DNA from: Candidatus Aldehydirespirator catecholifindens
GTDB taxonomy: Bacteria > Actinomycetota > Acidimicrobiia > Acidimicrobiales > Aldehydirespiratoraceae
Direction of reading: 5' to 3'
Length of the DNA: 40,654 nt
NCBI GenBank assembly: GCA_028283245.1
Contig: JAPYNU010000082.1
Location: 1 to 40,654, forward strand
The notes below the pieces were generated by a model. That model worked only from the letters and a program-made list of their open reading frames with translations, searched no databases and was not told the origin of the DNA. Shown piece by piece: positions 1 to 40,654 of the stretch. Position numbers and translations under genes: made by a program. The first letter of the stretch is position 1; the number at the start of each line of letters is the position of its first letter.

Positions 1-110
1 ATCATACAGAGTATTTATAAATATTGAAATATACCTAAATAATAGTAGCTTGCTACCTGTTGTTGTCTGGGTGTTGCGGCTGTGGCTGCGGTCGCTACGG
101 TCATGTGACG

Positions 111-809
111 ATGAGCAACCGTGTGAAGGTCCCTAGTTCTCGCCGCACGTCTTCGTCGCCAACAGCGGCGGCATCTGGTCGGGCCGGTTCTAATCGGCGA
201 ATGCTCATCATCGCCGTCCTTGTGGTTGCGACGCTGGCGGTGATCGTGGCGCTGCTGGCATCAAGGGACGCCAACCGCAACGACTCCAGTGACTCCAGTG
301 CTGCAGGCCAAGTCGCTGATGTCAGCATTGAGGGTGCCGCACTGCCGGTCTATGAGGGTTCTCAGCCCGACCCGGCTCTGCGGACAGCGGCCCCTGCTTT
401 CGCGGCCACCTCTTTCAACGGCAACGAGATGAGCGTGCAGCCCGGCGACGGCACCGCCAAAGTGATCGGCTTTTTCGCGCACTGGTGCCCGCACTGCCAG
501 CGGGAACTGCCACGAATAGCCGACTGGCTCAACAACAATCCACTCCCCAACGGGGTGGAAGTCATTGCGGTCAGCACTTCGGTTGACTCTGGGCGTGGCA
601 ATCATCCGCCCTCTGAATGGTTTGAGTCGGTGCAGTGGCCCGCAGCCGTAGTGCGCGACTCCCAAACCAACGAGATTGCCTCCGCTTACGGCTTGCAAGG
701 CTTCCCTTACACGGTTGCTGTGGATGCCAATGGCGATGTCTTGGCCAGGGTCAGCGGCGAATTGAGCGACCAAGACTGGGAGTCGCTGCTCGCTTTCGCC
801 GCCTCTTAG
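111..809 (+). CDS. Membrane-anchored thioredoxin-like (TlpA/ResA-type) protein
   Basis: A 232-residue protein with a basic N-terminus, one membrane segment at about residues 31-50 (LIIAVLVVATLAVIVALLA) and an extracytoplasmic thioredoxin-like domain. The active site is WCPHC (Cys126, Cys129) inside GFFAHWCPHCQRELP, followed by the GFP cis-proline segment near the C-terminus. TlpA/ResA proteins are thiol-disulfide reductases working outside the membrane, for example in cytochrome c maturation or oxidative folding; the substrate here is unknown. ATG 111 is preferred over upstream TTG 60 and GTG 105 because the extra residues are a Cys/Gly-rich stretch unlike a secretion signal. The first 110 bases hold only AT-rich sequence and no recognised gene. 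The stop codon lies inside the first unit of an 11-bp repeat shared with the end of the converging helicase gene. Confidence 0.85.
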   Translation: MSNRVKVPSSRRTSSSPTAAASGRAGSNRRMLIIAVLVVATLAVIVALLASRDANRNDSSDSSAAGQVADVSIEGAALPVYEGSQPDPALRTAAPAFAATSFNGNEMSVQPGDGTAKVIGFFAHWCPHCQRELPRIADWLNNNPLPNGVEVIAVSTSVDSGRGNHPPSEWFESVQWPAAVVRDSQTNEIASAYGLQGFPYTVAVDANGDVLARVSGELSDQDWESLLAFAAS

Positions 810-857
810 CTCCCTCTTAGTCTCCTCTTAGCTCCCTCTTAGTCTCCTCTTAGCCTG
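803..857. repeat. Five 11-bp tandem repeats (CTCTTAG core) joining two convergent gene ends
   Basis: Units begin at 803, 814, 825, 836 and 847 and alternate CTCTTAGCTCC and CTCTTAGTCTC, so there is also a 22-bp dimer period. Each unit carries TAG on the plus strand and TAA on the minus strand. The upstream gene stops at 807-809 in unit 1 and the helicase stops at 850-852 in unit 5. Because 11 is not a multiple of three, the array places stops in every frame on both strands. Confidence 0.9.
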
Positions 858-3800
858 CTGCGAAACCCATCGTGCAAACGATGCTGGGTTCTGCATCGGC
901 ACCGTCAGACGGCGGCGGCACGCAGAGACGTTTGTCGTTGTGAAGGTCCACCACTAGGGCGGCGAGATCATCCACGCTTCTTTCGCTCAAAGCTCTCGAC
1001 AGGCGGTGAGTGGCTTGCTCATACAGCGAGAGTTCGTTCATGGCATCGTGAGCGGCTGACAGATCGGCTTTTGTGAACAGCAGATTGTCTGCGAGGTTGT
1101 CCATCTGTTCGTGAAGTCTGCGCCAGACTTTGCCCCTCACTCCTTGAAGAGCGCCGGTGGCGCGCCCAGGCGGAGTTCGCAGCGGCCCGCCTAGCGCGAC
1201 TGCGGTCAGGTCGTGATGGTCCGCTAAGCGTGGCGCGCTTGCAGTATTGGGTTGGCATTCGGCGAGACTCAGAGCTTCTTGAGGAGTGACGCGCCGTGCC
1301 TGTCCGTTGGTTTCCACGAAAGCGAAAGCGTCGGCACCGGTCATGTTTTGAGTGTGAACTAGCACGCCGCTGCCGAAGCTTCCACCGTTGGCATCGGTGT
1401 TGCTGTTGTCGGTGTTGCTGTTGCTGTCATTGCTGTCGGTGCTGTCGGCGGTTACGTGTTTGGTGGAATAGACAATGTTGGGCAGCGAAGCCACTCGCTT
1501 GGCAATGTCGGGATGGTTGCGTTCGGCGTGTCGCCAGATCTCATATGCCATTGACACTGGATCAACATCCTCTGCTGCCGTTGTGCCTGGCCCGTAGGCG
1601 GAATGCTCGTCGTAGACACCAGAGATGATCTGACGCTCGCTTGGGTCGCCGAGGAAGGTCTCGTCTGAGCCGAGCAGCCGGGCGTTATCGCCGAGACGCT
1701 GACGGATGCGTCCCCGCAGGTTGATCTCGTCTTCGATCGACTCCGCTGGCAGCAGCGTGTAGACCAGCACTTCGGGTGAGTCTTGGCCGATGCGGTCAAC
1801 GCGTCCGGCTCGCTGCACCAGCTTGACGATGGCCCACGGCAGGTCGTAGTTGACGATGATGTGAGCGTCTTGGAGGTTTTGACCCTCCGACAGAACGTCG
1901 GTGGACACCAGCACTCGCAACTCGTCGGTGACTGTCGTGCCAACGGTTTCGCCTTCGTCGCTGCCGCCGCTGTCGTCGCTGCCATGGCTTTTGCCGATGC
2001 CGATGCGGTCAATGGCGAAGCTGTTGGATTTGGGCGAGAAACGCCGTGCCAGCGCCGTCGGGTTGTCGGAGTCGCCGGTGACCATCCCCACAGCTTCGAC
2101 CCCGCGGCGCAGCAACTCTTCATTCACGTAATGGGCGGTGTCGGCTGCTTCGGTGAAGATCAGCACCTTGGCATCGGGATAACGATGCGTGAGCAGCCTT
2201 GCCAGCGCGTTGATCTTGCCGTCACGCTGAGAGTCCCACGCACCGAAGCGCTCAAGCATCTCTTCGATGACTTCAGCATCGTGGCGTAGGTCTTGCGCTA
2301 AAGAGTCGACGAACATGTGGTGAGGTGCCCAGCGGATCGCTTTGGGGTTCTTGGCTCGCAGTTTGTCGTAGGCAACAGCGGCGGTGTCGTCAGCGGAGTC
2401 ATCAGCAGAGTCGAACAAGGCCGTGACATCACCGTGTTCGCTGCTGTCTTCAGGGTCGGTGTCTACCTCGGCAGCCCACAACGTGTTGTCAACTGAGCCG
2501 ATAGGCACCGGCAGGCGGTTGTGGAGCGCATGTGCTGTGACCAGGTTTCGCAGCCGATGACGACGCAACGTCGCCGTGAACGCAGGCCCCGAAGACGATA
2601 GACGCTTGAACATTGTCACCCTAGTGAATCCCATCAGGTTGCCTCGCGACGATTTCTCTAGGTCATCTACCAGACGACGCTCGGCGGGATCCGCTGGCTC
2701 GAAGTCGTCACTGATGTAGTTGCCGAGGCGGTAGCGGGGCAACAGCAGGTCGCGGATCGCATCAAGCGTGTCGTCTGAAGCCATCGCATGAGCCGGATCA
2801 TCTTTGTCAAGGGTGCGCTCGGTGGGTTTGGGGATCCGTTTAGGGAAGTAGAAGCGTCTACCGGTGCCGAACTCCAGATACCGGCGGCCCTGCTCGTCAA
2901 CCTCGGCGTAGTTGTCTTCAACGAAGCGACGGGTGCGCCGCACCAGATACTGCGACATCAGCGCCTGCCAGTCACCGAGATGTTCCGATCGTTTGAACGC
3001 GCCCAGCGTGGAGGTGCGGCCGTCGCAGGCCAGAGCGAAGTCCGCCTCACCAGCCTCGGCTATAGCCCGCTCGGGCCGCAGGCCCAGGTCAGTGTCGGGC
3101 CGGATGAATAGCGACAACTGCGAAGCGAGATCACCGAGCGCTTTGTTGTAGGGGGTGGCGGTCAACAGCAGCACCCGCGAGTCGTTGTCGGCGATATAGC
3201 TCTGTAGCACGCTGTGGTCGCGGCGCTTATCGCTTCTGAGGTTGTGCGCCTCGTCGATTATCACCAGCCGGTAGCGGCGAGCATCAGGCAGAGTCTGATG
3301 CACCATCGACAGCGACTCAACTTTGCCGCGCACTTCGTATTCGTGCAGATACGACTCCCACATTTCGGTGAGGTTCTTGGGGCACACCACCAATGCCTCG
3401 AAGCCTTGCTCCTCTTGCAGCAGCCGCGCCACAGCGGTGCCCACAAGGGTTTTGCCGAGCCCGACCACATCACCGATCATGGCACCGCCTTTGCTCATGA
3501 TGATGCGCGCCGCGATCTTCACCGCCGCGGCCTGAAAGTCCAGCAGCTTGTCCTTCATTGAGGCAGGCAACCCGTATTCGATGAGCCCCTCGCGGGCTTC
3601 TTTGGAGAGATGCCAGGCCATCTTCAGATACACCAAAAACGGGTCGAGCTGATCCTTCGATGCCCACGAATCGTGCAGCGTGTCGGCCAGTTCGGGCATC
3701 GCATCCACAGTGAACGGATCACACCAGCGGTCCTCGAACCAGCGAGCCAGTTTGTCGGTGGCATCACCGTCCACCACATCTACGTTCAACTCGCCCTGTT

Positions 3801-4308
3801 CACGCAACCCGGCCACTGTCATATTCGATGAACCCACATAACCGATACGAGGCGCGGCGCTGTCGTCACGGTGACACAGATAAAGCTTGGCGTGAAGCCG
3901 ATGCGCTGTGTGCAGTCGCACTTGCACGTCACCGTCGTTGATTTGGCGTAGCAGAGCCCGTAGCGCTGTCTCGTCGCCTTCGCTGGGCAGACCGATCTGC
4001 AACTGCTGGCGATACTCGTCTACCGTCTCGGTTTTGAAGCGGGCAGCCGTGCGATTGTCAGTCGGTTCGGTTGGGCGCATCCGAGTCAGCCGACGCATTT
4101 CTTCGCGAGGTGTTTCGTGGATGCCCACCAGCACACGAGCCTTTGGTGCTCCTGGCCTGCGGGGCAGGGCATCCACTGCGTCGGCTAGCAGTTTCCAGCC
4201 CCGCAGATTGAAATAGCCGATGGCCGCGTCAAGCCGATACGACGAGCCCAACGTCTGAAGCAACTCAGCTTCGGTGCCGCGCTCAATGTTGTCAAGGATC
4301 AGCGGCAT
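850..4308 (-). CDS. PLD-like nuclease domain fused to SNF2-family helicase
   Basis: An 1152-residue protein. Residues about 1-200 form a phospholipase D-like domain with HAKLYLC (His139, Lys141) and GSSNMT (about 160-164), the HxK/N signature of one PLD half-site. An SNF2-type motor follows: Walker A GLGKT (283-287), DEAH (352-355), LTATPYN, and a helicase C domain containing VSTDVLSEGQNL and QRAGRVDRIGQ. Acidic or Asn/Ser-rich linkers interrupt the C-terminal half. PLD-SNF2 proteins occur next to adenine methyltransferases in restriction-like defence loci, and a large N6-adenine methyltransferase lies beyond the toxin-antitoxin pair here. The resemblance to the DrmD/DrmMI pair of DISARM is partial because no DrmA or DrmB is visible. 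ATG 4308 is chosen because upstream in-frame sequence is a 12-bp repeat encoding RQTT. Confidence 0.85.
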   Translation of the reverse strand: MPLILDNIERGTEAELLQTLGSSYRLDAAIGYFNLRGWKLLADAVDALPRRPGAPKARVLVGIHETPREEMRRLTRMRPTEPTDNRTAARFKTETVDEYRQQLQIGLPSEGDETALRALLRQINDGDVQVRLHTAHRLHAKLYLCHRDDSAAPRIGYVGSSNMTVAGLREQGELNVDVVDGDATDKLARWFEDRWCDPFTVDAMPELADTLHDSWASKDQLDPFLVYLKMAWHLSKEAREGLIEYGLPASMKDKLLDFQAAAVKIAARIIMSKGGAMIGDVVGLGKTLVGTAVARLLQEEQGFEALVVCPKNLTEMWESYLHEYEVRGKVESLSMVHQTLPDARRYRLVIIDEAHNLRSDKRRDHSVLQSYIADNDSRVLLLTATPYNKALGDLASQLSLFIRPDTDLGLRPERAIAEAGEADFALACDGRTSTLGAFKRSEHLGDWQALMSQYLVRRTRRFVEDNYAEVDEQGRRYLEFGTGRRFYFPKRIPKPTERTLDKDDPAHAMASDDTLDAIRDLLLPRYRLGNYISDDFEPADPAERRLVDDLEKSSRGNLMGFTRVTMFKRLSSSGPAFTATLRRHRLRNLVTAHALHNRLPVPIGSVDNTLWAAEVDTDPEDSSEHGDVTALFDSADDSADDTAAVAYDKLRAKNPKAIRWAPHHMFVDSLAQDLRHDAEVIEEMLERFGAWDSQRDGKINALARLLTHRYPDAKVLIFTEAADTAHYVNEELLRRGVEAVGMVTGDSDNPTALARRFSPKSNSFAIDRIGIGKSHGSDDSGGSDEGETVGTTVTDELRVLVSTDVLSEGQNLQDAHIIVNYDLPWAIVKLVQRAGRVDRIGQDSPEVLVYTLLPAESIEDEINLRGRIRQRLGDNARLLGSDETFLGDPSERQIISGVYDEHSAYGPGTTAAEDVDPVSMAYEIWRHAERNHPDIAKRVASLPNIVYSTKHVTADSTDSNDSNSNTDNSNTDANGGSFGSGVLVHTQNMTGADAFAFVETNGQARRVTPQEALSLAECQPNTASAPRLADHHDLTAVALGGPLRTPPGRATGALQGVRGKVWRRLHEQMDNLADNLLFTKADLSAAHDAMNELSLYEQATHRLSRALSERSVDDLAALVVDLHNDKRLCVPPPSDGADAEPSIVCTMGFAAG

Positions 4309-4344
4309 GGTCGTCTGCCCTGTCGTCTGCCTTGTCGTCTGCCT
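4309..4344. repeat. Three 12-bp tandem repeats abutting the helicase start codon
   Basis: Units at 4309-4320, 4321-4332 and 4333-4344, plus-strand form TGTCGTCTGCCT (first unit GGTCGTCTGCCC). On the helicase strand each reads AGGCAGACGACA and ends directly before the ATG at 4308. The purine-rich AGG or GGG of each unit is the only ribosome-binding-like sequence near this start, so copy number may influence translation. This is inference. Confidence 0.75.
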
Positions 4345-4386
4345 CGCAGTTGGCCGCACCGGTGTGCGATTCTGGCATTGGTTGAC

Positions 4387-4570
4387 GTGCTAAACCAGCA
4401 TCGACCGTTGTGCAAAATCAGCATTGAGTGTTGTGCAATACCAACATCAGATGCTGTGCGATACCTGCATCCGCTGCTGTGCAAAATCAGCATTGACTGT
4501 TGTGCTAGACCTACATCAGGCTCTGTGCGAAAACTACATCGGTTGCTGTGCAAAACCAGCATTGATGAAG
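4387..4570. repeat. Array A: eight degenerate 23-bp tandem repeats between divergent genes
   Basis: Eight contiguous units start at 4387, 4410, 4433, 4456, 4479, 4502, 4525 and 4548. All begin GTGC, and the common skeleton is GTGC-N7-(G/A)CAT-N8. Units 2 and 5 match at 22 of 23 bases, and units 3/6 and 4/7 are also pairs, giving a 69-bp higher-order repeat. The array fills most of the 359-bp gap between the helicase (minus) and the DUF433 gene (plus), the only long non-coding stretch in the window. Between 4571 and 4667 there is AT-rich sequence with a possible -10 (TATTAT at 4581) but no convincing -35. Confidence 0.85.
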
Positions 4571-4667
4571 GATTCCATGGTATTATGGTTATATGTAAGC
4601 CTATCTGGAGCGCACTGTCGGTGTCTGAAGGCCAGATAGCAGTTCGTTCTGCGTTAGCTTTGGTGCT

Positions 4668-5330
4668 GTGACACAACTTCTGACTGCTGATATCGAGCAC
4701 CCCTCTGACACGGCCGCGCGCCTGTCGAAGGGGATTTACTCGTTCCCGCAGGCGGTGGACATCGTGGGGCGACGCAACGGTGTCCCCCGTGAGCAACTGC
4801 GTCGCTGGCTTGCGGTAGTTGTTGCTCCGACGGGTGGCGCTCACTCCATTGAGACGATCAGCTTCCTTGACTTGGTAAGCCTTGAGGCTGTGTGCCGCTT
4901 TCGCGGAAAAGGAACGTCGCTGCAGAAGGTTCGCAAGGTGCTTGAGGCTCTGCGCAGTGCCGAGCCGGATGTGGCATCTCCGTTGGCTCACCGTTCGTTT
5001 TTTACCGATGGTGTCAATGTGTGGGCCGACGTAGTGGGCAACATCGAAGAGATCGTCGGTCGCGATCGCCGACAAATGGCGTTGCGGGATGCTGTGCGGA
5101 CCTTCGCCGACGAGATCCGCTTTGTCGACGACATCGCTGCAGCCTGGGACATCTCTCCCTGGGTAGGGATTGATCCCAAGGTGTGCTTCGGAGCACCGGT
5201 GGTTCGCGGTACCCGCATTCCTGCGAAGACGATCACGGCCAATCTGGCAGATGCCACTGCCGAAGAGGTCGCCAACTGGTACGAACTGAGCGTCCGTCAG
5301 GTGAGAGGCGTTGCCGAGTTCGCCGCTTAG
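4668..5330 (+). CDS. DUF433-domain antitoxin with N-terminal helix-turn-helix
   Basis: A 220-residue protein. The N-terminal part (YSFPQAVDIVGRRNGVPREQLRRWL) resembles the winged helix of MerR-like regulators. The C-terminal part, about residues 163-220, has the DUF433 signature DPKVCFGAPVVRGTRIPAKTI. DUF433 proteins are antitoxins usually paired with a DUF5615 PIN-like toxin, which is the next gene; the two overlap by 20 bases. The antitoxin probably neutralises the toxin by direct binding and may repress its own promoter. Start GTG 4668 is used. The pair runs opposite to the flanking helicase and methyltransferase genes, so it looks like a module lodged within that locus. Confidence 0.85.
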   Translation: MTQLLTADIEHPSDTAARLSKGIYSFPQAVDIVGRRNGVPREQLRRWLAVVVAPTGGAHSIETISFLDLVSLEAVCRFRGKGTSLQKVRKVLEALRSAEPDVASPLAHRSFFTDGVNVWADVVGNIEEIVGRDRRQMALRDAVRTFADEIRFVDDIAAAWDISPWVGIDPKVCFGAPVVRGTRIPAKTITANLADATAEEVANWYELSVRQVRGVAEFAA

Positions 5331-5742
5331 ACCTGCCGGGTTTCGGTTCTGTCTCGACGCAAACCTCTCATACAGGGCTGCAGATGCCGTTGATTCGAGC
5401 ATTGCTGAAGTTATCCATATCTCGCGTGTAGCCGAACTCTCGGTAGATGAACTCGGTCGCTCCGACGCATCTGACGAGAACATTGCGCGCTGGTGCGCTG
5501 AGAACGAAGTCGTGCTGGTCACATGCGATGATGACTTTCGTGGACGCACTGCCCGCACCAGCGCACTGACAAAGTACGGGGTTGAGGTCATCGTGTTCGC
5601 CTATCAAATCTGCGGCTTACAGAATCAGATCGACACTGTTGCGAGATGTGTGACCAGTTGGCAGAAACGCTTAGAGGTGCTGCCCTATGAGGGGCGTGTC
5701 TGGATTCAGCACAGAACAGGTGGGCTGAGTCCAGATCGGTAG
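5311..5742 (+). CDS. DUF5615 PIN-like toxin
   Basis: A 143-residue protein partnering the DUF433 antitoxin. The family signature is visible: FRFCLDANLSY at the N-terminus, the acidic stretch DASDENIARWCAENEVVLVTCDDDF, and a central GVEVIVF strand. Asp residues in LDAN, SDEN and CDDDF are the expected metal ligands of a PIN-like RNase fold. Members are predicted ribonucleases kept silent by the antitoxin. No ATG or GTG precedes the conserved LDAN, so TTG 5311 inside the antitoxin gene is the probable start, consistent with translational coupling. Its stop lies 11 bases from the convergent stop of the methyltransferase. Confidence 0.8.
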   Translation: MPSSPLRPAGFRFCLDANLSYRAADAVDSSIAEVIHISRVAELSVDELGRSDASDENIARWCAENEVVLVTCDDDFRGRTARTSALTKYGVEVIVFAYQICGLQNQIDTVARCVTSWQKRLEVLPYEGRVWIQHRTGGLSPDR

Positions 5743-5752
5743 TCGTCATCGT

Positions 5753-7741
5753 CTACTCTTTGTTGCCGAAGACCATGCGGTCTCGCAAGTTGCCAGCCGC
5801 TTCAAATGCGTCCTCGTCAAGCCCCCAAGCTTTTGCTAGGAGCCAATCAGCTTTATCGGTTAGATAACGCAGCTTCAGCATGTTGTAGCGACCAACCTTG
5901 ATGCCTGCGTTTGTTTGCCATGCGAGATGTTTGGGCATCTCATTCTGAAGGGTTCTTGACAGCTCGAGTAGAATAACGAGTTCCATGTCACCCGGTGAGC
6001 GCTTGGAAAGCCGTTCGATGTCACCCGGGAACGCTGAAAGCGTGCTGCGGGTGACATGGAACTCGTCGCCGTACATCATCCACCATAAGTAAGCCCATCT
6101 GCCAGCGAGCATCACTAGAGCCAGATCACGGTGTTCGCAGCAATCGAAATAGAGATATCCGGTTCGCTTGCTCTTGGGATTTGCCGCTCGGCCTGTAGTG
6201 GGGTCCACAGATGGCGGCTCGTCCCTGAATACGCTCAAGAAGTACCGTGCAACAGTCTTGAATCCGACTCGGTGCTCAGTAGGTTTGGTGAGCAGACTAG
6301 AAGCAATATTGGAATTTGATTCTACAAGACGACTGACGGACGCGTTGATGACGGGGTCGGAGAAAGGCCACTGAGGAATTGACACGCAGTCGGTTAGCGA
6401 CTTAGTCACACGAACAAACTCAAGGTTATGAAACAACCGATCTCTTGTACTTGACAGCCAACGGTTGCACCTGGTAGTTATGGTATCGCTCGTATATGAG
6501 CGCTCGTTTCTTGCAGTGACGATTGAGTTTCTAACGTCTGCCGATCCAGCAAATAAGCTGTCAGGGCGTTTGGCATATGAGGATGCCCACACATCTCCAA
6601 GTTGTGATCGAAGGAATTCGCGCAGTGATAGGAACTCTCGACTGAAACACAGGGAGTGCATGACTATCATGGCGAAGCGGCCGGTTTTGTTTATTAGGGT
6701 GGTGGCTCGTTCCATGCATACTGCGTAGAGGTCGGGGCATTTTTCGGTTTTATAGCCGACCCAGGTGTAGTCGCTTACCAGGCTGGTCTTGATGTAGGGC
6801 GGGTTGCCGATGACGACATCGAAGCCGCCGTTGCGCCACACGCTTGGGAACTCGACGAACCAATGGAACGGACGATGCGAGTTGCGCCACGCCTCGAAGT
6901 TCTCGGTCTCGTCTCTCATGTCGTGAAGGAGCGTGTCGGCCATGTTGCGAGCGGCATCCAGTTTCGCTCGGAGTTTCTGCTTTGCGCTGGTGTGGTCGAG
7001 GCTGCCCGTGTCGGTCGCCTCCGCCTCGATGTAATCGTCGAAGACTTGCGCGATCTGCTTGGCGGTTGCTTCCACCTGATCAAGCTGGGCCACATGGTCG
7101 AGCCGCTGACTGAACAGCCGCTTAGTAGCGTCGGCTTCGTCGGCAATACCGACCAGCAGATTGCCGGTCTTGATGTTGAAATCCAGATCGGGGAGCGGTT
7201 CCAGCAGCCCCACATCATCGACCTGAGCAGCGAGTTTCAAGAACAGGCGCAGTTTGGCAATCTCGGGAGCTTCGTCCATCAAATCAACGCCGTAAAGGTT
7301 GTTGAGACACAACGTTTTGAGCATCCGGTAACGCTCGCTGGGATGCTTGCGGGCATCGTGCAAGAACTCCGCACATTGTTCATCGCCGTGCCGGTCTTGA
7401 AGCTCGGCGGCTCGCCCCAGCAGCGCCGCATAAAGCGGGTCAAGCACTTCAAGCGCTGCAAACAAAAACGCTCCCGACCCGACAGTCGGATCACAGATCG
7501 TCAACGACCGCAAAACGCCGAAAGCAGTGTCGCATTCTTCGGCTGTGGCGAGCTGAGCGAGATAATCGCCAATCAGTTCGCGCATGTCGAGGTTCTCGGT
7601 TATGGCGTCGTCAATGCTCCAGACACGTTGCGGATCCGACAGGCGCTCAAATTGTTGGCGGTAACGCTGCCGTCGATGCACCACATCGCACCAGCGTTCG
7701 CCTGCAAGCGCAAGCTCGTCGCTGGGCGGTGGCAACTCCAC
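5753..7741 (-). CDS. C-terminal part of split N6-adenine DNA methyltransferase (catalytic half)
   Basis: This is the distal part of a gene that would read 9078 to 5753 if intact. The fragment has 662 residues from a possible GTG at 7741. It carries methyltransferase motif I CDPTVGSGAFLFAAL (about 83-97) for S-adenosylmethionine binding and motif IV GNPPYIK (312-318), the adenine-N6 catalytic motif. A long target-recognition-like region and C-terminal domain follow. The frame stays open upstream through the GGAC repeat to a stop at 7904-7906, with no good ATG. It resembles Eco57I/PglX/COG1002-type methyltransferases of BREX, DISARM and type IIL-like systems. The upstream half is in another frame because of the 16-copy repeat. 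The N-terminal domain and motif X are not on this fragment, so alone it is probably inactive. Confidence 0.85.
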   Translation of the reverse strand: MELPPPSDELALAGERWCDVVHRRQRYRQQFERLSDPQRVWSIDDAITENLDMRELIGDYLAQLATAEECDTAFGVLRSLTICDPTVGSGAFLFAALEVLDPLYAALLGRAAELQDRHGDEQCAEFLHDARKHPSERYRMLKTLCLNNLYGVDLMDEAPEIAKLRLFLKLAAQVDDVGLLEPLPDLDFNIKTGNLLVGIADEADATKRLFSQRLDHVAQLDQVEATAKQIAQVFDDYIEAEATDTGSLDHTSAKQKLRAKLDAARNMADTLLHDMRDETENFEAWRNSHRPFHWFVEFPSVWRNGGFDVVIGNPPYIKTSLVSDYTWVGYKTEKCPDLYAVCMERATTLINKTGRFAMIVMHSLCFSREFLSLREFLRSQLGDVWASSYAKRPDSLFAGSADVRNSIVTARNERSYTSDTITTRCNRWLSSTRDRLFHNLEFVRVTKSLTDCVSIPQWPFSDPVINASVSRLVESNSNIASSLLTKPTEHRVGFKTVARYFLSVFRDEPPSVDPTTGRAANPKSKRTGYLYFDCCEHRDLALVMLAGRWAYLWWMMYGDEFHVTRSTLSAFPGDIERLSKRSPGDMELVILLELSRTLQNEMPKHLAWQTNAGIKVGRYNMLKLRYLTDKADWLLAKAWGLDEDAFEAAGNLRDRMVFGNKE

Positions 7742-9078
7742 ATACTCGGACTGGTCGCCGCTGCGCCACTGCCACGGCCACAGTTCCCCGACCGGCGGAC
7801 GGTCCAGGTCCGTCCGTCCGTCCGTCCGTCCGTCCGTCCGTCCGTCCGTCCGTCCGTCCGTCCGTCCGTCCGAGTCGGCAAGTTTATTCCGTGGGCGAGC
7901 GAGTCATGGAGATATGTGTCACCTGAGCCGGTCAACAGGATCGCCGGGTCTTCTAGTCCGGCAGCCACGAAACGGTCGGCGAGTGCGGGCAGGATTGTCG
8001 ACGCAGCCATATAGCCGGTCACGTCCGGTTTGGTGTAGTAAGCACCCTTCTCTTTTTGGCCTTTCTCGGTGAAGTTGATGTACTGCTCAAAGATGAAACC
8101 GAGAATGTCAGGGTTGATTTCTTTAGGGTCGCCTGTCGGGTTTTCGTCCAGATGCCAGCGCCAAGCATCAAAGAAGTCGAATAACGACTCAAAAGCCTCA
8201 TCGCTGATTTGAATATCGTGAGTGGTTTCCAGTTCGTGAGGCTCGAAGATGCCGCCGTTCACATACGGCACGTCACCGATGATTGTTTTGATCTCGGTAT
8301 CTGAGTAGCTGGGGTCAGGGCTCCCCAGACCTTGATGAAATAGCGGCAATAGGAACTGCTTGTAAAAGGCGTAGAACTGACCGACACCGTAATGCTCACG
8401 CACTTTCTGCAGGCGTGAGCGCAGATAGTGCGGATCGTTGGCGAGGAACCCCTTGCGCTGAATGAAATAGATAAACATCAACCGGTTGAGCAGCACCGAC
8501 GAATACCATCTGCGGCTCTTGGCGGTCGGAATGCCCTCAACCCTCATTGCGAACTTTTTGTGATGCTGCTGGAACTCACGGTAGAAGGATTTGGTCACCT
8601 TGTCGGCGTTGAACGACTTTCGAATCCGTGTCAGCACCGAACTTGAAGTCAGGCAGTCCTCTTCGGCGATGCTGAACTTCGCTTGAGCGAGCCTTTGCAA
8701 CAACGCGTCGGTGGGTTCATGCACCGGATACTCGTGATCCACCAGCCGATAGCCCACGCCGCTGGAACGCTGCTCGGGCCACAGCCACAGGTGCTTGTCA
8801 GGTGCGGTGAACACCACCAACTGGTCGCGGCTGAGCCGTTTGAGGCGGCGCACCACCCGATGCTGCTCTGAGCGCATCGGCAGCCCAGCGGGGCAGTCCA
8901 CCCGCCAAGCAGTCACGCCCTTCTTGCCAGCCACCGCCACCGGCCTCAGCGAACTGTCGGGCACGCTGACCGAATCGCGCTGCTCAGGCTCGGGCTCGGG
9001 GTTGTCCCAGCCCATCCTGCGGAACAGCGCACCAAAATCACCCTGCTGGAGCAGTTTCGACAACTCTTCGTGCTGCAT
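7600..9078 (-). CDS. N-terminal part of split N6-adenine DNA methyltransferase
   Basis: A 492-residue reading frame starting MQHEELSKLLQ. Residues 1-402 are the genuine N-terminal domain of a large Eco57I/PglX-like methyltransferase, ending with the motif X region GAYYTKPDVTGYM (345-357). From residue 403 the frame enters a (GGAC)16 tract translated as repeating RTDG, then runs about 69 residues out of frame relative to the catalytic half and stops at 7600. Gain of one repeat unit (17) or loss of two (14) joins it to the fragment 5753-7741. With 17 units the whole gene is 3330 bp, giving 1109 residues. As sequenced the gene is therefore off. The start ATG 9078 is divergent from the aminotransferase gene 188 bases away. 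Confidence 0.85.
   Translation of the reverse strand: MQHEELSKLLQQGDFGALFRRMGWDNPEPEPEQRDSVSVPDSSLRPVAVAGKKGVTAWRVDCPAGLPMRSEQHRVVRRLKRLSRDQLVVFTAPDKHLWLWPEQRSSGVGYRLVDHEYPVHEPTDALLQRLAQAKFSIAEEDCLTSSSVLTRIRKSFNADKVTKSFYREFQQHHKKFAMRVEGIPTAKSRRWYSSVLLNRLMFIYFIQRKGFLANDPHYLRSRLQKVREHYGVGQFYAFYKQFLLPLFHQGLGSPDPSYSDTEIKTIIGDVPYVNGGIFEPHELETTHDIQISDEAFESLFDFFDAWRWHLDENPTGDPKEINPDILGFIFEQYINFTEKGQKEKGAYYTKPDVTGYMAASTILPALADRFVAAGLEDPAILLTGSGDTYLHDSLAHGINLPTRTDGRTDGRTDGRTDGRTDGRTWTVRRSGNCGRGSGAAATSPSMWSCHRPATSLRLQANAGAMWCIDGSVTANNLSACRIRNVSGALTTP
7808..7872. repeat. Tetranucleotide microsatellite (GTCC)16 inside the methyltransferase gene
   Basis: Sixteen perfect GTCC units (7808-7871) plus one further G; the coding strand reads GGAC repeats. 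The tract lies in a linker between motif X and motif I. Each unit changes the frame by one base. Frame arithmetic: the N-terminal frame is at position 0 modulo 3 and the C-terminal frame at 1, so 14, 17 or 20 units are in frame and 16 is not. In-frame alleles differ only by four-residue RTDG insertions. Long perfect tetranucleotide tracts are the classic substrate for slipped-strand phase variation, as in the mod genes of Haemophilus and Neisseria. Confidence 0.95.
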
Positions 9079-9266
9079 TCGGCGATTCCTGTTAGGGGCG
9101 ACTGCTACCAGCGTCGCAGTCTACGTCAACGGTTCAAGCACCACCTAGCACACGAAGCACCCCAGACCAACCCTGACCTCAAACGAGAAGCGCTCCTACA
9201 TCCTCTGCTGCCCTCTCGGTCGCTCTAACGGGCATAGCGATTGCTGCGGGTCATAGAATACGGGCT

Positions 9267-10442
9267 GTGGCTGGACAGGAACTGCGCTATCTGTGTGAAC
9301 GGTTGCAGCCTTTCGGTGGAGCGTCGGTTTTTGCGGAGATGTCGACGCTGGCGGTGCGGACTGGTGCCATAAACCTGGGTCAGGGCTTCCCTGACGTTGA
9401 CGGCCCGGCTGCGGTGTCCGAAGCTGCTGTGGATGCTATTCGCGGCGGGTTCAACCAGTATCCGCCCGGCATTGGTCATCAGGTGTTGCGCCACGCCGTG
9501 GCCGAACATCAGCAACGTTTCTGGGGTTTAGAGTTCGATCCCGACAGCGAAGTGCTGATCACTGCTGGTGCCACCGAAGCTATCACCGCATCGTTGCTGG
9601 CTCTGACCGGTCCCGGTGATGAGGTCGTGACCTTCGAGCCGTATTTCGATATTTACCCGGCTGATATTGCCTTGGCTGGGGCATCACGGCGGCTGGTGCA
9701 ACTACGTCCCCCAGATTTCAGCTTTGATCCCGACGAACTAGCAGCCGCGTTTGGGACTCGCACTCGGGTGCTGTTGCTCAACTCGCCGCATAATCCCACC
9801 GGAAAAGTGTTCAACACCGAAGAGTTGGACATGATCGCACGGCTATGCGTGCAACACGACGTGATCGTGGTCACCGACGAGGTGTATGAGCATCTGACCT
9901 TCGATCAGAACACTCATGTGCCGATAGCGACCCGGCCTGGCATGGCTGATCGCACTGTGACGATCTCATCGGCTGGCAAGACCTTTTCTTTCACTGGGTG
10001 GAAGATCGGCTGGGTGTGCGCCCGTCCTCCGTTAGTAAAAGCGGTTCAGGCAGCTAAGCAGTTGTTGACTTATGTCAACGGCGGGCCGTTCCAGCCAGCA
10101 GTAGCGGTTGGTCTCGGCCTCGGAGATGACTATTTCAGTGACTTAGCGGCGGACCTACAAGCTCGCCGTGATCTGCTGTGCGATGGGCTGAGTGCTGCGG
10201 GGTTCAAAGTGGCCGTGCCTCAAGGCACTTATTTCGTGATCGCTGATATCAGCGGTTTTGGCGAGAGCGACGGACTGGAGTTCTGTCGTGCGCTGCCACA
10301 GCGATGCGGTGTGGTGGCTGTGCCGGTGGATGTGCTATGCGACGACAAGTCACTAGGCGCTCCGCTAGTGCGTTTCGCAGCCTGCAAGCGCCCCGAAGTG
10401 CTAGAGCAGGCAGCCGAACGTCTCGCCTCCCTCGCCCTCTGA
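9267..10442 (+). CDS. dapC: PLP-dependent class I/II aminotransferase, DapC-like
   Basis: A 391-residue fold-type I aminotransferase. Hallmarks are INLGQGFPDVDGP at the N-terminus, FNQYPPGIG, the NSPHNPTG motif (172-179), the pyridine-ring Asp in VVTDEVYEHL, and the Schiff-base lysine Lys238 in SSAGKTFSFTGWKIGW. The sequence pattern closely follows mycobacterial DapC (N-succinyldiaminopimelate aminotransferase), which makes N-succinyl-2-amino-6-ketopimelate into succinyl-diaminopimelate in lysine and peptidoglycan synthesis. The same family includes methionine and kynurenine aminotransferases, so substrate is not certain. The start is GTG 9267. It stands alone, divergent from the methyltransferase gene and upstream of an AT-rich exporter operon. 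Confidence 0.85.
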   Translation: MAGQELRYLCERLQPFGGASVFAEMSTLAVRTGAINLGQGFPDVDGPAAVSEAAVDAIRGGFNQYPPGIGHQVLRHAVAEHQQRFWGLEFDPDSEVLITAGATEAITASLLALTGPGDEVVTFEPYFDIYPADIALAGASRRLVQLRPPDFSFDPDELAAAFGTRTRVLLLNSPHNPTGKVFNTEELDMIARLCVQHDVIVVTDEVYEHLTFDQNTHVPIATRPGMADRTVTISSAGKTFSFTGWKIGWVCARPPLVKAVQAAKQLLTYVNGGPFQPAVAVGLGLGDDYFSDLAADLQARRDLLCDGLSAAGFKVAVPQGTYFVIADISGFGESDGLEFCRALPQRCGVVAVPVDVLCDDKSLGAPLVRFAACKRPEVLEQAAERLASLAL

Positions 10443-10543
10443 ACTCGCCGTAAGCGCTTCTGGTATCTGACCCATTCAGCCAGCAGCCAAAGCCTCGCCA
10501 AAACTGAGCCAGAAAGCAGCAACACAAATTTTAAAAGCCGCTC

Positions 10544-10572
10544 TTGACAGCAAAACAAAAAGCGACTACTGT
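10544..10572 (+). promoter_or_regulatory. Probable promoter of the ABC exporter operon
   Basis: TTGACA (10544-10549), a 17-base spacer and TACTGT (10567-10572) match a consensus -35 with an actinobacterial TANNNT -10. Transcription would begin near 10579, leaving about 25 bases to the ATG at 10604. This argues against any start codon upstream of 10604. Confidence 0.55.
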
Positions 10573-10603
10573 TAGGGCGATCCGAGCATCAGGAGTGGCC
10601 ACA

Positions 10604-11311
10604 ATGAATTCTGTAGAGATTACAGATTTACTTATTAAATATGGCCAGTTCAACCTTACCGTACCGTTTCTCGAAATTGCCGAAGGGCAAGTTCTCCATA
10701 TCTTTGGTGCTAATGCTTCCGGTAAGACCACATTATTAGAAGCGATCTTTGGCTTGCGAACTCTAGATGATGGCCAAATTACGATTTTTGGGAAAGGGAG
10801 CGATCTTCGAGCATCAGATCGCATAGTTGATCTTGCGTATGTGTCAGATGACGGATTTGAACTCTTTGAAGAATTGACCCCACTGGAATATTGGACCCTT
10901 TACTCAAAAATAGTCCAGTGTCCACTTGATTCTCACTCCGTGAAACGCCTTGCGCAAGATCTGGGCTTGAGTGATATTGGTATTCCAATTCATAGACTAT
11001 CGAAAGGTGGACGACGCAAGACACAACTTGTGTCAGCCTTCATGCGCCAACCGCGTCTATATCTTCTTGATGAACCTCAGGCTGGACTGGATCCTGTAAG
11101 TGTCTTAAAGTTTGATGAGCTTTTATTTCACTATGCTCAATCAGGAATGATCACTACAGTTATTGCTGGCCATGATCTGACTTTGCCGGACAGACTTCCT
11201 GGAAGATGTATTATATTGTCAAATGGTCAAATAGTATTTGATCAAGACAGTAATGATAATCCGACTTTCAGTCATGTATTGAGGAATTCACTTCTTGAGA
11301 TAGTGAATTAG
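10604..11311 (+). CDS. ABC transporter ATP-binding protein of AT-rich exporter
   Basis: A 235-residue ABC ATPase. Walker A is GANASGKTTLL near residues 33-43, the signature loop is LSKGGRRKTQL, Walker B is LYLLDEPQ and the switch histidine lies in VIAGHDL. ATG 10604 follows AGGAGTGG at a suitable distance and a promoter placed so that no earlier start could be used. The next gene begins seven bases after the stop and encodes a polytopic protein, so the two form an ABC-2-like exporter together with a third small membrane protein. The signature loop differs from the usual LSGGQ. The base composition is clearly poorer in GC than dapC and psuG on either side, suggesting acquisition. The substrate is unknown. 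Confidence 0.85.
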   Translation: MNSVEITDLLIKYGQFNLTVPFLEIAEGQVLHIFGANASGKTTLLEAIFGLRTLDDGQITIFGKGSDLRASDRIVDLAYVSDDGFELFEELTPLEYWTLYSKIVQCPLDSHSVKRLAQDLGLSDIGIPIHRLSKGGRRKTQLVSAFMRQPRLYLLDEPQAGLDPVSVLKFDELLFHYAQSGMITTVIAGHDLTLPDRLPGRCIILSNGQIVFDQDSNDNPTFSHVLRNSLLEIVN

Positions 11312-11318
11312 TCTTAAA

Positions 11319-12740
11319 ATGCGTGATGTAGTAGTCTTGCTCTTTAGGTCAGAGATCCGTCGATTTCTAAGATCGTTATCTGGCAGCAGTGACAGTCACG
11401 CTCTTGCATTAGTCGTAGCTGCGTTTATTTATGTTCTCATACCAGTAGTAACATATATACTTTTACAGTCCACTTCAGTTGAATCGCTACTTGATTATGC
11501 TCTCGTCATAGAGTTAGGAATTTTTACTAATGCAATTTTTGGAATCCTGTCAGTTCTTATGATCGGTGGGGATTTGTGGCCTGGCCGTCTTGCCTACAGT
11601 GCCTCTGCGGTCGGAATGCCCGCAGCACGAACCCTGATCACAACTGGTATGCTATTCTTACGGCAAGTTCCAATCCTATTTCTTCTTATTATTATATTGC
11701 TAGTCATCAGTTTTGAGATCATGCTGCCACTCTTGCTGCTATGTTTGCTGCTAATTTTGAGTCTTGTTGCAGTATTTCTAGGTCTGAATATGCCTCTTTT
11801 AGGCTGTGTCATACTTGGTCGGTGGGGTGTCGTATCAATAGTGCTCAATGTTTTCGCATCTATAGCTATTTTCGCATTTGTTTTTCAAATAGCTGCTCGC
11901 AATCGTGTCGGGGAATTTATCGTGCGGTCTTATGAGACATCTGGCTTTCTTTCTGATTTATCAGTATTGCTGATAACTGCTGGAGGAACATTACTTATAG
12001 GGATCTTAGGAGTGACTTCTGTTCTCCTTCTTGCGCGTAGACCCTTGACCTTAGATTTTGTTCATGCGGTTCCAGTGAAGAGGATCACTTCACCAATTCT
12101 GTGGTCTGGATCAAGTTTTGTGACTTTACGCCTTGCTGCTACTCGCTTGAGTCGCTCCCCAAGAGTGCATTCTCTAGTTGGGTTTACAAGTTTAGTAGTA
12201 GTTACTTGGCTAGTATGGGTGGTATGGAAGCCAACGCCTGGGGCAATGTGGACAGCACCAATCCTTCAAGTAGTCTCAGTGTGTCTTGGAAGTGCTGTCT
12301 TTGTATCATTTGGTGTGAAGTCTGGGGGGCGATATCCAGAGTTACTTTCCTTTTTGGGTAGTCAAAAATTGACAATTGCGTATATCCAGATTTGTCTACT
12401 AGTGTCAATTCCAATTTTGATAGGTTTACTCGGTGTGAGTGTACAACTTGAAGACTGGACGGTCTTTTTAGGGGCGATTGTGCTGTTAAGCATTGCTTTA
12501 CCTGGAGGAGCATTATGCGGATGGATCTTGCAACCAGTTGTTGGATCTAGCATCTCAGAATCGTCGGGCGTGACAATATTATTTGCTCTAGTATTGCTCA
12601 TCCCTTTGACGATCTTTGGAGGTCTACAAAACGAACTTCTTCGCTATGGAATTGTAGTATGTGTAAGTATTGCACTGTTAGTTTCCGCGATTTTCTTAGG
12701 AGAATTTAGGCTTTCAACTTCAATACGGACGCGAAGATGA
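11319..12740 (+). CDS. Polytopic membrane protein, probable ABC exporter permease
   Basis: A 473-residue hydrophobic protein with roughly eleven or twelve predicted membrane segments, for example at about residues 28-48, 60-84, 103-128, 129-155 and 158-190, and an interruption with basic loops near 245-285. I recognise no specific family signature. Its position directly after the ATPase gene and before a small membrane gene overlapping by ATGA supports a permease role. The coding sequence is AT-rich with codons such as TTA and ATA that are rare in the flanking genes. No precursor peptide or immunity gene is obvious near it, so bacteriocin, lipid or drug export are all possible. Confidence 0.7.
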   Translation: MRDVVVLLFRSEIRRFLRSLSGSSDSHALALVVAAFIYVLIPVVTYILLQSTSVESLLDYALVIELGIFTNAIFGILSVLMIGGDLWPGRLAYSASAVGMPAARTLITTGMLFLRQVPILFLLIIILLVISFEIMLPLLLLCLLLILSLVAVFLGLNMPLLGCVILGRWGVVSIVLNVFASIAIFAFVFQIAARNRVGEFIVRSYETSGFLSDLSVLLITAGGTLLIGILGVTSVLLLARRPLTLDFVHAVPVKRITSPILWSGSSFVTLRLAATRLSRSPRVHSLVGFTSLVVVTWLVWVVWKPTPGAMWTAPILQVVSVCLGSAVFVSFGVKSGGRYPELLSFLGSQKLTIAYIQICLLVSIPILIGLLGVSVQLEDWTVFLGAIVLLSIALPGGALCGWILQPVVGSSISESSGVTILFALVLLIPLTIFGGLQNELLRYGIVVCVSIALLVSAIFLGEFRLSTSIRTRR

Positions 12741-13072
12741 ACCAGACTGAGAAAATGGGATACGTACAGAAGTCCGAGTTTAGGAGCAAAATACTTCGCG
12801 GCATCTCGACTTTGACTTGGCCCAGTTTTGTGGGCGTGTTGATATTTATCGGAATTGCACTTTGGAAAATTTTATCAATCGCGACAGAGATGCGTGATGT
12901 GGAATACGGTGTTAAGGAATCCAGATTCCTGGGTTTACATCTCTACACTGTGATGGTGGATGGGAATACACGAACCCTTATGAGTCATTGGGGTTTAATA
13001 CTGCTGCTAGTGCTCTGCCTTCTTGTCACATTAGCCATGAAGTTCGTATACCAGCGTTTCAAGCGGGCATGA
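12737..13072 (+). CDS. Small two-pass membrane protein of the exporter operon
   Basis: A 111-residue protein with two membrane segments, about residues 27-51 (SFVGVLIFIGIALWKILSI) and 84-103 (WGLILLLVLCLLVTLAMKF), separated by a loop of about 30 residues. Its start overlaps the permease stop by four bases (ATGA), so it is translationally coupled. The C-terminus is basic (YQRFKRA). No family is recognised; it may be an accessory subunit of the transporter. It is the last gene of the AT-rich block. The 156 bases after it contain two related copies of CCCT(A/G)CGTTCAA about 43 bases apart and no gene. Confidence 0.65.
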   Translation: MNQTEKMGYVQKSEFRSKILRGISTLTWPSFVGVLIFIGIALWKILSIATEMRDVEYGVKESRFLGLHLYTVMVDGNTRTLMSHWGLILLLVLCLLVTLAMKFVYQRFKRA

Positions 13073-13228
13073 AGACAAACCCTACGTTCAAAATCTCTTC
13101 ATTTCTCACCCCCTGAACCCAGCCCTGCGTTCAACCGCCCTTTCATCTGAGCAGCCACAGGATACGGGTGCTGCGCCTCGCAATCGACAGCAACGCACGC
13201 CTTGCGGTGACGCTCGTAGCCTCACGGG

Positions 13229-14143
13229 ATGCCCAAAGCGCTGCATATCGGTTCGGAAGTCGCTGACGCTCTAGCCGCGGGCGAGGCGGTGGTGGCGCTG
13301 GAGTCAACCATCTTCTCGACATTGGGTTTGCCCGAACCTGCCAACCGTGAATGTTTTCAGCGCGTAATAGCTGCGCTGCGTCACGGCGGCGCAGTGCCCG
13401 CATTGTGTGGCGTGCTTGACGGTGTTGCGGTGCTGGGTGCGGACTCTGCACAAGCCGAACGGCTTTTTGGGGGTTCAACCAAGCTCGCAGCCCGTGACCT
13501 GTCAGCGGCTGTAGCCGCAGGGCTTGCGGTGGGGGTCACTACTGTGTCGGCCACCGCGACTCTGGCCGCAGCCGCGGGCGTTGAAGTGTTCGCCACCGGC
13601 GGTATCGGCGGAGTGCATCGCGGTGTCGAACACTCAGGCGATGTCAGCGCCGACCTCGAAGCTCTGGCACGTCATCCGGTGATAGTGGTGTCCGCAGGTG
13701 TCAAAGCGTTCTTGGATGTGGCGTTGACTTTTGAGCGACTCGAAACTCTGGGAGTGACAGTGCTGGGCTGGCGCACCGATCGTTTCCCAGCTTTTTATGT
13801 GCGTGACGGAGGACCTGTGCTGTCACACACCGTTAATGATGCACATCAGGTTGCTGAGACCTTGCGAGCCGCGTCTGTGTTAGGGCATCGCAGCGGGATT
13901 CTGGTGGTCAACCCAATACCTTCAGATGCCGAACTGAACGCCGATGAACTAAGCGAAGCTCTTGTCAGCGCCGAAACAGCGGTACGTCGTGATGGTGTAT
14001 CTGGGGGTGACATCACACCAGCGGTGCTGGCTCGACTGAGCGAACAGACCAGCGGAGCAAACGTGGCTGCCAACATTGCTTTGGCTGAGTCGAACGCAGC
14101 CGTAGCTGCCGAGATTGCTGTCGCATTACCGGAGCAGATGTGA
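13229..14143 (+). CDS. psuG: Pseudouridine-5'-phosphate glycosidase
   Basis: A 304-residue enzyme that reversibly splits pseudouridine 5'-phosphate into uracil and ribose 5-phosphate, the second step of pseudouridine catabolism. Family marks are VALESTIFSTLGLP near the N-terminus with the conserved glutamate, TKLAARDLS, the FATGGIGGVHRG loop, SADLEALA, and VVSAGVKAFLD with the catalytic-type lysine. The C-terminus has NPIP and TSGANVAANIAL. Length matches the family. No pseudouridine kinase gene is visible in the window. The stop overlaps the GTG start of the next gene (ATGTGA), which links its expression to a zeta-toxin-like remnant of unrelated function. Confidence 0.92.
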   Translation: MPKALHIGSEVADALAAGEAVVALESTIFSTLGLPEPANRECFQRVIAALRHGGAVPALCGVLDGVAVLGADSAQAERLFGGSTKLAARDLSAAVAAGLAVGVTTVSATATLAAAAGVEVFATGGIGGVHRGVEHSGDVSADLEALARHPVIVVSAGVKAFLDVALTFERLETLGVTVLGWRTDRFPAFYVRDGGPVLSHTVNDAHQVAETLRAASVLGHRSGILVVNPIPSDAELNADELSEALVSAETAVRRDGVSGGDITPAVLARLSEQTSGANVAANIALAESNAAVAAEIAVALPEQM

Positions 14144-14373
14144 CCCAAAGGCAGATCCTGATCATCGCCGGACCCAACGGTGCCGGAAAAACGACTTTTG
14201 CCAAGATGTATTTGCGCATTGAGACTCAGGGCATGCCGTTCTTGAATGCAGACGAGATCGCTTCGGGACTGGACCTGCTTAGGGAACACTATGCTGAAAG
14301 GGTCGACAAATGGATGCTGCTCGACAACACCCAAAAGCCCCCTATCATCATTGACAAGGGAGGTCAGTCGTGA
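14140..14373 (+). CDS. Internally deleted zeta-toxin-like (COG4185) P-loop ATPase
   Basis: Only 77 residues, against about 190-200 for the family. The first 42 residues are a proper N-terminus with Walker A IIAGPNGAGKTTFAK and the FLNADEIASGL motif. The remainder (LREHYAERVDKWMLLDNTQKPP) corresponds to the C-terminal end of the family, which usually reads like a Tyr-rich helix followed by W-x-L-Y-D-N-S. The middle, which holds the rest of the catalytic fold, is missing although the frame is kept. It is probably inactive. It starts at GTG 14140 overlapping psuG and overlaps the next gene by four bases. Membership rests on motif recognition only. Confidence 0.7.
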   Translation: MTQRQILIIAGPNGAGKTTFAKMYLRIETQGMPFLNADEIASGLDLLREHYAERVDKWMLLDNTQKPPIIIDKGGQS

Positions 14374-14672
14374 CCGACGACAACTCATACTCCAAATACG
14401 GCCTCACAACGCCGGATCCTGCTGCTGTTCAGCATGGCAACGCCAGCACAGAACCTGACGACGATCTCGATAAATCGTTCAGCGGTGAGCATTGGGAGCA
14501 AGGCATCATTGATGCTTTGAAGCGCGCTGCCAAACATGCTCATCTGATTGCCTATCAGACTGGCACTGGGGTGGTAGAGAGACGCAATGGCAAGATGGGT
14601 GTGTATCCGCCTGACCCGGAAATGTATGAGGATCTGATCCCGCCACCCTTTGTGGACAGCTACGAACTCTAA
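14370..14672 (+). CDS. Small partner of the zeta-like ATPase, putative antitoxin
   Basis: A 100-residue protein starting at GTG 14370, coupled by a four-base overlap to the truncated P-loop gene. The central helix ALKRAAKHAHLIAYQTGTG followed by a short strand VVERRNGKMGVYPPDPE resembles the small proteins that accompany COG4185 ATPases. The N-terminus is acidic and likely disordered. If those ATPases are toxins, this would be the antitoxin retained after the toxin lost its core. Functional assignment is inference from position and pattern. The gene converges on the minus-strand small gene ending at 14707. Confidence 0.55.
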   Translation: MTDDNSYSKYGLTTPDPAAVQHGNASTEPDDDLDKSFSGEHWEQGIIDALKRAAKHAHLIAYQTGTGVVERRNGKMGVYPPDPEMYEDLIPPPFVDSYEL

Positions 14673-14706
14673 TTGTCTATGTCAATCCACCACACAGAAC
14701 CGCGTG

Positions 14707-14901
14707 CTACCACGGCGCTGAGCGATCCATCCTCTTAGCCGCAGCGAGCGGGTCAGGCTTGCTTGACGGTTCTCCAGCTGCTAGCGCGGCATCGGAGACA
14801 AGTTGTTGAGCGAAGGTTGTTGTCACCTGAGCCGCGTGGCGACGAAGCTGCTCGGTCACCCAACTTGAGAAGGGGATGCTGAGACTGTTGTTGCTTGTCA
14901 T
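14707..14901 (-). CDS. Small 64-residue protein coupled to the surface-protein gene
   Basis: The ATG at 14901 overlaps the TGA of the 906-residue surface protein by four bases, a typical coupled arrangement and the main reason to accept this short frame. The sequence (LSIPFSSWVTEQLRRHAAQ near the start, SKPDPLAAAKRMDRSAPW at the end) has one amphipathic helix and no signal peptide. No family is recognised. It could be cytoplasmic and unrelated to the exported neighbour, or a spurious frame. Confidence 0.4.
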   Translation of the reverse strand: MTSNNSLSIPFSSWVTEQLRRHAAQVTTTFAQQLVSDAALAAGEPSSKPDPLAAAKRMDRSAPW

Positions 14902-17618
14902 GGGTTGAGCTTTTGGCGGGCTCGGTTGACGAAGGTGGCCATTTCCGCGCGGGTGGTTTGCTGGTCGGGACAGAACCGCAGTTCAGGCTCGGCACTGCAT
15001 CCAACGGTGATGCCTGCGGCATACAGAGCAGCGATGTCAGCAGCGTGAACGTTGTCGGTAGCCACATCGGCGAAGTCGGCGGGATCTTGCGGAGTGGGAA
15101 GGTTTAAGGCTCGCACAATGAAGCTAGCCATCTGAGCACGAGTCACCGGCTGGTCGGGACAGAACCGCAGTTCAGGCTCGGCGCTGCATCCGAGTGTTAC
15201 CTCAAGTTCAGCCAAACGTTCAATGAAAGGCGCCCACTTCTGGTCGGCTACCACATCAACGAAGCGCGATGCATCACTAGGTGCAGTGTCGGCACCGTCA
15301 AGAAGGCGCACCATCCATATCGCCATCACCCAGCGCTCAATCGGCTGGTTCGGACAGAACAAGCTAGTTTCGCATTCGGTGCCTGTGAGCAGTCCCGCCT
15401 CCTCGATCGCTTCGATCGCGTCGGTGTGAACACCGGCCATAATGATGTCGACAAAGGCGGTTTCGAACGGCTGTGGCTGTGGTTGCGGCTGTGACGGCGC
15501 AGCCGGTGGCGGACTTCTGCGAATTGGAGTCTGACTCCCGCCGCCTCCGCCGCTGCTTCTGGGGGGTGGACTCACATTGCCACCATTGCTATCGGGAGTT
15601 ACGGAGGGCTGGTTGATTTGGGGGGTGGCTTGATTGCTTGTAGCTGCTTGTGCTGTTTTGCCTGGACCTTCGCCGTCGCTATAGGAGGCGGTTGCTTGAA
15701 GGTAACGCCCTACGTCGCTGCTTTGTGGTGTGTAGCTAGCTGAGGTGGCACCGCTAATCGTGGTCCAAGTGACCTGGTTCGTGGAACGCTGCCAACTCCA
15801 AGTTGTGGAGGTGACCCCGCCGTCGGGGTCTGTGAGAGACGCAGTCAGTGCAGTGCCCATAGTCGGAGCCACAGCCGACAGTGCGACCGTGCCAGGCTCG
15901 TCAACGTTGGTGATGTTGATGGTGACCGTGATTGAGTCGCTGTCACCGCTGGGGTCAGTGGCTGTGACCGTCACCGAATACGTCTGTTGTGACTCATAGT
16001 TGAGAGCCGCCCTGGTTCGCAGTTGTCCTGTAGAGCCATCAATGTTGAAAGAGGCTGCGTCAGTGCCGCCCAAGGTGTATGTCAGCGTGTCGCTGTCAGC
16101 GTCTGAAGCCTCCACCGCAGAGCCGATTGCGGCACCAGAGGCGGTGTTCTCAGCCACGCTGAGTTGCTCTGTTGCCTTCCCGAAGTCGGGTGCCCGGTTA
16201 GGTGTCGCTGTGGCTGTGACCGGATTGCTTAAGGCTGCCTGAGCTGTTTTGCCTGAACCTTCGCCGTCGGTATAGGAGGCGGTTGCCCGCAGATAGCGCC
16301 CCACATCGCTGCTTTGTGGCGTGTAGCTAGCTGAGGTTTCACCGCTGATCGCGCTCCACGAGACTTGGTCCGTCGAACTGTCCCAGACCCAAGTCGTGGA
16401 GGTGACCCCGCCGTCAGGGTCTTGAAGGGTTGCTGTGAGTTCTTTGCCCGTTGCAGGCATGCCTGACGACAGTGTGATCGTGCCGGGTTCGTCAATGTTG
16501 TTGATGTTGATGGTGACCGTGATTGAGTCGCTGGCCCCATCAGGGTCGGTGGCTGTGACCGTCACCGTGTATGAGGACCGCTGCTCGTAGTTGAGCGCAG
16601 CGCTGGTGCTTAGCTGACCTGTTGATCCAGCAATCGTGAAAGAACCGGCATCGGCACCGCTAAGGGTGTAGGTGAGAGCATCGCTGTCGGCATCGGTGGC
16701 TGTGACGGCTGCGCCGATGTTGCTGTTGGTGGGGGAGTTCTCGTCGATGCTTCGACTGGTGGCCGACGAGGCGAACACGGGAGCGTTGTTGGACGGTTCT
16801 GGCTTCGGCTGTGTTTTGCGTATGAATACCAGCTGCGCTATCGGATTGTTGGAGAACTTACCGGTGTTGCGGATGCTGGTGATGGCCTGTTTCGGGTTGG
16901 TATCTGGGTTACTCAATGAGAAGCCTGAGCCGCCCTCGGTGCCAGCATCGTAAGGGAACAGGTCGACCTCTTTGCGGTTAACCCAGTCTGAACCATCATG
17001 CAGTGACAGGTTCGAAACGCCCACGAACCAGTCTGGGGTAGGTGCCACCATCGAAATCAGAGTTACTAGCGGGAAAGACTCAGACACGTCAACGGAGCTG
17101 GTGCGGGTGAAGTTGCGGAGCCCCGATCCGACGTTGATCCACTCTCGGGCAGTTTTTGCTGTGATAGCTGAGTTGACTTCGCCGCGGAAAGTGCCAGTGC
17201 CCCCCGTTTCGGCTACTGACTCAATGCCTGATGTTGCGGTGCCTCCCCGCTCCCAAAACGTGACACTGCTGCCGTGGACTGCGCCTACCATCGTTGTGAA
17301 ATGGGCACCTGAAGGGATTGAGACACCTGACGCCAGCGCTGCGGTGGTCCATTTGCCTTTGAACTGCACTTCGTAGCGCTCCAGAGTCTCAGTTTGATCC
17401 TCTGTCTGGAACACGGTCACCGGCGACGAGTCCTGCTCCTGCGCCGCGGCTAAAGGTGAGACTGTTGAGGCCAAAAATGCGATAATCGTGACGATCGTTG
17501 CGAACCGAAGCCTGCGTATCAATACACCTTTGCGGCTATGAGCTTGTTTGCGGTTTTGTGCTAGTGCAGGAATCCGGCATCTAGTTGATTGTGCAGCGGT
17601 CAAGTGTGCTTGGGTCAC
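14898..17618 (-). CDS. Secreted spondin-cadherin-SLH surface protein
   Basis: A 906-residue exported protein. A signal peptide spans about residues 35-60 after a basic leader (RRLRFATIVTIIAFLASTV...AAA). A spondin-N-type domain (about 78-268) contains KGKWTTAALASGVSIPSGAHF and MVGAVHG. Then come two tandem pairs of a cadherin-like repeat (279-377 and 477-575; DADSDALTYTL, DPDGASDSITVTI) and an Ig-like module (378-468 and 576-665; DPDGGVTSTTWVW, SYTPQSSDVGRYL). A Pro/Gly/Gln-rich linker (666-718) leads to three SLH-type repeats (719-906) with paired cysteines as in GCSAEPELRFCPDQP. SLH repeats anchor proteins to cell-wall polymers, and cadherin and spondin modules suggest calcium-dependent adhesion. 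Start GTG 17618 has GGAGGAG seven bases upstream. Confidence 0.88.
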   Translation of the reverse strand: MTQAHLTAAQSTRCRIPALAQNRKQAHSRKGVLIRRLRFATIVTIIAFLASTVSPLAAAQEQDSSPVTVFQTEDQTETLERYEVQFKGKWTTAALASGVSIPSGAHFTTMVGAVHGSSVTFWERGGTATSGIESVAETGGTGTFRGEVNSAITAKTAREWINVGSGLRNFTRTSSVDVSESFPLVTLISMVAPTPDWFVGVSNLSLHDGSDWVNRKEVDLFPYDAGTEGGSGFSLSNPDTNPKQAITSIRNTGKFSNNPIAQLVFIRKTQPKPEPSNNAPVFASSATSRSIDENSPTNSNIGAAVTATDADSDALTYTLSGADAGSFTIAGSTGQLSTSAALNYEQRSSYTVTVTATDPDGASDSITVTININNIDEPGTITLSSGMPATGKELTATLQDPDGGVTSTTWVWDSSTDQVSWSAISGETSASYTPQSSDVGRYLRATASYTDGEGSGKTAQAALSNPVTATATPNRAPDFGKATEQLSVAENTASGAAIGSAVEASDADSDTLTYTLGGTDAASFNIDGSTGQLRTRAALNYESQQTYSVTVTATDPSGDSDSITVTINITNVDEPGTVALSAVAPTMGTALTASLTDPDGGVTSTTWSWQRSTNQVTWTTISGATSASYTPQSSDVGRYLQATASYSDGEGPGKTAQAATSNQATPQINQPSVTPDSNGGNVSPPPRSSGGGGGSQTPIRRSPPPAAPSQPQPQPQPFETAFVDIIMAGVHTDAIEAIEEAGLLTGTECETSLFCPNQPIERWVMAIWMVRLLDGADTAPSDASRFVDVVADQKWAPFIERLAELEVTLGCSAEPELRFCPDQPVTRAQMASFIVRALNLPTPQDPADFADVATDNVHAADIAALYAAGITVGCSAEPELRFCPDQQTTRAEMATFVNRARQKLNP

Positions 17619-17818
17619 CAGCTCTCCTCCAAGGTTTCGCCAGCGCGAAGGCTAGTTATTAGACACGAATCGCAACAATCGTAGTCGGGTTGCATAGTTG
17701 TCGGGACGTGTCACTCTTGTCGCTCTCTCAGCAGCCGTTGCCGTCGGCCGAGCGGATGTCAGCGGCTGCGACAATCTGCGTGGTGGCTTGCCGTGTTAGT
17801 GGCGCGATACTTAGGGGC

Positions 17819-19372
17819 ATGACAAATGCCAGCACCTTGTCCGACACTGAGATCGCCAGAGCTCATCACTCGCTCGGCTTAACAGCCGAAGTCAGCGATG
17901 AGACCGCCTACGCAAACACGGTAGAACGTTTCCGGCTGCGGCGGATTGCTCTGCCAACTTTCGCTGAGTTGGCTGATCCCTCCACGATTCCTGCGGCTCG
18001 TCTAGCGTCGCTTGGCGGCGTTGACCGCAATGAGCCCGATGCAGCCAACCTGTTTAGGGTTCACTGGTTCAACCAACTTGACGGCAGCGGCCCCCATGAT
18101 GTGCCCGACTATGTGGAGCTTCCTTCAGAGTTGACCGGTGTTGATGCTCGCATAGTGCTGGCTCTTGGGAATCGTTTCCCGATGATTAGAGCCCACAAAG
18201 TGTTGGCCGCTTACGCCTGCCTGGCACCTCGGCTGGTGACCGGCCGTTTCGACCCGACTCAGCAGCGGGCGGTGTGGCCTTCCACTGGCAACTACGCCCG
18301 AGGAGGGGTAGCGATCAGTCGGATCATGGACTGCCGTGGCGTGGCTGTGCTGCCAGCAGGCATGAGCAAGGCACGCTTCGACTGGCTGGAGCAATGGACA
18401 CTAGATCCGGCGAATGACATCGTGCGCACGCCCGGCACCGAATCCAACGTCAAAGAGATTTACGACGCTTGCAATGAGATGTCGCTAGACCCGACGAACG
18501 TGATAATCAACCAGTTCTCGGAGTTCTCCAACCATCTGGGGCATTACAGCGTCACTGGCCCAGCTCTGGAACGCCTGTTTGAGCATGTCAGCGCTGGGCA
18601 GTCTGGTGCGCGTCTGGCTGCCTTTGTTTCGGCTTCGGGATCAGCTGGCACTCTCGGTGCGGGTGATTATCTCAAAGACCATCACGGGTGTCGCATAGTT
18701 GCAGCCGAAGCATTGGAATGTCCCACCCTGCTAGAGAACGGCTACGGCGAACACAACATTCAAGGCATCGGCGACAAGCATGTGCCGCTGATCCACAACG
18801 TGATGAACACAGACGACATCGTGGCGGTGAGCGATGTTTGCACCGACTCACTTGATGTGTTGTTCAACACTGCCGCCGGGCGTGATCATCTTGTTGACCG
18901 TGCTGGCATTGACGCTGCCACTGTGGGGTTGTTGACCGATATGGGCTACTCGTCGTCATGCAATGCGTTGGCCGCGATTGCAGTAGCGAAAGCCCATGAC
19001 ATGAGCCGAGACGATGTGATCGTGACAGTCGCTACTGACGGTTCAGAGCTTTACGACGCCGAACGTGAGGCCTACATCGGACACCATTTCCGCAGTGGCT
19101 ACGACGATGTGGCCGCTGAGGCGACCTTCGGCCGGGGGATGCTTGACGGCGCTGGCGGCGAGGTGCGACACCTGCCTTGTTCCGAGGTAGAGCGCCGCCG
19201 GGTTTTCAATCTGGGCTATTTCACTTGGGTTGAGCAGCAAGGAACCGTTTTTGAGGATTTCACGGCTCGCGGACATCAGAGCTTCTGGGATGCGATGCGT
19301 CATTTTGTTGACGATTGGGACGAACTGATCGTTGAGTTCAACGGGCGCACTGGTGCCCGTGACGACGAATGA
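17819..19372 (+). CDS. PLP-dependent fold-type II enzyme (cysteine synthase superfamily), function unknown
   Basis: A 517-residue protein with hallmarks of the tryptophan synthase beta/cysteine synthase fold: a likely PLP lysine Lys127 in IRAHKVLAAY, the phosphate-binding-type turn PSTGNYARGG (154-163), and a glycine-rich SASGSAGTLGAGDYL segment. It is longer than cysteine synthases (about 300 residues), with extensions at both ends. No close enzyme identity can be given; lyase or sulfur-amino-acid chemistry is possible. ATG 17819 is preferred to in-frame GTG starts upstream, whose added residues look non-coding. A second fold-type II enzyme follows 130 bases downstream on the same strand, so the two may share a pathway. 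Confidence 0.75.
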   Translation: MTNASTLSDTEIARAHHSLGLTAEVSDETAYANTVERFRLRRIALPTFAELADPSTIPAARLASLGGVDRNEPDAANLFRVHWFNQLDGSGPHDVPDYVELPSELTGVDARIVLALGNRFPMIRAHKVLAAYACLAPRLVTGRFDPTQQRAVWPSTGNYARGGVAISRIMDCRGVAVLPAGMSKARFDWLEQWTLDPANDIVRTPGTESNVKEIYDACNEMSLDPTNVIINQFSEFSNHLGHYSVTGPALERLFEHVSAGQSGARLAAFVSASGSAGTLGAGDYLKDHHGCRIVAAEALECPTLLENGYGEHNIQGIGDKHVPLIHNVMNTDDIVAVSDVCTDSLDVLFNTAAGRDHLVDRAGIDAATVGLLTDMGYSSSCNALAAIAVAKAHDMSRDDVIVTVATDGSELYDAEREAYIGHHFRSGYDDVAAEATFGRGMLDGAGGEVRHLPCSEVERRRVFNLGYFTWVEQQGTVFEDFTARGHQSFWDAMRHFVDDWDELIVEFNGRTGARDDE

Positions 19373-19394
19373 ACCCGCTGAGCCGCCGAGACCT

Positions 19395-19497
19395 CCGCTC
19401 GTTCGGCCTCTTGGACCCGTTGTCGGTCAGTTCGCCGTCGGTCGGTTCTGCTTCCGCTTGTTCGCACTCACTGACCCGTTCGCATTCGTGAGGCTGT
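19395..19497. repeat. Weak ~22-bp direct repeats between the two PLP-enzyme genes
   Basis: Segments at 19395-19416 and 19454-19475 both begin CCGCT(C/T)GTTCG and match at about 16 of 22 bases. Each is followed directly by a segment beginning CCGTT (19417 and 19476). The pattern is degenerate and could be partly chance, but the period matches the other intergenic arrays of this window. Confidence 0.35.
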
Positions 19498-19501
19498 CAA
19501 C

Positions 19502-20917
19502 ATGACTTCAACTTTTGAGCGCTACGCCGAGCGGCTCGAAACGCAGCGGCTGCTGGCCGGAACCGTTTCGGGGCCTGATGCTGCACAGCAAGCGTTGGCG
19601 ACAGCAAAAGCGTTGATAATCGAACTTGACACGGCTGTCGCAGAAGTTGAGGGTCATGGCTTTGAGCCGACACCGTTGGTTGCGGCACCTGAACTGGCTG
19701 CAGCCGCTGGAGTGGGTGACTGTGAGTTGTGGGTCAAGAACGAAACCGGCAACGTGTCGGGATCACACAAAGGCCGGCACCTTTTTGGGGCTGCCCTAGC
19801 GCAACGCCTAAAGCAGCACACTGTGCAAACAGCCGAAACCGCCGGTGTCGGCGACGCTGATGCTGACACTGCACGCTATGTGATCGCTAGTTGCGGCAAC
19901 GCGGCTTTGGCTGCTGCGGTGCTGGCCCGAGCCGCCGGACTGCAACTAGAAGTATTCGTGCCGACATGGGCCAACACGGCTGTGGTTGAGCGCATCCGTG
20001 AACTTGGTGCCACTGTCGTGCATTGCGAGCGGCAGCCGGGTGTTGTCGGAGACCCGGCGCATCACGGCATGATCGCCGCTGTCGAATCAGGCGCAGTGCC
20101 GTTTTCGTGTCAGGGAACCGAAACTCCTACAGCTATTGACGGTGCGCGCACCCTCGCTTGGGAGCTAGTTGATGCGTTGATCCGTCATGACGGTTCGGTG
20201 CCTGCCCGGCTTGACAGGCTGTTCGTGCAGGTAGGCGGAGGCGCTCTCGCCACCGCAGCGGTGACCGGGCTTGCTGATGCGGTGCAGCGAGGCGAGCTGT
20301 CCTCTTTGCCGAGGGTTCATGCGGTTCAGCCTCAAGGGAATCATCCTTTGGTGAGAGCCTGGGACACGCTGGCGCTTGAAGCGTTCACCGGTGAGCGCAC
20401 CCCTAACACCCGTGACCAGTCGTATTTTCTTGATCGGATCGTTCGCGCTCAGGCTGTGCCTGAAGGAGAAATGGACAACCACCGTCGAGCAGGGATGGCC
20501 ACAGCTTTAGGGCAGTTGCACGCGGACAGGCTCAGCGCACTGCGACAGCGGATGCTGCGCGACCCGCAGCGGTATATGCGTGTTTGGGAGTCCGAGCCGG
20601 TGTCTTATGCGTCAGGGATACTTGATGATGTCACCTACGACTGGGTTGAAATCATCGAAGCGATGCTGGCATCAGGGGGCTGGCCCCTAGTCGCTTCCGA
20701 GAACGACCTGCGATCGGCTCATCGCTTGGCGCAGTTTCACACCGGTATTGAGGTCTGCCCGACAGGAGCGTCAGGTTTGGGCGGTTTGCTGGCTCTGGTA
20801 GCTGCTGAGGAAGGTGCTACTGCTTCAGCCAAGGTCGCGTCTGGTGAGCGTGTAGCGGTGCTGTTCACGGGACGAATGAGGCCCGGCGACCCCGACCCGC
20901 TGAAAGTCAGCGGCTAA
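19502..20917 (+). CDS. PLP-dependent fold-type II enzyme, threonine dehydratase/synthase-like
   Basis: A 471-residue protein. The PLP lysine is probably Lys90 in VKNETGNVSGSHKGRH, a variant of the NPTGSFKxR motif, and the phosphate loop is ASCGNAALA (129-137). VQVGGGALATA and SGLGGL supply the other glycine-rich segments of the fold. Threonine synthases, threonine or serine dehydratases and diaminopropionate ammonia-lyases share these features, and I cannot choose between them. It starts at ATG 19502, shortly after another fold-type II enzyme. Its stop codon (20915-20917) lies in the first copy of a repeated CTAA(T/G)CAGC motif that extends to the end of the converging AddA-like gene. Confidence 0.75.
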   Translation: MTSTFERYAERLETQRLLAGTVSGPDAAQQALATAKALIIELDTAVAEVEGHGFEPTPLVAAPELAAAAGVGDCELWVKNETGNVSGSHKGRHLFGAALAQRLKQHTVQTAETAGVGDADADTARYVIASCGNAALAAAVLARAAGLQLEVFVPTWANTAVVERIRELGATVVHCERQPGVVGDPAHHGMIAAVESGAVPFSCQGTETPTAIDGARTLAWELVDALIRHDGSVPARLDRLFVQVGGGALATAAVTGLADAVQRGELSSLPRVHAVQPQGNHPLVRAWDTLALEAFTGERTPNTRDQSYFLDRIVRAQAVPEGEMDNHRRAGMATALGQLHADRLSALRQRMLRDPQRYMRVWESEPVSYASGILDDVTYDWVEIIEAMLASGGWPLVASENDLRSAHRLAQFHTGIEVCPTGASGLGGLLALVAAEEGATASAKVASGERVAVLFTGRMRPGDPDPLKVSG

Positions 20918-21014
20918 TCAGCATCCGTCTAAGCAGCAACTCAACCGCAATCTCTGCCTAAGCAGCTTCAGCGTTTTGCGCCTAATCAGCAACCGAATTC
21001 TTCTACTAAGCAGC
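20914..21014. repeat. Five copies of CTAA(T/G)CAGC joining two convergent gene ends
   Basis: Copies start at 20914, 20929, 20958, 20982 and 21006, the last three spaced by exactly 24 bases. Each carries TAA on the plus strand and TAG on the minus strand. The upstream enzyme gene stops in the first copy (20915-20917) and the AddA-like gene stops in the last (21006-21008). The arrangement mirrors the CTCTTAG array at 803-857. Confidence 0.8.
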
Positions 21015-24000
21015 TGCAGGCATTGCTTGTGCGACAGCAGCCTTTGCCTCAGTAACCGCAGATTCGAGGTCTGCGAGTTCAGCCTCCACGACTTCGGTGT
21101 TGACGGAGTTCATAAACACGAACACCATCCGAGCCACGGTTTCACCGGTCACGGCTTGCAGCGCAGCCGCGTATGCGGCACCTTGCAGACGGTATCGATC
21201 CACTTTGGCGGCGATGTCGGCATCGTCTGTGATCACGTCGGTTTTCCAGTCGACCACTACGAGCCCTTCGCTGCTGCGGTAAACGAGATCGATATAACCC
21301 TCAAGCACACGCTCACCGAAAGACGCAGCCACGAACAGTTCTCGCCAATGCTGTGACTCCGCAGCTTCGCGGGCTACGGTAGTTTCGAGCGCTGCCTGCG
21401 CTAAGGCGGTCACTGTGGAGGTTCGTGAGGTCACACCTTCTGCGCCAGCGTGATGTCTAGCTAGATCTGCGAGACCGTCACGGCTGAGAAGATCAACGTC
21501 TTGCAGCACGGCGTGAACAGCGCGGCCTATAGCGGTGCCGTAACGACCTTTGCGCCACAGGTTGGCATCCTCGTCGCCGGGGTCTTTGTGAAGCCCTGGG
21601 TCAGAGTCGTCTTCGGCTGCGCTATTCGCAGAGCCAGAGTCGGAGTCAGGGTCAGGGCCAGAGCCGGAGTCAGGGTCAGCTGCATCATCAGTTATCCCAT
21701 TGAAGCGGGCGATGCCGCTGGCTGACATTGCGAGCGGCTTTGAAGCCTCCTCAAGGCTGCTTTGCAGTTGCTGAGACCATTCATCGCGATCGGAAAGCTC
21801 GGCACGGTCAAGTTCTGTAGAGGACGTGTCCCGCAAAGTGGTCGGGCCTGCGTCACCTGCTGGCGTGTGGTCAACATCTTGCGTGTCTATGCCCCAAGTG
21901 GCTGTTTGTGCGGCACCTGCATCTACTAAGGCCCAAGCCGCCGTGTTTGGCTTATTGTCGCTCTCGCCAGGGTCTTTGCGATACAGACTCACCACCAAAT
22001 GGTCACAGGCACGAGTGCAGGCCACATACAGCAGACGAAGGCGTTCAGCGGCGTCCATCTGGTCATCTTCTGACTTCCAGGCTTCGTAGTTCTGCGACTC
22101 GACTCCTTTGCGCATTCTCACCGCTGGCTTGCCATCAGAGTCGAAAGCAACGGCCGGGCCTCGGGTGGGTTTCTGAAGCCGAGCGGTCATGCCCGAAAGC
22201 ACCACGACCGGAAACTCAAGGCCTTTGGCTGCATGCACTGTGAGAATGCGCAGGCTGTCGTCGTCGGTTTCGGGCAGCACCGACTCGGTAACACGAGCTT
22301 TGTCGGCACCTTGCAGGCGAGCCCATTGCAAATAGTCACGAAGATTGCTGCCACCAGTGTCGGCCCAGGCTTGAGCCTGATCCATCACAAAACGCAGCCG
22401 CCGCCACACATCGCGGGGTCTTCCGCCAGCCACAGCCGTCTCGAAAGCTCCACGCTCACGGATCAGTCGCGCCAGAAGAGCTGGCGGGCTGGTCCAGCGT
22501 TTCGCTTCATGCAACTCGGCTAGATGAGTGATCGATGCCGCCACCGGGTGATCGGGGTTGTGATCTTGCGGTAGGCGGCTGATCAGCGAGAAACGTCCGT
22601 TGCAGGCACTACGCCAATGAGCTAGATCATCATCACCGCAGCCGTAAAGCGAGGATCGCAGAGCCGCCACCAACGCCAACTCGTCGGTGGGGTCGGCCAC
22701 AGCTTGCAGTGCGTGAAGCGCGTCGCGCACCTCGCGTGTGTTGTAGACCAGCGAAGAAGCTTCAACTCGATACGGGACAGAGGCCTCTTCTAGAGCGTCT
22801 TCAAGATCGGCCAGGCTGTTGCGTGAAGGGATCAATATTGCGATGTCTCCAAAACGCGCTGGTCGCAGTGCTGGCTCGTCAGGCGAACCCTCATCAACAG
22901 ACCATCTGTCGCTGATGACCTGGCTCACTGTTTGGGCTACGGCTTGTGCCTCATGTCGCCGTAACTCGGCTGCGTAAGTGCTGCCTTCCAGTGTGATGGG
23001 ATTCGCTCCGAGCACTGTCACACTGGGACCTGTCGGCACTGGCTCTCGCACTGAGTTCAGCGGCGCATATTCGGGCTGCCTGCCCTCTATTGGTGTGATC
23101 AACTGGCCGAACACGGCGTTGACCCAGTTGATTATTTGATGCGTAGAACGGAAGTTGGTGGTAAGCCCCTCAGTGCGGCCGCTGTCTTGGTCTTCGACCC
23201 ATTGGCGTGCTGTAAGGAAGGTGGCGATGTCGGCACCGCGGAAACGGTAGATGGACTGTTTAGGGTCACCAACGAAAAACAGTCGGCCTGGGTCGGGTGT
23301 CGTGTCCGTCCAGCTAGATGCCCCAGCAGCGCCTTCGCTACATCCGAGGAGCGCGGCGAGTTCAACCTGGATCGGGTCTGTGTCTTGAAACTCGTCGATC
23401 AGCAGATGCCGGTAGCGCTCACGCAGAGCCTCTCGAACCGCTGGTCCGTGTGTGGAGTGGCGCAGCAGCCCCCGGGCTTGCACCAGCAGGTCATGAAACT
23501 CAAGACGGCCACCGGTGCGCCGCTGCTCGGCGGCGTTCAAGGTGAAGACGGCAAGTCGCGCTACTAGGCACGTCAACGCAGCCTCGGCTGCGGCTTGCAG
23601 CGCATGTTGGCAGATGTCTTTCAGATGAGTGATGCTGTCTCGGGCATCTTGAACCTTGCCACTCCAGTTATCGGCCTTGCCATACTTGGTTCCTTTGCAT
23701 TCTCGCTCGGTGGCCAGCAGCGCTTCGATACGTTCAGCAGCGATGTCGTGGATGTCGGCGATTTCATCGGTTTTGCTGTCCTTGGCGAGCGCAAGTTCCA
23801 GCCGACTGCGCTGCTTGGCGATCGTGTTTATGCGATTCAGTAGTTTGTCGTCGGCGTCTGTGCAGAACGGACGCAGGGCGATCAAATGGTTAAGCGCAGC
23901 GAGCGCCTCGACCACGTCAACGGCGCGAAGATCGGTTTCGAGGCTCAGTTCACACCGCTCTAGGCGGTCCCAGTTGTTGTTGAGTTGAACGGCCAGAGCA

Positions 24001-24515
24001 CGAACCTGATTGAGGTTCACTCCTTGCACTTCGAGCCCCAACAGGGTTGGTGCCATGGCGGTCTCGTCAAGGAGTTCATCAAGGAATTCGCGCCAGCGAA
24101 CATCGAACTCGATCTGTGATCCGATGTCGTCAAGTACTTCCACTCTGGGAGGTAGTCCTGCCTCTATCGGATGCTCCGACAGGATGCGCTGCGCGAAGGA
24201 ATGCAGAGTGCCCACCGCTGCGCCGTCGAGCTGCTGCAAAGCCGCAGCCGTGCGCTCTCGCCCCAAATCTGCAAGGGTTTCGGTGCTTTTGAGGCGGGCG
24301 CGGATCCTGTCACGGAGTTCGGCAGCGGCTTTCTCGGTGAAGGTAATAGCTGCGATGTTCTCCATCGGCACACCTGAGCCGATGAGTGCCAGCACTCGGT
24401 CGACAAGCGCTTTGGTTTTGCCTGAGCCTGCTCCTGCTTCTACGAACAGCGTGCTGCTCAGATCGGATCTGATCGCCTCTCGGTTTGCTTGGTCCGCTAA
24501 CTGCGATGAGGTCAC
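21006..24515 (-). CDS. addA: AddA-type UvrD helicase with C-terminal PD-(D/E)XK nuclease
   Basis: A 1169-residue protein. It has all SF1A helicase motifs: Walker A EAGAGSGKTKALV (about 26-38), LIDEFQDTDPIQ (motif II), VGDPKQSIYRFRGAD (III), TTNFRS (IV) and LTVHAAKGLEFPVVV (V). A RecB-type nuclease domain sits at the C-terminus (GRAVHAVLQ, GYIDLVY, VVVDWKTD). An acidic Asp/Ser/Pro linker of about 30 residues precedes it. With its partner it would unwind and resect double-strand breaks for RecA loading and degrade linear foreign DNA. The ATG overlaps the stop of the AddB-like gene by four bases, so they form one operon. Actinobacterial AdnB is an alternative family name. Confidence 0.88.
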   Translation of the reverse strand: MTSSQLADQANREAIRSDLSSTLFVEAGAGSGKTKALVDRVLALIGSGVPMENIAAITFTEKAAAELRDRIRARLKSTETLADLGRERTAAALQQLDGAAVGTLHSFAQRILSEHPIEAGLPPRVEVLDDIGSQIEFDVRWREFLDELLDETAMAPTLLGLEVQGVNLNQVRALAVQLNNNWDRLERCELSLETDLRAVDVVEALAALNHLIALRPFCTDADDKLLNRINTIAKQRSRLELALAKDSKTDEIADIHDIAAERIEALLATERECKGTKYGKADNWSGKVQDARDSITHLKDICQHALQAAAEAALTCLVARLAVFTLNAAEQRRTGGRLEFHDLLVQARGLLRHSTHGPAVREALRERYRHLLIDEFQDTDPIQVELAALLGCSEGAAGASSWTDTTPDPGRLFFVGDPKQSIYRFRGADIATFLTARQWVEDQDSGRTEGLTTNFRSTHQIINWVNAVFGQLITPIEGRQPEYAPLNSVREPVPTGPSVTVLGANPITLEGSTYAAELRRHEAQAVAQTVSQVISDRWSVDEGSPDEPALRPARFGDIAILIPSRNSLADLEDALEEASVPYRVEASSLVYNTREVRDALHALQAVADPTDELALVAALRSSLYGCGDDDLAHWRSACNGRFSLISRLPQDHNPDHPVAASITHLAELHEAKRWTSPPALLARLIRERGAFETAVAGGRPRDVWRRLRFVMDQAQAWADTGGSNLRDYLQWARLQGADKARVTESVLPETDDDSLRILTVHAAKGLEFPVVVLSGMTARLQKPTRGPAVAFDSDGKPAVRMRKGVESQNYEAWKSEDDQMDAAERLRLLYVACTRACDHLVVSLYRKDPGESDNKPNTAAWALVDAGAAQTATWGIDTQDVDHTPAGDAGPTTLRDTSSTELDRAELSDRDEWSQQLQSSLEEASKPLAMSASGIARFNGITDDAADPDSGSGPDPDSDSGSANSAAEDDSDPGLHKDPGDEDANLWRKGRYGTAIGRAVHAVLQDVDLLSRDGLADLARHHAGAEGVTSRTSTVTALAQAALETTVAREAAESQHWRELFVAASFGERVLEGYIDLVYRSSEGLVVVDWKTDVITDDADIAAKVDRYRLQGAAYAAALQAVTGETVARMVFVFMNSVNTEVVEAELADLESAVTEAKAAVAQAMPAAA

Positions 24516-27500
24516 GATGCCCCCTCGACTGGTTGTGCCGTTGCTTGCGCCGTTGCCTGATCCTGCTCACGATCAGGGTCGACAAGGTCCAAGTAGCTAG
24601 CCAGATCTGGGTCGCCTTGTTTGCGCTGCCAGTCGCGCCACTGGTCACGGGTGCCTAAACCGTCGGGATCGCAGTAGTCACACGACACCCACGGCTGCCC
24701 GCTGGGTTCATCAGGATGCAACGGAAATAAACCGTCGTTGATCCCGTCAATGATGGTATTGACGGCTTCGAGCACCTGTGGGCGAGCGTCATCGGTGGGG
24801 TAGCCGACGTCTTGGAACTGTCCCTTGGTCGAAACGAACCAGTAAGCACCATGACTGCTTGCGGCTTGCGAGATGTTGAGCAGCGTGCGGGCTGCTAGGC
24901 CATATAAGACGAGCTGGAGACGGCTGCCACCGAGTGTCGGATCATCAACGCTGAGCTTCTCGTATGACTTGGCGGAGCCTGTCTTGTAGTCGATTACTAG
25001 CAGGCCTCCGTCGAGGGTGTTGTCGATGCGGTCGATAGAGCCGCGAACGTTCACGAAGCGACCGTCGCTGATTTCGATGCTGACAGAACCGCGTTCGCTG
25101 CCTGGCAAACCGAAATCGAGTTCCGCTTTGGCGGGCTTCGAGTTGTAGAGCGTGCGCTGCTCGTCGTCGAATTCCAAGAAGCGGACAAGGTCTTCCGCGA
25201 TCTGGCGGCGGTCGTGCTGCCAGTAGAGCTGGCGTCCGACCAGCCCACGAGCGGCGAACTTGTCGCATTCTTGTGCGGCTAGTTCAAGCAGTCGAGCTTG
25301 TAGTCGTTCGGGCCAATGTTGTCTGGGTTCAGGCACAGCATCGTCGGCGATGGCTTCGCTGAGCCAAAGTTCGAGGATGCGATGCACGAGGCTGCCGCGT
25401 TCCAGCGGGGTGATGCGGTAGTCGTCGTCAGCATCGTCAACAGGATCTACCTTCAAGACGTAGCGCATGAAGTAGGCGTGAGGGCATCGCGCCCATAACT
25501 CCAGCCGCGAAGCCGAAACCGTAGTGCCGTCAATGTCGGGACGTGCCAAAGTCGCGCCTCGTAACTGGCCTGCCGACAGGTTGCCATCGAAGCGAGTCAA
25601 CTTTGACGACATGCGGGCTCGGCGCATTTCGATGCCTCGCCGTAGTTCCGGCCGAAGCCGCACTCCCGGTATCTGGTCGAGTTCGTTCCATCGGCTGGTG
25701 TCGCGGTTTTTGGAGTCGTGCCAGTCGAGCAGGCAGCGCGTGTCGTACTCTTGTGTATGCGCCGGGAAAGCTGTGCGACGCAGCCCAGCCACAAATGACG
25801 GCACCACTTCGGGTTCGCCCGCATAGTCGAGCAGCCAGCGGCTCGGTGAACGGTCAGCGGCTCGGCGTAGATCACCTCTGGGGCACAAAAGCAACGTTTC
25901 ATCTGCGGCGGCTAGCACGGCTACTAGCGCCCGATGATCATCGCCTGACCGGTCGCCTCGGGCAGGCAGATCATTACCAACGACACGCCGTTCGCGATCA
26001 GGCAACAGCGTGTCGTCGCTACGGTGAGCCGGGAAAGCACCCTCAGCCATGCCGCACACCACCGCAAGGTCGAGTTCCATGCCGACCGCCATACTCACCG
26101 GACCCACAAACACTCCCCAGCCCAAGCGTCCGTGCTGGCTTGACGAGGTCTCCATTTCGTGGCGCAAAGCTCGTCGGAACACTGCAACCGAGGCTGGCTC
26201 TCCCGTGCTGTCAAGCTCGCTCAGCCATTTAATGGCCTGATCGACGCGGCTGGCCATCTCACGTTCGTCGTCGGGCCAACTAGAGCGGGTTCTGCCTCCC
26301 AGGTATTTATGCACAAGGTCTTGGCACCACTTCGACATTTCCGCCCATGAACCCAGCGGTTTTGACGGGTTCAGGTCGCTGTGCAGCTCTGTTATGAAGC
26401 TGCGAAGTTCGTCGGCTCGCAGGGCACTGCGAAGCACGCTCTGTGTTCTCCACGACTGTTCTTCATCGCCTTGTAGTCGGTCGGCTTCGTCTCGGCGGTC
26501 AGCGGCGTAGCGTTCGAGCCGTTGCTGCCAACTGTCGATTCCTGCTTCAACTCTGGCTGCCCGAGCGATTCGCTCCCAAGCCGCTGTGGGAGCGCTCTGC
26601 CATTGGCTGCCGGTTGAAGCGCCGCCGGTTGTGTCGCCGCCAGCTGAAGCGCCGCCGGTTGTGTCGCCTGCAGCTTCGGTGCTTTGATGATCGGCTAGGC
26701 GCACACTGGTGGGCGCACCGGCCAGCCATGCCATCACAGACCGACGCGAGAAACCTCGGCCTTGTACTTTTGTGCTGGGCTCGCTGTCTGTAAGTGCCAG
26801 CATCTCCAGCAGCGACCGACCCAGAAGCGATGTCTCCACAGTGCGCACCGTTGATCCGCATCGTGGGATAGCTGCTGCGTCCAAAGCGTCGCTTAGCAGA
26901 CGGGCATACGGTGCGTCGAGCCCGTAGAGAATGGCGCATCGACCCAGTGGCGTGCCTTTGCGGGCTGCGTCAACCACGGCCCGTACTGCGTGTCGCACCT
27001 CGTCGTCAGCATCGGACAAGCTCACGGCCCGCACTCCGTCATCTGTTGGTCTGAGGGCGGATGGTTCTGGATGGGGTGCCGTTTGGGGAGCGGTCTGGTT
27101 TACGCCGAGTTGCTGCAAGCAAGCCCAGACGGCTGCGTCGGCATCTTGCGCCCCAGTGAGCCCTGCGATGATTTTGATGCCGATCGTCTCAGCCAAAGCA
27201 CGCAGCAGCAGCGTCTGGGTGCGAGTGAAGCTTTGCGGCAGAAACACGATCACCGGGCCAAGCTTTTGTTGTGCCTGATCAGGGTTGGCTCGCACCAGTT
27301 TTTCAGCAGCCTCAGCTAGTTGCGGCGAAGATGTAAACCCAGCAGCGTCAAGGTCAGAGGCCACCTGTCGATGAATTCGCACAACATCTCGAGCGCGCGG
27401 CGACTCGTGTGCGAGTTTCTTGAGTTGTGCGTCGGTTAGTTCCGATAATTCGCGGTGTGCTCGTGTGAGAGCCAGTTCAGTGGCGGGATGGTTTTCGACA

Positions 27501-27931
27501 CCGCGAAAGTGCCCAGGGTTTTCACGCAGCGCCAAACGAACCGTTGACGCGATGATTGCGCCGCTGGCACCTCGATGCTTTTTGGATGTCATGTTTGTGG
27601 CTGCGAGCCGCTCGGCGAGCCTGTGAACGGTGAGGCAAGCCACAGCAGCAATTCCGCTGCTCGCAGACCGTCGACCGTTCTGAGACCGCTGAAAGTCTTG
27701 AGATCGCTGCCCGTCTTGAGACCGCTGCCCGGCCAGCGCCCGCCGAGCAGCCAAGCCCACATAGTTGATCGGCACCACCACAGTCACCGGGGCCAAGCAG
27801 TCGCCAGCTTTGGCCTCGGCAACAGCGTCGGCCAGAGCCTGATGCGCAGGCGGCCCAAAAGCCGTGCGGATCAACTCGATTTTCGTGTAGCCCACCGGTT
27901 CATTCGCCCCGAATCTCAACTCACTTGCCAT
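24512..27931 (-). CDS. addB: AddB-type helicase-like/nuclease subunit
   Basis: A 1139-residue partner of the AddA-like protein. The N-terminal half resembles a UvrD-type fold without a functional Walker A, as in AddB. The C-terminal half has a RecB-type nuclease (GSLVHRILELW, GSIDRIDN, LLVIDYKTGSA). AddB proteins normally hold a [4Fe-4S] cluster through four cysteines, one before and three after the nuclease. Here the first (LWARCPHAYFMRY) and the C-x2-C pair (SCDYCDPDGLGTRDQW) are present, but the expected last cysteine is absent, with GT in its place. Two in-frame tandem repeats are visible (18-bp x3 near the N-terminus, 30-bp x2 in the middle). The gene starts at ATG 27931, with no gene in the 200 bases upstream. 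Confidence 0.82.
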   Translation of the reverse strand: MASELRFGANEPVGYTKIELIRTAFGPPAHQALADAVAEAKAGDCLAPVTVVVPINYVGLAARRALAGQRSQDGQRSQDFQRSQNGRRSASSGIAAVACLTVHRLAERLAATNMTSKKHRGASGAIIASTVRLALRENPGHFRGVENHPATELALTRAHRELSELTDAQLKKLAHESPRARDVVRIHRQVASDLDAAGFTSSPQLAEAAEKLVRANPDQAQQKLGPVIVFLPQSFTRTQTLLLRALAETIGIKIIAGLTGAQDADAAVWACLQQLGVNQTAPQTAPHPEPSALRPTDDGVRAVSLSDADDEVRHAVRAVVDAARKGTPLGRCAILYGLDAPYARLLSDALDAAAIPRCGSTVRTVETSLLGRSLLEMLALTDSEPSTKVQGRGFSRRSVMAWLAGAPTSVRLADHQSTEAAGDTTGGASAGGDTTGGASTGSQWQSAPTAAWERIARAARVEAGIDSWQQRLERYAADRRDEADRLQGDEEQSWRTQSVLRSALRADELRSFITELHSDLNPSKPLGSWAEMSKWCQDLVHKYLGGRTRSSWPDDEREMASRVDQAIKWLSELDSTGEPASVAVFRRALRHEMETSSSQHGRLGWGVFVGPVSMAVGMELDLAVVCGMAEGAFPAHRSDDTLLPDRERRVVGNDLPARGDRSGDDHRALVAVLAAADETLLLCPRGDLRRAADRSPSRWLLDYAGEPEVVPSFVAGLRRTAFPAHTQEYDTRCLLDWHDSKNRDTSRWNELDQIPGVRLRPELRRGIEMRRARMSSKLTRFDGNLSAGQLRGATLARPDIDGTTVSASRLELWARCPHAYFMRYVLKVDPVDDADDDYRITPLERGSLVHRILELWLSEAIADDAVPEPRQHWPERLQARLLELAAQECDKFAARGLVGRQLYWQHDRRQIAEDLVRFLEFDDEQRTLYNSKPAKAELDFGLPGSERGSVSIEISDGRFVNVRGSIDRIDNTLDGGLLVIDYKTGSAKSYEKLSVDDPTLGGSRLQLVLYGLAARTLLNISQAASSHGAYWFVSTKGQFQDVGYPTDDARPQVLEAVNTIIDGINDGLFPLHPDEPSGQPWVSCDYCDPDGLGTRDQWRDWQRKQGDPDLASYLDLVDPDREQDQATAQATAQPVEGAS
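26615..26674. repeat. Two 30-bp tandem repeats in the AddB-like gene
   Basis: Units 26615-26644 and 26645-26674 differ at very few positions. They encode GDTTGGASAG and GDTTGGASTG in frame, a flexible Gly/Thr linker insertion. Confidence 0.85.
27681..27734. repeat. Three 18-bp tandem repeats near the N-terminus of the AddB-like gene
   Basis: Units at 27681, 27699 and 27717 share TGAGA(C/T)CGCTG. They encode repeats of the form RSQ(D/N)(G/F)(Q/R) in frame, giving a polar surface insertion. Confidence 0.8.
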
Positions 27932-28130
27932 ACCCGCACCCTACGCCAGCCCTACGACATCGTCCTGTGCCAGTGTGCAGAAGTGCGCCTCCCGATCCAG
28001 AAGACACAGCAATATCGCTTGCAAGGTGGGATGCTGATCTGCGCTTACTGCTTGAGACGGATCAAAAATGAAAGTTGTCACAGTCTATCAATGAAGCCAT
28101 TATTTCTATTAAAGTTCTTGATGTTCTAAC

Positions 28131-28921
28131 TTAATTTTTAGTAGCAGATCTGTGGTCATCTAGACGAGTTAATCCTTGTGCGATCAAATTCTTAGCGGCA
28201 GTTCTAATCTCAATACCGGACTCATCACTATATGCTAATAATCGATCAAACGACTCTACTTCGTCGGCCTGCCATACAAGTTCAAGGCGTCTTGTAGGCA
28301 ATGTAGCAATATGCTCGTAGGGTTGATCTGGACCAGCCCAATAGCATTTTTCACATATGGAATCTTGACGCTCAGCCCAGTTAGGGCAGCTCTCACATGC
28401 CCATGACTTGACCCGATTCATAGCAGCACTTACAGGCATGAAGTCTCTAACATTGAATGGACGCATCGGATCACCTGATACGTGAAATGGAATTCGATGA
28501 TCAATCTGAAGTTCGTCTGATTCAAAAACAATTCCAGTAAAAATATCTCTTTGGCCGTAGTGATTGAGTACATCTTGTCTGAATTGTTTGGAGATGGATA
28601 GCCGTTCATGAGCTGTCATATCAAGAGCTATCGGGAGATCTGGGAATCGGTAGTGAGCGACTTGCTTACCGTCTACCTCTTTCATCACAGTCTCGAGTGG
28701 AATGCCTCGATCTCTTACATCTCGAGCTGCTCGAGGAGGGTGATCGTAACCGAGTGCTGCGAGAGTTGTTGTCGTCACGTAGCCGTGAACTAATATTTCT
28801 TCTACTACACGTCTATTTCTTCTACTACACGTCGGCTGCGTCCAGATGTGCGATCTAATATTTGCTTGATGGTGGCTTGATCAAGGTCTGCCTTGGATGG
28901 GCCAATTTCAGAACTAGACAC
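28131..28921 (-). pseudogene. HNH restriction endonuclease, frameshifted by a 20-bp tandem duplication
   Basis: Reading starts at GTG 28921, five bases after the methylase stop, and gives SSSEIGPSKADLDQATIKQ then GRSRRVVEEI. An exact second copy of 20 bases then forces a stop after 38 residues. Removing one copy joins this start to the long downstream frame without any other change, giving 256 residues (EEILVHGYVTTTTLAALG...). The downstream part has an HNH-like core (LQIDHRIPFHVSGD, FNVRDFMPVSAAMNRVKSW) and a Cys4 zinc site (CESC...CEKC). It lies directly after a Dam-type methylase, so it is the expected cognate type II nuclease. As sequenced it is probably inactive, although a GTG at 28778 could still start a 215-residue form. 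The sequence is AT-rich, suggesting acquisition. Confidence 0.8.
28794..28833. repeat. Exact 20-bp tandem duplication in the HNH endonuclease gene
   Basis: Copies 28794-28813 and 28814-28833 are identical (TATTTCTTCTACTACACGTC on the plus strand). Twenty is not a multiple of three. Frame check: the start at 28921 is 1 modulo 3 and the main frame is 2 modulo 3; deletion of 20 bases makes them agree. Confidence 0.95.
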
Positions 28922-28926
28922 GGCTA

Positions 28927-29832
28927 TCAGGGGGATAGTAGCAGTTGTTTAGTAGTGTCTTTTGTGCAGGACATTCTACCGAGTAGATGAGGTGAAATGT
29001 AGAGTGATTCGGTTGTGTGTTCTGTGCGCCCTAGTAGCGTAGCGGCTGTAGATCGACCAGCATATAATTCCATGCGGTGAAGTCCCAATTCAGATGGAAG
29101 TGGTGGCCCATACGTCTTGGTACCGGTCTGGCCATCATAGGATAATACAAATGGAACTCGCATATCTATCAGGTCCGCCAAGAAGCACTCAAACTCTGAG
29201 CGGACAACCGTACATGCGTAACGGGAGTCTCTCGTTGAAGATACGCCCTGATAGGGAGGATCCATATACCAGACTTGACCTTTTTCATAGAGTGCAGGCA
29301 TTGCGCGATAGTCAATAGCTGTAATACGAGTCCGGCCTCGCAGAGCATTGGATATAGCTGAGATTCGTTTCGCCACTATATGAGGTTGCGTCCCGAGCCT
29401 TCTATTGTCGGAGCTTTGATTGAAGTGCCCCATTGAGTTGTAACGAACGGCACCCTTCACAGCTCGGGAGAGCAGATAAAAAAGATCAGCAGAATTGTGA
29501 TCCTCATTGAATCTATTTCGAATCGTTATATAGAAACCTTGTGGATCAGATTTCTGAGCATGCCATAGTTCTGAATAGTCTTGGACAAGGCGATTAGGCT
29601 CTTCAAGAATCACACGCCACAGATCCGCAAGAGGCTTATTCTTGTCGTTGATCCAGTAGCATCCCGCAAGACGATCTATCGCTGCACGAACAGAAACAGC
29701 GGCAGAACCTGCGAACGGTTCTACCAGTTCTGAGTCCCTGGACAGCTGGAGCCGCTGGATGATCACTGGTGCAATCAGACGCTTTGAGCCCTGATACTGA
29801 AATGGTTGCAACATTGAGTTCGCCTTCTGCAT
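28927..29832 (-). CDS. Type II N6-adenine DNA methyltransferase (Dam/D12 class)
   Basis: A 301-residue D12-class enzyme with the alpha-group motif order: motif X LQPFQYQGSKR at the N-terminus, motif I LVEPFAGSAAVS for S-adenosylmethionine, and motif IV VWYMDPPYQG with the catalytic DPPY. It methylates adenine in an unknown recognition sequence. The HNH nuclease gene begins five bases after its stop, so the pair is a type II restriction-modification system with the methylase first. Start ATG 29832 has AAGAAGGG just upstream. The gene is AT-rich compared with its neighbours, and the methylase is intact while the nuclease is disrupted, leaving a protective but non-cutting state. Confidence 0.9.
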   Translation of the reverse strand: MQKANSMLQPFQYQGSKRLIAPVIIQRLQLSRDSELVEPFAGSAAVSVRAAIDRLAGCYWINDKNKPLADLWRVILEEPNRLVQDYSELWHAQKSDPQGFYITIRNRFNEDHNSADLFYLLSRAVKGAVRYNSMGHFNQSSDNRRLGTQPHIVAKRISAISNALRGRTRITAIDYRAMPALYEKGQVWYMDPPYQGVSSTRDSRYACTVVRSEFECFLADLIDMRVPFVLSYDGQTGTKTYGPPLPSELGLHRMELYAGRSTAATLLGRTEHTTESLYISPHLLGRMSCTKDTTKQLLLSP

Positions 29833-29906
29833 GACCCTTCTTAGTTAGATTCGCGTTCTTCATCCGAAGTGTGAATGAGCTTTGTCCGCGAGACTACACG
29901 CAGGGT

Positions 29907-29982
29907 AGGACACGTCTCAGGAATCCCGAACATCCTCTTGGCGGCGGCTGCCGCTGAGCGCAGGTGGCAGCGCTCGTGTCCT
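29907..29982. other. Nested inverted repeats between the oxygenase and methylase genes
   Basis: AGGACACG (29907-29914) pairs with CGTGTCCT (29975-29982), and inside it GCTGCC (29947-29952) pairs with GGCAGC (29966-29971). This lies just after the oxygenase stop on the minus strand and before the methylase. It could be a transcript-end structure or a regulator site; there is no T tract. Confidence 0.3.
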
Positions 29983-29998
29983 GTCTGGTGGGTGGGGT

Positions 29999-31015
29999 TT
30001 AGTGGTAGTGGGTTTTCTTGATCATTTGGCGGATCCACTCGCCTGAGGTGACCGGCTCATGGTGGGGAGGATCATCAGCCGAAGCACAAGTCGGGATGCA
30101 CTCAATAACAGCGTCGTAGGCGGGCTGATGAAAGAACGCAACCGAGATGCGGCTGCCGACGGCCTGCTCGTGGACTACCACCCGATGCTGAGTCGATACC
30201 CAGCGATCATTAGTCCAAGCAGCCATCAGATCACCGAGGTTCACCACCAGAGAGCCCGCAACCGATGGGACATCCGTCCAGGCACCTTCCGGTGACAGAA
30301 CTTGCAGTCCCGGTTGGCTGTCGTGGTGCAGGATCGTCAAGCTTCCCCAGTCGGTGTGGGAGCCTCGCCGGTACTGTCCAGGCAGCGGAGGCGCTTGCAG
30401 TTCTGGATAGTGAAGCACGGTAAGGCCGGTGATGTGCTCGGCGATCTTGTCATCGAACCAGTGCTCATCCAGATTCAACGCCAGCGCCATCAGCCGCATC
30501 AGGTCGGTGGCCAAAGCCTCCAGCACCGCATAACAGTCGTTGAGAGCTTCCCTGAAACCTGGAGCCTGCTTTGGATCAGGCCACACGTTGGGAGCAAAGA
30601 AATCCGCTCGACCGTCACCGGCTACGGCATGTGAACCGGCCCGAACCGCGTCGGCAGGATCATCGAAGCGGCTCACAGAGAAAGCTTCAGCCAAGTCTGG
30701 GGGAGTCACCTCGTCATGGGCTAGCGCCAGCGCCGAACTACGTAACGGCACATAACCCAAACGGTTTTGATCATGGCGCACCCAAGACATCTTCACTTGC
30801 AGCGGCAGCGCGAACAGTTGCCGCGAAACGAAATCCACCCTCTGTAGTAGTTCTGCCGAGATGCCGTGGCCGGTAATCAGCAGAAAACCGACATCTTCAC
30901 ACGCCTGCCGAATGGCATCCACAGCCTCGTCTCGCCGAATACCCGGCTCGAAAGCACCAGACAGATCCACCAGTGGCACCCGAGCCGACATTGATGCAGA
31001 AGAGGTCATGCTCAT
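29999..31015 (-). CDS. 2-oxoglutarate/Fe(II)-dependent oxygenase, isopenicillin N synthase-like
   Basis: A 338-residue member of the isopenicillin N synthase-like family. The N-terminal module (VPLVDLSGAF, CEDVGFLLITGHGI) precedes a jelly-roll core with iron ligands His220 and Asp222 (SHTDWGSLTILHHD) and His277 (TQHRVVV), and the co-substrate pair Arg289/Ser291 (SRISVAFFHQP). Such enzymes hydroxylate or oxidise small molecules; the substrate cannot be inferred. ATG 31015 overlaps the stop of the upstream gene by four bases; ATG 31009 and 30991 are alternatives. It is transcribed away from the repeat array in front of the upstream small gene. Confidence 0.88.
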   Translation of the reverse strand: MSMTSSASMSARVPLVDLSGAFEPGIRRDEAVDAIRQACEDVGFLLITGHGISAELLQRVDFVSRQLFALPLQVKMSWVRHDQNRLGYVPLRSSALALAHDEVTPPDLAEAFSVSRFDDPADAVRAGSHAVAGDGRADFFAPNVWPDPKQAPGFREALNDCYAVLEALATDLMRLMALALNLDEHWFDDKIAEHITGLTVLHYPELQAPPLPGQYRRGSHTDWGSLTILHHDSQPGLQVLSPEGAWTDVPSVAGSLVVNLGDLMAAWTNDRWVSTQHRVVVHEQAVGSRISVAFFHQPAYDAVIECIPTCASADDPPHHEPVTSGEWIRQMIKKTHYH

Positions 31016-31407
31016 GGAAAGAGGGCGCTGAATGCGGTCCAGATCAGCCACAGGCCAACGACGATGAAAGGCCCTGGTATGGCGATGAACACGATCCACG
31101 TCAGAGAGCGCACCCAGCCGGGACGATCAGCGAAACGGCGCTGATGAAAGGCTGCGTCGAGGCGTTCAGCTTCCAGATCGGGCTGCTCAAGCCCCAGCAG
31201 GTCGGCGGCCACCTCAGCGACCTCCACCCGAACCACCAGCAAAGCCAGCCGGTGAGTCATGTGATGCGGTGCCACTTCGCTGGCTGGATCAACTAGCACG
31301 GTGGCTTCATATCCCGCCTCATGCAGGCGCGCTGCGGCTACATCAGCCTCGAAACGACTGGGATACTCAGCGATGGCGACCATACCCGGCAGCGGTCTCA
31401 TCCTCAT
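31012..31407 (-). CDS. DUF2007-like protein with C-terminal membrane segment
   Basis: About 131 residues. The N-terminal part VAIAEYPSRFEADVAAARL...GYEATVLVD resembles DUF2007 domains, which are small ferredoxin-like modules of unclear signalling role. A membrane segment lies at the C-terminus (WIVFIAIPGPFIVVGLWLIW). Starts at 31407, 31401 and 31383 are all possible; 31425 is less likely because it falls inside the first unit of an intergenic tandem repeat. Its stop overlaps the oxygenase start by four bases, so the two are probably coexpressed. Confidence 0.65.
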   Translation of the reverse strand: MRMRPLPGMVAIAEYPSRFEADVAAARLHEAGYEATVLVDPASEVAPHHMTHRLALLVVRVEVAEVAADLLGLEQPDLEAERLDAAFHQRRFADRPGWVRSLTWIVFIAIPGPFIVVGLWLIWTAFSALFP

Positions 31408-31410
31408 AGC

Positions 31411-31586
31411 GTGCCCGATTCGCATCGGATTTGTGCCCGAGGCGCGTCAGGTTTGTGCCCGACAGGCGCTGGATTTGTATCCGACAGGTGCTGGATCCGT
31501 GCCCGAGGTGCGTCGGGTCCATCCTCGGAGTGCGTCAGGTTCGTGCCCGAGGTGCGTCGGTTCCGTGCCCGAGACACGCCTCACCT
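31411..31586. repeat. Array B: eight degenerate 22-bp tandem repeats between divergent genes
   Basis: Units start at 31411, 31433, 31455, 31477, 31499, 31521, 31543 and 31565, with a partial ninth at 31587. Most read GTGCCCGA-N4-GC(G/A)TC-N5. The best unit contains an inverted repeat, CCCGA (31502-31506) and TCGGG (31513-31517), as a dimeric regulator site would. The array lies between the DUF2007-like gene (minus) and the ABC transporter (plus). Its unit count and GTGC-N7-GC(A/G)T skeleton match array A at 4387-4570. Confidence 0.85.
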
Positions 31587-31665
31587 GTGCTTGAGCGCAG
31601 GAGCATTGCGAGGCATTGCAGAGGCGGCGCAGAGGCTGCGGGGTCAGCGAGTAGTGTTCGCGACT

Positions 31666-32673
31666 GTGAACACCGCAGTGGCCGTAGATCGGCTTGTCAA
31701 AGATTACGGCTCGGCCCGAGCAGTTGACGGAGTGAGTTTCGAGGTCGCCCGCGGCGAAGTGTTCGCCCTGCTTGGCCCCAACGGCGCTGGCAAATCCAGC
31801 ATCGTTGAGATACTAGAAGGTCACCGTAAACGCACTTCGGGCACTGTGTGCGTGCTCGACACCGACCCAGAAACCGCAGGCAGCGACTTCCGTGAACGGA
31901 TCGGCATCGTTTTGCAATCGTCGGGGATCGACCCAGAGTTGACGGTGCGTGAGGCGATCAACTTCTACGGCGCCTCCTACCAAAACCCGACAGCAACCAA
32001 CGAACTAATCGAACTAGTGGAACTGCAAGACAAAGCCGATTCGCGTATTTCCACATTGTCGGGGGGGCAGCAGCGTCGCATTGACCTAGCGCTGGGGCTT
32101 GTAGGCGACCCCGAAGTGGTGTTCCTAGATGAACCGACCACCGGTTTCGACCCGGCTGCTCGGCGTCGAGGCTGGAAACTTGTTGAAAGGCTCGCCTCGC
32201 AGCAGCGAGCCGTGCTTTTGACCACCCACTACCTTGATGAGGCTGAAGCTCTGGCGGATCGTGTGGCCGTGCTGGCCAAAGGCCGCATCGTCGCTGAAGG
32301 CACACCGGCGCAACTGCGGGCTCGTGCCGGATCGGCTCTGATCTCATTTGTGCTGCCAGATCACATCGACACGGTTGCCGATCTTCTGGCACCGCTGTCT
32401 GGTGAGATCGTTGGCAGGCAGAGCAGTGTGCAGATCACAACTGACACACCGACTGCCGATCTTGCTCACCTGACCGGCTGGGCGCATCAGCGTGGCCTAG
32501 AACTAGAAGGATTGACTGTCACCAAACCAAGTCTTGAAGACGTGTATCTGGGACTCGTCGGTGATGGCGACGACGGCGGCCGAGTTGATGCAGTTGACGC
32601 GGTTGATCTGGTTGATGAGACGCTTGATCAAAGCGGATCCGACTTGACCAACGAAGGCGAAGGTGTTTCGTGA
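31666..32673 (+). CDS. DrrA-type ABC transporter ATP-binding protein
   Basis: A 335-residue ABC ATPase with a C-terminal extension, as in the DrrA/daunorubicin-resistance group. Walker A is LLGPNGAGKSS (about 36-46), Q-loop LQSSGID, signature LSGGQQRR, Walker B VVFLDEPTTG, switch His in TTHYLDEAEAL. The C-terminus is Asp/Val-rich and probably disordered. Starts GTG 31666 or GTG 31654 are both possible; neither has a strong ribosome-binding site. The permease starts within the stop codon (GTGA), making an exporter pair. Array B lies just upstream and is a candidate control region. Confidence 0.88.
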   Translation: MNTAVAVDRLVKDYGSARAVDGVSFEVARGEVFALLGPNGAGKSSIVEILEGHRKRTSGTVCVLDTDPETAGSDFRERIGIVLQSSGIDPELTVREAINFYGASYQNPTATNELIELVELQDKADSRISTLSGGQQRRIDLALGLVGDPEVVFLDEPTTGFDPAARRRGWKLVERLASQQRAVLLTTHYLDEAEALADRVAVLAKGRIVAEGTPAQLRARAGSALISFVLPDHIDTVADLLAPLSGEIVGRQSSVQITTDTPTADLAHLTGWAHQRGLELEGLTVTKPSLEDVYLGLVGDGDDGGRVDAVDAVDLVDETLDQSGSDLTNEGEGVS

Positions 32674-33530
32674 AGCAGGCACGAATGCTGTCAACGCTGT
32701 CTGTAGGGCTGAAGCAACTGTGGCGTTGCATTTGCTTGCAGAACCGGATCTTCTGGCGCACCCCCATTGCGGCTTTCTTCACCCTGGTGTTCCCGATTTT
32801 GATGCTGGTGCTGTTCACCGCCATCTTCGGCAACGACGACTTCGACAGCGTTTACGGCCGCATAACCAGCAGCCAGTTCTATACGCCCGGCCTGGCTGTG
32901 TATGCGGCTGCTTCATCCACCTACACCGGTATCGGCATCACTTTGGCTAGCCGCCGAGAGTTGGGCATTCTCAAACGTGTGCGAGGCACGCCTCTGCCAC
33001 CCTGGGCTTACTTGGGCGGTGTGGTGCTGTCGGCGGTGTGGATCGCAGCTCTGGGAGTGACCGCAATGGTGGTGCTCGGGGTAGCGGCCTACGGCGTCAA
33101 CATTGAGGCTGCCAAACTTCCCGCCATGATCATCACTTTCGTAGTGGGTACAGCATCGTTCGCAGCGCTCGGGTTGGCTCTTTCGTCGCTGGCTCGCACA
33201 GTGTCGATGGCAGTGCCCGCCGCCAACGCCACGCTTTTGCCGCTGGCGTTCATCTCTGACATCTTCGTGCCTTTCGGCACCGACATTCCTCAATGGCTAG
33301 ACGTGATCGGCGATATTTTCCCACTGAAACATTTCGGACGGGCTTTCAGTGAGGCAATGAACCCGTTCTCGGCGGCACCGGCTTTTGAGTGGCAGCGTCT
33401 CGCAATACTGCTGGCGTGGCTGGTGGTAGGGGCTCTTGTGGCGTCTAGGAAGTTCAGTTGGGAACCGCCCGTGCTGGCCGGACGAAGCTCACGACGCCGC
33501 AGCCGTGCCAGCGGGGGCGACGCTGAATAG
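32670..33530 (+). CDS. ABC-2 type transporter permease (DrrB-like)
   Basis: A 286-residue membrane protein with six likely membrane segments, the first at about residues 30-50 (TPIAAFFTLVFPILMLVLFTA). It has the ABC-2 features of an N-terminal amphipathic region, an extracellular loop, and a C-terminal stretch (LPLAFISDIFVPFGTDIPQWL, HFGRAFSEAMNPF) typical of DrrB proteins. It overlaps the ATPase gene by four bases. Such pairs export lipids, antibiotics or polyketides; the cargo is not indicated. The stop lies within the first copy of a 21-bp imperfect direct repeat. Confidence 0.87.
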   Translation: MKQARMLSTLSVGLKQLWRCICLQNRIFWRTPIAAFFTLVFPILMLVLFTAIFGNDDFDSVYGRITSSQFYTPGLAVYAAASSTYTGIGITLASRRELGILKRVRGTPLPPWAYLGGVVLSAVWIAALGVTAMVVLGVAAYGVNIEAAKLPAMIITFVVGTASFAALGLALSSLARTVSMAVPAANATLLPLAFISDIFVPFGTDIPQWLDVIGDIFPLKHFGRAFSEAMNPFSAAPAFEWQRLAILLAWLVVGALVASRKFSWEPPVLAGRSSRRRSRASGGDAE

Positions 33531-33618
33531 GTCGCTGTAGCGGTTTTGTAGATATCTCGTCTGGTTGAGACGTGGGTCTGGGGTCGGTGTGTTTTCGTTG
33601 AATAGGGTGCTGTAGCGA
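33522..33618. repeat. Imperfect 21-bp direct repeat spanning the permease stop codon
   Basis: Copies at 33522-33542 and 33598-33618 share 18 of 21 bases (TGAATAGG and GCTGTAGCG). The first contains the permease stop TAG (33528-33530), and the second repeats it 76 bases later. The rest of the gap contains a five-base inverted repeat (CGTCT-GGTTG-AGACG) and no gene. Confidence 0.6.
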
Positions 33619-33677
33619 CTGCTCGCTGCGAGCCAGTTTTGGCTACGTGCGGATGTGGTGGTCTAGTGTGGCATCCG

Positions 33678-34643
33678 ATGACTGCCGATGACGCTCGCCC
33701 GTATGACGATCGCAAAGAAGACCACCGCGACGACGATCACTACTACGAATACGACGAGTTCGGTCTGCTCAGCGAAAACGCCGAAGAATACGGTCTCGAA
33801 TGGTCGGGCCAGCCGACGGTTCGCCGCGAGACGCTTCGCTTGCCTTCGGGCTTGAACCTGTCGGCTCTGGTTTGGGGTACGAGCTCTCCCGAACTGGTGC
33901 TGATCCACGGTGCCGCGCAGAATGCTCACACTTGGGACACTGTGGTGCTAGCTCTTGATCGCCCGCTGGTTGCGCTTGATTTGCCTGGACATGGCCGCTC
34001 CGATCATCGGGTGGATCATCATTACGGGCCTGTGTCAATGGCTCAAGACGTGGCTGTGGCTGTGGCCGCATTGGCACCGGCTGCTGAGGCGATCGTCGGC
34101 ATGTCGTTGGGTGGGCTTACTTCTATCTGTCTGGCTGCTGATCACCCGAACCTAGTGAAACGTCTGGGCGTTGTGGACATCACCCCTGGCACAGACCACA
34201 AAAAAGCCGAGTCGATAGTCGCATTCGTTGAGGGCCCTGAATATTTCGACAGTTTTGAGGCGATCTTGGAGCGCACCATCGAACATAATCCCTCAAGGAG
34301 TTATTCATCGTTGCGGCGTGGCGTGCTGCACAATGCCCATGAACTAACCGACGGTCGCTGGACATGGAACTATGACCGTTTGCGTGACTGGAAGTCTGGT
34401 TCAGGTCTCGAGCCTGGGTTCGGTGAACTCTGGGAGAAGGTTTCGGCGATATCGGCACCGACCGCTTTATGGCAAGGCGGCGCTTGGAGCGTGGTCGACG
34501 ATGATGATGTTGCAGAGTGGATGCGAAGGCTGCCTGCCACGGCGCATAAGGTGGTGGAGGGTGCTGGCCATTCGATCCAGGGCGACCGCCCGCTAGAACT
34601 CACCGCACTGATCGAGGAACTTTTGGCACGTTCTGTGTCTTGA
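33678..34643 (+). CDS. Alpha/beta-fold hydrolase
   Basis: A 321-residue alpha/beta hydrolase. The oxyanion motif is LVLIHGAAQNAHTWD (about 73-87), DLPGHGRSD follows, the nucleophile elbow is GMSLGG with Ser143, and the catalytic His298 lies in EGAGHSIQ; an Asp near 274-277 (VVDDDD) may complete the triad. The first 40 residues are very rich in Asp, Glu and Tyr, which is unusual for the family. Start ATG 33678 is used; GTG 33669 is an alternative. Substrate unknown. It follows the transporter on the same strand but 148 bases away. Confidence 0.85.
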   Translation: MTADDARPYDDRKEDHRDDDHYYEYDEFGLLSENAEEYGLEWSGQPTVRRETLRLPSGLNLSALVWGTSSPELVLIHGAAQNAHTWDTVVLALDRPLVALDLPGHGRSDHRVDHHYGPVSMAQDVAVAVAALAPAAEAIVGMSLGGLTSICLAADHPNLVKRLGVVDITPGTDHKKAESIVAFVEGPEYFDSFEAILERTIEHNPSRSYSSLRRGVLHNAHELTDGRWTWNYDRLRDWKSGSGLEPGFGELWEKVSAISAPTALWQGGAWSVVDDDDVAEWMRRLPATAHKVVEGAGHSIQGDRPLELTALIEELLARSVS

Positions 34644-34671
34644 ACGCTGGGACTTGGTTGACTAAGAACGG

Positions 34672-34797
34672 TTAAGATGCTTCGTCTTGAAGATTGCGAT
34701 TAACGATTTGAGGGATACATGATGAGACGGATCGGTCGTCGGCGTCAGCAGTGGCCTTTAACCGTTCAAGCGTCTCGAGCGGAAACCGAACCGCCAA
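34672..34797 (-). pseudogene. Relic ribbon-helix-helix antitoxin-like fragment
   Basis: A 41-codon frame, LAVRFPLETLERLKATADADD followed by RSVSSCIPQIVNRNL, resembles the strand-helix-helix of CopG/RHH antitoxins (VRLP-x2-LLERL-x2-LA). There is no ATG or GTG, only a TTG at 34797, and an in-frame stop lies just upstream. No toxin gene is adjacent. It may be a decayed antitoxin or a short gene with an unusual start. The rest of the 34644-34821 gap shows nothing else. Confidence 0.4.
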
Positions 34798-34821
34798 TAC
34801 GTGTGTTCGTCGGTTAGTGTA

Positions 34822-35943
34822 TTATGAGGGGGTTAGTTGTGTGGGGCAGGCTAGGTAGGTGCCGATATCTTCTGGTTGGGGTAGTACTAGTTTGTTCAAG
34901 GTCGCTTCTGGGTCTATGAAGACGGTTGCAGCGCTGTTAGCTCCGCAGGTGAGCAGTTCGCCAGTATCGGCAAGGCTAAGCCAGGTGACACCAGAAAAGC
35001 ATGGCAGGTGAGCTGGATGCACGGATAGCATGAATATTTCGCCGTTGTGGCGGGCTTGTGCGTTCCATCGGTCGCCGTATTCACGCAACGGGTCGCGCAT
35101 CTCGTAATACTGTGCATAAGTGCCGGTGTCTACACGCAACAAGTCTCCTTCAGTTGTTACTTCTATGTTCGATGGGCGCTGCTGCACCGATTCCAGCAAT
35201 GAGTCTGAAGGTTCCACAACTACGGGATCATAATATTCGCCCCAGCGAACTCTGAAAGTCCAGTTAGTAACGTCAGGTGCTCCGCCAACTTCAATACCAT
35301 CTTCACCGAGGGAGATCATCCCTACTTGACCCAAACAGTCAATCCGCAACCCTGGTAATCGAACTTGTCGATGGGTTTCGTCGGGATCCAAAGTCCAGTA
35401 TCGCAGCGCCCATTCCAAGGCGTATTCGTTGTAGATAGTCGGAAAATATCCGATGGGCCATAATTGAACCAGCCCACGGAAGGGCCATGCTGGTGGTGCG
35501 CCTTCAACAAAACTGCCTGGCACCGGCCAGTATGGAGGCGACCACTGAAGTGGTTCAGTTGTAGTGGTGGATGGTGTGGTCGTGGAAGCGGTGTCCAATT
35601 CGTCAGCAGGAGTCGCTGATTCAACCGACTGCTTTTGATAGTCATCAATCTCAGCCTGTGTTGTCGGAGGGTTAGCGACATTGTTCGTAGGGGGTTTCTG
35701 CGACCCATCCGATGGACTGAGTACCACGGACCCCTCACTCGTGTCAGGGCTCGTAGTGTTTGATGCCCGGTTGGTTGGAGTTTCAGTCTCTGGAGATGCT
35801 GGTGCTGTCGGCTCTGCATCCTCACCAGCGTTCGATTTTACTCCATCTCCGGTAGCACAACCTGCGATCAGTGTCCCCATGACACACAAAACCGACAAAA
35901 ATCGCACTCTTCTTATCAACGGCTGGGCTACAGTTTGGCTCAT
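34822..35943 (-). CDS. Putative lipoprotein, paralogue of the preceding exported protein
   Basis: A 373-residue protein with a lipoprotein signal: basic start, hydrophobic core and lipobox LIAGC with Cys29. A Thr/Ser/Pro-rich linker of about 100 residues leads to a folded C-terminal domain (from about 140) beginning WPFRGLVQLWP. The end, DTGELLTCGANSAATVFIDPE, aligns by eye with HTGKSLICGWGNFGPILVNFD of the adjacent gene, so the two are probably diverged paralogues. Start ATG overlaps the upstream stop by four bases. It is the last gene of a five-gene exported-protein operon. No domain family is recognised. A surface-anchored role is inferred from the signal. Confidence 0.7.
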   Translation of the reverse strand: MSQTVAQPLIRRVRFLSVLCVMGTLIAGCATGDGVKSNAGEDAEPTAPASPETETPTNRASNTTSPDTSEGSVVLSPSDGSQKPPTNNVANPPTTQAEIDDYQKQSVESATPADELDTASTTTPSTTTTEPLQWSPPYWPVPGSFVEGAPPAWPFRGLVQLWPIGYFPTIYNEYALEWALRYWTLDPDETHRQVRLPGLRIDCLGQVGMISLGEDGIEVGGAPDVTNWTFRVRWGEYYDPVVVEPSDSLLESVQQRPSNIEVTTEGDLLRVDTGTYAQYYEMRDPLREYGDRWNAQARHNGEIFMLSVHPAHLPCFSGVTWLSLADTGELLTCGANSAATVFIDPEATLNKLVLPQPEDIGTYLACPTQLTPS

Positions 35944-37067
35944 TGTGGAAGCAATTCACGTAGGTCTACAGCACGAGGGCAAGGCCCTGGCTCTTTAGGC
36001 GGAGGATTCATTGGTAAGGCCAAAGCCTCACTTAGTTGCTTATTATCATCAAAGTTTACTTCATTTTCGGCTACTGCGCTTGATGAAGGGATTAACGGGA
36101 ATACTGTCTCGGAAATGCCTGTAAAATTGCTATCAAAGTTTACAAGTATCGGCCCAAAATTTCCCCAACCGCAAATCAGTGACTTGCCTGTATGGGCGGA
36201 TATTACGTTGGCTAGTTGGGGGCCACAATTAGGCTCATGCGGATCAGTCAGTAATCCATAATTCTGGCCATCAGTGCCCGCCAGTTCAATATTGTAATAG
36301 ACTTCCGAAAGGTATGAAAATATTTCACGCTCAGAAGCATTGAGCGGGTAATCCATTTTTGAGATATCTGTGCCCAGATCAGTTGGGATATTGTTACGAT
36401 CAAACTCAAAGAACCTGGTATCTGCTGCGTTAGTGATTCTGAAGACGTTAACATAGAATATAGGTTGCTCAATCACAAAGGTCGGAGACACTCTCACAGT
36501 AGATGCAAGTGATGCACTTGTCCAGGATCCGGGTACACTTGTCCAGGATTCTAAAGAAGGTGCTAGTAATGGGTATGCTTCATCGTTCCACGGAACCCTA
36601 ATATATGCTCGTCCTGAGTGGTGGTTGAAATATGACATCTCAATTCCTGATAAACTTGCAACCATATGTCCAGGACCACAGCCACCGGTCGTCATTAATT
36701 TTAATGGCACGCTGGACAAAGTTGAATCAGTATAATTCCAAAATTGAAGGCTTGGTCCGTCATTGATTTCTGGATCAGACTCCCACGGCGGGTCAATATA
36801 GTTGCCAAAGCTATCAATCTCGATAGTGCTACGATCGTAAACATTGCTGTGGTATTTCATATGAGGGTGATAAAAGTTTATGATTCCGCGAAATGGACGA
36901 GTTGGCCAGCCAGTTCGAGTGTCAACATCTGATGCTGCTGAGTTCGCGGAGACTTCGTTATCGTGTGCTACTGCTAGCGATATATCCAAATGACTACTAC
37001 TAGCAGCCAAGAAGCTAAACAGAGTGATAAATACTAAGGATAGCTTCCACTTACTGTAGCAACACAT
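35940..37067 (-). CDS. Secreted protein of unknown function, paralogue of the lipoprotein gene
   Basis: A 375-residue protein with an N-terminal signal peptide (about 1-34; WKLSLVFITLFSFLAASSS). It shares with the downstream lipoprotein the motif RPFRG near the start of the folded domain and the TG-x2-L-x-CG segment near the C-terminus. It is rich in Trp, Tyr, Asn and Ser. The coding sequence is AT-rich compared with most of the window. It lies between the M15-like peptidase gene (12 bases upstream) and the lipoprotein (four-base overlap), so it is cotranscribed with both. No family is recognised. Confidence 0.7.
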   Translation of the reverse strand: MCCYSKWKLSLVFITLFSFLAASSSHLDISLAVAHDNEVSANSAASDVDTRTGWPTRPFRGIINFYHPHMKYHSNVYDRSTIEIDSFGNYIDPPWESDPEINDGPSLQFWNYTDSTLSSVPLKLMTTGGCGPGHMVASLSGIEMSYFNHHSGRAYIRVPWNDEAYPLLAPSLESWTSVPGSWTSASLASTVRVSPTFVIEQPIFYVNVFRITNAADTRFFEFDRNNIPTDLGTDISKMDYPLNASEREIFSYLSEVYYNIELAGTDGQNYGLLTDPHEPNCGPQLANVISAHTGKSLICGWGNFGPILVNFDSNFTGISETVFPLIPSSSAVAENEVNFDDNKQLSEALALPMNPPPKEPGPCPRAVDLRELLPQ

Positions 37068-37078
37068 CGGTGAGTCCC

Positions 37079-37903
37079 CTAAGTAACGGCAGTGTCGCCC
37101 CAGCGGAAGGTTCCGGCTGGTTGATCAGCAAGGCCATGCATCATAATATAGTCAAGTAACAACATATAATGATTGATGTACTTGACTGGATCAAAACATT
37201 CCATTCCTAGATCCGAAAGCAGTATTTGGTAAGCTTGCTCAGATGATGCCCCCCATATGCCATCATAAGATGTTCTGATAGCGGTGAATGCATTAATACA
37301 ATCCTGAATGAAATAGTGGCACGACATGGATGCTCTTGCTCGGCTTCCTCGACGTATTCTCAAAGCAACATCACAACCAGTATCAACGTGGAAATGATTA
37401 TCATGGTCACGGATGCCGCGATTGAGAACGTATCCAAACCACTTGCGTAGCCCTGCTTCGACCGCAACCAGACGCCTGTGTGTGGTAGGTTGCCAATTCT
37501 CGTTAGAGTCATGTACTTCAAGAGCGGCTTCTGTGGGGTTTGATCTATGCCCACCTGCCCATTCGATCCACTTGATATCGAGTGCCTTGCCTACATTATG
37601 GAAAGTGTCTCGTATGCTACCGGCTTTGCCACCATCGTGTCCTATCCAAGACAGATTGCCATATTGAGAGCTACCGTACATTCGCGAGAAATAACTGATA
37701 TTGTTTACAAAGCTGTTGAGAAGTGGCTCTAGCGATGCGTCTAGATTAAGATCACCTGGCGCGTGAAAGGAGTGAGAGTTCTGATTGTCTAAATAATACG
37801 CGCGGTAGGTGACATTGACGGTGCCACTACCCGAAGACGCGAACTTGTATTCTGGATATTTCTGAGGTGGCGGAGGATTGTAGCTGCACGTTGGAATGGT
37901 CAT
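37079..37903 (-). CDS. Extensin-like/M15-type peptidase with peptidoglycan-binding-like C-terminus
   Basis: About 274 residues from ATG 37903; ATG 37975 would add 24 residues overlapping the upstream gene by 56 bases. The central part has the zinc-peptidase-like motifs HNVGKALDIKWIEW and DHDNHFHVDTGCD, as in extensin-like and D-Ala-D-Ala carboxypeptidase-like proteins. Near the C-terminus FTAIRTSYDGIWGASSEQAYQ resembles the DGxWGxxT core of PG_binding_1 domains. A cell-wall cleaving or binding role is therefore likely. Neither start gives a clear signal peptide, which is odd among exported neighbours. AT-rich, as is the next gene. Confidence 0.65.
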   Translation of the reverse strand: MTIPTCSYNPPPPQKYPEYKFASSGSGTVNVTYRAYYLDNQNSHSFHAPGDLNLDASLEPLLNSFVNNISYFSRMYGSSQYGNLSWIGHDGGKAGSIRDTFHNVGKALDIKWIEWAGGHRSNPTEAALEVHDSNENWQPTTHRRLVAVEAGLRKWFGYVLNRGIRDHDNHFHVDTGCDVALRIRRGSRARASMSCHYFIQDCINAFTAIRTSYDGIWGASSEQAYQILLSDLGMECFDPVKYINHYMLLLDYIMMHGLADQPAGTFRWGDTAVT

Positions 37904-37919
37904 AGATGTCTCACAGAGG

Positions 37920-39083
37920 TCATGGTTGTCTAGGTGGTTTGGGAGTGCGCGGTGGCCGACTGGGCAACAGAGCATTTTTGCCGTCTGGTGCTGTAATTAA
38001 TATGTCTGGGGAGATACGATGTGTGATTGAGTCGTTAGCAGTTAATGCGGCGATTTCGGCGAGGGCACCATTCTTGAAGCGTTGGATTTGGCGTGTGCCA
38101 GTGGCGGTTTCCACAGCCGCTTCGATGATGTCGCCTGAGGCGGTGATTCCGAGTAGGCGTGTGTCAGGGTCAAGGCTGAGCAGGACTTGGTTCTGATCGT
38201 CGTAGCCTTTTATGTTGTTGCGATCAGTGACTATGAGCAGGTCGCTGGTGCCGGTATCGCTTGCGCCCCACAGTGTGCCGTGGTCAAGTGGGATAGAGTC
38301 GCGGACCGTAGTCGGTCGTCCGTAGATAGCTTCTGCGAGGCTGATCTGACTCACTTCAATGACTGAGTCAGGCATTTCGGCGATGCTGTAGTGGTCTGCC
38401 GCCAAGACACTGCCACGTTCAAGCACAGCGCCGAAAGACCCGCCCGTCCCTACACGCAAAGGTAAGTCAAGTGTCTCCCAGTTCTGTAGATCTTCGCTGA
38501 CGATGAGGGAGGGTAAGCGCTCAATGAAGATGTGCTGGTAGGGTCGCACGCTAGGCTTTTCGCCTTGATCCAGAAGGATCTTGGAGTCTGCACCTGCTTG
38601 TTCCAGCAGAGTTTTGTAGGAGGTTCCGGCCTCAAAGGTGGCTGTTTCAGTCTGTAATAGGCGGTGCCCTCCGATGACCAGCAGATTCTCATGAGTGCCC
38701 AGACAGCGACCAGTAAACCCTTCAGGCACAGTCACGAGATGATCGCGTGCTGCCATCTCGTAACGCACCAGCATTCCCTGGGGGCCTTGCCGAAGCGTGA
38801 GCAGTTCGTCCTGCCAGTTTGTGGCATCCACGAACCCTGATTCCACATGAGTTATCGACAGGTTAGCCAGTTCGCCTGTATCACCGCGATCATTTGTATC
38901 GGGTTGGTCTGACTCGGACTCACCGATACTGGGCAGGCTGGGTTCTGAAGTTTCGGTTCCTAATTCGTCGTTGCTGGAGGTTTCGTTGGCATAGACGCGT
39001 GAGTTGAACACTAGGGCACTGCTGGCCCCGCCCACGACGACTAAGAATCCGCGCCGACTAAATCGTTGTGAATCTAAGGGCAT
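37920..39083 (-). CDS. Tat-exported protein of unknown function
   Basis: A 387-residue protein with a twin-arginine signal (SRRGFLVVVGG, residues 9-19) and a cleavage-like VYANE near residue 33. An acidic, Ser/Thr-rich linker is followed by a beta-rich domain with repeated short segments such as GGSFGAVLERGSVLAADHYSI, GTLWGASDTGTSDLLIVTDR and DTRLLGITASGDIIEA, suggestive of a beta-propeller-like repeat. No known family is recognised. It overlaps the upstream PPC-type gene by ten bases and precedes the M15-like gene by 16 bases or overlaps it. Tat export implies folding before secretion. Confidence 0.7.
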   Translation of the reverse strand: MPLDSQRFSRRGFLVVVGGASSALVFNSRVYANETSSNDELGTETSEPSLPSIGESESDQPDTNDRGDTGELANLSITHVESGFVDATNWQDELLTLRQGPQGMLVRYEMAARDHLVTVPEGFTGRCLGTHENLLVIGGHRLLQTETATFEAGTSYKTLLEQAGADSKILLDQGEKPSVRPYQHIFIERLPSLIVSEDLQNWETLDLPLRVGTGGSFGAVLERGSVLAADHYSIAEMPDSVIEVSQISLAEAIYGRPTTVRDSIPLDHGTLWGASDTGTSDLLIVTDRNNIKGYDDQNQVLLSLDPDTRLLGITASGDIIEAAVETATGTRQIQRFKNGALAEIAALTANDSITHRISPDILITAPDGKNALLPSRPPRTPKPPRQP

Positions 39084-40654
39084 TGTTTGGGTCGTCCTGT
39101 GCTATCAGATTCGGCTCGTATCGTGAGACGGTCTGCTTTGTTAGGGTCAGGCTTGATGTCGCTGGATGTGCTCGGTGCTGAGCATCCGATGGGGTAAGGA
39201 ACTTTTATGTTTAGGGTGAAGTTGCCTGAGATCGATGGAGTAGTACCAACTGCGGGTTTAGGTATTGTCGCCACCGCCACATACATGCCTTGTGGCAGAG
39301 TCGCAGTGATCCATGAGTCTGTACTGTTGGTGTTTCCATATGTGCGATAGCCGTTATCGTCCTCGCGCAGCAGAGTTCCTAGATCTACCCCGGCGGTTGT
39401 ACCCGAACTTGCTACAATCCGACGCGAGAGCATGAGATAGGTGTCCTGACTAGATGTGAGCCGTATCGTGACCTCAGCGGAATTAAACGGAACCTCGAAA
39501 ACAAAATAGCGAGCAGGCCGTTTACTGGTGCCGTCTAAGAAAGTGCAAGAACTATTGACAGCAGGCCATGGTCGGTCTGCGACATACCAGCGCACGACCG
39601 GGATACGCTCAATACATGCTGATGACACGGTACCGTTAGGCAGTTTGGCAATTCGTGGAACCCAAGAGGTATCAAGGCTGCAACTCGTCTGCCCAGCGGG
39701 AACGGCTTCTCTCTGAGGACACAATCGCAACCCGAACCCGTAACGGCCCACCACAACCGTAGAGCCGTTCTTCTTGAACCCCAGCACAATCCTGTAGTTG
39801 CCGACTCTCGCTACACTCGGCGAAATAGTGATTTGGCCGCTACCCTCGCTGTAATTCAAAGATACGGAACTGCTAAGCACGGACGGTTGCACAGCTTCAA
39901 TGTATGGTCGCAGTCCGCCACCTTGGATTGCGCTATCGTTATCCGACTCAAGATCGAACGAGAAAGGCAGCGCTAGCTTGTCTCCAGCGGTACCCCAAAC
40001 AGCTGCAGAAAGTCCTGTGACAGTGACAGGGCCTGCTATCTTCGCTGGAGTTTGCACTCCCACCGTGAGAATGAAATCACCCGTGGTGCTAGCACTGTAC
40101 GAGGTCGCCTCAATTGTGTAGTCGCCCGACGGCAGAAACACCGATGAGAGGCGCGAGTTGCGTCCGACCCCTCCGTCGTCATCGAGCTCAAGTAATCTCC
40201 CTGACGCTTCATGCCCAGATAGAAGCATCAGATAAGTGTCAAGAGACCGTGTTTGTCCTGAAGCGGACTTAAGATCAATCGACAGCCACGCTGAAGATGC
40301 AAGAGTGATTTCGTAGCGCTTAGCAAAATAGTGTCGAGTGGTGGTGCCGCGGTTCTGTGATATGCATCTTGAAGCGAGTTTCCCCCGCACCTGTTGAACC
40401 GTAGGCACCGACAGAGCGACGCTACAGGGTGCTGGAGCGCTGCGTATTGAGACGTTTATCGGGCGAGCAGGCGGGGGTCTTGTTGTTGTGGTGGGTGGTC
40501 TTGTGGTGGTTGGTGGACAGGGTTCTACGTAGACCCATTGGTGTGTGCTGTCGGCTCGGTGGATGCGGTAGCGGAGTCTGTTTGTTGCGTGACATGATGG
40601 GCGGGTTAGGTGATCATCGGGGTGGCACCATGCGGGGCTGTAGGCGTGTCGGTG
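39074..40654 (-). CDS. Exported PPC-like repeat protein, N-terminus beyond the right edge
   Basis: The frame is open from its stop at 39074 to the window edge with no stop, so the gene starts outside. At least 526 residues are visible. The visible N-terminal part is Cys/His/Arg-rich (STHQWVYVEPCPP) and leads into a Thr/Pro linker. Two pre-peptidase C-terminal (PPC)-like beta domains follow: one with DTYLMLLSGHEASGRLLELDD and LPSGDYTIEATSY, one with QDTYLMLSRR and LPQGMYVAVATIP. PPC domains are common secreted beta-sandwich modules. GTG 40408 would be a possible internal start but would remove the linker. It is the first visible gene of the exported-protein operon. Confidence 0.75.
   Translation of the reverse strand, partial: HRHAYSPAWCHPDDHLTRPSCHATNRLRYRIHRADSTHQWVYVEPCPPTTTRPPTTTTRPPPARPINVSIRSAPAPCSVALSVPTVQQVRGKLASRCISQNRGTTTRHYFAKRYEITLASSAWLSIDLKSASGQTRSLDTYLMLLSGHEASGRLLELDDDGGVGRNSRLSSVFLPSGDYTIEATSYSASTTGDFILTVGVQTPAKIAGPVTVTGLSAAVWGTAGDKLALPFSFDLESDNDSAIQGGGLRPYIEAVQPSVLSSSVSLNYSEGSGQITISPSVARVGNYRIVLGFKKNGSTVVVGRYGFGLRLCPQREAVPAGQTSCSLDTSWVPRIAKLPNGTVSSACIERIPVVRWYVADRPWPAVNSSCTFLDGTSKRPARYFVFEVPFNSAEVTIRLTSSQDTYLMLSRRIVASSGTTAGVDLGTLLREDDNGYRTYGNTNSTDSWITATLPQGMYVAVATIPKPAVGTTPSISGNFTLNIKVPYPIGCSAPSTSSDIKPDPNKADRLTIRAESDSTGRPKQCP

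Follow-up and report, generated by a model that had tools for sequence, protein, structure and literature searches.

Is the large adenine methyltransferase gene of Candidatus Aldehydirespirator catecholifindens, which is interrupted by a perfect tetranucleotide array, switched by this array, or is the gene simply broken? The question was addressed for the window, i.e., the whole analysed stretch of DNA of 40,654 nucleotides, for the remaining genome and for related loci. In our judgement, the gene very probably provides the methylation and the probable specificity function of a two-gene RM-like system, composed of an Eco57I-type methyltransferase and a PLD-nuclease/SNF2-helicase, and is switched by slipped-strand mispairing.

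The GGAC Tract Separates Two Parts of One Methyltransferase Gene

TRF analysis of the window detected a perfect period-4 array at positions 7808–7872 (16.2 copies, 100% match). Read on the minus strand it consists of (GGAC)16 plus one base and is located in the linker that joins motifs X and I of the methyltransferase. Since it is the sole GGAC array of at least 6 units in the 2.59-Mb genome, it is not a chance occurrence. The N part of the 16-unit allele (7600–9078, minus strand; 492 aa from its ATG) is composed of approximately 402 conserved residues containing motif X (GAYYTKPDVTGYM), the RTDG repeats and an out-of-frame tail. Its conserved N-terminal region of 402 aa (7873–9078, minus strand) shows 60–82% identity to the corresponding region in relatives. 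The C part (5753–7741, minus strand; 662 aa from the first GTG) matches the Pfam family Eco57I with an E-value of 5.6e-26 and carries motif I (DPTVGSGAFLF), motif IV (NPPY), a variable target-recognition region and a conserved C-terminus. According to the alignment, the conserved C frame extends upstream of this GTG up to the tract (..RPPVGELWPWQWRSGD..). Because both parts fit a single PADLOC profile of 1100 positions, PDLC03628 (N part: positions 9–361, E 2.3e-85; C part: positions 423–1020, E 1.1e-89), the two halves are, judged by their sequence, one gene for a predicted Eco57I-type adenine methyltransferase. Outgroup homologues without a linker tract are found as a single ORF, with 1100 aa encoded on Synechocystis pSYSX and 1127 aa at locus L021; the L021 gene contains an in-frame C10 run outside of the linker.

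The consequences of changes in unit number were calculated by translation of the gene for every count from 0 to 25. An open frame resulted at 2, 5, 8, 11, 14, 17, 20, and 23 units, and the frame was closed at 16 units, the count found in the assembly consensus. The computed full-length products comprise 1105 aa (14 units), 1109 aa (17 units), and 1113 aa (20 units), with one RTDG added per three extra GGAC units. An earlier note on this DNA had stated that sixteen units separate two frames holding motif X, DPTVGSG and NPPY, which was confirmed by TRF and translation. Its further statements, that 14, 17 or 20 units restore the frame and 16 do not, and that the tract sits in a linker, with in-frame alleles differing by RTDG, were reproduced by the unit-by-unit translation.

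Between conserved flanks, the alignment of the methyltransferases contains a strongly variable region, as expected of a target-recognition domain. Among otherwise similar relatives this region looks like a mosaic (columns ~380–520 of the A2 alignment, L025–L042), which suggests an exchange of specificities. With regard to a possible Type IIG nature of the enzyme, the best profile for the methyltransferase, PDLC03628, is a IIG model. The N part yielded zero Pfam matches, a clear PD-(D/E)XK motif was not seen in it, and a fold search with its structural model (pLDDT 70) gave no match at E <= 0.001. The AlphaFold2 model of the C part (pLDDT 51) was too poor for use, and nothing was found for the C part in a PDB sequence search.

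Related Loci Carry Different Tracts at the Same Sites

Homologues were available from about 25 distinct loci, nearly all of them from metagenome-assembled Acidimicrobiia. The isolate names of these relatives resemble those of sponge-microbiome projects, and the relatives appear to be marine-sponge symbionts. Relationships among the loci were deduced from the helicase tree. Most related loci that were readable at the linker carry a slippable tract there, and after pooling of rotations nine different units were counted (GGAC, CGAC, TCGG, CAGT, CCAG, TC, G, C, and GCCCA). Tetranucleotide tracts were observed at L025 ((CGAC)13), L026 ((CGAC)12), L029 ((TCGG)9(ACGG)5), L034 ((GGAC)16), L042 ((CCAG)14), and L033 ((GGAC)14-gap-(ACGG)14, with a scaffold gap inside the tract). 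For L032/L055 a (CAGT)13 tract was found at both contig ends, the contigs breaking inside the tract. Shorter units were represented by L030 ((TC)12), L031 ((TC)9), L027 (G9), L043 (G10), L049 (G13), and L035 (C10), and a pentanucleotide by L037 ((GCCCA)5). The close relatives L028 and L041 are tract-free. The nine units and the tract-free state add up to ten states, and therefore at least nine changes must have occurred. The GGAC unit is scattered across the helicase tree. L034 and L042 carry different units (GGAC versus CCAG) at a dS of 0.16 in the N part. L025 and L026 have the CGAC unit in common with different counts and opposite frame shifts.

A second site, located just after motif I, is occupied in a sister clade by (TG)15 at L020 and G13 at L040, and one assembly shows a contig break at this site (L024/L039). 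In the window and in 232 kb of related loci, all repeats above a fixed threshold lie inside the homologous methyltransferase gene with one exception, a G11 run about 90 nt upstream of the methyltransferase gene of L043. Tract length and frame differ between related genomes (L025/L026, L030/L031), a comparison made between species only. Neither one common unit number nor homologues encoded as two repeat-free genes, both of which had been named beforehand as observations that would speak against a switch, were found between these species. The comparison points to a conserved switching site with a replaceable switching sequence, i.e., to units exchanged at two fixed positions of the gene. Jointly with the multi-locus phasome outlined in the last section, we favour this reading with moderate confidence.

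Frame States, Selection and Alternative Explanations

Fourteen tract-bearing loci were assembled across the tract. Here, the frame was shifted by −1 in seven and by +1 in six cases and was maintained in a single one. If one third of the alleles were expected to be in frame, this corresponds to a P of ~0.03, hence a mild excess of the off state. With only one of the 14 loci in frame, off alleles may predominate, or decay may affect part of the copies. A decaying pseudogene with a permanently broken frame and an incidental repeat would account for the out-of-frame state of almost all assembled alleles, and certain copies indeed look damaged: in L041 an in-frame TAG follows the linker, the C part of L042 is interrupted by ~1 kb, and the N part is missing from L036. 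However, the dN/dS of the C part, compared between mostly-off alleles, is 0.13–0.41 and similar to that of the N part (0.07–0.35); for L030 versus L031, both off, it amounts to 0.13. Such values for a part that is unread in off alleles argue against decay, and the frame behind the tract apparently stays under purifying selection. In most loci nothing but a pure tract, placed at either of two fixed sites, breaks the frame; the catalytic motifs remain intact, and so does the open frame of the partner helicase. A pseudogene is therefore considered unlikely.

Programmed frameshifting over the tract, either ribosomal or transcriptional, would produce the full protein at any unit number. It would be compatible with a common off state, and the poly-G/C runs of some relatives could be slippery. 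Against it stands the observation that +1 and −1 shifts are both frequent and about equal in number, which makes a programmed event improbable; the units comprise 1, 2, 4 or 5 bases, and a common slippery heptamer or stop geometry was not seen. Overall, we regard frameshifting as very unlikely. Just as improbable is an arrangement of two genes that encode separate N and C subunits, the latter translated from a start of its own, with the tract serving as a spacer. Each of the two ORFs is long and a GTG start is available for the C part at 7741, but conserved residues (PPVGELWPWQWRSGD) are found upstream of the first start codon of the C frame and reach the tract, and the outgroup homologues from Synechocystis and L021 consist of one ORF. 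Least probable of all is an assembly artefact in the repeat number, and hence in the off state: short-read metagenome assemblies are poor at repeats, as the contig breaks in the L032/L055 tract and the gap in the L033 tract illustrate, but tracts with different units and unique flanks occur in many independent assemblies, and miscounted units would alter the on/off call, not the switch.

Thus, phase variation of the methyltransferase by slipped-strand mispairing is strongly supported by the comparative data, with the intact partner gene and the tracts in further restriction genes of this genome as additional evidence. The tracts of the relatives, the frame shifts in both directions, the purifying selection and the single-ORF outgroups all favour the proposal of the earlier note, a large phase-variable adenine methylase whose gene is divided by a slippable tract. 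Such switching may also alter the methylome and the defence state of the lineage, as the note had suggested.

The Partner Helicase and the Proposed Mechanism

The partner gene (850–4359, minus strand) encodes a protein of up to 1169 aa with a PLD-type nuclease domain and an SNF2 helicase, as deduced from Pfam and PADLOC profile matches. Its probable start is an ATG near 4308. The gene is intact, it is open beside the methyltransferase gene in the relatives, and repeats above the threshold were not found in it. That the helicase remains intact while most methyltransferase alleles are off argues that, on its own, it would not cleave unmodified self DNA. By analogy to Type I, Type III and BREX systems, we infer that the helicase needs the methyltransferase for recognition.

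In the proposed mechanism, GGAC units would be gained or lost through replication slippage, and the unit number would differ among cells. One unit number in three would give rise to the full methyltransferase of ~1105–1113 aa; other numbers, such as the assembled 16, would yield a truncated N part, which lacks the motifs for SAM binding and catalysis. An open allele would methylate adenine within a short site, and the helicase-nuclease would restrict only in combination with the methyltransferase. Given this dependence, switching off would not be suicidal. The benefit might consist of bet-hedging against phages or foreign DNA, or of an epigenetic regulon.

Between the methyltransferase and helicase genes, two genes are located on the plus strand, for an antitoxin-like DUF433 protein (4668–5330) and for a toxin-like DUF5615/PIN-like protein (5311–5742) pairing with it; only some of the relatives have this pair. 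The helicase and methyltransferase genes of Synechocystis are separated by another pair, composed of a small ORF and VapC. A 430-aa ORF on the minus strand (4299–5591) was considered as a third gene of the system and rejected as an antisense reading, the DUF433/DUF5615 pair on the plus strand being the real genes. A 23-nt/69-nt minisatellite (4387–4565) is located upstream of the helicase gene, between it and the toxin-antitoxin pair. A similar one occupies the same place in L032 (4560–4835), and the 69-mer is present in 2.3 and 4.0 copies in the two relatives.

Further genes of the window were also recorded. A second RM pair is formed by a Type II restriction enzyme (28131–28778; PDLC03566, E 9e-46) and a D12-class adenine methyltransferase (28927–29832), with a 20-nt direct repeat (28794–28833) between the two genes. 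Two large minus-strand genes (21006–27931), one with UvrD helicase and PDDEXK domains and one with PDDEXK, are AddAB-like. A 906-aa protein (14898–17618) combines Spondin_N, cadherin, Ig/PKD, and SLH domains. It is a eukaryote-like, secreted protein, a type that has been described for bacteria living in association with hosts.

Comparison to Known Systems

In the Type I and Type III phasevarion genes (hsdM, mod) of Haemophilus and Neisseria, SSR tracts within the methyltransferase gene switch expression. The locus described here shares the position of the SSR tract inside a methyltransferase gene, but the enzyme is of the Eco57I type and the host is uncultured and not a known pathogen. A homologous two-gene locus is present on plasmid pSYSX of Synechocystis PCC 6803 (NC_005232), with a helicase of 39% identity (WP_011153866), a methyltransferase of 33–39% identity (WP_011153869), and a toxin-antitoxin pair between them. 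In contrast to the locus investigated here, the pSYSX methyltransferase gene is tract-free and forms one intact ORF, and the helicase gene comes first.

Cj0031 of Campylobacter jejuni is a phase-variable Type IIG enzyme with a poly-G tract and is itself a nuclease (PMC4889913). Both enzymes are large single-chain adenine methyltransferases with an SSR inside their coding sequence and a variable target-recognition region, and both genes appear as two ORFs when switched off. Here, however, the probable nuclease is encoded by the separate PLD-SNF2 gene, the repeat units comprise 1–5 nt, and the host belongs to the Acidimicrobiia. PglX of Streptomyces coelicolor, the methyltransferase of the anti-phage system Pgl, is switched by a G-tract SSR (PMC4365076) and is likewise an actinobacterial methyltransferase with an SSR in its gene. 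Unlike for Pgl, pglW, pglY and pglZ were not found at the present locus, the methyltransferase belongs to another family, and the tract is a tetranucleotide one. The DUF499-centred, BREX-related Hma systems are RM-like and combine an N6-methyltransferase with a Swi2/Snf2 helicase-nuclease (PMC12839542). This composition is also found here, but the DUF499 ATPase is not: none was detected among the scanned ORFs of the window, and one is encoded elsewhere in the genome, on C75. PglZ and BrxC/PglY were equally not found among the scanned window ORFs, where PglX models scored far below their cut-off. With PglZ, BrxC and DUF499 missing from these ORFs and a PLD-SNF2 helicase as partner, the link to BREX drawn in the first reading of the sequence holds as an analogy only. 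Assignment to DISARM class 1 was not made, since drmA, drmB and drmC were absent from the scanned ORFs and the only resemblance was DrmD-like and DrmMI-like, with the DrmD similarity far below the NCBIfam cut-off.

Among pathogens, phase variation of methyltransferases is a familiar phenomenon. In the literature we consulted, the lineage, the two-gene system, the turnover of units at fixed sites and the restriction-centred phasome appear to be new. Sponge microbiomes have been reported to be rich in defence genes (PMC5099237, PMC5649159), and SSR phase variation in sponge symbionts was not found in the open-access library searched. Close relatives that have exchanged their repeat units at one fixed coding position offer a natural experiment on the origin and the persistence of contingency loci.

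Further Tracts in the Same Genome

The whole genome contains 21 poly-G/C runs of 10–14 nt. For comparison, a 284-kb sample contained 25 G/C runs of length 6, one of length 7, and none of length 8 or 9. Nine of the 21 long runs are located outside the window, inside eight other methyltransferase, restriction or defence genes, several of them out of frame. Out-of-frame runs were found in genes for an HmaB-like adenine methylase (G13; C4:1296), a type ISP enzyme (G12; C66:57961; profile positions 4–431 and 442–1210 on either side), a DUF499/HmaC ATPase (C12; C75:34848; profile positions 7–70 and 77–693), and a type III Mod (G11; C100:870). Those in HsdM (C11; C67:87064) and in an ISP-like protein (G13; C80:29900) are in frame. 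A type IIG/DrmMI-like methylase gene carries two G13 runs (C61:93503 and 93998), one of which adjoins an assembly gap, and in an IIG-like methylase gene the contig ends in G11 (C59:21189). Such terminal runs may be artefacts. A poly-G count of 119 relatives was of partial use only, since in several genomes contigs terminate in long poly-G, which probably arose during sequencing. For this reason little weight was given to runs of the investigated genome at or near contig ends (C11, C43, C48, C66:393, and C102), and C59 was regarded with caution.

Including the (GGAC)16 gene, the number of candidate switches in genes for restriction and defence amounts to nine. They would make up a multi-locus phasome of about nine genes, covering types I, III, ISP, IIG, and BREX-related, and centred on restriction and defence in a probably sponge-associated uncultured actinobacterium, a reasonable and somewhat favoured interpretation. 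C. jejuni genomes contain 12–29 poly-G/C tracts (PMC4889913). The 21 runs counted here are close to that number, but a large share of them resides in restriction and methylation genes. If the phasome exists as proposed, the cells of a clonal population would form a mosaic in which up to hundreds of different immune and methylome states coexist. The pattern points to a bacterium outside the known pathogens switching its immune genes at random, and the genome lends itself directly to testing phase variation as a form of population-level phage immunity.

Two poly-C runs (C36:32449 and C46:62104, the latter out of frame) are positioned near the start of large proteins that look like secreted proteins with a signal peptide, possibly phase-variable surface proteins.

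What the first reader, a model, noticed from the sequence alone, without database searches (positions are those of the whole stretch)
28131..28921. Restriction endonuclease inactivated by an exact 20-bp duplication while its methylase stays intact
The duplicated 20 bases shift the frame and create a stop after 38 codons. Removing one copy restores a 256-residue HNH endonuclease with its Cys4 zinc site, with a start five bases after the methylase stop. Perfect identity of the copies means the event is recent or reversible, and RecA-independent slippage could restore the gene. Losing the nuclease but not the methylase is the survivable direction.
Basis: seen in the sequence. Interest (0 to 1): 0.75.

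Follow-up and report, generated by a model that had tools for sequence, protein, structure and literature searches.

The report
Restriction enzyme gene broken by duplication
A bacterial restriction-modification gene pair has lost its DNA-cutting half to a recent, exact 20-letter duplication while the protective half stays intact, which is an ordinary kind of gene loss; the same genome also carries what look like genuine repeat switches in other restriction genes.

Summary
An exact 20-bp tandem duplication (28794-28833) breaks the frame of an HNH restriction endonuclease after 38 codons, 5 nt downstream of an intact D12 (Dam-type) adenine methylase. Chance expectation is about 5e-8. A congener (G011, JAPOUM010000043) has the same cassette at the same chromosomal position with one copy of the 20 bp and an intact 256-aa enzyme. 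All 81 family members compared have at least 31 residues before the internal start at 28778, and the predicted fold places the break inside the N-terminal winged helix, so a short active form is unlikely. R and M show similar purifying selection (dN/dS 0.115 and 0.087), so the loss is recent. Copy identity alone dates it poorly.

Best reading: recent accidental inactivation of a Type II nuclease leaving its methylase, physically revertible but not a dedicated switch. The repeat is absent in the sister, and this lineage is full of short exact tandem duplications (24 in 337 kb).

More unusual: a Type IIG gene in the window (9078-5753, minus) is split by (GGAC)16 at 7808-7872. Congeners carry different repeats at the same site: (CGAC)13, (TCGG)9(ACGG)5, (AGTC)13, G9. 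That is a probable conserved phase-variable locus.

The parts
28927..29832 (-). M gene: D12-class (Dam-type) N6-adenine DNA methyltransferase, 301 aa, intact, with YMDPPY and FAGSAA motifs
   Evidence: PDLC03341 MTase_II E=7e-70
28805..28921 (-). 5' fragment of the R gene: GTG start, 36 family codons, then 2 codons out of frame and TAG
   Evidence: aligns to residues 3-36 of the sister enzyme
28794..28813 (-). 20-bp tandem copy (promoter-distal)
28814..28833 (-). 20-bp tandem copy (promoter-proximal), identical
   Evidence: single copy in sister G011
28131..28793 (-). 3' fragment of the R gene: 220 codons, rest of the winged helix plus HNH/Cys4 nuclease domain; frame open, no proper start
   Evidence: (PDLC03566 REase_II E=3.6e-47)
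28776..28778 (-). first ATG/GTG/TTG in the downstream frame (GTG); unlikely to be a functional start
   Evidence: no Shine-Dalgarno-like sequence by eye; 81 of 81 homologues extend 31 or more residues further

Best explanation
The locus is a chromosomal Type II restriction-modification cassette: a Dam-type adenine methylase followed by a winged-helix plus HNH/Cys4 nuclease. It was under selection until recently. A spontaneous 20-bp tandem duplication inside codons for the first core helix of the nuclease's winged helix then shifted the frame (shown by sequence and by the single-copy allele in the sister species). Translation ends after 38 codons and the nuclease is not made (inferred). The methylase keeps marking its site, so the cell survives and behaves as if it carried a solitary methylase (inferred). 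Slippage or recombination between the copies could restore the gene at low frequency, so the allele is in principle revertible (inferred from known systems), but nothing shows that this is a selected switch.
For: Exact tandem duplication far beyond chance. Sister G011 has one copy, an intact 256-aa R and M at the same place in collinear DNA. All 80 homologous loci fetched carry a D12 methylase beside R (70 tandem, 10 convergent). R matches PADLOC REase_II PDLC03566. 81 homologues all extend 31-88 residues upstream of the internal start, with R28, V32 and I36 conserved at 98-100%. AF2 model (pLDDT 91.8) has a winged helix at about 12-98 and HNH at 100-194, with the break inside helix 27-39. R dN/dS 0.115 vs M 0.087; lineage-specific residues window:sister 8:6 in R and 11:6 in M, so there is no sign of a relaxed phase. 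No in-frame slippery heptamer. Exact short tandem duplications are common in G000 (24/337 kb) and G011 (27/188 kb), expected 0.
Against: No reads were available, so the duplication could be an assembly error or a minority strain's allele. The window protein has E at a position that is G in all 81 homologues (residue 99), which may mean R was already impaired or has been decaying longer than the rates suggest. Enzymatic activity of the family rests on a PADLOC name and gene context, not on a test here.
Confidence: 0.8

Rival explanations
1. The 20-bp repeat is a real on/off switch: the duplication is gained and lost often, so the population holds restricting and non-restricting cells that all keep the methylase.
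For: Exact adjacent copies, unit not a multiple of 3, and an otherwise preserved reading frame. Spontaneous tandem duplications in pneumococcal capsule genes cause phase variation (Waite 2001, 2003, as cited in PMC4022640). The same genome has repeat-split Type IIG genes.
Against: Only two copies; no repeat at this place in the sister; ordinary for a lineage rich in short tandem duplications; E at the family-invariant G99 fits poorly with frequent returns to function. PMC4022640 gives at most about 1e-5 for insertions up to 9 bp; no figure for 20 bp was obtained here.
Confidence: 0.1
2. Assembly artefact or strain mixture: the genome really has one copy and an intact nuclease.
For: The genome is a 104-contig draft, probably a metagenome assembly; no reads were available.
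Against: Tandem duplications in this genome have many unit lengths (10-45 bp), not one k-mer length. In ORFs of 150 aa or more they are mostly multiples of 3 (9 of 11) and outside them they are not (1 of 13), the pattern of real mutation filtered by selection.
Confidence: 0.07
3. The gene is still expressed: internal initiation at 28778, programmed frameshift, ribosome hop between the copies, or split-protein complementation.
For: Both frames overlap at 28880-28805 and the repeat gives matched codons 20 nt apart.
Against: No slippery heptamer; no homologue starts near residue 42; an internal start would remove the first two helices of the winged helix.
Confidence: 0.03

Closest known systems
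PADLOC REase_II family PDLC03566 with a Dam-type D12 methylase (Type II restriction-modification)
   Same: Same nuclease family over almost the whole length, same partner methylase, usually adjacent and co-directional.
   Different: Here the nuclease frame is broken by a 20-bp duplication. Recognition site unknown.
HNH/beta-beta-alpha-metal REases with Cys4 zinc (Hpy99I, PacI; PMC4081073)
   Same: HNH-type catalytic residues with a CXXC...CXXC zinc site.
   Different: An N-terminal winged helix is added; no sequence match to these enzymes in the PDB.
wH-HNH 6mA-dependent Type IV endonucleases (PMC11037411)
   Same: Winged helix plus HNH in a protein of similar size (224-283 aa in the paper).
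   Different: Here a Dam-type adenine methylase sits next to the nuclease in 80 of 80 loci, which would be suicidal for an enzyme that cuts its partner's own mark. No direct sequence comparison was made.
Spontaneous tandem duplications in pneumococcal capsule genes (Waite et al. 2001, 2003; cited in PMC4022640)
   Same: Exact tandem duplication in an ORF abolishes the product and can be lost again.
   Different: There phase variation was observed in culture; here there is only one assembled allele.

Membership tests
Type II restriction-modification system | DNA methyltransferase gene with intact catalytic motifs | tested here: met
   PF02086 E=1.4e-28; DPPY and FAGS motifs conserved
Type II restriction-modification system | Adjacent nuclease of a known REase family | tested here: met
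   PDLC03566, profile 36-234 for the 3' piece and 22-231 for the sister; adjacency in 80 of 80 loci
Type II restriction-modification system | Nuclease reading frame intact in this genome | tested here: not met
   Stop after 38 codons; so this is a remnant of such a system, not a working one
Type II restriction-modification system | Cleavage of an unmethylated site, blocked by the partner methylase | not testable with these tools
   Needs enzyme assay
Repeat-mediated phase-variable (contingency) gene | Tandem repeat in the ORF with unit not a multiple of 3 | tested here: met
   20 bp x 2
Repeat-mediated phase-variable (contingency) gene | Repeat kept at this place in relatives | tested here: not met
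   Sister has one copy; contrast the Type IIG gene, where a repeat is present at the same site in 5 genomes of the genus
Repeat-mediated phase-variable (contingency) gene | Copy-number variation within a population | not testable with these tools
   No reads or further strains available
6mA-dependent wH-HNH Type IV endonuclease | Winged helix plus HNH architecture | tested here: met
   AF2 model and VIA-align: residues 12-98 winged helix Z 8.3, 100-194 HNH Z 7.2, both middling
6mA-dependent wH-HNH Type IV endonuclease | No conflicting Dam-type methylase beside it | tested here: not met
   D12/Dam-type methylase adjacent in 80 of 80 loci
Programmed -1 frameshift gene | In-frame X XXY YYZ slippery site in the overlap | tested here: not met
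   None found

The most novel reading that the evidence does not exclude
In this Acidimicrobiaceae genus, restriction is widely controlled by reversible repeat slippage. Type IIG genes carry a site-conserved repeat whose unit turns over between species, a second helicase-methylase fusion carries (TC)15, and the HNH duplication is a young member of the same habit, so that populations hold cells with different restriction states.
Probability: 0.25. Interest if true: 0.6.

Novelty: new member of a known kind. Interest (0 to 1): 0.33.

Why it matters
It is a clean snapshot of how a restriction-modification pair can become a solitary methylase: nuclease lost first, methylase intact, with a single-copy intact allele in a sister species. 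It also pointed to a probable phase-variable Type IIG locus in an uncultured actinobacterial genus; one library search for phase-variable repeat-controlled restriction in Actinobacteria returned a single paper, on Helicobacter.

Tried and rejected
Genome-contig scan with the single window protein found nothing; the profile scan found 412 relatives, best 80 kept. No phage matches. No PDB sequence relatives; Foldseek gave no match at E<=0.001. Internal start, frameshift and split-protein readings rejected as above. A fixed k-mer assembly artefact (20 = 21-1) was considered; diverse unit lengths in sampled stretches argue against it. The neighbourhood search for the empty site in other congeners gave only weak, partial matches to the flanking nuclease gene, so the time of gain is not resolved. 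A literature search for HNH R-M systems with tandem duplication gave nothing on point.

Full report
Observation. The window holds two exact adjacent copies of a 20-bp unit at 28794-28813 and 28814-28833. An exact 20-bp tandem is expected about 5e-8 times in a window of this composition, and no tandem with unit >=14 appeared in 60 Markov-shuffled windows. On the minus strand, GTG 28921 begins 5 nt after the methylase stop and reads 38 codons to TAG. The other frame is open from 28880 to 28131.

Identity of the parts. The upstream gene is a 301-aa D12 adenine methylase (PF02086 E=1.4e-28, PADLOC MTase_II E=7e-70) of the Dam type (TIGR00571 matched, but below its cutoff). The downstream piece matches PADLOC REase_II PDLC03566, E=3.6e-47. 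Relatives on small plasmids of Hymenobacter and Aeromonas lie beside a DNA adenine methylase. In 80 loci from genome contigs the nuclease is always next to a D12 methylase, 70 co-directional and 10 convergent. These loci are the best-scoring of 412, so broken copies are under-represented in the set.

The intact relative. Among 198 genomes searched, the window's own included, only one other, G011 of the same genus, has the gene. Its cassette (L003/L007, Acidimicrobiaceae CAR4_bin_4) lies in collinear DNA, with 76% identical M and R, an intact 256-aa R, and a single copy of the 20-bp unit. The only indel inside the nuclease coding sequence is the 20 bp. The cassette has 46.8% G+C against about 59-61% for its neighbours, so it is probably foreign DNA, but it was there before the two species parted or entered the same site twice (inference).

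Could a shorter protein work? No homologue supports it. All 81 homologues have 31-88 residues before the residue where the window's internal GTG falls, and R28, V32 and I36 in that stretch are 98-100% conserved. The AlphaFold2 model of the sister enzyme (52-sequence alignment, pLDDT 91.8, pTM 0.67) has a winged helix in about the first 98 residues and an HNH fold with CXXC...CXXC at 100-194 (Z 8.3 and 7.2, which the tool warns is middling). The break lies in helix 27-39. There is no in-frame slippery heptamer.

Age. Two identical 20-bp copies only say that divergence is below about 0.075 per site, which is not much. Better evidence is that R and M have evolved alike: dN 0.150 vs 0.147, dN/dS 0.115 vs 0.087, and lineage-specific residues (window:sister) 8:6 in R and 11:6 in M. 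With dS near 1.3 between the species, a nuclease freed from selection for a sizeable part of the window branch would have gathered many more amino-acid changes and probably stop codons (88 of 1980 single changes give a stop). My rough inference is that the loss occupies at most a few per cent of the branch. One caution is that the window has E at residue 99, which is G in all 81 homologues, although the sister also departs from a 99% position at residue 78.

Switch or accident? Exact short tandem duplications are a habit of this lineage: 24 in 337 kb of G000, 27 in 188 kb of G011, 5 in 175 kb of G007, none in shuffled sequence. In ORFs of 150 aa or more the unit is a multiple of 3 in 9 of 11 (G000) and 13 of 19 (G011); outside, in 1 of 13 and 1 of 8. 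So frame-breaking duplications are mostly removed from genes, and the HNH one is an exception in a gene whose loss is tolerable. The repeat is not kept in the sister. Pneumococcal capsule genes show that spontaneous tandem duplications can revert (Waite 2001, 2003, cited in PMC4022640), so reversion is possible but unshown. I therefore prefer a recent null allele over a dedicated switch.

A probable true switch nearby. A Type IIG restriction-methylase gene on the minus strand (PDLC03628: profile positions 9-361 in ORF 9078-7600 and 423-1020 in ORF 7741-5753) is split by (GGAC)16 at 7808-7872. At the same site, congeners have (CGAC)13 (G007), (TCGG)9(ACGG)5 (G013), (AGTC)13 at a contig end (G011) and G9 (G003). 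In the four genomes where both halves are on one contig the second half is in the same off frame. Conserved position with changing unit is what a selected phase-variable locus should look like; a phase-variable Type IIG enzyme is known in Campylobacter (PMC4889913). A further helicase-methylase fusion in the same genome (G000:C67, L153) carries (TC)15 at 3872-3901.

Verdict. As a finding it is a well-documented example of a known process.

Noticed in passing
window 5753-9078 (-), repeat at 7808-7872: Type IIG restriction-methylase gene split by (GGAC)16. Four congeners carry different repeats at the same site, and in all four genomes with both halves on one contig (window included) the second half is in the same off frame: a probable conserved phase-variable locus with repeat-unit turnover.
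   Followed up: partly
L153 25-4083 (+), repeat at 3872-3901 (G000:C67): A helicase-methylase fusion (PDLC03597, Type IIG) carries (TC)15 near its 3' end, followed by ORF fragments: possible second phase-variable restriction gene in the same genome.
   Followed up: partly
G000 and G011 sampled stretches (L140-L169): High density of exact short tandem duplications (7-14 per 100 kb against 2.9 in G007 and 0 in shuffles), mostly multiples of 3 inside ORFs: an unusual mutational habit in the two 2.6-Mb genomes.
   Followed up: partly
window 802-854: 22-bp unit, 2.4 exact copies, at the 3' end of the SNF2/PLD helicase gene 4359-850.
   Followed up: no
window 21006-27931 (-): The R-M cassette lies beside a PD-(D/E)XK nuclease gene and a UvrD-helicase/nuclease gene (AddAB/AdnAB-like), the kind of machinery that would process restriction breaks.
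   Followed up: no
window 29999-31099 (-): A 2OG-Fe(II) oxygenase gene lies between the cassette and the next shared gene and is absent from the sister's otherwise collinear locus.
   Followed up: no
window 14898-17618 (-): 906-aa protein with Spondin_N, cadherin and S-layer homology domains: probable surface protein with animal-like domains.
   Followed up: no
L078 2088-2996: Homologous locus with intact nuclease but methylase split into two ORFs, the unsafe direction; could be a sequencing error.
   Followed up: no
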